Source of the DNA: an uncultured Pelagibacteraceae bacterium
GTDB taxonomy: Bacteria; Pseudomonadota; Alphaproteobacteria; Pelagibacterales; Pelagibacteraceae
Direction: 5' to 3'
DNA length: 46,109 nt
Assembly (NCBI GenBank): GCA_902589395.1
Contig: CACIST010000006.1
Coordinates: 1-46,109, forward strand
How positions within the stretch are numbered: the stretch's first letter is position 1; every line of letters begins with the position of its first letter. The notes beneath the pieces are model-generated. The model searched no databases. It was not told the origin of the DNA and was given only the letters and a program-made list of their open reading frames with translations. Below, piece after piece: positions 1 through 46,109 of this stretch. Position numbers and translations under genes: made by a program.

Positions 1-666
1 AATTTTTCCACCGACATAAATAGTTCCATCATACATTGAGTCTCCAAGGTTTATACCGACATTACCTAAAATTATTATCCTTCCTCTTTGCATCATAAAG
101 CCAGTAAATGCTCCAGCGTCACCACCAACAATAATTGTTCCACCTTTTTGATCAATTCCTGTTCTAGCACCAACGCTACCTTTACATATTAAGTCACCAC
201 CTCTAACTGCTGCACCAAAACATGATCCGGCATTTTTTTCGATTACTACTTTTCCTGCCATCATATTTTCTGCACACGACCATCCAACTCTACCATTAAT
301 TCTTACCGTTGGACCATCAATAGAACCAACGCCAAAATAACCCAAACTTCCTTCGAATATTAAATTTAATTTATTTAGCACCCCAACACCTAAACTGTGT
401 TTTCCTTGTGGGTTCTTTATAACTATTGTTCCATAACCTTGACTCATTAGTTCATCAATTTTTTTGTTTGCCTCTTTGCAATCTAGATCATTTACATCAA
501 GATCAATTCTTTTATTAAAGTCAACATCATAAGTTCCCCAATAATAAAAGTTTTCTGCTTCATCTGGATTGAAAAATTTTTGTTGCGTTTTTCCTGTTAA
601 GACTTCAGAGTGAAGTCCCATTGACTGTGCTTTAGTTTTATTCTCGTTAGTTTTTATATTTGCCAT
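1..666 (-). CDS. glxC: GXGXG-domain subunit of glutamate synthase / N-methylglutamate synthase type (partial, C-terminus off window)
   Basis: The reading frame opens at ATG 666-664 and stays open to base 1, giving 222 codons; the C-terminus lies outside the window. The translation has the repeating G-x-x-G pattern of the GXGXG right-handed beta-helix, for example VGVLNKLN, GSLGYFGVGS and VGGDAGAFTGF. This domain is the C-terminal domain of glutamate synthase alpha and a stand-alone subunit in GlxC and MgsB. It starts 13 bases inside the end of the upstream amidotransferase gene, so the two are translationally coupled. In the known GlxBCD/MgsABC sets the third subunit, an FMN glutamate-synthase core, usually follows and would lie just left of base 1. 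With the amidotransferase it probably forms N-methylglutamate synthase in methylamine catabolism. That substrate is inferred from context; the fold is seen directly. Confidence 0.85.
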   Translation of the reverse strand, partial: MANIKTNENKTKAQSMGLHSEVLTGKTQQKFFNPDEAENFYYWGTYDVDFNKRIDLDVNDLDCKEANKKIDELMSQGYGTIVIKNPQGKHSLGVGVLNKLNLIFEGSLGYFGVGSIDGPTVRINGRVGWSCAENMMAGKVVIEKNAGSCFGAAVRGGDLICKGSVGARTGIDQKGGTIIVGGDAGAFTGFMMQRGRIIILGNVGINLGDSMYDGTIYVGGKI

Positions 667-1595
667 ACTTTTACCTCTCCATCAAAAGGATCATACGTAT
701 CAATTTCATGCGGAAGAATTGATCTAATAGCTATCTCTTCAGATCCCATAGCCACCAAATCATCTGACTCGTAAAGAACTAATGGTTTAGCTGCCATTGT
801 ATCTTTAGCCATTCCTAAAGAATCTTTTGTTGCTACAAAATAAGTAAACACACCATCTAATCCTGTTAAACTATCTTTCATGCCTTCTTCTAATGTTGCT
901 CCATTTCTCATTTTCTCTGCTAAATAAACAGCTATAAGTTCAGAGTCACATTCAGACATAAATCTCATGCCTTTATTCTCTAACACTCTTCTATTATTCC
1001 AGTAATTGGTTAATTGACCATTATGCACAACTGAAACATCGCTAAAAGGATATCCCCAAAAAGGGTGAGCAGATTTGATATCTACACCTGACTCAGTTGC
1101 CATTCTAGCATGACCTATAGCATGAGTTCCTGTTACTTTTCCAAGATCATACCTATCTAAAACCACTTTTGCATCTCCTAAATCTTTTATTAATTCAAGT
1201 GATTTACCAATTGATAAAATTTCTACACTTTCAATACTCTCAATTTTCTTTGAAAAATCCATTAAATCGTCGTCATATTTCATTTCATATCTGTAGGAAT
1301 ATGGAGTTAGTTTTTCTTCCTTCAATACTTTTGCACCAAGATTTTTTAACATATCGTCTACAAGTTCTTTCCTCTTATCATAAACACTTTCATCTTCATT
1401 TATGGAGGAACTACCTTCACCAACATTTTCTCCAACCTTGAATCTCATTATGAAGTTTTCACCATCATTATCTGCATATAGAGCATAACCTGTTGAGTCA
1501 GGACCCCTATGCTTTAAAGCCTGAAGCATTGCTTGTAATTCATTACCTACATTAGAAGATTTTCCTCTATGGATAAGACCAGCTATTCCGCACAT
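654..1595 (-). CDS. glxB: class II glutamine amidotransferase subunit (GlxB / MgsA type)
   Basis: This 313-residue protein begins MCGIAGL, so Cys2 becomes the N-terminal nucleophile of an Ntn-type (class II) amidotransferase after Met removal. Further family marks are KHRGPDSTGYA (about residues 28-38), GHARMAT, the SAHPF segment and VVHNGQLTN, the glutamine-binding and oxyanion region. A good ribosome site (TAAGGAGAA) precedes the ATG. In GlxB/MgsA proteins this subunit binds glutamine, or gamma-glutamylmethylamide in the N-methylglutamate pathway, and passes the released amine to the FMN subunit. It lies 22 bases downstream of the glutamine-synthetase-like gene and overlaps the GXGXG gene by 13 bases, which supports one enzyme complex. 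Ordinary glutamine-dependent glutamate synthesis cannot be excluded from sequence alone. Confidence 0.85.
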   Translation of the reverse strand: MCGIAGLIHRGKSSNVGNELQAMLQALKHRGPDSTGYALYADNDGENFIMRFKVGENVGEGSSSINEDESVYDKRKELVDDMLKNLGAKVLKEEKLTPYSYRYEMKYDDDLMDFSKKIESIESVEILSIGKSLELIKDLGDAKVVLDRYDLGKVTGTHAIGHARMATESGVDIKSAHPFWGYPFSDVSVVHNGQLTNYWNNRRVLENKGMRFMSECDSELIAVYLAEKMRNGATLEEGMKDSLTGLDGVFTYFVATKDSLGMAKDTMAAKPLVLYESDDLVAMGSEEIAIRSILPHEIDTYDPFDGEVKVWQI

Positions 1596-1617
1596 ATTTC
1601 TCCTTAACTAAATTTGT

Positions 1618-3087
1618 TTATGGTAGACAATCCAAATAGGTATCTAGATCCCATTGAGTTGTTGCACCTAAAAATCTTTCCCATTCATCATTTTTATACC
1701 AATGAAATATTTTATACATTTCATCCGGCATAGCAGATTGAATAACCTTATCTTCTGCTAAACGATCTAAAGCTTCACCAAGACTTAAAGGTAATTTTTT
1801 TACATTTTTTCCAGCTTTTTGAGCTTCATAAATATTTCTAGACTCAGGTTTTCCAGGATTAATATTATTCGTTATTCCATCATCAAAAGCTTTTAATAAA
1901 CTTGCTCCCATTAGGTAGGGATTATGCATAGAGTCTACAGATCTGTATTCAAATCTTCCTGGAGCTGAAACTCTCAATCCACAAGTTCTGTTTTGGTATC
2001 CCCAATCTGCGTAAACTGGTGCCCAAAAACCTTGATCCCACAATCTTCTATATGAATTAACTGTTGACGAACCAATGGCTGTTAAAGCAGGTAAGTGTTT
2101 CATTACACCTCCGATTGATTTCAAACCAATTTTTCCTGGCAACTGGACATCTTTTGTATCTGGCATAAAAGTATTAGTACCACCTTCTACATAACTGAAA
2201 ACTTCATCCATCCCTGGTAGAGACTTATGACCTAATTTATTTACCTTATCTTTTCCACCTGTCCATAAAGACATATTAGTATGACAACCACTAGCAGAAA
2301 CTCCCATAAAAGGTTTTGTCATAAAACATGCAATCAAATTAAATTCTCTTGCAACCTGAGCACAAATTTGTCTGTAAGTAGATAATCTATCTGCATTTCT
2401 TAAAACATCATCGTACATCCAGTTTAATTCTAGTTGTCCAGGAGCATCTTCATGATCGCCTTGAATCATATCAAAGCCCATAGCTCTTGCATATTCCATT
2501 ACTCTCATAAATACTGGTCTTAAAGACTCGAATTGATCTATGTGATAACAATATGGTTTAGAAAAACCTTTTCCTGTTGGAGTTCCATCATCATTTCTAG
2601 TTAACCACATCATTTCTGGTTCTGTACCAACTCTTAGTTGGTAACCATGTTTTTTCTTAAATTCTTTAGCGATAATTCTCAAATTACCTCGACAATCTGA
2701 TGTTAAGTGACCGCCTGGGTTTTCTCTTTCTTCTCTATTTCTAAAACAAGTAACAAAAACTCTTGCAACTTTTTTATCCCAAGGTAACTGACAAAATGTT
2801 TCTGGATCAGGTATTCCAACTAACTCTTTTGCTTCTGGACCATATCCTATGTAATTATTGTGACGATCCAAGAATAAATTAGCAGTTGCCCCATAAACTA
2901 ATTGAAAACCTTTTTCGCATGTTCTTTCCCAATGATCAGCAGGAATTCCTTTACCAACAACTCTTCCTGTTACTGATATGAATTGAAAAAAAATATAATC
3001 AATTTTTAGTTCGTTAATTTTAGCTCTAACTTGTTTAACTAATTTTGCTCTACCTGGTTGATTAACATGTTTCTCTAGATCAGTCAT
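1618..3087 (-). CDS. glnT: glutamine synthetase family ligase (GlnT-like; candidate gamma-glutamylmethylamide synthetase)
   Basis: At 489 residues it has full glutamine synthetase length. Visible catalytic-domain signatures are the EPEMMW metal/glutamate site (near residue 158), the QLELN stretch (near 219), the GVSASGCHTNMSL nucleotide/metal loop, a loop near NSYRRLW and FEYRS near the active-site arginine. The C-terminus ends in YLDCLP, as in many GS-like proteins. GS family enzymes condense glutamate with an amine using ATP. Because the gene directly precedes N-methylglutamate-synthase-type subunits, the amine may be methylamine (GMAS reaction) rather than ammonia. The N-terminal region does not clearly resemble the GMAS proteins I remember, so a glutamine-forming GlnT or another amine ligase remains possible. 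A strong ribosome site (AAGGGGGAA) precedes the ATG. Confidence 0.8.
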   Translation of the reverse strand: MTDLEKHVNQPGRAKLVKQVRAKINELKIDYIFFQFISVTGRVVGKGIPADHWERTCEKGFQLVYGATANLFLDRHNNYIGYGPEAKELVGIPDPETFCQLPWDKKVARVFVTCFRNREERENPGGHLTSDCRGNLRIIAKEFKKKHGYQLRVGTEPEMMWLTRNDDGTPTGKGFSKPYCYHIDQFESLRPVFMRVMEYARAMGFDMIQGDHEDAPGQLELNWMYDDVLRNADRLSTYRQICAQVAREFNLIACFMTKPFMGVSASGCHTNMSLWTGGKDKVNKLGHKSLPGMDEVFSYVEGGTNTFMPDTKDVQLPGKIGLKSIGGVMKHLPALTAIGSSTVNSYRRLWDQGFWAPVYADWGYQNRTCGLRVSAPGRFEYRSVDSMHNPYLMGASLLKAFDDGITNNINPGKPESRNIYEAQKAGKNVKKLPLSLGEALDRLAEDKVIQSAMPDEMYKIFHWYKNDEWERFLGATTQWDLDTYLDCLP

Positions 3088-3154
3088 ATTCCCCCTTAAG
3101 AATTTTTAGAACAAAAAGTTAACTGAAAAAAAAACATCTGTCTACTTAGATAAA

Positions 3155-4480
3155 TTAACTCCAAGGAAATGGACTATTAGATGTTGGGTGTAATTCACCT
3201 TTCTCGTAACGGTTGAATCTAAATGGTTTTAATAATTCACTCTCTGTACCAAGAATTTCTTTTGCAACAAGTTCCCCAACTCCAATCATTTTATAACCAT
3301 GGTTTGAGTCTGCTATCATATAAACGTTTTCTAAAAATCTATCAAAAATTGGAAAAGAATCTGGTGTCATACATCCAAGCCCTCCAGAGGGCCCTTTTCT
3401 ATATAAATCAGATTTTCCCTCAAATCTTTTTTGACAATGAGCTAATGCTGAACACCACATATCATTAAAAGCTTCTGTTGTTTGATATTCAGGGGACTCT
3501 ATTCCATAAGGATCAACGTTTACCTGATCAAAATGTTTATCAACAATGTAAGGTGAAGTTCCCCCTTGGACACCAAGTCCCTCAATATCTGGTTTATAAT
3601 ATATTCCCCAAATCTTATCTGTTATTAATTTTTTTGATTTATCTGAATATAATGGAGCTGTTGAGTCTACATGAATTACGGGCGGTTGTTCACCATTATC
3701 CATTTTTAAAAAATCTGGTTCTACACCAAGCACACCTTCTTGAAGCATCCAATATTTCCACATATCAGTCTCATGAATTTTACCGTCTTTACCTTTAATA
3801 TTTGCAGTTTTAGGAAGCTCTAACATATTCCAAAAATCTCTAGCCCAAGGTCCTGCTCCGACAACAACTTGTTCGCACTCTATTGTACCTTTGTCTGTTT
3901 CAACTCCTGTAACAGCTTTGCTGTTACTTCCTCTTTTAAAACCTGTAACTTTTACACCTTTCAATACTTCAACGCCATTTGAAGTAGACTTATTTTCAAG
4001 TGCTTTAATAGAATCTTTATTAAAAGCGTATCCACCTTTTTTTTCATGAAGAACAGTAGTTATGCCTTGTGCTTGCCAGTCAGCAAACATACCTTTCATA
4101 TATTTCATGCAATCTTTTTCACCTTCTATAAATTCAGATTCGTAACCAATTGCTTTTTGTTGTTCGTATATAGTTGCAACATCTGCATGCATTACTTCTG
4201 GTGAAATCTGTAAATAACCAACTGCATTATATTTAAATGCTTTAGGGTCGCTCTCCCAAACTGAAACTGAATGAGCCATTAATTCTCTCATTGCAGGCTG
4301 AAAATAATTATTTCTTACAACTCCACACGCAATTCCACTTGCTCCTGCTGCGGTGTCTTTTTTTTCTAATACGACAATATCACCTGGATTTTTGTAAGTT
4401 TCAGAAAGCTTCCAAGCAGTACTAAGACCGTGAATTCCTCCTCCAACGATTACTACTTTAGCTTTTGTCGGTAATGACAT
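3155..4480 (-). CDS. FAD-dependent oxidoreductase of the DAO family (sarcosine/dimethylglycine oxidase-like)
   Basis: The 441-residue protein opens with a Rossmann FAD site, VVIVGGGIHGLSTAW (residues 9-23), followed by VVLEKKDTAAGASG, the acidic end of beta-2 plus the flavin-contact loop. VVGAGPWAR near residue 208 and a C-terminal MIADSNHGYKMIG segment are typical of D-amino-acid-oxidase/GlyA-type oxidases that demethylate or oxidise secondary and tertiary amines. It has no GcvT-like THF domain, unlike dimethylglycine dehydrogenase. It is the first gene of the minus-strand group leading into the glutamine-synthetase-like and GlxBC genes, with 67 bases to the next gene. A role in oxidising an N-methylated amino acid produced by the downstream enzymes is likely, but the substrate is not readable from sequence. 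It has no obvious ribosome site. Confidence 0.8.
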   Translation of the reverse strand: MSLPTKAKVVIVGGGIHGLSTAWKLSETYKNPGDIVVLEKKDTAAGASGIACGVVRNNYFQPAMRELMAHSVSVWESDPKAFKYNAVGYLQISPEVMHADVATIYEQQKAIGYESEFIEGEKDCMKYMKGMFADWQAQGITTVLHEKKGGYAFNKDSIKALENKSTSNGVEVLKGVKVTGFKRGSNSKAVTGVETDKGTIECEQVVVGAGPWARDFWNMLELPKTANIKGKDGKIHETDMWKYWMLQEGVLGVEPDFLKMDNGEQPPVIHVDSTAPLYSDKSKKLITDKIWGIYYKPDIEGLGVQGGTSPYIVDKHFDQVNVDPYGIESPEYQTTEAFNDMWCSALAHCQKRFEGKSDLYRKGPSGGLGCMTPDSFPIFDRFLENVYMIADSNHGYKMIGVGELVAKEILGTESELLKPFRFNRYEKGELHPTSNSPFPWS

Positions 4481-4577
4481 ATAGAAACATTATTTTTTGA
4501 AAAGGGTTAAATATATAATTTTTTTTATATATAAAATTTAGAAATAAAAACTTATAGAACTTAGGATTTGTCTATTG

Positions 4578-4928
4578 TTAAAAGCTCAAATTTTTAAGAG
4601 TTGATAAATAATCATTAAATTCCGAGATAAACGAAGTACTAGGTTTTATATGTTTTTTTCTTTGATCTTCAGCAGTTTTTTCTAAATAAAAAAAACCTTT
4701 TTCACATGCCTCATTAATTATTAATGCAGATTTTGGTCTAGAGGTCTTAAATAATTTAGTTTTTAGCTCCTCCACTGATAAGTTCTGTTTTTGCTTAAAT
4801 GCTGACATAACTAGAAGCATCATATGATAATGAGAAGGTGATTTTCTAAAAAAATAGTTACTTGATGTGTGTGAAAGTTTCATTTGATCTTCCCAAAACT
4901 CCAACAAATCCTTAGTTGATTTAGCCAT
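4578..4928 (-). CDS. small MarR-like winged-helix protein coupled to tdm
   Basis: This 116-residue protein has a helix-rich N-terminus and, around residues 50-95, a pattern resembling a MarR winged helix. SVEELKTKLFKTSRPKSALIINEACEKGFF fits helix-turn-helix plus recognition helix, and EKTAEDQRKKHIKPS fits the D-x-R-x-K wing of MarR proteins. Its ATG overlaps the tdm stop codon in a TAATG arrangement (4926-4930), so it is translated together with tdm. The obvious hypothesis is a local regulator of TMAO/methylamine genes. The call rests on pattern recognition only; no ligand-binding features are visible, and it is shorter than typical MarR proteins (about 140-150 residues). Confidence 0.55.
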   Translation of the reverse strand: MAKSTKDLLEFWEDQMKLSHTSSNYFFRKSPSHYHMMLLVMSAFKQKQNLSVEELKTKLFKTSRPKSALIINEACEKGFFYLEKTAEDQRKKHIKPSTSFISEFNDYLSTLKNLSF

Positions 4929-7267
4929 TAAGATCTTACTTTAGTTTTCTTTGAATCGTAATGAGGAAATCCAACTATTTTTGCAGGTATTCTTTTTTGA
5001 TGTCCATCTATTTTTCCAATTTCAACATCATTACCTATTTCTGAGTGACCTATATCTATTCTGCATAATGCAATATTTTTATTTAATGTCGGAGAAATAC
5101 ATCCACTAGTTATAATTCCAACTTGAGATCTTCCAATATGAACGCAATCTCCATGATTTGCAATTTCTTTACCTATTAACTCTAGCCCTACTAGTTTTTT
5201 TTGAGGATTTTCTTTTCTCTTAATTAAATTTTCTCTTCCAATAAAATCCTCGGTTTTAGATTTTAAAGGAACTGAAAACCCAATTCCTGCTTCAAATGGA
5301 TCTTGTTGTCCATCAAATTCATTGCCAAATAAAATTAAACCAGCTTCAATTCTTAAAAGATCTAAAGCTGCAAAACCAGCTGGTATCAAACCCTCATCTT
5401 TTCCTGCTTCCATTACCTTATCCCAAACTGTAGTAGCATTACTTGGATGACACCAAATTTCAAAACCAAGTTCACCAGTATAACCTGTTCTTGAAACAAT
5501 TAATGGTATTCCGTTTAATTCTTCCAATCGACAAATTGTAAATCTAAACCATTCCAATTCAGATATAGAAGGTTGGGTAGGGGGAGTAAAAATTATCTTT
5601 TCTAGAATTTTTCTACTTTTCGGACCTTGTAAAGATAAATTATTTATTTGGTCAGTAGAATTTTTGATATGAACTTTGTAATTTTTTTTCTTCGCTTGTT
5701 CTTTAAGCCACTCACCTCCATATTCATCACCACAAACCCATCTAAAACCATGATCACTAAGTTTTAATAACGTCCCATCATCAAACATGGTTCCATTTTC
5801 ATAACACATTGCTGAATAAACAATCTGACCAACTGAAAGTTTTTTTACATTTCGTGTTAATGTATAATTCATTAATTCTTCAGCATCTGGTCCAAGAATT
5901 TCAAATTTTCTCAATGAAGATAAGTCGATTAAAACGGCGTCTTCTCTGCATGCATTGTACTCATTAGTTACACCGTGTTTTGTATAATCATTTGGTAACC
6001 AAAAACCTCTAGCATCGACAAAGTTTCTAGTTAATTTTGATGTTCTTTCATAAAAACCAGTATTTCTTGTAAGTTTATTTTCTGAGTCTGTTTTCATTCT
6101 AAAACCATATGATTTAGTAAATTCTTTAGTTTTTTCATAAGTTCTAACAAAAATATCAGTAGGGTTCCATCCATTACAGCTATCAATATCACTAGGGCAT
6201 GCAGTAGTTCCACATGTTAAATCTTTTAAGGCTTTAAAAATGACGTAATCACCAGGCCTTGCATAAGATTCATCAGATGTAACAGAATTTTGACCTCCTG
6301 AAGATGTATTGAAGAAAAGATTAATTGCATGCCAACCTTTTTTTTTTTCTACACCATATTTTTTCATTGAGTCATTTAAATTGTCAGAGCAATTTGCATG
6401 ACCAAAATATCCTGAGTCTTCGTAGTACTTTGATGTACAAGCTAAATTAAATGTATCATGAATACCCACTGTATCTCTTACAACTTCTACCAGTGGCTCA
6501 TGATCAGTGTCATAAAATTTTGAAAATAAACCAGGACCAGGAAAAGTATTTCCCATAAAAGTTCTAGTTGTTTGCCAATCAAGACCTCTTTCTATACCTT
6601 TTTCTAGTTTAGCAGTGTCGTATGCAACAAAATCTGAGCATTGTCTTCCCGTTGGCGTAATTATTTGAATATAGTCTCCAGCTTTAACTTGATATCCTGT
6701 TGCAGTTTTTCTATCTATATTAACTTCATAGTCAGGATCGTAAATTGGATCAGGGATTATTGAAAATTCTTTGTCAGAATTTTTAATTTTTGCTCTTTTA
6801 ACTAATACAGTTAGATCTGAAGGTGGATTTTGATCATGAACAAGCATATCGGCCCCTGGAGCAGCAAAGATGCAATAACAATTATCCTTCGAATTTAGAT
6901 TTATTTTTTCTCCAGCAGTAGTATTTTTATCAAAAAGAATTGATGAGGTAGCTTTCTCAATTTGCAAATTTCTTTTTTTTAATTGAAGTAATGCTTGCAT
7001 AGAACTTTCTTCATTTTTAAAAAGTATTTTTTTTATCTCTGATGATTTTTTATTTTCTTTTAAATTTAAAATTCCCAATTCTGATTTTCCGTTTTTGTTA
7101 AAAATATTAATTTCACAAATTTGATTTCCCTCATTATTTATTATTTCAATTTCATCTTCAGGAAATATTTGTATACCTGTAATTCCACCTGCATTGACAA
7201 CATATCTTTCAACTCCAGGTGGTAATACGTTTAAACCAGGTTCTTTAATACTTAAACTTGTTTGCAT
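4928..7267 (-). CDS. tdm: trimethylamine N-oxide demethylase (DUF1989 + GcvT-like THF domain)
   Basis: This 779-residue protein fuses an N-terminal DUF1989 region (about residues 185-400) to a C-terminal GcvT/aminomethyltransferase region (about 410-779), the architecture of Tdm. Tdm splits TMAO into dimethylamine and formaldehyde, and the THF domain captures formaldehyde as 5,10-methylene-THF. DUF1989 marks include GRQCSDFVAYD (Cys210) and Cys277, Cys293 and Cys357. The spacing of the last three (16 and 64) equals the spacing I recall for the zinc ligands of Methylocella silvestris Tdm. GcvT marks include LSLQGPKSRKIL, VSRTGYTGELGFEIW and LDLLRIEAGL. It is divergent from the importer binding protein tmoX, with 146 bases between them, and the monooxygenase Tmm is encoded 7 kb away. 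Acidic and polar residues in the first 180 positions show no further recognisable domain. Confidence 0.88.
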   Translation of the reverse strand: MQTSLSIKEPGLNVLPPGVERYVVNAGGITGIQIFPEDEIEIINNEGNQICEINIFNKNGKSELGILNLKENKKSSEIKKILFKNEESSMQALLQLKKRNLQIEKATSSILFDKNTTAGEKINLNSKDNCYCIFAAPGADMLVHDQNPPSDLTVLVKRAKIKNSDKEFSIIPDPIYDPDYEVNIDRKTATGYQVKAGDYIQIITPTGRQCSDFVAYDTAKLEKGIERGLDWQTTRTFMGNTFPGPGLFSKFYDTDHEPLVEVVRDTVGIHDTFNLACTSKYYEDSGYFGHANCSDNLNDSMKKYGVEKKKGWHAINLFFNTSSGGQNSVTSDESYARPGDYVIFKALKDLTCGTTACPSDIDSCNGWNPTDIFVRTYEKTKEFTKSYGFRMKTDSENKLTRNTGFYERTSKLTRNFVDARGFWLPNDYTKHGVTNEYNACREDAVLIDLSSLRKFEILGPDAEELMNYTLTRNVKKLSVGQIVYSAMCYENGTMFDDGTLLKLSDHGFRWVCGDEYGGEWLKEQAKKKNYKVHIKNSTDQINNLSLQGPKSRKILEKIIFTPPTQPSISELEWFRFTICRLEELNGIPLIVSRTGYTGELGFEIWCHPSNATTVWDKVMEAGKDEGLIPAGFAALDLLRIEAGLILFGNEFDGQQDPFEAGIGFSVPLKSKTEDFIGRENLIKRKENPQKKLVGLELIGKEIANHGDCVHIGRSQVGIITSGCISPTLNKNIALCRIDIGHSEIGNDVEIGKIDGHQKRIPAKIVGFPHYDSKKTKVRS

Positions 7268-7413
7268 TTTTAAAAAAATATTTAAAAATTATACAAAAGT
7301 ATAAGCAAATTTATATATAAATTTTATATATACATTTGTAACTATTTTGATAGTTGACTGTAACTTTAATAGAGGAGATACTTTAATCACTTAATATTAA
7401 GGAAAGGGAAATA
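7268..7413. promoter_or_regulatory. divergent tdm/tmoX control region with palindromes
   Basis: The 146 bases between tdm and tmoX are very AT-rich. They contain a perfect 18-base palindrome at 7307-7324 (arms AAATTTATA/TATAAATTT) and an inverted repeat AACTAT-TTTG-ATAGTT at 7340-7355, which overlaps the -35 box proposed for tmoX. Both are possible operator sites for a regulator acting on the two divergent genes; the MarR-like protein encoded after tdm is a natural candidate. AT-rich palindromes also arise by chance in DNA of this composition, so the operator role is inference. Confidence 0.45.
7354..7382 (+). promoter_or_regulatory. sigma70-type promoter for tmoX
   Basis: TTGACT at 7354-7359 (five of six consensus bases) is separated by 17 bases from GATACT at 7377-7382 (four of six). 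This predicts a transcript starting near 7389 and a 5' leader of about 25 bases that contains the purine-rich ribosome site GGAAAGGGA just before the ATG at 7414. Confidence 0.55.
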
Positions 7414-8367
7414 ATGAAAAAAATAATATCTCTATTATCCGCTATGGTGATATCTCTTGTAAGTTTTGCAGGGATTTCAAACGCAGCAGATAGTAAAAAA
7501 CCAATTGTTATCCCAACTCATAACTGGTCAAGCCAAATTGTAATGGCTTACGTAATTGGCGGAATTTTTGAAAGTATGGGAAACAATGTAAAATATGTAA
7601 ATGCTGACTCTCAAGCAGTTTACGAGTCGATTAGAATTGGTGATGTAACTATATCTCATGAAGTATGGGAATCTGCATTCGGAAAATCATTCACAACTGC
7701 TTTAGATAAAGGTGGTTTATTAGATATGGGTGATCACGAAGCTAGAACTCTTGAGGATATGGGATATCCAAACTGGGTTGTAGAAAAAGGCTTATGCCCA
7801 GGTCTACCTGATTGGACTGCATTAAAAAATCCTGATTGTGCGAAAAATTTCACAACACCTGATTCACCAGATGGAAAAGGTAGAATGTTAGAAGGACCAC
7901 AAACATGGCATGGAGATTTAATACCTCAAAGAGTTGATGCTCTAGGATTAGGAGATCTATGGTGGGTTAAATTTGCTGGAAGTGCAGATGCACTTTGGGC
8001 AGAGTTAGCTGCAGCTAAAAAAGAAGGAAGAGGAACTATCATATTTAACTGGACACCGAACTTTACAGATGGTGCTGGCTTTACATTTATCGATTTTCCT
8101 CCATACACAGCTGGTTGTAGACCAGAAGATGGTGGAGATGGAAAATGTGGTTCTCCGGATGGTTATCTGAAAAAAGCTGCACATGAAGATTTTCCAAAAA
8201 CTCATCCAGCAGCTGCAAAAACGTTTAAAAAAATGTCATTCTCTACAAGTCAAATTGGAGCAATGGCAGCTTTAGTTGATGTCGACAAAATGACTCACGA
8301 AGATGCAGCAAAAAAATGGTTAGCTGACAATAAGAGTGTGTGGGAAGAATTTACACACGATCATTAA
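7414..8367 (+). CDS. tmoX: TMAO/quaternary-amine ABC importer, periplasmic binding protein
   Basis: The 317-residue precursor has a Sec signal peptide (MKKIISLLSAMVISLVSFAG, cleavage likely after SNA near residue 24) and an OpuAC/ProX-type binding-protein body. It is rich in tryptophan (HNWSS, SHEVWES, GPQTWHGDL, DLWWVKFAG, IFNWTPNF), as expected for aromatic-cage recognition of quaternary or N-oxide head groups. Two Cys pairs (GLCPG/PDCAK and AGCRP/GKCGS) may form disulfides. Position opposite tdm and near tmm supports TMAO as a main ligand. Glycine betaine, choline or DMSP are possible alternative or additional ligands, because SAR11 proteins of this family may be broad in specificity. It has its own promoter and is followed by a strong hairpin. 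Confidence 0.85.
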   Translation: MKKIISLLSAMVISLVSFAGISNAADSKKPIVIPTHNWSSQIVMAYVIGGIFESMGNNVKYVNADSQAVYESIRIGDVTISHEVWESAFGKSFTTALDKGGLLDMGDHEARTLEDMGYPNWVVEKGLCPGLPDWTALKNPDCAKNFTTPDSPDGKGRMLEGPQTWHGDLIPQRVDALGLGDLWWVKFAGSADALWAELAAAKKEGRGTIIFNWTPNFTDGAGFTFIDFPPYTAGCRPEDGGDGKCGSPDGYLKKAAHEDFPKTHPAAAKTFKKMSFSTSQIGAMAALVDVDKMTHEDAAKKWLADNKSVWEEFTHDH

Positions 8368-8388
8368 GGTTAATTTAATAAATTTAAG

Positions 8389-8422
8389 ATCTCTCCCAAT
8401 TATATTGGGGGAGATTTTTTTT
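8389..8422 (+). terminator. rho-independent terminator / attenuator after tmoX
   Basis: A 12-bp stem (8389-8400 pairs with 8404-8415, one G-U pair, loop TAT) is followed by a run of eight T from 8415. The stem core is CTCTCCCAAT/ATTGGGGGAG. It lies 22 bases after the tmoX stop and before the rest of the importer genes, so it probably ends most transcripts after tmoX and lets a smaller share continue. Confidence 0.85.
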
Positions 8423-8439
8423 ATCACCTCAAATAATTA

Positions 8440-8901
8440 ATGGAAAAAGTATTTTATTTAATATTATTAAACTTTTTTATTTTCAATTTTGCTTATGCAA
8501 AAGACATAAGTATTGGTGAAAATTTAAATCTAGAGTTTACATGTGAGTTAGAAAAAAAAATTGTTAAGAATTCAGAGTATAATTATAAAACTTTTCTAGC
8601 AGAAGACCTAAATGTTAAAAATTTGGACTCATTTCAAATTTATTCAAATAAACCAAGCACATTAATGGTAAATGGATTATCAAAATTTTTCTCTCAAAAT
8701 TCAAATTTTGATGTAAAAATAGTAAATAAAGACGTAGTTTTGTTTAAGGCCTTTAACAACGACAAAACTTATTCAGAATCTGCGATAATTACAAGAAAAT
8801 CAGGTGAATTAATTCATGAAATTACAAAAAATATAAATACAGACAATTCAGAAAAAGATATTTCAATTTATATCTGTGAGAATAAATCAAAAAATGCCTA
8901 A
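8440..8901 (+). CDS. small secreted protein of unknown function
   Basis: The 153-residue product has a clear signal peptide (MEKVFYLILLNFFIFNFAYA, cleavage after AYA near residue 20). The mature region is lysine- and asparagine-rich and probably mostly beta, and contains Cys35 and Cys146, which could form a disulfide. I recognise no family. The gene sits directly behind the tmoX terminator and 34 bases before the MORN gene. With its two downstream neighbours it forms a small envelope-related insertion in the importer locus. No clear ribosome site precedes the ATG. The signal peptide and codon pattern support a real gene; the function is unknown. Confidence 0.65.
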   Translation: MEKVFYLILLNFFIFNFAYAKDISIGENLNLEFTCELEKKIVKNSEYNYKTFLAEDLNVKNLDSFQIYSNKPSTLMVNGLSKFFSQNSNFDVKIVNKDVVLFKAFNNDKTYSESAIITRKSGELIHEITKNINTDNSEKDISIYICENKSKNA

Positions 8902-8935
8902 TTTTTTTTTAAGAAATTTTGTGTAATATATTTCA

Positions 8936-9313
8936 ATGAAAAAGCTTATATTTTTTATACTTTTTTCGTCATTAATAACTTCTTTAGCATTAGCAAGAAG
9001 CACAGGGTGTAAAGAGGGAAATTGTGAAAATGGTTATGGTAAGTGGGTTTACACAGATAAAACAACTTATGAAGGTGAATGGGTTGCAACAAAAAAACAT
9101 GGCCAAGGAACCGAAACATGGCCGAATGGATATATTTACAAAGGTGAATTTAAAGAAAGTCAATGGAGCGGTATAGGAATTTTATTTTTTCCTGATGGTT
9201 CAACTTATGAAGGTGAATGGGCCAATGGTTTTATGAATGGTAAAGGTACTTTTACTTGGTCAGACGGAAAACAAAAAACAGGTATTTGGAAAAATGGAAG
9301 TTTCCAAGAATAG
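8936..9313 (+). CDS. exported MORN-repeat protein
   Basis: The 125-residue product starts with a signal peptide (MKKLIFFILFSSLITSLALA, cleavage after ALA near residue 20). Four MORN-type repeats follow, each with the Y-x-G-x-W/F...G-x-G core: YGKWVYTDKTTYEGEW, GQGTETWPNGYIYKGEF, GIGILFFPDGSTYEGEW and GKGTFTWSDGKQKTGIW. MORN repeats form a beta-strand solenoid used for lipid or protein contacts, and in bacteria such exported proteins are often of unknown role. The gene's end overlaps the start of the next gene, a membrane protein, by 20 bases, so the two are probably made together and may interact in the periplasm. Confidence 0.8.
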   Translation: MKKLIFFILFSSLITSLALARSTGCKEGNCENGYGKWVYTDKTTYEGEWVATKKHGQGTETWPNGYIYKGEFKESQWSGIGILFFPDGSTYEGEWANGFMNGKGTFTWSDGKQKTGIWKNGSFQE

Positions 9314-9839
9314 TTTTAAAACATTATCAGAGCCAGTTAAGCAATTTGGAGGATTAGTTGGTATAATTTTTCTTATCTTTCTAACTTTTTTTGTTTTAAA
9401 TAATATTTTTGGTGAAGGCGATGAACTGGTTGCTAAAATGAAAATAGAAGAAGAAAGAATAGCTGAAGAAAGAAAACTTAATAAGCTAATTTCTAGTCTC
9501 CCTTCAGGAGTTTTGGTTTCGTTTGATGGAACTGATAATTTTAAATTATCTGATGAATTATACGAGGCTGTATGCAAGGCAACTAAACTCATACCTCAAC
9601 GTGCAATTATGGGAGCGAATTTTCTAAACTTTAGAGCTCATGAAATTTATACAATTAACGGAAATAAAATAGATGAAACATTTGTAAAATGGGACGATGA
9701 AAAAAATAAATGTTTTGCAGGTTTCGTTGTAAGTGGAAATAATGTTGGTGTAGATGAAACTGTAAAAGTAAGTGGAGAAGCTTTGAGTTTTTTAAGTACA
9801 GGTATTGATACAAGAGTTTATTTTATAAAAAATTTTTAA
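9294..9839 (+). CDS. single-pass membrane protein of unknown function
   Basis: I place the start at ATG 9294, 20 bases inside the MORN gene. A farther upstream start at 9237 would extend 76 bases into the repeat-coding region and add no recognisable sequence. The 181-residue product has a short cytoplasmic N-terminus, one membrane helix (about residues 20-37, GIIFLIFLTFFVLNNIF), a charged likely coiled-coil segment (KIEEERIAEERKLNKL, near 48-63) and a C-terminal domain with two Cys residues. The end of the C-terminal domain is YFIKNF. No family was recognised. Coupling to the MORN gene suggests a membrane-anchored partner of that protein. Confidence 0.6.
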   Translation: MEVSKNSFKTLSEPVKQFGGLVGIIFLIFLTFFVLNNIFGEGDELVAKMKIEEERIAEERKLNKLISSLPSGVLVSFDGTDNFKLSDELYEAVCKATKLIPQRAIMGANFLNFRAHEIYTINGNKIDETFVKWDDEKNKCFAGFVVSGNNVGVDETVKVSGEALSFLSTGIDTRVYFIKNF

Positions 9840-9905
9840 GGAGGATATGTAACAAATTATAGAGATTTTATTTTATCTTAATTTCGTATAACCTTTATAT
9901 TATTT

Positions 9906-10937
9906 ATGTCTAAACCAGTAATTAAATGCCAATCTGTTTATAAAATCTTTGGAGCAAATGCTGAAAGAATGCTTAAAGAAGCAAATGGTAATGTTGATGC
10001 AAAAACATTTCAAGAAAATGGATGTATTGTAGGAGTTAACAATGCTTCTTTTGAGGTATCAAAAGGTGAAATGCTAGTTGTAATGGGTTTATCAGGATCA
10101 GGTAAATCAACATTATTAAGATGTATTTCTAGATTAACAGATGCAACTGGTGGAAAAATTTTTATTGAAGGCCAAGATTTGCTTAATTTAAATAACAAGG
10201 AGCTTATTGATTTAAGAAGAAATAAAATGGGAATGGTATTTCAAAGTTTTGCCCTACTTCCTCATAAAACAGTTTTAGAAAACATTGCTTTTCCTCTTCA
10301 AATTAAGGGCATTAAAACTGAAGATAGTATTAATAAAGCAATGGATATGGTTAAACTTGTTGGTCTCGATGGAAGAGAAAATTATTTTCCAAGAGAATTA
10401 TCTGGAGGACAACAACAAAGGGTAGGAATTGCAAGATCATTGGCAGTAGAGCCAGACATATGGTTCTTAGACGAGCCTTTCTCTGCATTAGATCCTCTAA
10501 TAAGGAAAGAAATGCAAGATGAATTTTTAAGACTTCAAGAAAAATTACAAAAAACTATTATGTTTATTACTCATGATTTTGATGAAGCCTTAAAACTCGC
10601 TGATCGAATTGCAATTATGAAAGATGGAATAATTGAGCAATTAGATACACCTGCGAACATTGTTTTAAATCCAGCTACAGAATATGTAAGAAAATTTACA
10701 GAAGAAGTTCCAAGGGAAAAAGTTTTATTAATTAAAGATGTAATGGATGAAATAACCTCTGACAACATGGGTGATATAAAAGTTTCAAAAGACGAGATTA
10801 TTGAAAATGTTGCTGAAAAAATATTAACACAAGAAAAAACAGTAGCTGTTACAGATGGCAAAAATAATATCGTAGGTTCAATTAATCCTGCAAAAATTAT
10901 TAATACAGTTTTTGGGGGAAGAAAAAATAATCATTAA
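9906..10937 (+). CDS. tmoW: TMAO/glycine betaine-type ABC importer ATPase
   Basis: The 343-residue protein carries all ABC ATPase motifs: Walker A GLSGSGKST (about residues 61-69), Q-loop MVFQSFALLPH, signature LSGGQQQR (about 165), Walker B IWFLDEP (about 185) and the switch histidine in FITHDFDEA (about 222). The residues after about 255 form a degenerate CBS-like tail, as in ProV/OpuAA proteins that sense ionic strength. It powers the permease encoded three bases downstream. The gene has no ribosome site at its ATG. A TATAAC box lies about 12 bases upstream, which would give a leaderless transcript if used as a -10. Naming as tmoW follows the tmoXWV order remembered from Ruegeria pomeroyi and is less certain than the family call. 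Confidence 0.9.
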   Translation: MSKPVIKCQSVYKIFGANAERMLKEANGNVDAKTFQENGCIVGVNNASFEVSKGEMLVVMGLSGSGKSTLLRCISRLTDATGGKIFIEGQDLLNLNNKELIDLRRNKMGMVFQSFALLPHKTVLENIAFPLQIKGIKTEDSINKAMDMVKLVGLDGRENYFPRELSGGQQQRVGIARSLAVEPDIWFLDEPFSALDPLIRKEMQDEFLRLQEKLQKTIMFITHDFDEALKLADRIAIMKDGIIEQLDTPANIVLNPATEYVRKFTEEVPREKVLLIKDVMDEITSDNMGDIKVSKDEIIENVAEKILTQEKTVAVTDGKNNIVGSINPAKIINTVFGGRKNNH

Positions 10938-10940
10938 ATT

Positions 10941-13094
10941 ATGGAATTACTTAAAAAATATCCTAAATTATTTCAATGGTTATTTTTATTAGCAGTATTT
11001 TTTGCACTATGTTTTGCAATTGATGTTCCTGAAACTTACAAATTTATTAGAGGACAAGCAGAATTTGTAAAAGATCCTAATCAGAGTGCCTTCGTATTTC
11101 TAGGTAAAGAGGTTAGATATTACGCTTTTGATGTTTTCTGGAGATTGCCACCATTACTTGGATGGCTTCCAATTTGGATAAATGATTCATTGTTCTTTTT
11201 AATGAATGATTGGATGCCAATGGAATTTTGGAATGAAGATACGCAGGAATATAAAACACGACCTTTAGTTTTACAAATAACTAGAAACCTAACCGCATTT
11301 ATGACTTTTCTAATAGAATTAATTAGAGAGATTTTATTAGGCGGTCTTGAAACAATTGTTGCTTTTACAAGTTGGGATTGGATTGATGCTAATCCCTGGG
11401 CAGAATTACCAGGCTTACCTTGGACTATTGTAGCAGCAGGATCAGCGATACTTGCTTATAAGTTAGGAGGTAAAGGATTGGCCTTATATGCACTTTTATC
11501 AATGACTTACATTTCAATATTTGGACAATGGAAACCGTCTATGCAAACACTTTCTTTTATATTAGTTGCAGCACCTCTTTCATTTATTTTTGGTTTAGGT
11601 TTGGGTGTTGCAGCATACAAAAGCAAAAGAGTAGAAAAAGCTTTATATCCAATACTTTTAGTTATGCAGACGATGCCCCAGTATGCGGTATTAGTTCCTG
11701 CACTAGTTCTTTTTGGGGTAGGAGACCATGCTGCAGTAATTATAACAATGATTGTTGCTGTGCCTCCAATGATACTATTAACTTTATTAGGTTTAAGGGC
11801 TGTCCCCCCAGAGGTAATTGAAGCTGGTAGAATGAGTGGATGTAGTAACTGGCAACTAATGTCAAAAGTATTAATTCCAACAGCGAGAAGAGATATTTTA
11901 ATAGGAGTTAACCAAGTTATAATGGTGTGTTTTTCTATGGCAGTTATCTCTGCATTTATAGGAGCAAAAGGTTTAGGTTTTAATTTATTATTAGCTCTAA
12001 ATCAGTTGAATATTGGATTAGCATTAGAGGCAGGTCTTTGTATTAGTTTGATCGCAATTTTATTAGATAAGATGTCTTTAGCTTGGGCAAATAAACAGGT
12101 TGATTATTTTGGTAATTTAAATTTTTATCAACGAAATAAAAATTCATTATTATTTGGAGTTATAGTAATAGTAGGTATTCTATTAGCTTACTTTGGATCA
12201 ATTTATTTTAAAGACGGGTATAATTATTTATTTGAAGTTCCACATAATAAAGGAATATCAACAGCAGACTTTTGGAATAAAGGTGTTGACTGGATATTTG
12301 ATACTTTCTTTGTATATATAAAAGCATTTAACACTTGGCTAATTGTTGATGTACTCCAACCGATGAGAGCTTTATATTTGAGAATGCCAGCCGTAGCCAC
12401 ATTAGTTCTAGTTGTTGGAGCTGGATATTTAATTGGTGGAGTTAGATCTGCTTTAGTTGTTTGTGGTTTAACTTTATTTATAGCTCTAAGCCCATGGTGG
12501 GATAGAGCTTTAGTAACCACATACATGGCAACATTTGGTGTACTAGTATCTTGCATAATTGGATTTACTGTTGGAACTTTATGTTTTCAAAATAAACATT
12601 CTACAAACTTTATGTTAAATGTTTGTGATATATTTCAAACTTTTCCGTCTTTTGTATATTTAATTCCTGTGATGATGCTTTTTGGAATTACAGATACTTC
12701 AGTTTTAATTGCTGTAATAGTTTATGCTACGATACCAGCAACAAGATACACCATCGAGGGTCTTAGAAGTGTTCCAGCTGGACTACATGATGCTGCAACG
12801 ATGTCAGGTGTAACAAAGTTTCAAAGACTATTTAAAATAGAATTTCCATTAGCATTTCCACACATGATGTTAGGGCTTAATCAAACAATAGTTTTTGCAT
12901 TATTTATGGTGATTATCGGAGCTTTTATTGGAACAGAGGATTTGGGTCAGTATATTTTAAAAGCTTTATCAGATAAAAAAGGTGCAGGCATTGGGTTAAC
13001 ACTTGGAATTTGTGTTGCATTTATTGGACTAATTTTTGATAATTTAATTAGAACTTGGGTAGGACAAAGAAAAAAACATTTAGGTATAGACTAA
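10941..13094 (+). CDS. tmoV: fused two-domain permease of the TMAO/betaine ABC importer
   Basis: At 717 residues this is more than twice the length of a typical ProW/OpuAB permease, and it contains two complete binding-protein-dependent permease domains. Each has a coupling loop: EAGRMSGCSNWQLMSKVLIP near residues 292-311 and DAATMSGVTKFQRLFKIEFP near 614-633. The first domain is preceded by a long N-terminal region with extra membrane helices, and a periplasmic linker (about residues 425-465) precedes the helices of the second. One polypeptide therefore supplies the whole membrane channel that a homodimer provides in OpuA. The gene begins three bases after tmoW and ends four bases before glpK, so the three are probably co-transcribed. 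Confidence 0.88.
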   Translation: MELLKKYPKLFQWLFLLAVFFALCFAIDVPETYKFIRGQAEFVKDPNQSAFVFLGKEVRYYAFDVFWRLPPLLGWLPIWINDSLFFLMNDWMPMEFWNEDTQEYKTRPLVLQITRNLTAFMTFLIELIREILLGGLETIVAFTSWDWIDANPWAELPGLPWTIVAAGSAILAYKLGGKGLALYALLSMTYISIFGQWKPSMQTLSFILVAAPLSFIFGLGLGVAAYKSKRVEKALYPILLVMQTMPQYAVLVPALVLFGVGDHAAVIITMIVAVPPMILLTLLGLRAVPPEVIEAGRMSGCSNWQLMSKVLIPTARRDILIGVNQVIMVCFSMAVISAFIGAKGLGFNLLLALNQLNIGLALEAGLCISLIAILLDKMSLAWANKQVDYFGNLNFYQRNKNSLLFGVIVIVGILLAYFGSIYFKDGYNYLFEVPHNKGISTADFWNKGVDWIFDTFFVYIKAFNTWLIVDVLQPMRALYLRMPAVATLVLVVGAGYLIGGVRSALVVCGLTLFIALSPWWDRALVTTYMATFGVLVSCIIGFTVGTLCFQNKHSTNFMLNVCDIFQTFPSFVYLIPVMMLFGITDTSVLIAVIVYATIPATRYTIEGLRSVPAGLHDAATMSGVTKFQRLFKIEFPLAFPHMMLGLNQTIVFALFMVIIGAFIGTEDLGQYILKALSDKKGAGIGLTLGICVAFIGLIFDNLIRTWVGQRKKHLGID

Positions 13095-13098
13095 AATT

Positions 13099-14577
13099 GT
13101 GAAAAAATTTCTTGTTGCTATCGACCAAGGCACAACATCGTCTAGAGCAATTCTCTTTGATTTAGATGGCAATATAAAATTTACATCTCAGTTTGAATTT
13201 AACCAATACTTTCCAAAAAATGGATGGGTAGAGCATAATCCAAATGAAATTTGGTTAACAACTCTTAAAGCTTTAAAAAAAGTAATTAAAAAAGCATCTC
13301 TACTAAAAGGAAAAATATTAAGTATTGGAATAACCAACCAGAGAGAGACAACTATTCTATGGAACAAGAAAACGGGTAAACCAGTATACAATGCGATTGT
13401 TTGGCAAGATAGAAGAACTCATGAGTACTGTGAAAAGCTAAAGCAAAAAAAATATGAAAATATTTTTAGAAAAAAAACTGGTTTATTTATTGATCCATAT
13501 TTTTCAGCTACTAAAATTAAATGGATCTTAGAAAACGTAAAAATTTCGAAGAAACTTCAAAAATCTAATAATTTATTATTTGGCACAGTTGATACTTTCT
13601 TAATTTGGAAACTAACTAATGGACAACATCATTTAACAGAGGCAACAAATGCAAGTAGAACAATGTTGTTTAATATAAATAATAACACTTGGGACAAAGA
13701 AATTTTAAAAAAGCTCAATATCTCAAAAAGTATTTTACCTGATGTAAAAAATTCAGCGGATAATTTTGGATCAACAAACAAAAAAATAATTGGATATGAA
13801 ATTCCTATATCTGCAGTTTTAGGTGATCAACAAGCTGCAGCTGTAGGACAATCTTGTTTTAAAAAAGGCTCAATTAAAAGTACTTATGGCACAGGTGCTT
13901 TTGTAATAATGAATACTGGGTCGAAAAAAATTTTTTCAAAAAATAAATTATTAACCACAATTTGTTACAGATTAAACGGAAAAAATACTTTTGCTCTCGA
14001 AGGTTCGATTTTTATCGCTGGAGCAGGTGTTCAATGGTTAAGAGATAAGTTAAAATTAATTAATAATGCTTATGACACAGAACAAATTGCTAAATCAAAA
14101 AAAAATAATGAAGGTGTCTATGTTGTACCAGCTTTTAGTGGACTGGGAGCTCCATACTGGAGACCTGACGCAAGAGGAGTTATAACTGGATTAACTAGAG
14201 ATAGTGATTGGAAAACCTTAGTAAGAGCAATTATAGAGTCTGTGGCATACCAAAGCTATGATCTATTTAATGCCATGAGAAAAGATGGATTAAAACCAAA
14301 TATAATAAAAATTGATGGAGGAATGGTGGAAAACGACTGGTTTTCACAGTTTTTGGCAAATATTATTGATATTAAAACAGAAAGACCCAAAGTTTTGGAA
14401 ACTACAGCACTTGGAGTTGCTTTATTTGCTGGATACCAAATAGGAATATTTAAATCTTTACATCAAATAAAGAGAAAATGGAAAAAAGATAGAACCTTTA
14501 AACCTAAACTAAGTTCGACAATTAGAAAAGAACTATTGAATGGGTGGAAATTGTCAGTTGATAAAACCTTATTGTAA
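13099..14577 (+). CDS. glpK: glycerol kinase
   Basis: The 492-residue protein is full length for GlpK and catalyses glycerol plus ATP to sn-glycerol 3-phosphate in the cytoplasm. Visible FGGY-kinase marks are the phosphate-1 loop AIDQGTTSSRAILFD (residues 7-21), GITNQRETTILW, WQDRRTHEYC with the substrate-binding Arg-Glu/Asp region, the YGTGAFV phosphate-2 loop and the C-terminal IDGGMVENDWFSQFLAN adenosine-binding segment. It starts with GTG at 13099, four bases after the permease stop, and has no good ribosome site, so it probably relies on coupling. A glycerol kinase behind a TMAO importer is unusual. A GpsA-like dehydrogenase 1.4 kb downstream, across tmm, would oxidise its product. Confidence 0.93.
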   Translation: MKKFLVAIDQGTTSSRAILFDLDGNIKFTSQFEFNQYFPKNGWVEHNPNEIWLTTLKALKKVIKKASLLKGKILSIGITNQRETTILWNKKTGKPVYNAIVWQDRRTHEYCEKLKQKKYENIFRKKTGLFIDPYFSATKIKWILENVKISKKLQKSNNLLFGTVDTFLIWKLTNGQHHLTEATNASRTMLFNINNNTWDKEILKKLNISKSILPDVKNSADNFGSTNKKIIGYEIPISAVLGDQQAAAVGQSCFKKGSIKSTYGTGAFVIMNTGSKKIFSKNKLLTTICYRLNGKNTFALEGSIFIAGAGVQWLRDKLKLINNAYDTEQIAKSKKNNEGVYVVPAFSGLGAPYWRPDARGVITGLTRDSDWKTLVRAIIESVAYQSYDLFNAMRKDGLKPNIIKIDGGMVENDWFSQFLANIIDIKTERPKVLETTALGVALFAGYQIGIFKSLHQIKRKWKKDRTFKPKLSSTIRKELLNGWKLSVDKTLL

Positions 14578-14583
14578 ATTTTA

Positions 14584-15912
14584 TTATTTTAAAAACGTAT
14601 CCATAGAGTCATCCATTGCTGATGCCCAAGGTGTATGGTGAATAGGAGCTATGGATCCAGTCACAGGTGATGAAAAAGATTTATTTCTGTAAGTTGAAAT
14701 ATCATCCATTTTATGATGTTCCCAATCTTTGAAATGTTTTCTTATCAATTCAAAATCAATTTTTGGATAATCCGACATATCATGAAGCTCTTTAGTATAC
14801 TCAGTTTGAAAATCAATCATTTGATCAGGATTTTCTAATTTTTCTTCCATAGAAACCCATTTAGAAATATCTTTTTCTATTTCGCTATCATTTGGAATCT
14901 TAATTTTATTCATTATCACATCCCTTGCAAACCATGCTTGGCAATCAAACATATTAAAAGTATGAAATTGATCCTGCATACCTAGGTACATTAGCTTATG
15001 ATTATCTTGCCAAACTACTCCTTTGTATAATTTTGGTGGATATAATCTGTTATGAGTTTTGAGACTTAGTTTTTCGTTCAAAAATGGAAAATGATGCAGG
15101 TAGCCAGTGCATAATATAATTACATCTGCTTCTTGTTCTGTACCGTCTTTAAAAATTGCTTTGTTACCTTCTAATCTATCAAGATAGTAAACTTCTTTCA
15201 TACCAGAAGGCCATTTAAAACCCATTGGATTATGTCTGAAACCTATGGTTACACTTTTAGCTCCATATTTATTACACTGTAGTGCAACATCTTCAGCTGA
15301 ATAACTGCTTCCAAGCACTATAACATTTTTATCTCTAAATTCTTCAGCATCTCTGAAATCATGAGAATGCATTATTCTTCCTGGAAAAGAACTCATACCC
15401 TTGTATTCAGGAATAAATGGAACTGAAAAATGTCCAGTTGAAACAATTACGTAATCAAACTTGTCAGACAAAATTTTATTGTTAGTTTTATCTTGATAAC
15501 TAACCTCAAATTTATCTGAATTGTAATTTACGCTCATCACACTTGTGCTAAATTTTATTTTGCTTTTAAGGTTTCCTTTACTTACTCTCCCAATTATATA
15601 ATTGTATAATACTTCTCTAGGTGGAAAAGATGGAATAGGTTTTCCAAAATGCTCGTCAAAAGAATAATCTGCAAATTCCAAACATTCTTTTGGTCCATTT
15701 GACCATAAATATCTATACATACTGTTGGGTACAGGATCACCATATTGATCTGATCCAGTTCTCCAACTGTAGTTCCATAGTCCTCCCCAATCATCTTGTT
15801 TTTCAAAACATACGATTTCTGGAACCTTTTCTCCTTTTTGCTCAGCATGTTCAAAGGCTCTTAACATGGATAAACCACAAGGACCTGCACCGATTATTGC
15901 TATTTTATTCAT
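14584..15912 (-). CDS. tmm: trimethylamine monooxygenase (bacterial FMO)
   Basis: The 442-residue flavoprotein matches bacterial Tmm closely along its whole length, as I remember the Methylocella protein. Marks are the FAD site IGAGPCGLSML (residues 6-16), DWGGLWNYSWRTG, SMYRYLWSNGPKECLEF carrying the substrate/NADP-pocket residues, the FMO fingerprint FPGRIMHSHDF, the NADPH site LGSSYSAEDVALQ and the C-terminal HHTPWASAMDDS. It oxidises trimethylamine to TMAO with NADPH and oxygen, and can act on related amines or sulfides. It is convergent with glpK (six bases apart) and divergent from the GpsA-like gene. Its product is the substrate of the Tdm protein encoded nearby. Confidence 0.93.
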   Translation of the reverse strand: MNKIAIIGAGPCGLSMLRAFEHAEQKGEKVPEIVCFEKQDDWGGLWNYSWRTGSDQYGDPVPNSMYRYLWSNGPKECLEFADYSFDEHFGKPIPSFPPREVLYNYIIGRVSKGNLKSKIKFSTSVMSVNYNSDKFEVSYQDKTNNKILSDKFDYVIVSTGHFSVPFIPEYKGMSSFPGRIMHSHDFRDAEEFRDKNVIVLGSSYSAEDVALQCNKYGAKSVTIGFRHNPMGFKWPSGMKEVYYLDRLEGNKAIFKDGTEQEADVIILCTGYLHHFPFLNEKLSLKTHNRLYPPKLYKGVVWQDNHKLMYLGMQDQFHTFNMFDCQAWFARDVIMNKIKIPNDSEIEKDISKWVSMEEKLENPDQMIDFQTEYTKELHDMSDYPKIDFELIRKHFKDWEHHKMDDISTYRNKSFSSPVTGSIAPIHHTPWASAMDDSMDTFLK

Positions 15913-16026
15913 ATAAACTGTATAATTTTAAAAATTTATTTTATTAATAAAATCAAAAAAATAAAACTATTTTTTCTTTAAATTTACTTGTTATTAATGA
16001 ATAGTTTATTTTTATTGAATTTACTT

Positions 16027-16983
16027 ATGAAAAAAATTCTAATTATTGGAGGAGGAGCTATGGGATCAGCGTTCTCTGTTCCATGTATAGATAATAATAA
16101 TAAAGTATTTATTACAGAACCATATAGTCAAAGATTTATTAAAAATTTAACATCAAAAAATAAATTTCATTCAGGTTTAAAAATTAATCTTTCAAAAAAA
16201 TTAATATTTAAAAAATATGCCAAAGAGTTATTTTTTGAAAAATATGATCTTATTGTAATTGCATTAAGCTTAACAGGTATTAATTTTGTTGGTAAAGAAT
16301 TAGAAAAATATAAAGTAAAATCTCCAATTTTAGTTCTTACAAAAGGTCTCAAATACGAAAAGAAAAATAAAAAAATTACGACTATTTCTCAAACTCTTTT
16401 AAAAAATATTCCAAAATTAAATGTATCAGTTTTGAAAGGACCTTGTTTAGCTAAAGAATTAGTGAGAAAAAGTCAAACGAGTGTAATTATAGCTAACAAA
16501 AACATTAAAAATGCAAAATTGTTAGGTAAAATGATTTCAACCAAATATTATTTGATAGAATACTCTAAAGATGTAATTGGCGTTGAAATATGTTCAGCAA
16601 TAAAAAATATTTATTCCATGATAATTGGCTCTGGTTTAAGTTTGAATAAATCTTCAAATCTATTTCAAAAATCACTATCAGAAATGAAATACTTAACTAG
16701 ACAGTTAAAAGGAAAAGAAGAAACAGTTTTAAGTCTAGCGGGAGTTGGAGATTTGTATGTAAGTGCAGCGGGTGGAAGAAATAGCAAGATGGGAAACTAT
16801 TTAGGACAAGGTTTTACTTTTAAAAGTGCTAAAAAAAAGTTTATGGCAAATGATACTGTAGAAGGCGAACAACTTGTGAGAGAAATCGCGCCATTTATTT
16901 TAAAAAAATTTAACTCAAAAAAAATTCCTTTAATGTTCAGAATGATTAGAGCAATTCTAAAAAATAAAAAATTTACAATTTAA
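16027..16983 (+). CDS. gpsA: NAD(P)-dependent glycerol-3-phosphate dehydrogenase (GpsA-like)
   Basis: I choose ATG 16027 because the Rossmann motif ILIIGGGAMGSAF follows at once; upstream in-frame starts add a hydrophobic leader absent from the family. The 318-residue product shows the GpsA landmarks VLTKGLKY, VLKGPCLAKELV, the catalytic-lysine region EICSAIKNIYSMIIGSGL, and LAGVGDLYVSAAGGRNSKMGNYLGQG. It interconverts sn-glycerol 3-phosphate and dihydroxyacetone phosphate. Members of this family usually serve phospholipid synthesis. Here the position between glpK/tmm and the glycoside-uptake operon suggests a catabolic role in oxidising glycerol 3-phosphate, which is an inference. The fingerprint region is somewhat diverged from textbook GpsA. 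Confidence 0.8.
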   Translation: MKKILIIGGGAMGSAFSVPCIDNNNKVFITEPYSQRFIKNLTSKNKFHSGLKINLSKKLIFKKYAKELFFEKYDLIVIALSLTGINFVGKELEKYKVKSPILVLTKGLKYEKKNKKITTISQTLLKNIPKLNVSVLKGPCLAKELVRKSQTSVIIANKNIKNAKLLGKMISTKYYLIEYSKDVIGVEICSAIKNIYSMIIGSGLSLNKSSNLFQKSLSEMKYLTRQLKGKEETVLSLAGVGDLYVSAAGGRNSKMGNYLGQGFTFKSAKKKFMANDTVEGEQLVREIAPFILKKFNSKKIPLMFRMIRAILKNKKFTI

Positions 16984-17096
16984 AATATATTATATTTATT
17001 GACTTTTTGAACAGGGGGTCTTCTTTTAACTTATTGTCATTCATTTCTCTCGCTGATACATTTACTTTATTAATCAACGAAAAGAGGGGAAAATCA
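16984..17096 (+). promoter_or_regulatory. control region ahead of the glycoside ABC importer operon
   Basis: The 113 bases hold two -35-like sequences, TTGACT at 16999-17004 and TTGTCA at 17034-17039. The second precedes GATACA at 17055-17060 with a 15-base spacer, shorter than ideal. The ribosome site AGAGGGG (about 17082-17088) precedes the chosen ATG at 17097. No stable hairpin or riboswitch-like fold was evident by eye. Confidence 0.35.
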
Positions 17097-18425
17097 ATGA
17101 TTAAAAAAATAGTAATAAAAGTTTGTACGCTTATATTTTTAATTTCAAATATTAGTTTCGCAGACATCACTTTTTGGACTACAGAAGTTCAGCCAGCTAG
17201 AATGGCTAAACAAGAAGCAATGGCTAAAGATTTTGAGGCTAAAACTGGCATCAAAGTTGAAGTTATTCCTGTAGAAGAAAAAGATTTAGGAACAAGAGCA
17301 ACTGCAGCAGCAGCAGCGGGCGATCTACCTGATGTAATCTATCATACATTACAGTATGTATTACCTTGGGCAGAAGCTGGAATATTGGATGTTGATGCTA
17401 ATAACGCTGTCGTAAAAGAACTTGGCAAAAAAACTTTCGCGCCAGGCGCTTTAAACATGGCTAAAAAAGGATCAAAAATAGCGGCTGTACCAGTTGATGG
17501 TTGGACGCAAATGGTCGTTTATAGAAAAGACTTATTTGAAAAAGCAGGTCTTGAGCCACCAACAAGTTATGAAAATATAACAAAAGCAGTTGAAGCACTT
17601 TCTGGAGATGGAATGTTTGGGTTTGTAGCTGCAACAAAAACTGACGAAAATTTTATGAGTCAGGTTTTAGAACATGTTCTTTTAGCAAATGGAGTAAATG
17701 TTGTTAAAAAAGATGGAATAAGAAAGCAGGGTAAAAAACTAAAAGCATCTTTAGAGTTTTATAAAGTTATTGCAAATGCAAGTCCTCCAGGAGAATTATA
17801 TTGGAAGCAATCAAGAGAACTATACTTTGCAGGAAAAACTCCTATGATAATTTGGTCTCCATTTATTATGGATGAATTAGCTGGCTTAAGAGACTCAGCG
17901 CCTCCAACAATAAATAGTGATCCAACATCTAGTGAGTTGGCTTCAAAAACTGGCTTCATCACGAACTTAAAAGGTCCTAATAATAATAAAGGGGCTGCTT
18001 GGGCTGACGTCAGATATTTTGGAATAACTGCTGATGCTGATACAGAAGAAGCAAGTGCTTTTATTAAATACTCAATGGATGAGGGTTATACAAAGACACT
18101 TTCAATCGCACCAGAGGGTAAATTCCCTGTGAGAAGAGGAAACTCAAGCGATCCTGAAGCATTTACAAAAGCATGGAGTAAATTGCCAGTGGGAGTTGAT
18201 AGAAAAGCACCTTTATCAGACTTATATTCAGAGGATGTTATAAATAATATCGTTGCTGGATTAGATAAGGCTCAAAGATGGGGTGTAAAAGAAGGTGAAC
18301 TTTCTAGGGCTTCTAAAATTATTAATAACAAGTTTATTAATAGAATAACTAGACTTTATGTTGATGGACAGATTGATATTGATCAAGCAGTAGATATGAT
18401 CAATCAAAAACTCTCTCAATTTTAA
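17097..18425 (+). CDS. carbohydrate-type ABC importer, periplasmic binding protein
   Basis: The start at ATG 17097 gives a proper signal peptide (MIKKIVIKVCTLIFLISNIS, cleavage after SFA near residue 22) and a good ribosome site; an upstream in-frame start at 17007 does not. The 442-residue protein is of the extracellular solute-binding family 1 (MalE-like). Marks are FWTTEVQPARMAKQEAMAKDFEAKTG near the mature N-terminus, AAAGDLPDVIYH, the VPVDGWTQMVVYRKDLFEKAG segment, and WADVRYFGIT in the second lobe. It should deliver a sugar or glycoside to the two permeases that follow. The downstream GH63 hydrolase suggests a glycosylglycerate or glycosylglycerol ligand, by inference. A strong hairpin follows the stop codon. 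Confidence 0.85.
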   Translation: MIKKIVIKVCTLIFLISNISFADITFWTTEVQPARMAKQEAMAKDFEAKTGIKVEVIPVEEKDLGTRATAAAAAGDLPDVIYHTLQYVLPWAEAGILDVDANNAVVKELGKKTFAPGALNMAKKGSKIAAVPVDGWTQMVVYRKDLFEKAGLEPPTSYENITKAVEALSGDGMFGFVAATKTDENFMSQVLEHVLLANGVNVVKKDGIRKQGKKLKASLEFYKVIANASPPGELYWKQSRELYFAGKTPMIIWSPFIMDELAGLRDSAPPTINSDPTSSELASKTGFITNLKGPNNNKGAAWADVRYFGITADADTEEASAFIKYSMDEGYTKTLSIAPEGKFPVRRGNSSDPEAFTKAWSKLPVGVDRKAPLSDLYSEDVINNIVAGLDKAQRWGVKEGELSRASKIINNKFINRITRLYVDGQIDIDQAVDMINQKLSQF

Positions 18426-18446
18426 TCTAGTAATTTAAATTTAAAT

Positions 18447-18479
18447 AAAAGCGGATAATATGTATTATCCGCTTTTTTT
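18447..18479 (+). terminator. terminator/attenuator hairpin abutting the permease start codon
   Basis: A perfect 12-bp stem (18448-18459 AAAGCGGATAAT pairs with 18464-18475, loop ATGT) is followed by T to 18479, and the permease ATG begins at 18480. The structure fits a rho-independent terminator. It leaves no room for a ribosome binding site, so it probably limits permease expression relative to the binding protein both by termination and by occluding initiation. Confidence 0.85.
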
Positions 18480-19739
18480 ATGAGTGATACACTTTCAAAA
18501 ATAGAAAAAAGAACTGCATATATATTAATATTACCTGCAGTTTTCCTTGTTTTTTCAATTATCTTATTTCCAATATTTGCAAATGTATGGATAAGTTTTA
18601 AAGAGGTTGGATTAAAGGATATCAGGATCCCCGAGCCTAGAGCAAAAAAAATTGTAAAATCCATTAAAGATAACCCAGATCAATTAAAAGTTATTTATAA
18701 ACTTAGAAATAGCTCGTTAATTTTAGAAATAAGGGACGTTAAATTTCAAGATAAATTTCCTAAGAATATTAAGCCTATAAATTTAGATGAAAGATGCAGG
18801 GTCAAATCAAATAAAATTAATTGTGAATTTGGAAATTGGGAAGCAAAATACAGGGAAAATTTTCAAATATTATTAAAGAGTTCTGATGGTACACCAATAA
18901 ATAAAAAAGAATTAAAAACTATTAAACCAAAATTAAAAGGTAAATCAGACAATATTCTGTTAAATACTAATTTTACATTAAAAAATTTTAAAAAGGTATT
19001 TTTTCAAAATGAATTTTTTGATTTATTATCCACTACTTTTTACTATACTTTTTTTGGCACAATCGGTTCAATTATATTTGGTATACTCACTGCACAACTT
19101 GTAAACCAGAAGTTTTTTGGAAGAACATTTATGAGAAGTGTTTTGCTTTTTCCGTATGTGGGTCCAGTTGTTGCTCTAGCATATACTTGGGAGTTATTAC
19201 TGGATCCCTACAGTGGCACTTTAAATAATCTTCTGATGAATTTTCAAGTCATCCAGGAACCTTTAAATTTACTTGGTCAAAAATATTTAACAATAAACTT
19301 TTTAGGTTTTGATCTTAAATTACGATTAGCATTAACAACTGTAATTATTTTTGAAATTTGGAGATACTTTCCTTTAGCTTTTTTATTTATATTAGCTCGA
19401 CTTCAAGCAGTACCTAAAGAATTATATGAGGCAGCTGAAGTGGATGGTGCTGGTCCTTTTCAAAAATTTATTAATATTACTCTTCCTCAAATAACAGCTG
19501 TCATATCTATTCTCTTTATGATTAGGTTTATTTGGAACTTTAATAAATTTGAGGATATTTTTTTATTAACGGGTGGTGCATCTGGAACTAGAACTTTACC
19601 AATAAATGTTTATGAGCAAGGATTTACTATTTCTGATATTGGCATGGGATCAGCAGTATCAATTGTAATAGTTGCTTTGCTGCTAATATTTATGTTCGTT
19701 TACTTTAAATTAATAGGTAAGAGGGCCGATGAAAACTAA
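18480..19739 (+). CDS. carbohydrate ABC importer permease, MalF-like with large periplasmic loop
   Basis: The 419-residue protein has a first membrane helix at about residues 12-35 (ILPAVFLVFSIILFPIF), then a soluble, lysine-rich insertion to about residue 165 containing Cys108 and Cys116, and then five or more helices. The insertion resembles in position the P2 loop of MalF, which contacts the binding protein; most family members lack it. The coupling motif EAAEVDGAGPFQKFINITLP (about 318-337) contacts the ATPase. The ATG directly follows the terminator hairpin and has no ribosome site. The 3' end overlaps the second permease gene by 11 bases. Confidence 0.85.
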   Translation: MSDTLSKIEKRTAYILILPAVFLVFSIILFPIFANVWISFKEVGLKDIRIPEPRAKKIVKSIKDNPDQLKVIYKLRNSSLILEIRDVKFQDKFPKNIKPINLDERCRVKSNKINCEFGNWEAKYRENFQILLKSSDGTPINKKELKTIKPKLKGKSDNILLNTNFTLKNFKKVFFQNEFFDLLSTTFYYTFFGTIGSIIFGILTAQLVNQKFFGRTFMRSVLLFPYVGPVVALAYTWELLLDPYSGTLNNLLMNFQVIQEPLNLLGQKYLTINFLGFDLKLRLALTTVIIFEIWRYFPLAFLFILARLQAVPKELYEAAEVDGAGPFQKFINITLPQITAVISILFMIRFIWNFNKFEDIFLLTGGASGTRTLPINVYEQGFTISDIGMGSAVSIVIVALLLIFMFVYFKLIGKRADEN

Positions 19740-20922
19740 AAGTTTAATATACTACTCATTAATTTCTTCGATATTTTTATTTTCTTTGGTTTCTATTTGG
19801 AAAATTTTAGTAACATTGCAAGGAGTTGAGCTAAAAAATTTCAATTTTGTAATAATTATTACTTTAGGTATCGCTATTAGTCTTTTAAATTTAATTATAG
19901 GAGAAAAGTTAAATTATTTAATTAAATCAACTCTTTTTGCTCTTATATTTACCTTTGTTGATGGGCACATAGTTCAGGTAATGCCAATTTGGTATAATAT
20001 TGGAATTTTTTCGATTTTGATATTTTTCTCTTTAAAAATTAATAAATATAATCAAAAATATTTAGCATCAGAGCATTCGTCGCAAATAGTTTTATTTGAT
20101 TTTTTAACTCTTTTTGGAATTGTATTATTTTCATTTGTAATTCTATTTCCATTTTACATGATGTTAATAACAAGCTTTAAAACTCAAGCTGCTTTACTAA
20201 TTAACCCTCTAGATTTTAGTATTAATTTTAAACAAGACTTTAAGGAATTATTTAAGTCATACTTTGTAATATTTGACACTTATAATTTTGGTAGATACAT
20301 ACTTATAAGTACATTTGTTTCAGTAGGGACAGTTATAGTTACTTTAATATTTGCAATACCAGCCGCTTATGCAGTAGCAAGGTTAAATTTTTTTGGAAAA
20401 AATTTTCTGTCGACTTCAATTTTAATTATTTATATGTTTCCTGCTATTGTATTGGTTATTCCTTTATATACTGTTTTTAGTCAACTAGGGTTAAGGAACT
20501 CGATGGGTGGTTTATTAATTGTTTACACAGCAACTACTTTGCCAGTTGCAATTTATATGTTACAAGGTTACTTTAGAAGTATTCCCAAAGAACTAGAAGA
20601 AGCAGCAATCATGGACAAATTAAATTGGTTTGGCATAATTATAAAAATAATTTTGCCTTTAAGTATACCTGCAATCTCATCAGTTGCTTTATATGTCTTT
20701 ATGATTGCGTGGAATGAGTTTTTATTTTCTCTTATGTTCTTAGACAATCCAAACTCATTTACTTTATCAAGGGCAATACAATATCTTAGTGGTGATGCCG
20801 AAACACCAAGACAATATCTAATGGCTGGGTCAGTAGTTGTTACAATACCTGTTTTGTTAATTTTTGTATACTTTGAAAAATATTTAGTAAGTGGTCTTAC
20901 TGCAGGAAGTGTAAAGGGTTAA
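19729..20922 (+). CDS. carbohydrate ABC importer permease, MalG-like with extra N-terminal helices
   Basis: At 397 residues it is about 100 longer than usual MalG-type permeases. The excess is an N-terminal block of about three hydrophobic segments (residues about 6-95), followed by the usual permease core. Core marks are the MLITSFKTQAALL segment after a core helix, SRLNF/ARLNFFGKN, and the coupling loop EEAAIMDKLNWFGIIIKIILP near residue 290. It forms a heterodimer with the preceding permease. Its stop codon overlaps the start of the GH63 gene (TAATG at 20920-20924). No ATPase gene is present in this operon. Confidence 0.85.
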   Translation: MKTKSLIYYSLISSIFLFSLVSIWKILVTLQGVELKNFNFVIIITLGIAISLLNLIIGEKLNYLIKSTLFALIFTFVDGHIVQVMPIWYNIGIFSILIFFSLKINKYNQKYLASEHSSQIVLFDFLTLFGIVLFSFVILFPFYMMLITSFKTQAALLINPLDFSINFKQDFKELFKSYFVIFDTYNFGRYILISTFVSVGTVIVTLIFAIPAAYAVARLNFFGKNFLSTSILIIYMFPAIVLVIPLYTVFSQLGLRNSMGGLLIVYTATTLPVAIYMLQGYFRSIPKELEEAAIMDKLNWFGIIIKIILPLSIPAISSVALYVFMIAWNEFLFSLMFLDNPNSFTLSRAIQYLSGDAETPRQYLMAGSVVVTIPVLLIFVYFEKYLVSGLTAGSVKG

Positions 20923-22190
20923 TGGAAGATTTTATCAAATCAGCTAAGAAAGTTTTATTGGGTAATAAAAAAAAAGGATACACATTACCAACCAATAACA
21001 AATTGTACCCCGCACAATGGAATTGGGACTCAGGTTTCATTGCTTTAGGATATTCGCATTTTAAACTTAAATATGCACTAGATGAAATAAAGACACTAAT
21101 AAGAGGTCAATGGAAAGATGGAATGATACCCCATATCTTGTTTCACGATTTAAATACCAATTATTATCCAAACCATTCTGTTTGGGCTTGTGGAAATAAA
21201 ATACATTCATCTGGTATTACCCAACCACCAATTCTTGCAATAATTTTAAAACTTATCTTAGATAAAAAAAGAATTAACAATAAAAATAAAGCTGAATTTA
21301 AAAAAATAGTTAAGGGAATATTAAAATATCATAAATGGTTTATTAAATTTAGAGATCCAAATAATTCTGGATTAGTCTCAATTTTACACCCCTGGGAGAG
21401 TGGTTACGATAATTCACCCTTATGGGATGAGCCGATGAGTAAAGTAAAAATACCAAAAAATCTAAAATACAAAAGGGGAGACAACAAAGTTGTAAATCCT
21501 GAATATAGGCCTTTAGATATTGACTATGATAGATACGTAACTATTAAAAATCATTTAAGAAAAAATAATTATAATCCAAAAAAGCTTTTTAAGGCATCCT
21601 TATTCAATGTGGTCGATGTTGGATTTAATTCTATATTTTTACGAGCAAATAAAGACCTTCTTAAATTATTAAATACCTTCAATTTGAAAAGTGCTGAATT
21701 AGAAACTTACATATCAAGATCTGAAAATAAAATTGTAAAATTATATAATCACAAAAAAAATATATTTTTCAACATTGATTTAAAAAATAAAAAAAAAATA
21801 AACATTCCATCAATTACTCATTATTTTATTTTATTTGCAGATTTAAAAGACAAGGTATTAAATAACAAAATTATTAAAAACTTAAAAAAACACAGCTCTA
21901 AAGAAAAATATTTATTATCAAGTGTAAAACCAAATCACCAAAAGTTTGAAGAGAAAAGATATTGGAGAGGTCCAGTATGGATTAATTGTAATTGGATAAT
22001 TTATCAAGGATTAAAAAATAAGAATATTAAATTCGCTAAACAAATAAAAAGAAAAACTATTAATTTAGTAAAGCAAAAAGGGTTTAATGAATACTTTAGT
22101 TGTAAAACCGGTAAAGGATTTGGTGCTACAAATTTTTCTTGGACTGCCGCATTATTTTTAGACTTAATACTTGAAAATAAAAATGACTAA
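20922..22190 (+). CDS. GH63-type glycosidase (glucosyl/mannosyl-glycerate hydrolase-like)
   Basis: The 422-residue protein has the (alpha/alpha)6 glycosidase signatures of the GH63 clade that includes mannosylglycerate and glucosylglycerate hydrolases. These are QWNWDSGFIALGYSH (about residues 30-44), GQWKDGMIPH, HPWESGYDNSPLWDEP with the aspartate expected to be the general acid, YWRGPVWINCNWI, and near the C-terminus EYFSCKTGKGFGATNFSWTAAL with the likely base glutamate. It has no signal peptide, so it acts in the cytoplasm on the imported solute. It would release glucose or mannose plus glycerate or glycerol. The exact glycoside is unknown. It is rich in lysine and asparagine like its neighbours, with no sign of recent transfer. 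Confidence 0.8.
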   Translation: MEDFIKSAKKVLLGNKKKGYTLPTNNKLYPAQWNWDSGFIALGYSHFKLKYALDEIKTLIRGQWKDGMIPHILFHDLNTNYYPNHSVWACGNKIHSSGITQPPILAIILKLILDKKRINNKNKAEFKKIVKGILKYHKWFIKFRDPNNSGLVSILHPWESGYDNSPLWDEPMSKVKIPKNLKYKRGDNKVVNPEYRPLDIDYDRYVTIKNHLRKNNYNPKKLFKASLFNVVDVGFNSIFLRANKDLLKLLNTFNLKSAELETYISRSENKIVKLYNHKKNIFFNIDLKNKKKINIPSITHYFILFADLKDKVLNNKIIKNLKKHSSKEKYLLSSVKPNHQKFEEKRYWRGPVWINCNWIIYQGLKNKNIKFAKQIKRKTINLVKQKGFNEYFSCKTGKGFGATNFSWTAALFLDLILENKND

Positions 22191-23340
22191 TTACAATTGG
22201 AATTATCCAACAACTGTTTGGGTAGGCAAAGATAGAGCTAAGGATCTAGACAAGGCTTGTTTTGAAATTAAAACTTCAAAACCATTATTAGTTACAGATA
22301 GAGACTTAATCAGTTTAGAATTTATAAAAGATTTAGTAAATGAATTAGAAAAAAAATTTAAATTATGTATTTTCTCTAATTTCTCAGGAAACCCAACGGG
22401 AGAAAATGTTGATGAAGGTGTTGAAGTATTCAAGAATAATAGTTGTGACAGTGTAATAGCTATTGGAGGTGGAAGTGCATTAGACGTGGGTAAAGCCATT
22501 GCTTTTATGTCTGGTCAAACTAGACCTATTTGGGATTTTGAGGATATTGGTGATTATTGGAAAAGAGCAGATGAGAAAAATATCTCTCCAATAATTGCTA
22601 TTCCAACAACCGCAGGAACTGGCTCTGAAACTGGGAGAGCATCAGCAATAATTAATTCAAAAACTGGAATAAAAAAAATCATTTTCCACCCAAAATTTTT
22701 ACCATCTATTGTCATATTGGACCCAGTTCTTACTAAGGATCTTTCTCCCCGATTAACAGGTGCCACAGGAATGGATGCATTAGCACACAATTTAGAGGCA
22801 TTTTGTGCTCCTGGCTTTCACCCAATGGCTGATGGAATAGCTATTGAAGGAATAAGGTTGATAAAAAAATCGCTTTTGAAAGCCGTTAAAGATGGAAGTG
22901 ATTTAGATGCTAGATCTGATTTGTTAGCTGCTGCAAGTATGGGATCTACTGCATTTCAAAAAGGTTTGGGAGCCATTCATTCACTTAGCCATCCACTAAA
23001 TGCTCAATTTAATCTTCATCATGGATTGTCTAATGCAATATTTATGCCTTATGTTTTAACTTTTAATAAAGAAAATATTGAGGAAAGAATTATTTCTATA
23101 TGTGATTACCTTAACTTAAGTAAAAGTTTTGATACTTTTCTTGAATGGATACTGAAACTAAGAAAAGAATTAAATATTCCACATAAACTATCAGATGTAA
23201 TAGAAATAAATAAAATGAACTTAGATGATTTATCAAAGATGGCTCTTGGTGATCCATCAACATCTTCAAATCCAAAAAAATTGAATATAAATGATATGAA
23301 AGTTATGTATGAGCATAGTATTTCAGGTAAATTATTTTGA
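22183..23340 (+). CDS. iron-containing (group III) alcohol dehydrogenase
   Basis: I place the start at ATG 22183, eight bases before the end of the GH63 gene, rather than at a TTG four codons upstream. The 385-residue protein has the NAD-binding GGGSALDVGKAIA, the IPTTAGTGSE loop and metal-ligand regions GMDALAHNLEAF, HSLSHPLNAQF and HHGLSNAIFMPYVL. Members oxidise or reduce small alcohols, aldehydes and hydroxy acids. In this operon it probably acts on the aglycone or a derivative (glycerol, glycerate or tartronate semialdehyde). That assignment is inference. The stop codon overlaps the next start (TGATG). Confidence 0.87.
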   Translation: MTNYNWNYPTTVWVGKDRAKDLDKACFEIKTSKPLLVTDRDLISLEFIKDLVNELEKKFKLCIFSNFSGNPTGENVDEGVEVFKNNSCDSVIAIGGGSALDVGKAIAFMSGQTRPIWDFEDIGDYWKRADEKNISPIIAIPTTAGTGSETGRASAIINSKTGIKKIIFHPKFLPSIVILDPVLTKDLSPRLTGATGMDALAHNLEAFCAPGFHPMADGIAIEGIRLIKKSLLKAVKDGSDLDARSDLLAAASMGSTAFQKGLGAIHSLSHPLNAQFNLHHGLSNAIFMPYVLTFNKENIEERIISICDYLNLSKSFDTFLEWILKLRKELNIPHKLSDVIEINKMNLDDLSKMALGDPSTSSNPKKLNINDMKVMYEHSISGKLF

Positions 23341-24125
23341 TGAAAAAAATATTAATAGTTGAGGGAAATTTAAGAGAGGAAAATCAGAGTTTTACTGATG
23401 GTGGAATTAAAACACATACAGAAAGTCTAAAAGATAGCATAGCTTACTTCACTGATAAAATTGAAATAGATGTTGTAAACCCTTCATCCGATAAAAATAT
23501 TTCTGACAAAGTAATAGATCTTGATAAATATGATGGACTAATATGGGGAGGAAGTAGTCTTAATATTTATAATGATACCATTGAAATAAGAAGACAGATC
23601 GAGTTTATGCGAGAGTGTCAAAAAAAAATTAAAAAAATATTAGCTATTTGCTGGGGACTACAGGTTGCTGTTACTGTAGCAGGAGGGCAAGTAAAAAGAT
23701 GTACAAACGGATCTCACAGAGGTATTGCACTTAATATTGAAATAAATAATGATGGATTACAACATCCAATATATAAAAATAAAAATAAAATTTTTAATAC
23801 ACCCGCTTTTAATTTTGATGAAGTTTCAACATTACCAAAAAATTCAAAATTGCTAGCCTCAAATCCTGTAAATAAAGTTATGGGAGTAAATTTTCATTCG
23901 GCAGTGAGTGATATATGGGGCATTCAATATCATCCTGAAATAACTTATGATAAAATGATAAGCCTTATACATTTTAGAAAAGAACGTCTTTTAAACAATA
24001 ATGCTTTTGTTGATGAGCAAGAAATAAATAATCATGTAAGAATGATTGCTGAGGAAAATAAGATTACAAATAAAGATCTTAGAATGCGTGAACTTGAAAA
24101 CTGGCTTAATTATCTTTTAAAATAA
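23340..24125 (+). CDS. class I glutamine amidotransferase-like protein
   Basis: The start is ATG 23340 in a TGATG overlap with the dehydrogenase stop; the TTG one codon earlier is unlikely. The 261-residue protein has the triad elements of class I amidotransferases: nucleophile Cys in [12 protein letters not shown] (near residue 106) and the GIQYHPE motif with catalytic His. [12 protein letters not shown] (about 63-74) is the preceding strand and loop. No synthetase partner lies next to it. It may hydrolyse a gamma-glutamyl compound, or work with a distant synthetase; its link to glycoside use is unclear. Its 3' end overlaps the convergent formate-THF ligase gene by nine bases. Confidence 0.82.
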
Positions 24126-25793
24126 ACCCTCTGTTTCACCTTTTTCATTAATTCGAATTGAGTCAGCAGCTGGCACTTTTGGTAATCCTGGCATTGTCAT
24201 TATTGCACCACATACAACAACGATAAATTCTGCTCCAGATGACAGTCTTACTTCTCTTATTGGCAATACATGACCTGAAGGTGCTCCTTTTAGATTGGGG
24301 TCAGTAGAAAAACTATATTGAGTTTTTGCAATACAAATTGGTAATGATTGGTAACCTCTTTCTTCAAAAGCTTTTAATTGATCTCTAATTTTAGTATCAG
24401 CAACAACCTCACTTGCTCTATAAAGTTCCTTAGCTATTGTATCTATTTTCTTAAACAATGGTGTTTTATCATCGTATAAAAATTTAAAATTACTATCTTT
24501 TTCACATAATCCAACAACATCATTTGCTAAATCAATTGCACCTTCTCCACCTTTTTCCCAATGCTTTGAAATAGAGGCTTTAATACCTTTTTGTTCACAA
24601 AACCTGGCAACTTCATCAACTTCTTTATCAGTATCTAAAACAAAGTGGTTTATAGCTACTGTTACAGGTAATCCAAATTTTTGAATATTTTCTATATGTC
24701 TTTCTAAGTTAACCAATCCTTTTTTAACTGCATTAACATTTTCATTTTTTAATTCATCTTTTTTGACTCCACCATGCATCTTTAAAGCTCTTATAGTTGC
24801 AACAATCACAACACAACTTGGTTTTAATCCTGATTTTCTACATTTAATATCTAGAAATTTTTCTGCACCTAGATCAGCACCAAATCCAGCTTCTGTTACT
24901 ACATAATCAGAAAGTTTTAATGCTGTTTTAGTTGCTAAAACAGAATTACATCCATGAGCGATATTTGCAAATGGTCCACCATGAATGATTGCAGGATTAT
25001 TTTCCAGAGTTTGTGTTACGTTGGGTCTAATAGCATCTTTTAACAATACAGTCATTGGCCCATGTGCATTTAAATCTTTTGCATATATCGGTTTTTTATC
25101 TCTAGTATAAGCAACAGTAATGTTACCAATTCTATTTTCAAGATCATACAAATCATTTGATAGACAAAAGATTGCCATTATTTCTGAAGCAACTGTAATA
25201 TCAAAGCCATCCTCTCTCGGAAATCCATTTGCAACACCTCCAAGATTAATATTTATAGATCTTAAAGCTCGATCATTCATGTCGAGGACTCTTTTCCAAA
25301 CTATTCGTCTGACATCTATATTTAATTTGTTTCCCCAATATATATGGTTATCTATTAATGCAGATAAAAGATTATGTGCAGATGTGATTGCATGAAAGTC
25401 TCCAGTAAAATGAAGATTTATTTGTTCCATAGGAACTACTTGAGCATATCCACCACCAGCAGCTCCACCCTTCATACCAAAAGAGGGACCAAGACTAGGT
25501 TCTCTTAAACAAACAATAGATTTTTTACCTATTTTATTTAGTCCATCTGATAATCCTACAGAGGTTGTTGTCTTTCCTTCTCCTGCTGGTGTGGGCGTAA
25601 TTGCAGTTACTAATATTAATTTCCCATCCTTTTTTTCCTTAAATTTTTCAAGGTATTCAAGTTTGATTTTAGCTATGTGCCTACTTATTGGACTATATGC
25701 CTCAGCTTTATCAGGTACTCCCACACCATCCAAAATCTCTTGGATAGGTTTCATTTTTGCTTCACGAGCTATTTGGATATCTGATTTCGACAT
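24117..25793 (-). CDS. fhs: formate-tetrahydrofolate ligase
   Basis: The 558-residue protein is full length for Fhs/FtfL, which makes 10-formyl-THF from formate, ATP and THF, or runs in reverse to yield ATP. It has the P-loop [16 protein letters not shown] (about residues 66-81), [38 protein letters not shown], the THF-region [13 protein letters not shown] and the C-terminal [18 protein letters not shown]. In C1-oxidising marine bacteria it links formaldehyde-derived methylene-THF to formate and ATP. Its placement beside soxBDAG and in the same window as Tdm fits this. It is divergent from soxB, and its 3' end overlaps the amidotransferase gene. Confidence 0.96.
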
Positions 25794-25921
25794 TTAGTTT
25801 AAAATTTATAATTGTTTAATGTGCAAAATGTCTATACTTTTTTGGTTGGATTTTAAACATCTAAAAAATATATATATAAAAAATAAGAAAAAATTTATGT
25901 TTAATTGGATAAAATTAAAAA

Positions 25922-27178
25922 ATGCAAAAATACTCAGTTTTTAGTCTAATTAAAAATGCATTCTCAGATCATCAGAACTGGGAAGTTGCCTGGAAAGACC
26001 CAACTCCTAAAAAGGAATATGATGTAATCATTATTGGTGGTGGAGGTCACGGTTTAGCAACTGCATACTACTTAGCTAAAGAGCACAATATTACAAATGT
26101 AGCCATCATCGAAAAAGGATGGATAGGTGGAGGTAATGTTGGAAGGAACACTACAATAATTAGATCAAATTATATGCATGATGATAATGCTTTGTTCAGT
26201 GAGTTTGGCATGGATCTATGGAGAAAGATGAGTCAGGATTTGAATTACAATGTTATGTTTTCTCCAAGAGGAATAATTAATCTTGCTCATTCAGATGCCC
26301 AAATGAATGCGTACTCTAGAAGAGGAAATTCAATGCGCCTAAATGGAATTGATGCAGTTTTATTAAATAGGGAAGAAGTTCAAAAACGAATTCCAATGGC
26401 AGATTTTTCAGACAATGTAAGATTTCCAATTTTTGGAGGATTGATGCAACCAAGTGCTGGAACTGCTAGACATGATGCCGTTGCTTGGGGATATGCAAGA
26501 CAAGCAGACTCGATGGGTGTTGATATAATTCAAAATTGTGAGGTTAAAGGATTTGATGTTACTAACGGAAAAATAGTTGGTGTAAGAACATCTAGAGGAG
26601 ATATCAAAGCAAAAAAAGTTGGTTTGTGTGTTGCAGGTAGTACTAATATTTTAGCAGAAATGTTAAATATGACATTACCAATTGAAACTCATCTCCTTCA
26701 AGCATGTGTGTCAGAACCCGTTAAGCCCTTGCTTGATCATGTTGTTACATTTGGTGCAGGTCACTTTTATTGCAGTCAATCAGATAAAGGAGAGATGGTT
26801 ATGGGCGGAGACTTGGACGGCTACAATAGTTACTCTCAAAGAGGAAATTTACCAACACTACAACATGTTTTAACAGAAGGTATTGCAATGTTTCCATTTC
26901 TAAGCAAATTGAAAATGTTAAGAACTTGGGGTGGAATTATGGACATGTCCATGGATGGTTCACCAATTATTGATAAAACACATATTGAAGGCTTATACTT
27001 AAATTGTGGCTGGTGTTATGGTGGATTTAAGGCTACCCCAGCTTCTGGGTGGACTTTTGCTCACACAATTGCACAAGACAGAGTTCATGAATTAAATGCA
27101 GGTTACAGTTTAAATAGATTTAATACTGGTGATTTAATTGATGAAAAAGGTCTTGGTACCAAAACTTGGATATCCTAA
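25922..27178 (+). CDS. soxB: sarcosine oxidase beta subunit (SoxB / MgdA-like)
   Basis: The 418-residue protein carries a Rossmann FAD site IIIGGGGHGLATAYYL (residues 36-51), the loop IGGGNVGRNTTIIRSNY and GTARHDAVAWGYAR, in which His184 corresponds to the residue that binds FMN covalently in heterotetrameric sarcosine oxidase. It oxidises the N-methyl group of sarcosine and passes the imine to the THF site. N-methylglutamate dehydrogenase uses the same subunit plan, so the substrate could be N-methylglutamate from the methylamine route encoded at the left end. It is the first gene of a four-gene operon, and soxD follows without a gap. No ribosome site is visible before its ATG. Confidence 0.9.
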   Translation: MQKYSVFSLIKNAFSDHQNWEVAWKDPTPKKEYDVIIIGGGGHGLATAYYLAKEHNITNVAIIEKGWIGGGNVGRNTTIIRSNYMHDDNALFSEFGMDLWRKMSQDLNYNVMFSPRGIINLAHSDAQMNAYSRRGNSMRLNGIDAVLLNREEVQKRIPMADFSDNVRFPIFGGLMQPSAGTARHDAVAWGYARQADSMGVDIIQNCEVKGFDVTNGKIVGVRTSRGDIKAKKVGLCVAGSTNILAEMLNMTLPIETHLLQACVSEPVKPLLDHVVTFGAGHFYCSQSDKGEMVMGGDLDGYNSYSQRGNLPTLQHVLTEGIAMFPFLSKLKMLRTWGGIMDMSMDGSPIIDKTHIEGLYLNCGWCYGGFKATPASGWTFAHTIAQDRVHELNAGYSLNRFNTGDLIDEKGLGTKTWIS

Positions 27179-27448
27179 ATGCTCTATATATTCTGTCCAC
27201 ATTGTGGATCAAGATCACAGAATGAGTTTGCTTATGGCGGAGATGCAACAGTAAAACGACCAGAGCTTAATAAGGAAATTAGTGATCAAGAGTGGAATAA
27301 TTTTGTTTATTTAAGAAAAAGTCCTAGAGGAAAACATCTAGAGTTATGGCATCATATATCTGGCTGCAGACAATGGATTAAAGTTGAAAGAGATACTTCA
27401 ACACACGAAATTTTTAAAACCTATAAAGCAGATGAACTAACTAAATAA
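27179..27448 (+). CDS. soxD: sarcosine oxidase delta subunit (zinc-binding)
   Basis: This 89-residue protein has the SoxD signature: CPHCGSRSQNEFAYGGDA at the N-terminus and, near residue 60, WHHISGCRQWIKVERDT. Cys6, Cys9, His59 and Cys63 supply the structural zinc site of the delta subunit, which packs against alpha and beta. It starts on the base after the soxB stop and ends in a TAATG overlap with soxA. Confidence 0.93.
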   Translation: MLYIFCPHCGSRSQNEFAYGGDATVKRPELNKEISDQEWNNFVYLRKSPRGKHLELWHHISGCRQWIKVERDTSTHEIFKTYKADELTK

Positions 27449-30444
27449 TGTCACAAGATTTTAGATTAGATAACATTGGAAAGGTAAATAGAAATAAAAA
27501 AATTTCTTTTACATTTAATAAAAAAAAATATTTTGGTTATGAAGGAGATACTATTGCTTCTGCTTTAATAGCAAATGGAGTGCATCTTGTTGGAAGGAGC
27601 TTTAAATATCATAGACCAAGAGGTTTCTTTGGAGTAGGTGTTGATGAACCTTATGCAATTTTACAGTTAGAAAGAAACAATGAGAGAGATCCTAATATTA
27701 GAGCTACAGAACAGGAGATTTTTGAGGGACTAGAGGTTAAAAGTGTAAACTGTTGGCCTAGTGTAAACTTTGATATTGGCGCAATAAATAATTTCTTAAA
27801 AATGTTTTTTCCAGCAGGGTTTTATTATAAAACTTTCATGTGGCCGCCAAGTTTCTGGTATAAAATTTATGAACCTTTTATTAGAATGGCAGCAGGTTTT
27901 GGAGAAGCATCAATCAAGCATGATAAAGAAAGATATGAACATAAATATGAATATTGTGATTTATTAATTACTGGATCAGGGCCTTCAGGTTTAGCCAGTG
28001 CTTACGCCGCAGCAAAAAATGGTGCTCGTGTAATTTTAGCTGAAGACAAACCAAGGTATGGAGGTAGCTTATTAACTAGTGATGTAAATATTGGAAATCA
28101 AACTGGTGCCGAATGGTCAGAGAAAATAATTACAGAGTTAAAGTCAATGTCAAATGTGATTGTAAAAAATAGATCACAAGTATTTGGTTATTATGATCAT
28201 AACATGCTGGTAATGTCAGAGCGAATAAGCGATCACTTGCCCAAAACCCAAAGATATTTACCTAAACAACGTTTGTGGTACATTAGAGCAAAAGAAGTGC
28301 TGATTTCATCAGGTTCAATTGAAAGGCCATTAGTATTTGGTAACAATGATACCCCGGGTGTAATGTTATCTTCAGCAGCTAAAGAATACATGAAGGTTTA
28401 TGGAGTTTTAGTTGGAAAAAAACCTTTGATATTTACAAATAATGACAGTGGATATGAAACAGCTATAGAATTCAAAAAAAATGGTGTAAATCCACTAATT
28501 TTAGATACTAGAAAAGATCCATCTTCAGACATTATTAGCGAAGCCAAAAATTTAGGAATTGAAATTAAATTTTCTCATGTAGTAGTGGCTGCTAAGGGAT
28601 ACAAAAAAGTCAAATCAGCGGATATTGCAAAAATATCTGATAATAAAAAAGATTTATCAAATATAGAAAATATTGAATGTGATTGTATTTGTGTGTCAGG
28701 GTTTTGGACACCATCAATTCACTTAGCATCTCAATCTGGAAATAAATCTGAATTTAATGAAAAAATAGATGCATTCATTCCAAAAAAATCTAAACAGAAA
28801 GAACATACAATTGGTTCAGCAAACGGTAAATTTACTTTAGAAGAAACCATTAAGGAAGCATTTGATAAAGGATATGAAATCTCAAATAAAATAACAGAAA
28901 ATAATAATAAAGTTTCTATTCCAACTGTAGTTGAAAAAAAATCTACAGAGCACGACAAGTTTTGGTGTGTTCCATTACCAAAAGGTAAATCGTATAAAAG
29001 ATTTTTAGATTTTCAAAATGATGTGGCTGTAACAGATATAGAGTTGGCATTAAGAGAGGGTTTTAGATCAATTGAACATGTAAAAAGATATACCACCCTT
29101 GGAATGGCAACAGACCAAGGTAAGACTAGTAATCTAAATGGTTTACAATTAGTTTCAGACATTGAAAATAAAGTTGTACCACAAGTTGGGCACACAACAT
29201 TTAGGCCACCTTATACACCTGTTTCAATAGGAGCAATTGTGGGAAGAGAAGTTGGCAAACATTCTAAACCGACAAGAAAATCACCAATGCACGAGTGGCA
29301 TGAAAAAAATAATGCAGTATTTGTTGATGCTGGAGTTTGGTTAAGACCAAGATACTACAAGCAAGGAAATGAAACACTATTTGAAGCCTCAAAAAGAGAA
29401 GCAAAAAATGTAAGAAAAAATGTAGGTGTATGTGATGTAACTACTTTAGGAAAAATAGATGTTAAAGGTCCTGATGCTGCAGAATTTTTAAATAGAGTTT
29501 ATACTAATGCATGGCTTAAGCTACCAGTTGGTAAAGCAAGATATGGAGTGATGCTAAGAGAAGATGGAATTGTAATGGATGATGGAACAACAACAAGAAT
29601 TTCTGAAAATCATTACCACATGACAACTACAACAGCTCAGGCAGCAAATGTTTTGTCTCATTTAGAATATTATTTGCAGTTAGTTTGGCCAGAATTAAAT
29701 GTTAATGTAGTCTCAACAACAGAGCAGTGGGCTGGTGCTGCAATAGCAGGCCCAAATTCAAGAGCATTGTTAATGAAACTATTTCCAAATACTGATGTAT
29801 CTAATGAAGGTCTACCATTTATGGGTTACAAAGAGGGCGATTTATTTGGTATTCCGGCAAAAATTTATAGAATTTCATTTTCAGGAGAACTTGCTTATGA
29901 AGTTAACGTGGAATCAGACTTCGGTAATTTCATGTGGGAAAAAATTATCGATATTGGTAAAGAATTTCAAATACAGCCATATGGAACTGAGGCCCTATCT
30001 ACTTTAAGGATAGAAATGGGCCACGTTGCTGGCTCTGAGCTTGATGGGAGAACAATTCCTCATGATGCATCGCTAGAAGGTTTAGTAAGTAAGAAAAAAG
30101 ACTTTATTGGTAAAAGATCTTTAAGCAGATCAGCTTTTACAAAACCAGATAGAGAAAAAATAGTAGGTGTTGTTCCATTAGACAAAACAACAAGTATTCC
30201 TGAAGGCTCATATATTGTTAAAGACCCGAACGCAAAGCTTCCAAACCCTAAATTAGGTCATGTCTCAGCATCATGTTGGAGTGTTGAGTATGATAATCCA
30301 TTCTCACTTGCGATAATCAAAGATGGTAAAAATATGATAGGGCAAAAGCTATTTGCTATGTCACCTTTAAAAAATAAAACTATTCCTGTGGAAATTGTTT
30401 CATCTCATTATGTTGATCCCGAGGGAAAGAGAGTAAGAGCATGA
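27448..30444 (+). CDS. soxA: sarcosine oxidase alpha subunit
   Basis: The 998-residue alpha subunit has three visible parts. An N-terminal domain (about residues 1-100, YEGDTIASALIANGVHLVGRSFKYHRPRG) is the ferredoxin-like fold without iron-sulfur ligands. A pyridine-nucleotide domain has LLITGSGPSGLASAYAAA near residue 171. A C-terminal GcvT-like THF domain starts near 610, with GVCDVTTLGKIDVKGPDA and SFSGELAYEVNV marks. It takes the methylene group from the beta subunit to form 5,10-methylene-THF. Like SoxB it could belong to N-methylglutamate dehydrogenase. The stop overlaps the soxG start (ATGA). Confidence 0.93.
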   Translation: MSQDFRLDNIGKVNRNKKISFTFNKKKYFGYEGDTIASALIANGVHLVGRSFKYHRPRGFFGVGVDEPYAILQLERNNERDPNIRATEQEIFEGLEVKSVNCWPSVNFDIGAINNFLKMFFPAGFYYKTFMWPPSFWYKIYEPFIRMAAGFGEASIKHDKERYEHKYEYCDLLITGSGPSGLASAYAAAKNGARVILAEDKPRYGGSLLTSDVNIGNQTGAEWSEKIITELKSMSNVIVKNRSQVFGYYDHNMLVMSERISDHLPKTQRYLPKQRLWYIRAKEVLISSGSIERPLVFGNNDTPGVMLSSAAKEYMKVYGVLVGKKPLIFTNNDSGYETAIEFKKNGVNPLILDTRKDPSSDIISEAKNLGIEIKFSHVVVAAKGYKKVKSADIAKISDNKKDLSNIENIECDCICVSGFWTPSIHLASQSGNKSEFNEKIDAFIPKKSKQKEHTIGSANGKFTLEETIKEAFDKGYEISNKITENNNKVSIPTVVEKKSTEHDKFWCVPLPKGKSYKRFLDFQNDVAVTDIELALREGFRSIEHVKRYTTLGMATDQGKTSNLNGLQLVSDIENKVVPQVGHTTFRPPYTPVSIGAIVGREVGKHSKPTRKSPMHEWHEKNNAVFVDAGVWLRPRYYKQGNETLFEASKREAKNVRKNVGVCDVTTLGKIDVKGPDAAEFLNRVYTNAWLKLPVGKARYGVMLREDGIVMDDGTTTRISENHYHMTTTTAQAANVLSHLEYYLQLVWPELNVNVVSTTEQWAGAAIAGPNSRALLMKLFPNTDVSNEGLPFMGYKEGDLFGIPAKIYRISFSGELAYEVNVESDFGNFMWEKIIDIGKEFQIQPYGTEALSTLRIEMGHVAGSELDGRTIPHDASLEGLVSKKKDFIGKRSLSRSAFTKPDREKIVGVVPLDKTTSIPEGSYIVKDPNAKLPNPKLGHVSASCWSVEYDNPFSLAIIKDGKNMIGQKLFAMSPLKNKTIPVEIVSSHYVDPEGKRVRA

Positions 30445-31028
30445 CAGTAATTTCTGCATTACAAAATGTTCATGTCAAGGGTTCATTTGGAAATTTTGAA
30501 AATAAATCTGAAAATGAATTATTAAAAATTAAAGAATTAAAAAATTTATTAATCGTTCAAGTAGTTCAGTATAGAAATTCTTCTATTAAAATTGATGATA
30601 TAAATTTTAATAAATTAAAATTTGTAAATCAGTCACAAACAGTAGTTTCAAATGAAAATGTAAGAGTGCTATGGAATTCACCAAATAATTGGCTTTTAAT
30701 TTCAAATAAAAAAGAATTGTTAAAAGAAATTTACAGCACTTTTAATGAAAATGATTTTGCTATTACGGACCTTTCGCACTCTAAAGCAACAATAGAATTA
30801 GAAGGACCTTACGTAAAAGAAGTTTTAAAAAAAGGATGTCCTTTTAATTTTAATATTTTAACAAAAAATATGAGCATTAACTCAGCTTATAATGGAATTT
30901 CATTTATAGTTGATATGGTTGAAAACGAACCGGAAAAAGTAAGAATTTTTTCTCTAAGAAGTTTTGGGGAATCTTTATACCATTCTATCACTGATGCTTC
31001 TTTAGAATTTGGCTATAAGTGTAATTAG
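30441..31028 (+). CDS. soxG: sarcosine oxidase gamma subunit
   Basis: The 195-residue protein has the weak but recognisable SoxG pattern: VRVLWNSPNNWLLIS near residue 72, ITDLSHSKATIELEGPYVKEVLKKGCPFN near 110-140 and a C-terminal SLRSFGESLYHSITDASLEFGYK. It is a shortened GcvT-fold subunit that completes the alpha-beta-gamma-delta enzyme. It overlaps soxA by four bases and ends three bases before the convergent transporter gene. Confidence 0.87.
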   Translation: MTVISALQNVHVKGSFGNFENKSENELLKIKELKNLLIVQVVQYRNSSIKIDDINFNKLKFVNQSQTVVSNENVRVLWNSPNNWLLISNKKELLKEIYSTFNENDFAITDLSHSKATIELEGPYVKEVLKKGCPFNFNILTKNMSINSAYNGISFIVDMVENEPEKVRIFSLRSFGESLYHSITDASLEFGYKCN

Positions 31029-31031
31029 TTA

Positions 31032-32645
31032 TTATTCTTCAGTTTTAAATCTAGATTTCTGAATAAACAAAACAAATAGCACTGGTATAATTAAGGTAAT
31101 AATTGTTACTGTTATTAATAACAATCCTAGCTCAGAATAGTCTGCAGTTGTTAAAATTACATTTGTAACCTTATCTTTTACTTCTCTTGTAATTGTAAAA
31201 ATTTCATTGAGATATTTTGTTAATAAAGCACTTGCAGACAAAGCTAAATTAGTGAATGAGGCAAAAACTGCAAAAAAAGTTGCTTTTAAGTGTGAAGGTG
31301 CATTCTTAGCAATCCAAGCCAAAAGTGGAATCATAGATATTTGACCCAATGGAGATTCTAAAGCTGTATTAATTATTGCTATAAATTTTGCGTCAACAAT
31401 TCCGTTTGTTAACGAAGAAGTCCAGTTGTGAAATCCATAATACATTCCAACACTTGGTAAAAATAATATTGATCCTGCAATTGATAAAACTATTATGATT
31501 TTTGCAATGGAATTTTTTGCCATGAACGGTCTAAGCATTATTATTCCAACTAATGTAAGTATAGAAGCTAGTAAAGACAGTATAGAAAAAAATTGTTCAT
31601 TAAATTGAAGTTCATCAATTTCAAACCAAGATAAACCAGGTCCAGGTCCAGGCATGGCTCTAAATATAAAAATAATTATAGCAGTTCCAACTATAGTAAA
31701 TCTTAACTTTTCAGGTAACTCTTTAATAAGTTTATTCATAAGGAATAAAATGATTAACATAGAACCTAAAAAAACAATTTCTTGTGCAAATGGTAATCCT
31801 AACGAACCGACACTCAATGTAAAAATTACAAAAATTAAACTACCACCTAGTATCCACCAATTAACTTTTGTTTTTTCATGATTAAAATTACCTTCTTCAC
31901 CAGATAAACCTTGTCTAATTAAAATGTTTTTCTTTTTATTTTTTAAATACACTGCAAAAATAACACCTAAAATTGAAACCATTGGTATTATTAATGCGTA
32001 AAGATATATTGATCCGTATAATTTTATTTTTTCAGCCTGTTCAAGATTGTCTACTCCTTTAAATAATATCACATTGGCAAGGGCAACCAAAACTGTTCCA
32101 CCTATAATTGCAAATCTTCCAAGTGTTTGCATAGTTGTATGCATAATCTTTACTTGATCTGTTGTAAATTTTTTACCATTTTCATTAATTAAAGGTACTG
32201 CTTCAACTGTCATTGCATCAGCAACAACATCTTGAACTACATAACCAATAGGAGCTAAAAGAACGCTTATAACAAACCAACTTTCAACTTTTAAATAAGA
32301 TGACATTTGTTCTGTATGAATTATTAGCCCATACATTATTAATAAACTTATTCCAATTAATGAGGCGCCAACGTAGACCATGTAATTCTTTTTATTCCAG
32401 ATTAAATCTACCAAATGCCCTAGTGGCATTTTTAAAGCCCAAGGTATTCCTGCCCAGAAACCCAATCCTGCAAGAAATGCTGCAGATAAATTCAAATAAT
32501 CTTTTACAAAGAAAGTACCTACTATACCTGTTAGACCAGATATACCTGCTGCCACATAAATCATTAAGGGAGGCAAATAAGACAATTTAAATTGTCTTCC
32601 TAAATCAAACAGTGTTGAATCTATAAATTGAACTATCTTGTTCAT
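31032..32645 (-). CDS. BT1-type folate/pterin transporter-like MFS protein
   Basis: The 537-residue protein has about 12 hydrophobic segments. In the N-terminal half it has the BT1 (folate-biopterin transporter) pattern: WAGIPWALKMPLGHLVDLI (about residues 63-81) and PIGYVVQDVVADAMTVEAVPL (about 132-152). These recall the P-W-x-L-K...G-x-x-x-D and D-x-x-A-D/A-x-x-V-E motifs of that family. BT1 proteins carry folates and pterins in trypanosomatids, plants and cyanobacteria. A cytosol-facing loop separates the two halves (about 235-265). The gene is convergent with soxG, three bases away, and follows a small unknown gene in an operon. A folate-related substrate is attractive next to THF-dependent enzymes but not proven. 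Confidence 0.72.
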   Translation of the reverse strand: MNKIVQFIDSTLFDLGRQFKLSYLPPLMIYVAAGISGLTGIVGTFFVKDYLNLSAAFLAGLGFWAGIPWALKMPLGHLVDLIWNKKNYMVYVGASLIGISLLIMYGLIIHTEQMSSYLKVESWFVISVLLAPIGYVVQDVVADAMTVEAVPLINENGKKFTTDQVKIMHTTMQTLGRFAIIGGTVLVALANVILFKGVDNLEQAEKIKLYGSIYLYALIIPMVSILGVIFAVYLKNKKKNILIRQGLSGEEGNFNHEKTKVNWWILGGSLIFVIFTLSVGSLGLPFAQEIVFLGSMLIILFLMNKLIKELPEKLRFTIVGTAIIIFIFRAMPGPGPGLSWFEIDELQFNEQFFSILSLLASILTLVGIIMLRPFMAKNSIAKIIIVLSIAGSILFLPSVGMYYGFHNWTSSLTNGIVDAKFIAIINTALESPLGQISMIPLLAWIAKNAPSHLKATFFAVFASFTNLALSASALLTKYLNEIFTITREVKDKVTNVILTTADYSELGLLLITVTIITLIIPVLFVLFIQKSRFKTEE

Positions 32646-32651
32646 TAACTC

Positions 32652-33092
32652 TTAATCTAATAGGTTTAATTTGATTAGACTATTATTTTTTGTTTCTTTG
32701 CACCACAATTCATAACTTTCGCACACTCTCCACAAATGATTTGTAGCTCTTTGTGATATTTCCAAGGGAAAATGACTCTTTGCATAGTACAAATCAGGAA
32801 ATTTAATCAATTGTTTAATCATTGCTTCTTTTTGTAAATCCAAAAGTTTTAAAACCTCTTTAGAAATTTTTTCTCCTGAGATCTCATCAACAAAATTGTT
32901 TTCTTTTAATTTCTCAAACCATTCATCATGAAATTTACCACTACTTACTTTTTCATACAATTTTGAACCTATAAATCTTTCAATTGCATCTATATTGGAA
33001 ATATCAATATTTTGTTTTTTTATGTTAAATATTTCTAAATAAATTGCCTCAGCAACATAAAGTATGTAGGGTTTTTTATTTTCTTCTCCCAT
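32652..33092 (-). CDS. small soluble protein of unknown function
   Basis: The 146-residue product is predicted helical, without signal peptide or membrane segment. Recognisable stretches are IERFIGSKLYEKVSSGKFHDEWFEKL (about residues 42-67) and HLWRVCESYELWCKET near the C-terminus. I do not recognise the family. The gene sits between the GNAT acetyltransferase (four bases upstream) and the BT1-like transporter (six bases downstream), so it belongs to their operon. Confidence 0.7.
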   Translation of the reverse strand: MGEENKKPYILYVAEAIYLEIFNIKKQNIDISNIDAIERFIGSKLYEKVSSGKFHDEWFEKLKENNFVDEISGEKISKEVLKLLDLQKEAMIKQLIKFPDLYYAKSHFPLEISQRATNHLWRVCESYELWCKETKNNSLIKLNLLD

Positions 33093-33096
33093 AAAA

Positions 33097-33567
33097 TTAT
33101 AAATTTATAGTGTAATAACAAGAATTAGGATCCTCTTTATAGCGAGCAAATGGTTTACATTTACTAAATTTAAAATGTTCAAAAAGTTTTCTGGCAGGTA
33201 AAAAGAATTTTCCAGATCCCGTTTCAATACTAAGCTTTTTTATACCTAACTTTTTTGCCTGAATTATCAAATGTGAGATTATTTTACTACCATTACCTCT
33301 ATTTCTAAAATCATCAGATACTCTAATAGATTTAAATTCTCCATGATTTTGTCCAATAAATTTTAAGGCTCCGCACCCAATTAAATGATTATTGTCCCAC
33401 AAACTCCAAAATTTTATGGTTGGATCTTTGAGTCCAGGAATATCTAAAACATGAGTACTACCTTTAGAAGAAACAGATCTTAATTCAATAAAGTGTTTTA
33501 TTAAAAGATGATTTACCTTCGGATGGCCAAAGTTATTTTCTATTGATTTAATCATTAGCATGAACAT
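33097..33567 (-). CDS. GNAT-family N-acetyltransferase
   Basis: The product of up to 156 residues shows the acetyl-CoA pyrophosphate loop in VSDDFRNRGNGSKIISHLI (R-x-x-G-x-G, near residues 82-100), preceded by the beta-4 strand GEFKSI and followed by KLSIETGSGKFFLPARKLFEHFKF. The last segment matches the YjaB/ElaA-like GNAT end (PARxLYExxGF). The acceptor is unknown. Three in-frame ATGs (33567, 33561, 33555) are possible starts; the last gives the shortest leader. It is the first gene of the minus-strand operon with the unknown protein and the transporter, and is divergent from the SRAP gene. Confidence 0.87.
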   Translation of the reverse strand: MFMLMIKSIENNFGHPKVNHLLIKHFIELRSVSSKGSTHVLDIPGLKDPTIKFWSLWDNNHLIGCGALKFIGQNHGEFKSIRVSDDFRNRGNGSKIISHLIIQAKKLGIKKLSIETGSGKFFLPARKLFEHFKFSKCKPFARYKEDPNSCYYTINL

Positions 33568-33603
33568 ATAATCTAAAAAAAAATTAAACCAATACGAAAA
33601 AAT

Positions 33604-34224
33604 ATGTGTGGAAGATATGTCATTACTAATGCAGTTTCAAAAACAAGCAAAATGGTTAAAACTGCAATCAAAGTCGAAGACTCAGAAAATTATAATGCGC
33701 ACCCTTATCAAAATCTTCCTGTAATAAAGAAATATAACAATGGAAATACTCTTGAAAACTTAAAGTGGGGAATTGTACCTAGTTGGGCCAAAAAAAAAGA
33801 CTTTAAACCACTTATTAATGCAAGATTAGAGACAATTGATGAGAAGGTTTCATTTAAAAAATTAATAAAACTTCAAAGATGTGTTGTTGTAGCTGATGGA
33901 TTTTACGAATGGAAGAGAATAGAAAAAGAGAAGATCCCTCATTACTTTTTAAGAGAAGACAAGAAGCTAATCTATATTGCAGGTATTTATGAGGAAGATC
34001 AATTTTGCATGATTACTGAGGAAGCAAGTTCAAATGTAACAGAAATTCATCACAGACAGCCAGTTATCTTAAATGAAGCCGATGTTAATAAATATTTGAA
34101 TATTGAAATTTCAGGGTCAAATTATTTAAAACAATCCTCAAAATCAAAACTTTCATTTCATGAAATTTCTAAAGATGTGAATAAGCCAACAAATAATAAT
34201 ATTTCTCTAATACAACCTATATAA
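33604..34224 (+). CDS. yedK: SRAP (YedK/HMCES) abasic-site-binding protein
   Basis: The 206-residue protein starts MCGRYVI, so Cys2 becomes the N-terminal residue that crosslinks to abasic sites in single-stranded DNA. Other conserved elements are LKWGIVPSWA, NARLET with the Asn/Arg/Glu of the DNA site, VVADGFYEWK with the catalytic Glu, and EIHHRQPVIL with the conserved His. The family shields abasic sites and supplies a reversible thiazolidine link. It is a single gene, convergent with purK, with two bases between the stops. Confidence 0.93.
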   Translation: MCGRYVITNAVSKTSKMVKTAIKVEDSENYNAHPYQNLPVIKKYNNGNTLENLKWGIVPSWAKKKDFKPLINARLETIDEKVSFKKLIKLQRCVVVADGFYEWKRIEKEKIPHYFLREDKKLIYIAGIYEEDQFCMITEEASSNVTEIHHRQPVILNEADVNKYLNIEISGSNYLKQSSKSKLSFHEISKDVNKPTNNNISLIQPI

Positions 34225-34226
34225 TA

Positions 34227-35270
34227 TTATTTTTCAATTATTGTTAGATGACCCATTTTTCTTTTCGCTTTTATTTGTTTTTTTAAATAGTCATAAAAAA
34301 ACTCATTCTCTTTAAAAGTTTTATTTCTATAAATTGTTATGTCATCACCGATTAGATTAATCATTTGAGCATTATATATTTTTTTTGTGTCAATTTTTTC
34401 TAAACCACAAACAGCTCTTATATGATTTTCAAATTGACTAACATTGTGTGAGTTTATTGTTAGATGACCAGAATTATGAACTCTAGGTGCAATTTCATTA
34501 ACATATAAGTTTTCATTTTTATCAATAAAAAACTCAACACATAAGGTTCCTATATAATCTAGCTCTTCAACAATTTGTTTTGACCATTCTTTGGATTTTA
34601 CTTTTATTGAATCTGAAATTTCAGCAGGGATTTTTGAATGTTTCAAAATTTGATCTTCATGAACATTCTCAATTGGTTCATATATTTCATATTTTTGATT
34701 ACCAAATCTACATATAACTATTGAAATTTCTTTTTTAAGATTAATGAACTTTTCTAAAATATATTCATTAGAAAAATCAATGCTTTCATTTATATCGCTT
34801 AAACTATTTAATTTATATTGACCTTTGCCATCATATCCAAGAGTAGTAGTTTTTAGTAATCCAGGTAAAAGGTTTTCATTATCTTTTATTTCATCCTTAT
34901 TATTGATTAAAGCATAGTTAGTTGTTCTAATATTATTATTATTTAAAAAATCTTTTTCAGTTAATCTATTTTGGATTAAACTATTTATTTCTGGTTTGGG
35001 TAAAACACTCTTTGATTTGTTTATTTCATTTAATATATCAAAAGGAATATTTTCAAATTCATAAGTAACTAAGTCTACGCTATCAATGAATTCTGTAATA
35101 ATTTTAGAATCATCATAGTTTCCATATATAAACTTATTTGTAAAATTTTTAGCAGGCGCATCTGGATCATCACTAAGTATTACAGTTTTTATATCTATCT
35201 TTTTAGCAGCTTCAGAAAGCATACTACCTAGCTGACCACCTCCAATTATTCCTAAAACTGGCTGGTTCAT
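34227..35270 (-). CDS. purK: N5-carboxyaminoimidazole ribonucleotide synthetase
   Basis: The 347-residue protein begins with the family's GIIGGGQLGSMLSEAA and has ATP-grasp features: TTLGYDGKGQYKL, ILEKFINLKKEISIVICRF, LCVEFFIDKNENLYVNEIAPRVHNSGH and the SQFENHIRAVCG end. It makes N5-CAIR from AIR, bicarbonate and ATP in purine synthesis. It directly follows purE without a gap. Confidence 0.95.
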   Translation of the reverse strand: MNQPVLGIIGGGQLGSMLSEAAKKIDIKTVILSDDPDAPAKNFTNKFIYGNYDDSKIITEFIDSVDLVTYEFENIPFDILNEINKSKSVLPKPEINSLIQNRLTEKDFLNNNNIRTTNYALINNKDEIKDNENLLPGLLKTTTLGYDGKGQYKLNSLSDINESIDFSNEYILEKFINLKKEISIVICRFGNQKYEIYEPIENVHEDQILKHSKIPAEISDSIKVKSKEWSKQIVEELDYIGTLCVEFFIDKNENLYVNEIAPRVHNSGHLTINSHNVSQFENHIRAVCGLEKIDTKKIYNAQMINLIGDDITIYRNKTFKENEFFYDYLKKQIKAKRKMGHLTIIEK

Positions 35271-35765
35271 TTATTTTGGTTTTTTTTTGACAGATTTTGA
35301 TTGTTTAGATCGCCACTTGTTCAGGTTATTTTTAACAGTATCATCAAAAGTAGAAATAATTGATGCAGCATATAATGCTGCATTTATTGCACCATCTGTA
35401 CCTATTGCTACAGTTCCAACAGGTATACCTTTTGGCATTTGAGCAATGGATAATAAACTATCTAGACCTTTTAACTTTTTACTTTCTATTGGCACTCCAA
35501 TTACTGGAATTCTTGTTAAAGAAGCAATCATTCCTGGCAAATGGGCTGATCCCCCAGCTCCAGCAATTATCACAGAAATATTATTTTTTTCAGCAGATTT
35601 TGCATACTTAAACATACGTTCTGGAGTTCTATGAGCTGAAACTATATTTGTTTCATAATTAATTTTAAGCAATTTAAGAATTTTTTCACTAAATTTCATG
35701 GTTGAGTAATCTGAATTACTTCCCATAACAATTGATACCCTGTGACTATATTTTTTGTTTTTCAT
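35271..35765 (-). CDS. purE: N5-carboxyaminoimidazole ribonucleotide mutase
   Basis: The 164-residue protein has the PurE class I signatures [24 protein letters not shown] with the catalytic His, and [15 protein letters not shown]. It converts N5-CAIR to CAIR. It is the first gene of purEK and divergent from the M19-like gene (87 bases between). A lysine-rich C-terminal tail (after residue 150) extends slightly beyond the usual length. Confidence 0.95.
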
Positions 35766-35852
35766 GATATAAATTTGAATTAGTTTAGATTAGCATATTC
35801 TTTAAATTTAAACTAGTCGACAAATTATATTATACTTATATGGTCTTTAAAT

Positions 35853-36821
35853 ATGAACTATCGAATTGACAATCTTCAATATTGTAACTGGTCTAGAGAT
35901 ATTTTTCTAATCAATAGGGAAGCTGGATTAAATGCAGTACACGTTACTCTAGTATATCACGAAGATTATGACGAATTTTTGCAAAGAGTAAAAGAGTGGG
36001 ATAGATTTTTTGAAGAAAATTCAGACTTAATATTTTTAGGAAAAACATTTGAAGATATTACAAAAGCTCAATCAGACAATAAAACAGCAATTTTTTTCGG
36101 TTTTCAAAATTGTTCACCAATTGAGGATGACATCAATTTAATAGAGAAAGTTTATGAGCATGGTTGTAGATTTATGCAACTTACTTATAATAATCAATCT
36201 CTTCTAGCCACAGGATGTTATGAAAAAAATGATTCTGGAGTGACAAATTTTGGAAGAGAAGCAATTAAAGAGATGAACAGGGTAGGTATAGTTGTGGACA
36301 TGTCCCATTCAGCAGAGAAAAGTACTTTGGATGCAATAGAAATAAGTGAAAAACCAATTGCAATTACCCATGCTAATCCTTCTTTCTGGCATCAAGCTTT
36401 AAGAAATAAATCAGATTTCTTGTTAAAGAAACTTTCTGAAAGTGGAGGTATATTAGGTTTATCATTATATTCTCATCATTTGAAAGATGGAACAAATTGT
36501 AAATTAGAAAGCTTTTGTGAAATGGTTGCTAAAACTGCAGAAATAATGGAAGTAAAAAATATTGGTATTGGATCAGATCTATGTTTAAACCAACCTGACA
36601 GCGTTGTTGAATGGATGAGAAATGGAACTTGGTCTAAAAGTACATATTATGGAGAGGGAAATAAAAAAAAACCTGGATTCCCAGAACAACCTGAGTGGTT
36701 TTTGGATGCTAGAGGGTTTGATAATTTAGAAAGTGGACTAAAAAAAGTTGGTTTTAATAAGCAAGAAGTAGATGGAATTTTAGGAAATAATTGGTTTAAT
36801 TTTTATAAAGGAATTAATTAA
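35853..36821 (+). CDS. M19 (renal dipeptidase-like) protein with altered metal site
   Basis: The 322-residue protein aligns with peptidase M19/amidohydrolase-fold dipeptidases. It keeps GIVVDMSHSAEKST and IAITHANP (the two histidine ligands of the second metal), the following ALRNKSD arginine and the late aspartate in IGIGSDLCLN. The N-terminal H-x-D pair, normally in an I-D-G-H-N-D context, is replaced by IDNLQY, and the bridging Glu is replaced in FFGFQNCSP. A two-zinc dipeptidase mechanism is therefore unlikely as written. There is no signal peptide or lipid anchor, so it is cytoplasmic. Its stop overlaps the next start (TAATG at 36819-36823), tying it to the unknown genes that follow. Confidence 0.8.
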   Translation: MNYRIDNLQYCNWSRDIFLINREAGLNAVHVTLVYHEDYDEFLQRVKEWDRFFEENSDLIFLGKTFEDITKAQSDNKTAIFFGFQNCSPIEDDINLIEKVYEHGCRFMQLTYNNQSLLATGCYEKNDSGVTNFGREAIKEMNRVGIVVDMSHSAEKSTLDAIEISEKPIAITHANPSFWHQALRNKSDFLLKKLSESGGILGLSLYSHHLKDGTNCKLESFCEMVAKTAEIMEVKNIGIGSDLCLNQPDSVVEWMRNGTWSKSTYYGEGNKKKPGFPEQPEWFLDARGFDNLESGLKKVGFNKQEVDGILGNNWFNFYKGIN

Positions 36822-38476
36822 TGGAAATAAGATTAAGAGATCCAAAATTTTTGATGAAACTATCTAAATTGGGATCTTTTCATCAATCAAAATTATCATT
36901 TCTAAGATCTTTTTTATCTGAATTTAAAGATTGGAAATATAGCCGAGATTTATTTCAACTAAATGACAAAGGACATGGGAGAGCAGTTTATTCTTTTACA
37001 AAAGATAAAAGAACATATTCTCTCATTTGTTTTGCTAATGAAATCAAAGATGACGAGAGATCAGATAGAGTAATAGCCACCAAGTGGGATGCTGCTTTTA
37101 CCTTATTTGATGGAATTCCATCAAAAGAAGACATAGATAGACTTAACAATAATGTTCCAAAACAAGAGGTGGGAAGACTTTCGTTTAAGGAATTAACGTT
37201 ATCAAGAGCCAACAAGTCAGTAAGAGTTTTCGAACATGTAGTTGACAGTTTATCAAATGGAGAGCAACCTAATAAAGAAATTTTATCAAAGGTTGGATAT
37301 TTATATAGAACAACAGCAGTTTATGGATCAGGAAAATTTGGTTTAGCGGACAGGTTTAGAATTAAAAATAGAGAGGAAATTAGAGGACCTTTTAGATTAG
37401 AAATGATGTTAGTTTATCTCGTTAGACAATTTACCTTTGATCAGGTTAATCATATTGCAAAAAATAAAAATCCAAAATTAGCAGTAGAATTAGATCCTGC
37501 AATTAGCAGGAACTTAGGAATAGGAAATTCCACTGGCCTTGGTATGGCTCCTTTTATTGTTAATCATCCTACTTTGTTGAATAATTGGATACATGCGAGA
37601 GAAACTGCTTTGAAACAAATAAGAGAAATAGAACAAGTTTCAAAAAATGAGATTGATATTTTTTATAATTGCCTAATTAAATCTTTAAAGAATATAACCA
37701 GTTGGAATACTGACAGCAAATTTCAAAAAGAAAAAATCAAAAGTTTAATTGAAGATTTAAAAAAGTTTATAAAATTTATGAAAGAAGATTTTAAATTTGA
37801 AAATTCATATCAATTTAATCAAATTTACAACTGGTCAGAGGAAAATTTAAATGATGAATGTATAGAATATATTGTATCTATGATGATGGAACCATATGAT
37901 GACATAGTTAATCCATTAATTACGCAAATGAGTTCTGATGAGGAAGAATATTTTAATATTCCTGTTGATAGAACCATAGAGGATTTAAGAAACATATTAG
38001 AAAATAAATATTCCGAAATACTTAAGATTGATTTTTTAAAAGATGAAAATAATCAAAACTTTTGGTTTATATCAAAAAATAAAGAAGAACCTAGAATAGG
38101 GGATAGATATATTGATGAAGGATCTGACTTGGAACAGCCATTAGCAATAGCAAGAGACATTAATAAACTTTACGAGGCTGTATTTTCCAAAAAAAATAGT
38201 TCTAAAATTGGAAAATTTCTAAAAGATAATAATCATTTAAGACACGTTGTTAGAAGAGCCTTTATTGCTGAAAAGTTTCCTTATTCAGAAATCCAAGACA
38301 ATACAATTGGGTCCAAACTAGTTCCAATTGATATGTTAAGATTAAAATTATCATTTTTTGGAGCAATAAAGTTTGATCCTAGATCAGATAAATGGTTGCG
38401 TATTTGCATGTTCCAAGGAGCACCTTTGCCTTCAGAATTGGGAAATTTTGATGATAAATGGATTTATAAATCATAA
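36821..38476 (+). CDS. conserved-looking protein of unknown function (551 aa)
   Basis: This soluble 551-residue protein has no signal peptide. Notable segments are FQLNDKGHGRAVYSF (about residues 46-60), YLYRTTAVYGSGKFGLADRF near 165-184, GPFRLEMMLVYLVRQFTFDQ near 190, and a motif-like GIGNSTGLGMAPFIVNHP near 227-244. A long acidic and lysine-rich helical middle (about 265-400) follows, then a C-terminal region with HLRHVVRRAF and DPRSDKWLRICMFQGAPLP. The glycine-rich and aromatic motifs look like those of an enzyme core, but I do not recognise the family. It is coupled to the M19-like gene by TAATG and lies four bases before the DUF3726-like gene. Confidence 0.75.
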   Translation: MEIRLRDPKFLMKLSKLGSFHQSKLSFLRSFLSEFKDWKYSRDLFQLNDKGHGRAVYSFTKDKRTYSLICFANEIKDDERSDRVIATKWDAAFTLFDGIPSKEDIDRLNNNVPKQEVGRLSFKELTLSRANKSVRVFEHVVDSLSNGEQPNKEILSKVGYLYRTTAVYGSGKFGLADRFRIKNREEIRGPFRLEMMLVYLVRQFTFDQVNHIAKNKNPKLAVELDPAISRNLGIGNSTGLGMAPFIVNHPTLLNNWIHARETALKQIREIEQVSKNEIDIFYNCLIKSLKNITSWNTDSKFQKEKIKSLIEDLKKFIKFMKEDFKFENSYQFNQIYNWSEENLNDECIEYIVSMMMEPYDDIVNPLITQMSSDEEEYFNIPVDRTIEDLRNILENKYSEILKIDFLKDENNQNFWFISKNKEEPRIGDRYIDEGSDLEQPLAIARDINKLYEAVFSKKNSSKIGKFLKDNNHLRHVVRRAFIAEKFPYSEIQDNTIGSKLVPIDMLRLKLSFFGAIKFDPRSDKWLRICMFQGAPLPSELGNFDDKWIYKS

Positions 38477-38480
38477 ATAA

Positions 38481-39089
38481 ATGAGAAGCTTTAGTGAAAT
38501 AGAAGTAACTACAAAAAAAGCATCTAAAGCTATTGGTTTTTCTTGGGGAATATCAGAGGAGGTTGGAAAAAATATACGATTACTAGAAATGTTTGGACTA
38601 CCAGGTCTTAAAAATTTAAACCAATACTACAAAATTTATAAAATCAGTAATTTTGAAAATATAGATGAAATATCAGTCTCAAATACTCCAAAGACTTTTT
38701 ATTGTCCTATATTATCTGGATTAAATTTTTTTGATCAATCTTCATCAATATCTAAATTCATTGAAATTGAAATAAATAAGATTGCTTTTCCACTTATATT
38801 TTTATCATTTGTAAGCAGAACTTCAGAAATTATTGGTAAGAGAATTTTTTTAAAGATGGATGATAAAGAATTTTTATTTAATTTTAATGAGTCTATTTAT
38901 TCAAACTATCTAACAGGAGACGTATTGGAAAAATCAGATAAAATTAATTTAAAATTTTTAGATAATAAGAACAGTTTCACTGAAGATGATTGGTCTGAAA
39001 TTTATAATTTATCACTAAAAACTTACGTCGATGAAAGTGATAAATCGAGGGAACGAACAGCAGGAGCTGGATTAACAGATAATGACTAA
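38481..39089 (+). CDS. DUF3726-like protein of unknown function
   Basis: The 202-residue protein has the N-terminal pattern I associate with DUF3726: SFSEIEVTTKKASKAIGFSWGISEEVGKNIRLLEMFGLPGL (residues 3-43), i.e. S-x-x-E-I-x...K-A...G-x-x-W-G-x-x-E-E-x-G. The rest is mixed alpha/beta without recognisable active-site residues. No biochemical role is known to me. Its 3' end overlaps the small CxxC gene by eight bases. Confidence 0.65.
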   Translation: MRSFSEIEVTTKKASKAIGFSWGISEEVGKNIRLLEMFGLPGLKNLNQYYKIYKISNFENIDEISVSNTPKTFYCPILSGLNFFDQSSSISKFIEIEINKIAFPLIFLSFVSRTSEIIGKRIFLKMDDKEFLFNFNESIYSNYLTGDVLEKSDKINLKFLDNKNSFTEDDWSEIYNLSLKTYVDESDKSRERTAGAGLTDND

Positions 39090-39249
39090 AGAATATGATG
39101 CAGAATTAAATAAGAATTTAGAAGCAGATTTAAATGATATATGTGAAGAGTGTAAAAAAGAAGATGAAAGTGTAACTCAAAATTTATTTCTTACTGGTTT
39201 TAAAATATGCAAATCTTGTAGAACATCTAAAACTGTTTTTCCTTTTTAG
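39082..39249 (+). CDS. 55-residue CxxC/CxxC zinc-ribbon-like protein
   Basis: A short open frame from ATG 39082 to TAG 39247-39249 encodes 55 residues with two knuckles, CEEC (residues 21-24) and CKSC (43-46), as expected for one four-cysteine zinc site. The N-terminus is acidic and helical, and the end is TVFPF. It overlaps the preceding DUF3726-like gene by eight bases and ends four bases inside the convergent Yip1-like gene. Its cysteine pattern and coupling make it a convincing small gene. It may be a structural or regulatory subunit of the preceding proteins, by inference. Confidence 0.72.
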   Translation: MTKEYDAELNKNLEADLNDICEECKKEDESVTQNLFLTGFKICKSCRTSKTVFPF

Positions 39250-39791
39250 CTAATATTACTTATTGGAATTGAATTCATTCTATTAATTATGAATGTTATA
39301 GATAGAAAAGCTATTATTAGAAAAGATAAAAATACTATTCCGAAGGATTTCAAGTTAGATTTTAAATTCAAAATTTGTCTGGTTGATATTATAAGAGATG
39401 CAAAAATCCAAAATTGAGTAAGGAAAATAATTGGCAGAACTAAGTCAGGTGTTACTGCAAAAAACCTAATTAAACCTGGTGCATGAGCATATCCCACACC
39501 TATTATGATCTTTTTAAAAGGAACCTTGCTCCCTTTGTCTGGAAAAATTTTTACTCCAATTACAAAAATAAAAATAGCCCAAACGAACCATGTTAAAAGA
39601 GCTGTCAAGCCTGAGATACCAATTGATGTTCTCACAATTGAATTTGCCGCTACTGCTCCCGCAACACCATCAAGTATCATTACAAGACCAGCAAAATAGA
39701 TTGCAGCTTCACCAAAGTATTTATTATCTTTGTATAAGCTTTTATCTAATTTTAATGATTTAAAAAAAATTTCTAAAAATTGTGCGAACAT
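39246..39791 (-). CDS. Yip1-family membrane protein
   Basis: The 181-residue protein has five hydrophobic segments (starting near residues 29, 56, 94, 115 and 147) and the Yip1-domain landmark GVGYAHAPGLIRFF near residue 100. Bacterial Yip1 proteins are inner-membrane proteins of unknown function. It stands alone downstream of the DmdA-like gene, separated by a hairpin, and its 3' end overlaps the CxxC gene by four bases. Confidence 0.8.
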   Translation of the reverse strand: MFAQFLEIFFKSLKLDKSLYKDNKYFGEAAIYFAGLVMILDGVAGAVAANSIVRTSIGISGLTALLTWFVWAIFIFVIGVKIFPDKGSKVPFKKIIIGVGYAHAPGLIRFFAVTPDLVLPIIFLTQFWIFASLIISTRQILNLKSNLKSFGIVFLSFLIIAFLSITFIINRMNSIPISNIS

Positions 39792-39798
39792 TATAATT

Positions 39799-39821
39799 AG
39801 GGAGGAGCTAAACTCCTCCCT
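39799..39821 (-). terminator. hairpin between the DmdA-like gene and the Yip1 gene
   Basis: A perfect 9-bp GC-rich stem (39799-39807 AGGGAGGAG pairs with 39813-39821, loop five bases) lies just after the DmdA-like stop on the minus strand and eight bases before the Yip1 start codon. The following minus-strand sequence (TAATTATAAT) has only a weak U-run, so it may act as a leaky terminator or a 3'-end stabiliser. Confidence 0.6.
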
Positions 39822-39829
39822 TTAATTGT

Positions 39830-41188
39830 TTAACCTTTTACAACTTCTCTTGTATTGGCGTTGTAAGATTCTTTAAAAGGTATATCTACCACTACTGCAT
39901 CAACAGGTTTGCCTGGAGTTTCAGAATATTTTTCAGGCAAGTGTATCTTAAACTTAGTTCCGACTTTTCCTTTTGGAAACCCATTAGCGTTTAATGTTCC
40001 ATCAAACGGAACATAACCCATGGCTATATTTTGTTTTTTTTCAGGGTGATACCAAGGGGAAGTAACAAAACCTATTGGTTCTCCACCACCTTCATCGGAA
40101 ATCAACCAAAAATCAGGCGCGTACTCTTCAATTGGTTTTCCACCTAATTCTAGACCAACTAATTGAAGTTTATATGGTTTATGACCTGCTTTTAAATCAG
40201 CTTTCATTTTTTCAAGAGCTTTTTTACCTACATAGTCTGACTTCTTATCCCATTCTCCTTTTCCAGATAACGAAACTTGATAACCTAAGTTACATTGAAA
40301 AGGATTATGTTGATTGTCCATATCTTGACCCCAAGAAAGAATTCCAGCTTGAATTCTTCTATGGTGCGCGGGCGCAATAACCATAAGACTATGTTTTTTT
40401 CCTGCTTCAAGAACAGCATTCCACATATCCTCAGCATATAAAGTACATTCTCTTAAATAAATTTCATATCCAGCTTCACCTGAAAATCCTGACTGAGATA
40501 TCACACAACTTCTTCCACCGATTTTAGCTTCTGCTAAACCGTAGAATGGCATATTATCAAAATCTACTTGATCTCCACATAAATCCTTCATTAATGCTTT
40601 AGATTTTGGCCCTTGTATTTGAACTGGACTTACATCTATTTCATCAATTTCTACATTAAATCTCTCGTCAGCATTTACACCTTGTAAATAAAGACCTATA
40701 TCACTATCCGATAAACTGAACCAAAATTCATCTTTTGATATTCTTAAAAGAATAGGATCATTTAATACTCCGCCATACGCATTACAAAGAATTACATATC
40801 TAGCTCTCATTGGAGAAATCTTTGTAGCATCTCTTGTAATTACATAATCAACAAATTTTTCTGCATCTGGACCTTTTACTCTAATTTGTCTTTCAACAGC
40901 TACGTTCCACATTGTTACATGATTAACGATCGCATCATATTCCACCATTGCACCACCATCTTCTGGTTTTACATATCCTCTAGGATGATAAATACGATTG
41001 TATACAGTTGCTCTCCAACAGCCTGCTTTCATTGACAAATGCCAATAGGGTGATTTTCTTACACGTGTTGAAATTAACATTTCAACTTTTGTTGGTCCGC
41101 TTTGTCTTAAATTATAAGGCACTTTTCTATCAGATTGATCTACTGATGTTACGTGTCTTAACTTACTATAGTCAAATTCATTAGACAT
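39830..41188 (-). CDS. GcvT-fold THF-dependent demethylase (DmdA-like)
   Basis: The 452-residue protein has GcvT/DmdA features: VEYDAIVNHVTMWNVAVERQIRVKGPDAEKF (about residues 82-112), GGVLNDPILLRI, the LSDSDIGLYLQG segment, VQIQGPKSKALM, SQSGFSGEAGYEIYL and the late RIQAGILSWGQDMD. The WNVAVERQ stretch is close to DmdA. At about 80 residues longer than the Pelagibacter DmdA I remember, with an extra N-terminal 40 residues, it is probably a paralogue with a different methyl donor. It is coupled to a MetF-like gene by an eight-base overlap, which suggests methyl transfer to THF followed by oxidation of 5-methyl-THF. The neighbouring betaine-type importer suggests an onium-type osmolyte as donor. 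Confidence 0.82.
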   Translation of the reverse strand: MSNEFDYSKLRHVTSVDQSDRKVPYNLRQSGPTKVEMLISTRVRKSPYWHLSMKAGCWRATVYNRIYHPRGYVKPEDGGAMVEYDAIVNHVTMWNVAVERQIRVKGPDAEKFVDYVITRDATKISPMRARYVILCNAYGGVLNDPILLRISKDEFWFSLSDSDIGLYLQGVNADERFNVEIDEIDVSPVQIQGPKSKALMKDLCGDQVDFDNMPFYGLAEAKIGGRSCVISQSGFSGEAGYEIYLRECTLYAEDMWNAVLEAGKKHSLMVIAPAHHRRIQAGILSWGQDMDNQHNPFQCNLGYQVSLSGKGEWDKKSDYVGKKALEKMKADLKAGHKPYKLQLVGLELGGKPIEEYAPDFWLISDEGGGEPIGFVTSPWYHPEKKQNIAMGYVPFDGTLNANGFPKGKVGTKFKIHLPEKYSETPGKPVDAVVVDIPFKESYNANTREVVKG

Positions 41189-41909
41189 AGTTATTCTCCT
41201 TCAACCACTTGTTTGTTTCCTTCAAGCCGCCGAATGTATAAATGTGAAAATAATCAGTATGCGATTTAACTTTCCCAATTAGATCATTAGGGTCTTTAGG
41301 TTTCAATAAATCTAAAGCCTTACTAAAATTAGATTTAAGAAAATTAATGGAATTTTTTGCACCAACAATATTTGCAAACTTTATCAAGCTTGAAATTTTC
41401 ATGGGCCCAGTTATTCCAACATGAACTGGTATCGTTTGTTTAGAAATGAAATCAACGATAGGCTGAGAATCTAATAACCATTGGGTTACTATATAATCAG
41501 CATAAGGCTTTTTATCTATCATTGCTTTTTCTAATTCTGAATCGGATATATCAGGACTACCCTCTGGATGTCCAGCAATTCCAATCTTAATTCCATCAAA
41601 TAATCCTGTCTCTAATATTTGATAAGAGCTGTCAAATTTTCCAACAGGGTCTCTACTGCCACCTATAGCCAATATCTGTTTTACACCTAAATCTTTACAT
41701 CTCGAGATGTAATCTTTAAGCTCTTCTTCATTATTTATCGATCTAGCTGGGAAGTGAGGCACTGGATTAAATCCTTTCTTAACCAAATCACCAGACTTAT
41801 CTGCAGTCTCCTTATAATCTCCTCCAGGTAGCATAGTCACATAAACATCTTTAACTTCAGGTAAAGTATCAAGATCTGTGTGAGGTCCAATTTCTAATGA
41901 AAAATTCAT
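41181..41909 (-). CDS. methylenetetrahydrofolate reductase-like protein (short)
   Basis: At 242 residues it is shorter than MetF (about 290) but follows the MTHFR barrel: FSLEIGPHTDLDTLP at the start, VYVTMLPGGDYKETADKSGDLVKKGFNPVPHFPAR (about residues 23-57), ILAIGGSRDPVGKF, GIKIGIAGHPEGSPD (about 100-115) and VHVGITGPMKISSLIKFA. The GGSRDP and AGHPEGHP-like motifs are the flavin/folate contacts. In this operon it probably oxidises 5-methyl-THF made by the DmdA-like enzyme to methylene-THF. It overlaps that gene by eight bases. Confidence 0.78.
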   Translation of the reverse strand: MNFSLEIGPHTDLDTLPEVKDVYVTMLPGGDYKETADKSGDLVKKGFNPVPHFPARSINNEEELKDYISRCKDLGVKQILAIGGSRDPVGKFDSSYQILETGLFDGIKIGIAGHPEGSPDISDSELEKAMIDKKPYADYIVTQWLLDSQPIVDFISKQTIPVHVGITGPMKISSLIKFANIVGAKNSINFLKSNFSKALDLLKPKDPNDLIGKVKSHTDYFHIYTFGGLKETNKWLKENNYV

Positions 41910-41971
41910 TTATGAATAATTATTTATTTTAAAATGTCTGTCTAGAAAAATCGTAAGCTAAAATGACAGAG

Positions 41972-42865
41972 CTATTTTTTCTGACCTCTATGCTTTTGAA
42001 TTCTCTCACCATATTTCTGAGTAACCCTATCAAAGATAATTGCTAAAGCTACTATTGCTAGACCGTTCATCATTCCAAGCGCTAAATACTGATTTGAAAT
42101 AGCTTGTAATATAGGTACCCCAAGACCTTTAACTCCAATCATTGACGCAATTACCACCATAGCCAAAGCCATCATTATTGTTTGGTTTATTCCTGCAAAT
42201 ATTGTGGGCAAGGATAATGGAATTTGCACAGATTTTAGCTTTTGCATTGGAGTTGCGCCAAATGCTTCGCTTGCCTCAAGAGTTTCTTTATCGACCTCCC
42301 TTATTCCAAGGTTTGTTAGTCTAACAACTGGTGGTAGGGCATATATACATACTGCTAATAAGCCAGGGACTTTTCCTATGCCTAAAAGCATAATTATTGG
42401 AATAAGATAAACAAAACTTGGTATTGTTTGCATCATATCCAATACAGGTAGAATAGTTTTTTCTGCTCTTCTTGATTTGGACATTAATACTCCGATTGGT
42501 ATTCCAACAACAATACATACAAGTGTAGAAACAGAAATTATGGCAACTGTTGCCATACAATTTTTCCACATCCCAAAATAACCTATAATTATAAAACAAA
42601 TTACAGTTCCTATCACCAGCTTAATACTTCTCGAACCAATCCAAGCGAGTAAAGCAAATGCCCCTATAACTAAAGGCCAAGGACTATTTACTAATAACTT
42701 TTCTAACCAAATTAAAAAATAGAGTAGTGGATCAAAAAAACTTTCTATTCCATCACCATAAGCTCTTGAAAACTCTTTAAAACTTAAATCAATACCTTTT
42801 TTCAGCTCTCTAAGAGCTGTTCTATCCATTACTGGTATTGAATTTAAGAAATCCATTTTTTTCAA
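41972..42865 (-). CDS. proW: OpuA/ProW-type ABC importer permease
   Basis: The 297-residue protein is a single-domain betaine-type permease with about six to seven helices. Landmarks are ISVSTLVCIVVGIPIGVLMSKSRRAEK, LDMMQTIPSFVYLIPIIMLLGIGKVPG and the coupling loop EASEAFGATPMQKLKSVQIPLSLP (about 202-225). The start may be TTG 42865 or ATG 42856. Both lie directly behind a hairpin and lack a ribosome site. No ATPase gene accompanies it; the TmoW-like ATPase 32 kb away, or another ATPase, would have to serve. Confidence 0.88.
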   Translation of the reverse strand: MKKMDFLNSIPVMDRTALRELKKGIDLSFKEFSRAYGDGIESFFDPLLYFLIWLEKLLVNSPWPLVIGAFALLAWIGSRSIKLVIGTVICFIIIGYFGMWKNCMATVAIISVSTLVCIVVGIPIGVLMSKSRRAEKTILPVLDMMQTIPSFVYLIPIIMLLGIGKVPGLLAVCIYALPPVVRLTNLGIREVDKETLEASEAFGATPMQKLKSVQIPLSLPTIFAGINQTIMMALAMVVIASMIGVKGLGVPILQAISNQYLALGMMNGLAIVALAIIFDRVTQKYGERIQKHRGQKK

Positions 42866-42890
42866 CTGAACCCGTTATAAACGGGTTCAG
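42866..42890 (-). promoter_or_regulatory. intercistronic hairpin between binding protein and permease genes
   Basis: A perfect 11-bp stem (42866-42876 pairs with 42880-42890, loop of three bases; core GAACCCGTT/AACGGGTTC) lies 15 bases after the binding-protein stop and ends one base before the possible TTG start of the permease. No U-run follows on the minus strand, so it is better explained as an RNA-stability or processing element, or as a block to permease translation, than as a terminator. Confidence 0.75.
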
Positions 42891-42905
42891 TAATATTTAC
42901 ACTAA

Positions 42906-43916
42906 TTATAGTGCTTTTTTGATTTTTTTAGCAGCTGAACTTGTTACCCATTTAGTCCAAACGTCTTCTTGTGTTTTTAAGAATTCGATAGCCGCATCTG
43001 CACCTTCAGCTTGGTTTTCACCCATCCAAACTAACATTCCATTCATAACTGGACCTGGGTAAGTTCTTTTCTCAAGATAATCCATACCTTCTTTTCCAGC
43101 AGTTTTTTTATAGTTGTCAGTTGCAACACTATAAACTTCAGATTTAACCCATGAAGATTTCAAAGGATTAGCACATTCTTGCTCTGGTTTTGATAAACAG
43201 TTATCCCAGTTATCTTTACCAGCGTACTCACCCATATCTACAGCTTGCATATTGTATTTTCCAATAATAGCTGTTGGAGACCAGTAGTAACCAAACCAGT
43301 TTTCACCTCTTTCGGCAGCTTTAGCAATTGAACCATCAAGACCTGCTGCTGATCCAGTTTCTACTATAGCCCAACCTTTCGCTTCCATTCCCCAAGCTCT
43401 AAAATGATTTCTGTTACTTAGTTCACAGTTCCATCCTGGAGGACAGATATGAAATCCACCTTTTGATGGATCCTCTGGATGTGGAAATAGATCAGGTCTT
43501 TCTAAAATTGCATCTGCAGTTGTAAGTTCTGGATGCTTCTCTAAAGTTGCTGGCAATACCCACCAACCTTCACCTAAACCAGTAATTGGTGCTTTATTTA
43601 TTGAGTGAAGTTTTCCTTCAGCTACAGCAGCTTCTAACTCAACTTTTGCTGCATTTGCCCAAAACTCAGGAGCTATATCCGGCTCACCTTTTTCTTGCAT
43701 TGATGTAAAAGTAGGCATAGTTGAACCTGGTACAAGCTCAACATTACATCCATAACCTTCTTCTAATATAACTTTATCTACTTCAGCCATAAAATTTGCA
43801 GAAGCCCAGTTCATATTAGCAATAGTAATGTCTCCACATTTTGCATTAGCAACATTACCGTACGATGTAACTCCTAAAACAAATAATGCAGAAAGCAATA
43901 TTCTTTTTAATTTCAT
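42906..43916 (-). CDS. proX: betaine-type ABC importer, periplasmic binding protein
   Basis: The 336-residue precursor has a signal peptide (MKLKRILLSALFVLGVTSYG, cleavage after ANA near residue 25) and an OpuAC body. Features are ITIANMNWASANFMAEVDKVILEEGYG, EFWANA, GLGEGWWVLP, ICPPGWNC, GENWFGYYWSPTAIIGKY and a C-terminal MLVWMGEN. The many Trp/Tyr residues suit a cage for a quaternary ammonium or sulfonium ligand, and Cys pairs suggest disulfides. It differs clearly from tmoX in sequence and so probably in ligand. A ribosome site (AGGAGA) precedes the ATG. Confidence 0.88.
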   Translation of the reverse strand: MKLKRILLSALFVLGVTSYGNVANAKCGDITIANMNWASANFMAEVDKVILEEGYGCNVELVPGSTMPTFTSMQEKGEPDIAPEFWANAAKVELEAAVAEGKLHSINKAPITGLGEGWWVLPATLEKHPELTTADAILERPDLFPHPEDPSKGGFHICPPGWNCELSNRNHFRAWGMEAKGWAIVETGSAAGLDGSIAKAAERGENWFGYYWSPTAIIGKYNMQAVDMGEYAGKDNWDNCLSKPEQECANPLKSSWVKSEVYSVATDNYKKTAGKEGMDYLEKRTYPGPVMNGMLVWMGENQAEGADAAIEFLKTQEDVWTKWVTSSAAKKIKKAL

Positions 43917-44059
43917 TATTATCTCCTAATTAATTAATTATAATTGATCAGAACATATAGAGAGATAAATTGCAAACTGGTTTCAACTCATAGTTGTGTG
44001 AAAATTGTCTTTATACCCCGCATATTTGTAAATAAATTGTTAAAAAAATATTAAATTCT
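43917..44059. promoter_or_regulatory. divergent control region (binding protein / methyltransferase-Rieske)
   Basis: The 143 bases between the divergent binding-protein and methyltransferase genes contain the binding-protein ribosome site (43921-43926 on the minus strand) and a short inverted repeat CAACT-CAT-AGTTG near 43985-43997 that could be an operator. No confident -35/-10 pair could be assigned on either strand. Confidence 0.35.
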
Positions 44060-44689
44060 ATGGCTCAAAAAGACGTTGGCAACAAAGTACCCATTTACAA
44101 ACTTAAAAAAACAAAAGAGGTTATGGAATTCTATGACGAATGGGGACTAAATAATAAATATGACAAAGACATGGTTGATTGGAATTATACAGGTCCTAAG
44201 GAAACAGCAGAAGTGTTTGCAAAATATCAAAAAAATAGAAATGTAAAAATTTATGATGCAGGATGTGGCACGGGCTTAGTAGGTTTAGAGCTTAAAAAGT
44301 ATGGTTTTTCAGACTTTTATGGTGCTGATTTATCACAAAAACTTTTAGATTTAGTTCCAAATAATCTTTACAAAAAATTAGATAAGGTTGATTTGAATAA
44401 ACCAGTAAATGAAAAAGATAATGAATATGATGCATTAATGTGTGTAGGAACATTTACTTTTGGTCATGTGAAACCACCAGCTCTTGATGAATTTATTCGG
44501 ATTACAAAAAATAATGGTCTTATTTGTTTTACAATAAATGAGGGCATTCACGAAGAGTATGGTTTTGACAAGAAAATTCAAAAATTAATTGAAGAAAAAA
44601 AGTGGAAAGAACTAGAATTTTTTAAGTCAGATTATATAGCAAGCAAAGATGTTAATGCTTGGTTGGGTCTATATGAAGTGACTAAATAA
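44060..44689 (+). CDS. class I SAM-dependent methyltransferase
   Basis: The 209-residue protein has the SAM-binding motif I IYDAGCGTGLVGLELKKYG (about residues 67-85), motif II GADLSQKLLD near 91, and motif IV/post regions YDALMCVGTFTFGHVKPPALDEFIRITKNNGLICFT. The N-terminal VMEFYDEWG...YDKDMVDWNYTGP region resembles Williams-Beuren-type small-molecule methyltransferases. Substrate unknown. It overlaps the Rieske oxygenase gene (TAATG), so the two probably act in one pathway. Confidence 0.85.
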   Translation: MAQKDVGNKVPIYKLKKTKEVMEFYDEWGLNNKYDKDMVDWNYTGPKETAEVFAKYQKNRNVKIYDAGCGTGLVGLELKKYGFSDFYGADLSQKLLDLVPNNLYKKLDKVDLNKPVNEKDNEYDALMCVGTFTFGHVKPPALDEFIRITKNNGLICFTINEGIHEEYGFDKKIQKLIEEKKWKELEFFKSDYIASKDVNAWLGLYEVTK

Positions 44690-45864
44690 TGTCAGAAATT
44701 TATAAGATTATAGATAAGAAAAAATTAGAGGTTGTTAAGAAACCCATTAGTAAAGCCCATGGTCTACCAAATGAGTGTTACATAAATAAAGAATATACAT
44801 TAATAGAAAGAAAAAAACTTTTTGAAGATAAATGGACAGTAATTGGCACGGCAAGCTCATTGCCAAAAGCAGGAGATGTAAAGCCATTTGATCTCCTAGG
44901 TCTACCATTGCTAATAGTTAGAAATAAAAAAAATAAAATCAAAGTTTTTCATAATGTATGTAGTCATAGAGGTGTAAAACTTGTAGATAAACCTGGTAAC
45001 ATAAGAAATGTAATCAGATGCCCTTACCATTCCTGGTCTTATACTGTGGATGGAGAATTAATAGCTACTCCTCATATTGGTGGCATGAACAAACACCAAA
45101 GCTCAAAATTTGATAAATCAAAAAACAATCTTAAAGAAATAAAATCTTATGTGTGGCTTGATTTAATAATTGTAAATGTTGGTAACAATCAAATTCCTTT
45201 TAAAGAATATATCAAACCCTTAGACGAAAGATGGTCTAAATTTTGGATCATTAAAGATAGAGAGTTAATAAATCATGCTAATGACTTTGGATACTTTAAA
45301 TTAAAAGCAAAATGTAATTGGAAATTTGCAATTGAGAATTACTGTGAGAGTTATCATTTGCCTTGGGTACATCCTGGGCTAAATGAATATTCCAAAATAA
45401 ATGATCATTATCATATTCAAGGTCTACCCAATCGATTTGCTGGACAAGGAACAAAAAATTATAATCCTAAATTTAAAGGAAAAGAAAAATTCCCAAGCTT
45501 TCCTAATTGGCCAAAAAATAAAGAGAATATTGCAGAGTATGTTGCTCTCTTTCCTAATGTTATGTTAGGCATTCATAAGGATCATTATTATGCATATTGG
45601 TTAGAGCCAATAGATCATGAAAATACTTTAGAACATATGGAGATATATTATGTTGGTGAAAAAGCTGCTAAATCTCTAAAATTTAAGTCATTAAGAAAAC
45701 AAAACCATAAATTGTGGGAGGGCATTCAGAAAGAAGATGTAGATATCATTCAACGGATGCAAATAGGCCGCAATTCTAATGCATATAATGGTGGAAATTT
45801 TTCTCCTGATATGGATAATCCAACTCATCAATTTCATAAGTGGGTTGCTGAAAATATTGTATAG
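44689..45864 (+). CDS. Rieske non-heme iron oxygenase, alpha subunit
   Basis: The 391-residue protein has the Rieske cluster ligands Cys91-x-His93 (CSHRG) and Cys111-x-x-His114 (CPYHSW). The mononuclear iron site follows in ENYCESYHLPWVHPGL (about residues 218-233), with a late acidic ligand in EDVDIIQRMQIGR. The layout fits ring-hydroxylating-type oxygenases that act on quaternary amines (GbcA, CntA, choline or stachydrine oxygenases) as well as aromatic substrates. The nearby betaine-type importer favours an N-methylated substrate, by inference. No reductase gene is visible before the window ends. Confidence 0.88.
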   Translation: MSEIYKIIDKKKLEVVKKPISKAHGLPNECYINKEYTLIERKKLFEDKWTVIGTASSLPKAGDVKPFDLLGLPLLIVRNKKNKIKVFHNVCSHRGVKLVDKPGNIRNVIRCPYHSWSYTVDGELIATPHIGGMNKHQSSKFDKSKNNLKEIKSYVWLDLIIVNVGNNQIPFKEYIKPLDERWSKFWIIKDRELINHANDFGYFKLKAKCNWKFAIENYCESYHLPWVHPGLNEYSKINDHYHIQGLPNRFAGQGTKNYNPKFKGKEKFPSFPNWPKNKENIAEYVALFPNVMLGIHKDHYYAYWLEPIDHENTLEHMEIYYVGEKAAKSLKFKSLRKQNHKLWEGIQKEDVDIIQRMQIGRNSNAYNGGNFSPDMDNPTHQFHKWVAENIV

Positions 45865-45878
45865 AAAGTGCGGAAAAT

Positions 45879-46109
45879 ATGTATAGACCATTACCAGATG
45901 AACTTACAATTAAACATTCTCCTATAGAGGGACTTGGTTTATTTGCAACTCAGGAAATAAAAGCAAATACATTTATTGGTATTACACACATTAGAGACGA
46001 ACAATTTGAAAATAAATATATTAGAACTCCGTTAGGTGGTTTCTATAATCACTCAGATAGTCCGACAATTCAAAGACTAGTATCAAATGTTTTACCGACT
46101 TTAAAATTT
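45879..46109 (+). CDS. SET-domain protein (partial, C-terminus off window)
   Basis: An open frame from ATG 45879 runs to the right edge (77 codons). It contains SPIEGLGLFATQEIKANTFIG (about residues 14-34) and GGFYNHSDSPT (about 53-63), the R/G-x-G-L-F-A and N-H-S-x-x-P/N marks of the SET methyltransferase fold. It lies 14 bases after the Rieske gene, so it is probably co-transcribed. Bacterial SET proteins methylate lysines of proteins; the target here is unknown. Confidence 0.72.
   Translation, partial: MYRPLPDELTIKHSPIEGLGLFATQEIKANTFIGITHIRDEQFENKYIRTPLGGFYNHSDSPTIQRLVSNVLPTLKF

Follow-up and report, generated by a model that had tools for sequence, protein, structure and literature searches.

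What do the four genes packed at positions 35,853-39,249 of this 46,109-nucleotide stretch of Pelagibacteraceae DNA (the window, meaning the whole stretch analysed) do together? All four lie on the plus strand. They encode an M19-family metallohydrolase with an altered site (35,853-36,821; 322 aa; PF01244), an orphan conserved protein of 551 aa from the ORF list, called P551 here (36,821-38,476), a DUF3726 protein (38,481-39,089; 202 aa; PF12525) with a conserved C-terminal GAGLxDND tail, and a SAR11-family accessory protein of 55 aa with a CxxC-18-CxxC pattern, called C55 (39,082-39,249). At the TAATG junction the first two ORFs have one base in common (36,821), a gap of four bases (38,477-38,480) separates P551 from the DUF3726 gene, and the latter overlaps C55 by eight bases (39,082-39,089). 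This packing, as given in a preliminary description, was confirmed in all coordinates, and the reading of the genes as an operon, tightly packed, conserved as a unit and probably serving one pathway, holds as well. We consider it quite probable that this is the SAR11 form of the catabolic operon for homarine (N-methylpicolinate), cut to M19, P551 and DUF3726 and joined by a SAR11-specific small four-cysteine protein.

M19, P551 and DUF3726 form a conserved module of altogether three genes. In a scan of genome contigs, the 80 P551 loci fetched were the best 80 of at least 584 and all SAR11, with relatives from Pelagibacteraceae of up to 98% identity over P551. Presence in these loci was counted from the best tblastn match anywhere in the flank, with order and adjacency recounted separately. 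Order, strand and tight spacing of the three genes are kept in 80/80 of these best-matching loci, which argues against a chance arrangement. A wider search gave 33 P551 matches, of which 30 were given loci and examined; all 30, the window's own included, have a DUF3726-family ORF within 1.5 kb on the same strand. Loci from named organisms were taken from plasmids, two of which (L042 and L170) are apparently one and the same. Starting from DUF3726, 20 loci other than the window's own were found and 18, all non-SAR11, were opened. Each of these has M19 and P551 within 7 kb, where 32 M19 genes in 17 genomes would place an M19 gene by chance in about 0.12 of 18 windows. The two left out (G126 and G198) both carry P551 with an adjoining DUF3726 ORF, and at least one haloarchaeal plasmid has P551 and DUF only. 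Scattered homologues, named in the preliminary description as evidence against an operon, were thus not found; the neighbourhood is conserved. The four-gene unit proposed there stands for M19, P551 and DUF3726 and not for C55, for which the regions searched outside the SAR11 family gave no match. The claim that the operon is hardly dispensable is not supported, since P551 occurs in only 11 of 18 relatives that are at least 90% complete.

The M19 protein matches PF01244 at E 1.7e-67, beginning at profile position 43 (43-316 of 319), which leaves the family's N-terminal part uncovered. The metal-ligand motif of peptidase family M19, HxD, was not found at the N-terminus, where D-x-L stands instead. 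Q85 occupies the place of the expected bridging metal-ligand Glu, and H152, H173, R184 and D242 are kept. Gln recurs in 79/80 SAR11 rows (the other being unaligned at this position, as are three of the 80 at the first four positions of the site table) and in 26/26 other loci with an M19 match, with H, H, R and D retained alongside it; Natrinema, one of 27 non-SAR11 loci, has no M19 match. The closest parallel is the amidohydrolase PDB 2i5g (phmmer 1.5e-50 over residues 5-317), whose subfamily shares the D-x-L start and the Gln replacing Glu; both are unlike the classical two-metal M19 site. We know of no substrate for 2i5g. The same loss is seen in this solved relative, and the altered site is, as judged from the alignments, a fixed and invariant subfamily feature and not decay. 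With HxD and bridging Glu both missing, the protein is therefore no classical dipeptidase, and it is proposed to act as an amidase or deformylase.

P551 has no match above chance among Pfam, NCBIfam or PDB sequences, and it shows no recognisable cofactor or catalytic motif, but it is well conserved, with 42 columns invariant across 24 sequences, archaeal and about 25%-identical members among them. An alignment of 73 of the 80 SAR11 loci plus the window (L119, with a stop in translation, and L061, L063, L064, L082, L083 and L084 being left out) gave a usable model from 74 sequences (pLDDT 75.8, pTM 0.81), whereas the model built with no alignment was useless (pLDDT 35). With the former, Foldseek returned no match to the predicted fold at E ≤0.001, and the best VIA hit reached Z 4.4 over 85 residues only; a scatter of Bet v 1/START/AHSA1-like hits (Z about 2-2.6, Foldseek E 5-8) was too weak to use. 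We propose that P551 may be the ring-attacking catalytic partner. The DUF3726 protein matches PF12525 at E 1.3e-19 (70.3 bits against a cut-off of 22.1). The three family assignments made earlier, an M19 protein that has lost active-site residues, a 551-aa protein of no recognised family and a DUF3726-like third gene, all hold. The tail of the DUF3726 protein ends in DND in 79/79 complete DUF3726 ORFs of SAR11 family f1 and in 29 of 51 ORFs of a redundant group of others (30 of 52 with the window's own ORF, L148, included). A literature search by name found nothing on DUF3726. As to a possible descent of DUF3726 from Ldh_2 (PF02615), the Ldh_2 profile touches one archaeal DUF relative at E 4.8e-9 (below cut-off) and two others at 0.005 and 0.025; hhalign of DUF3726 against Ldh_2 gave E 1.3e-4 over 45 columns with 54% probability in one run and 0.0021 with 13% in the other. 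A profile test for hidden kinship between P551 and Ldh_2 found none (E 0.6). C55, which matched no family in a profile search, occurs in 75 of the best 80 of at least 584 SAR11 loci, with identical CxxC-18-CxxC spacing in 75/75 ORFs. It is absent by tblastn from seven sister-family regions (one of which ends too early to tell) and unmatched in the 27 non-SAR11 loci, where a 55-aa query has low sensitivity. C55 is a real ORF but a lineage-bound addition of the SAR11 family, outside the conserved core.

In non-SAR11 genomes the module is part of a catabolic cluster that also holds LysR, aldehyde dehydrogenase (ALDH), betaine importer and Ldh genes. Five named clusters (Phaeobacter, Ruegeria TM1040, Aminobacter, Pseudomonas MPC6 and Shinella) all hold LysR, ALDH, M19, a BCCT or ProU-type importer, P551 and DUF3726, and four of the five hold Ldh. 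In Ruegeria, Phaeobacter and Shinella, sox (mgd-type) genes and a GlxA/AraC-type regulator adjoin the module. Genes for purU or FTHFS also lie close by. A genome of the same order as the window's (G050) carries ALDH, Ldh (50%), DUF3726-P551-M19 and sox (SoxB 80%) in one unbroken block. Ldh is found at 50-53% in the sister-family loci L197 and L200, and the linked sister-family ALDH is 33-36% identical to the linked Phaeobacter enzyme and 48% to another Phaeobacter ALDH.

Homarine, produced by plankton, is a compound that contains nitrogen and serves in salt balance. A pathway for its breakdown was published in 2026 (Ferrer-Gonzalez et al., Nat Microbiol 11:1531-1546; cited in PMC13390433) and is reportedly encoded by homABCDER plus mgd. 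We take the window's operon to be equivalent to homABCDER, with M19, P551 and DUF3726 as parts of hom; a literature search by that operon name found nothing. The locus had been presented earlier as the best candidate for an undescribed enzyme system, which is not borne out: the homarine pathway, with a presumed gene-for-gene match, is very probably the known pathway that holds these families. The likeness lies in a conserved gene cluster that includes mgd, importers for betaines and a regulator of LysR type. The f1 operon differs in having no LysR, BCCT, ALDH or Ldh and in adding the four-cysteine protein. Another 2026 article reports Mgd as a participant in homarine catabolism and places tmaR, of AraC type, upstream of mgdABCD.

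In the proposed route, a betaine importer would take homarine up, and P551 with DUF3726 would activate the pyridinium ring, leading to cleavage of the C5-C6 bond and an N-formyl-N-methyl aldehyde. ALDH would then produce the second carboxylate, the M19 protein would hydrolyse the N-formyl group so that ring C6 leaves as formate, an Ldh-family reductase would saturate the imine or enamine to N-methylglutamate, and Mgd (N-methylglutamate dehydrogenase) would take the downstream step. Each of the reactions given to P551, DUF3726, M19, ALDH and Ldh is inferred from the carbon balance and from the genes present. N-methylglutamate (C6) has one carbon fewer than homarine (C7), which fits a deformylase. 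The trigonelline (tgn) pathway is similar in opening the ring to N-formyl-N-methyl intermediates and in using ALDH and hydrolases; its ring attack is made by a flavin monooxygenase pair, unlike the five named clusters opened, where no such pair is annotated.

Several neighbours in the window are consistent with this route. About 5 kb from the operon lies a soxBDAG/mgdABCD-type operon on the plus strand (25,922-31,028), with soxB at 25,922-27,178, soxA at 27,448-30,444 and soxG at 30,441-31,028; soxD is predicted and should lie in the gap 27,178-27,448. These genes are proposed to encode the N-methylglutamate dehydrogenase of the downstream step. Identity to the Shinella copy is 58-61% for SoxB of the window and the f1 orthologues, against 53% for a second SAR11 paralogue (5/5 f1 genomes), and one genome with P551 (G037) has SoxB only as a more distant copy (51%). 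Six regions with well-matching plasmid SoxB, drawn from a spread of 40 of 1332 records, were opened, and three sit in gmaS-mgs clusters. In a SoxB tree with no root and no reference enzyme, copies from P551 clusters and from gmaS-mgs clusters group together on the same side of a 99/99 branch, and the sox genes of the P551 clusters are therefore best read as MgdABCD. The same clade takes in Paracoccus and Pseudosulfitobacter copies with no P551 cluster in view. SAR11 copies form their own clade outside it; by identity and drawn branch lengths in this unrooted tree, the window's SoxB is nearer the gmaS-mgs type than the second paralogue is. Which sox operon is the N-methylglutamate dehydrogenase is left open by Sun et al. 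(2011; PMC3160333). A formate-tetrahydrofolate ligase gene (FTHFS; 24,117-25,793, minus strand; NF010030, 916 bits against a cut-off of 652) is a possible formate sink for the operon. An ABC permease (41,972-42,865) and an OpuAC betaine-binding protein (42,906-43,916), both Pfam-assigned on the minus strand, are a possible betaine importer; OpuAC is 36-37% and the permease 51% identical to Aminobacter and Shinella cluster counterparts. No LysR gene is among those annotated around the operon in the window, no BCCT was matched in its genome (about 80% complete), and ALDH and Ldh are both absent from the operon. In five f1 genomes matches to the linked ALDH reach at most 35%, short of a clear orthologue, and Ldh too lacks a clear one (27-28% in the window's genome, at most 36% in f1).

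This shortfall of linked ALDH and Ldh in f1 would also suit degradation of another N-methyl betaine (for example trigonelline, a proline betaine or one not yet described) along the same lines of import, ring or C-N attack, deformylation and N-demethylation, as would the varied importers found with the module (BCCT, ProU-type and polyamine-type ABC). A distant P551-DUF-M19 form with IclR and transporter genes, in S. meliloti, Variovorax and Alloyangia, probably acts on something else, and the module by itself is therefore no marker of homarine. Such a betaine is nevertheless an unlikely substrate here, given mgd-type genes in three of the five named close clusters and in G050, N-methylglutamate equalling homarine minus one carbon, and the tie of Mgd to homarine in the 2026 article on Mgd and tmaR. 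Less probable still is that the SAR11 operon works with the adjoining genes for a DmdA-like aminomethyltransferase (AMT) and a MetF-like protein (39,830-41,909), which would hand the N-methyl group straight to tetrahydrofolate, either ahead of Mgd or in its place. MetF would be needed if an -onium centre were demethylated to methyl-THF, and among the best 80 of at least 584 loci AMT lies within 3 kb on the opposite strand in 71/80 and MetF within 5 kb in 68/80. The text of PMC3160333 gives SAR11_1265 as an AMT of unknown substrate adjoining metF, SAR11_1264. That article describes a SAR11 methylovory region whose genes named there (FTHFS, glutamine amidotransferase, Fe-ADH, soxB2D2A2G2, DmdA-like AMT and metF) have their like in the window, whereas its main text holds neither the word 'dipeptidase' nor 'hypothetical'. 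Against a role of the AMT/MetF pair, it lies on the strand opposite to the operon, is unmatched in the seven sister-family regions searched, and in 6/80 loci the only AMT match is a remote homologue at another place in the flank, with no match in 2/80. That an ordinary M19 dipeptidase serves here to recycle peptides or amides, with no tie to methylated betaines, is suggested by the family name only and is hardly credible, being rejected on the site residues described above and contradicted by the betaine-catabolic neighbourhoods.

Altogether, the homarine reading narrows the unexplained chemistry to two targets, P551 and DUF3726. We tentatively suggest, as a possibility short of even likelihood, that they may form an unclassified two-protein enzyme, its fold unmatched here, which would dearomatise or open the N-methylpyridinium ring with no recognisable cofactor domain. 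The triad with M19 might then serve to open betaine rings in general, combined with one or another importer and set of finishing enzymes in SAR11, roseobacters, rhizobia and pseudomonads and, as P551 and DUF without M19, on at least one haloarchaeal plasmid. The altered M19 hydrolase is singled out as the likely deformylase.

The four genes lie on the forward strand with almost no spacing between them, and the ORF coordinates bear out the tight packing claimed in the preliminary description. An altered-site M19 protein (M19*, 35853-36821; Pfam M19, E 1.7e-67, profile positions 43-316) is followed by a 551-aa protein (P551, 36821-38476), a DUF3726 protein (38481-39089; Pfam DUF3726, E 1.3e-19) and a 55-aa CxxC protein (C55, 39082-39249). 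Neither P551 nor C55 had a Pfam or NCBIfam match above chance level, and none of 16 P551 family members searched singly matched either collection. A 16-member P551 profile found no significant match among PDB sequences (best E 0.17), and the P551 model (pLDDT 75.8, pTM 0.81; low confidence at residues 494-530 and in several conserved loops) matched no PDB fold. In an alignment of 24 family sequences, 42 columns are invariant, including numerous polar residues (R83, D90, R119, R129, N131, R135, R163, H249, E261, E423 and R425). DUF3726 proteins often terminate in a conserved GAGLxDND tail that recurs across Proteobacteria (GAGLTDND at 39063-39089 in the window); the DND end was found in 79/79 complete ORFs of f1, the SAR11 family of this genome, in 6/6 of family f2 and in 29 of 51 others (a redundant set with the window's own locus removed). 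In SAR11 the C55 start codon is contained in the codons of this tail, which accounts for the 8-base overlap of the two genes.

Within SAR11, P551 was matched in 41 of 61 genomes, the present one included, one of these matches (G016, E 5e-4) being at chance level. Restricting the count to genomes with completeness of 90% or more gave 11/18; P551 is thus widespread without being universal. In the 80 best of at least 584 loci found by P551 in named SAR11 records, M19 and DUF3726 always flank P551 in unchanged order and strand with tight spacing. C55 is present in 75 of these 80 best loci, all 75 copies keeping CxxC-18-CxxC; one of the remaining five (L074) stops within DUF3726, where C55 is not visible, and no match to C55 was found in the other four.

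Outside SAR11, a DUF3726 search matched 20 of 249 proteobacterial genomes, again including this one. Eighteen of the 20 other loci were opened (17 genomes, about 7 kb each side, one clipped by a contig end), and M19 and P551 were both present in all 18, M19 lying on the opposite strand only in L059. With 32 M19 genes across roughly 71 Mb in the 17 genomes (sizes rounded), chance alone would place an M19 gene in about 0.12 of the 18 windows. A P551 search matched 29 of 398 genomes, this one included (33 matches, 30 with loci); in all 30 of these loci a DUF3726-family ORF sits on the same strand no more than 1.5 kb away, and M19 is that close in 15/30, a transporter gene intervening between P551 and M19 in at least some of the remainder. 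More distant P551 relatives (25-31%; loci L174, L175, L176 and L179) were also seen, the distant set in Variovorax, S. meliloti pSymB and Alloyangia being arranged as IclR-P551-DUF-M19-transporter genes. DUF3726 is homologous to the DUF of these distant clusters (hhalign E 1.7e-12), and weak signals possibly link both to the Ldh_2 N-terminus. The operon is real and conserved.

Partial loss of the M19 active site, also proposed from the initial reading, is confirmed and is fixed across loci. Compared with classical M19 proteins, Q85 occupies the position of Glu in 3id7 (79 of 80 SAR11 rows, one being unaligned, and 26/26 other loci with a match among 27 examined), and the N-terminus carries D-x-L in place of H-x-D, which we take to be the family motif. 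H152, H173, R184 and D242 are retained in 80/80 SAR11 rows and 26/26 other loci, and a solved relative, 2i5g, has the identical changes (D-x-L, Gln for Glu). The natural reading of these sequences is a fixed, altered, probably one-metal hydrolase.

In annotated plasmid records the module sits within a catabolic cluster. Phaeobacter porticola (its plasmid apparently one of the 18 opened loci) and Ruegeria sp. TM1040 have soxBDAG, a helix-turn-helix regulator, LysR, ALDH, membrane dipeptidase, a BCCT transporter, P551, DUF3726 and Ldh. Shinella has sox beta, delta and alpha, a GlxA-type regulator, LysR, ALDH, dipeptidase, P551, DUF3726, Ldh, a ProU-type betaine ABC importer and purU; Aminobacter is largely the same, with no sox in view. 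Pseudomonas MPC6 has RidA, BCCT, dipeptidase, ALDH, LysR, P551 and DUF3726, with no Ldh or sox in view. Among the more distant P551 relatives, the haloarchaeal plasmid of Natrinema carries P551 and a DUF3726 relative between ALDH and BCCT, with no M19 match. A Rieske oxygenase alpha subunit in the window (44689-45864) is 43-45% identical to a Rieske gene near the Phaeobacter and Pseudomonas MPC6 clusters.

A homarine (N-methylpicolinate) pathway paper of 2026 reportedly gives an operon the name homABCDER and places N-methylglutamate among the intermediates; a literature search on that operon name returned no match. The cluster content fits the name, with LysR as R and ALDH, M19, P551, DUF3726 and Ldh as five structural genes, and the assignment of individual letters is a guess. 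Homarine (seven carbons) is one carbon larger than N-methylglutamate (six), so a ring carbon has to be lost on the way. A formate-releasing hydrolase would remove it, which a nearby purU or formate-THF ligase fits, and we infer that M19* acts in deformylation. By exclusion, ring attack would fall to P551 with DUF3726.

The window also contains soxB, soxA and soxG (25922-31028). Six well-matching plasmid SoxB regions were opened from a spread set of 40 of 1332 records. In three (Aminobacter niigataensis, Rhizobium sp. NLR16a and R. ruizarguesonis) glnT/gmaS and three mgs-type genes adjoin SoxB; dmm, folD and purU adjoin it in Paracoccus, hutG and purU in Pseudosulfitobacter, and only purU in Novosphingobium. 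On the Pseudosulfitobacter plasmid (L216, 1863-12028), hutG (N-formylglutamate deformylase) and a formimidoylglutamate deiminase gene lie near the soxBDAG/mgd-like operon with purU. In an unrooted SoxB tree of 16 rows, one side of a 99/99 branch mixes three P551-adjacent SoxB with the three mgs-adjacent, Paracoccus and Pseudosulfitobacter copies; given this mixing, the P551-adjacent "sarcosine oxidases" are best read as putative N-methylglutamate dehydrogenases, MgdABCD. The window SoxB and the P551-adjacent copy of the sister-family genome G050 form one clade (100/99) outside the mgs-containing set. Sun et al. (2011; PMC3160333) left undecided which of two SAR11 sox operons encodes N-methylglutamate dehydrogenase. 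Higher identity to the Shinella SoxB (58-61% for the operon-near copy versus 53% for the second paralogue, in 5/5 f1 genomes) favours the operon-near copy, short of proof.

In the sister family, another family of the same order, M19-P551-DUF3726 is retained in 7/7 regions (one running off its contig), with ALDH adjacent in five, Ldh (50-53% identity to that of Phaeobacter) in two, and soxB, soxA and soxG in one (G050, where all are contiguous); C55 had no match in the seven. The ALDH there is 33-36% identical to that of the Phaeobacter cluster but 48% to another Phaeobacter ALDH. Near the module, L197 (5845-6474) and L203 (7829-8428) encode a protein of 199-209 aa that resembles aspartyl/asparaginyl beta-hydroxylases (PF05118, E 1.8e-7 for the L203 copy; the L197 copy alike by eye). 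No match to the cluster ALDH exceeded 35% identity in the five f1 genomes searched, or 36% in the sister family. For the cluster Ldh, identity did not rise above 36% across f1 genomes and was 27-28% in the present genome (about 80% complete), in which BCCT had no match. Thus, SAR11 either uses other dehydrogenases or follows a different route.

A methylated-compound catabolic region covers much of the window. It includes a TMAO demethylase (4928-7267; 1097 bits, just below the cut-off of 1100), a betaine-type ABC transporter (7414-13094) and a trimethylamine monooxygenase (14584-15912; 740 bits, cut-off 675). At 17007-22190, genes for a sugar-type ABC transporter precede one for a mannosylglycerate-hydrolase-like glycosidase (PF22422), which suggests that a glycosylglycerate osmolyte is used. 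Beside the operon, on the reverse strand (39830-41909), a DmdA-like aminomethyltransferase (under the DmdA cut-off) and a MetF-like gene recall SAR11_1265/1264, a pair in which metF adjoins an aminomethyltransferase whose substrate is not known.

Altogether, the operon very probably represents the SAR11 version of a now-published pathway, and the suggestion that it forms an undescribed enzyme system is not supported. Its interest lies in two unclassified core proteins and in the losses and additions of SAR11, rather than in the novelty of the system.
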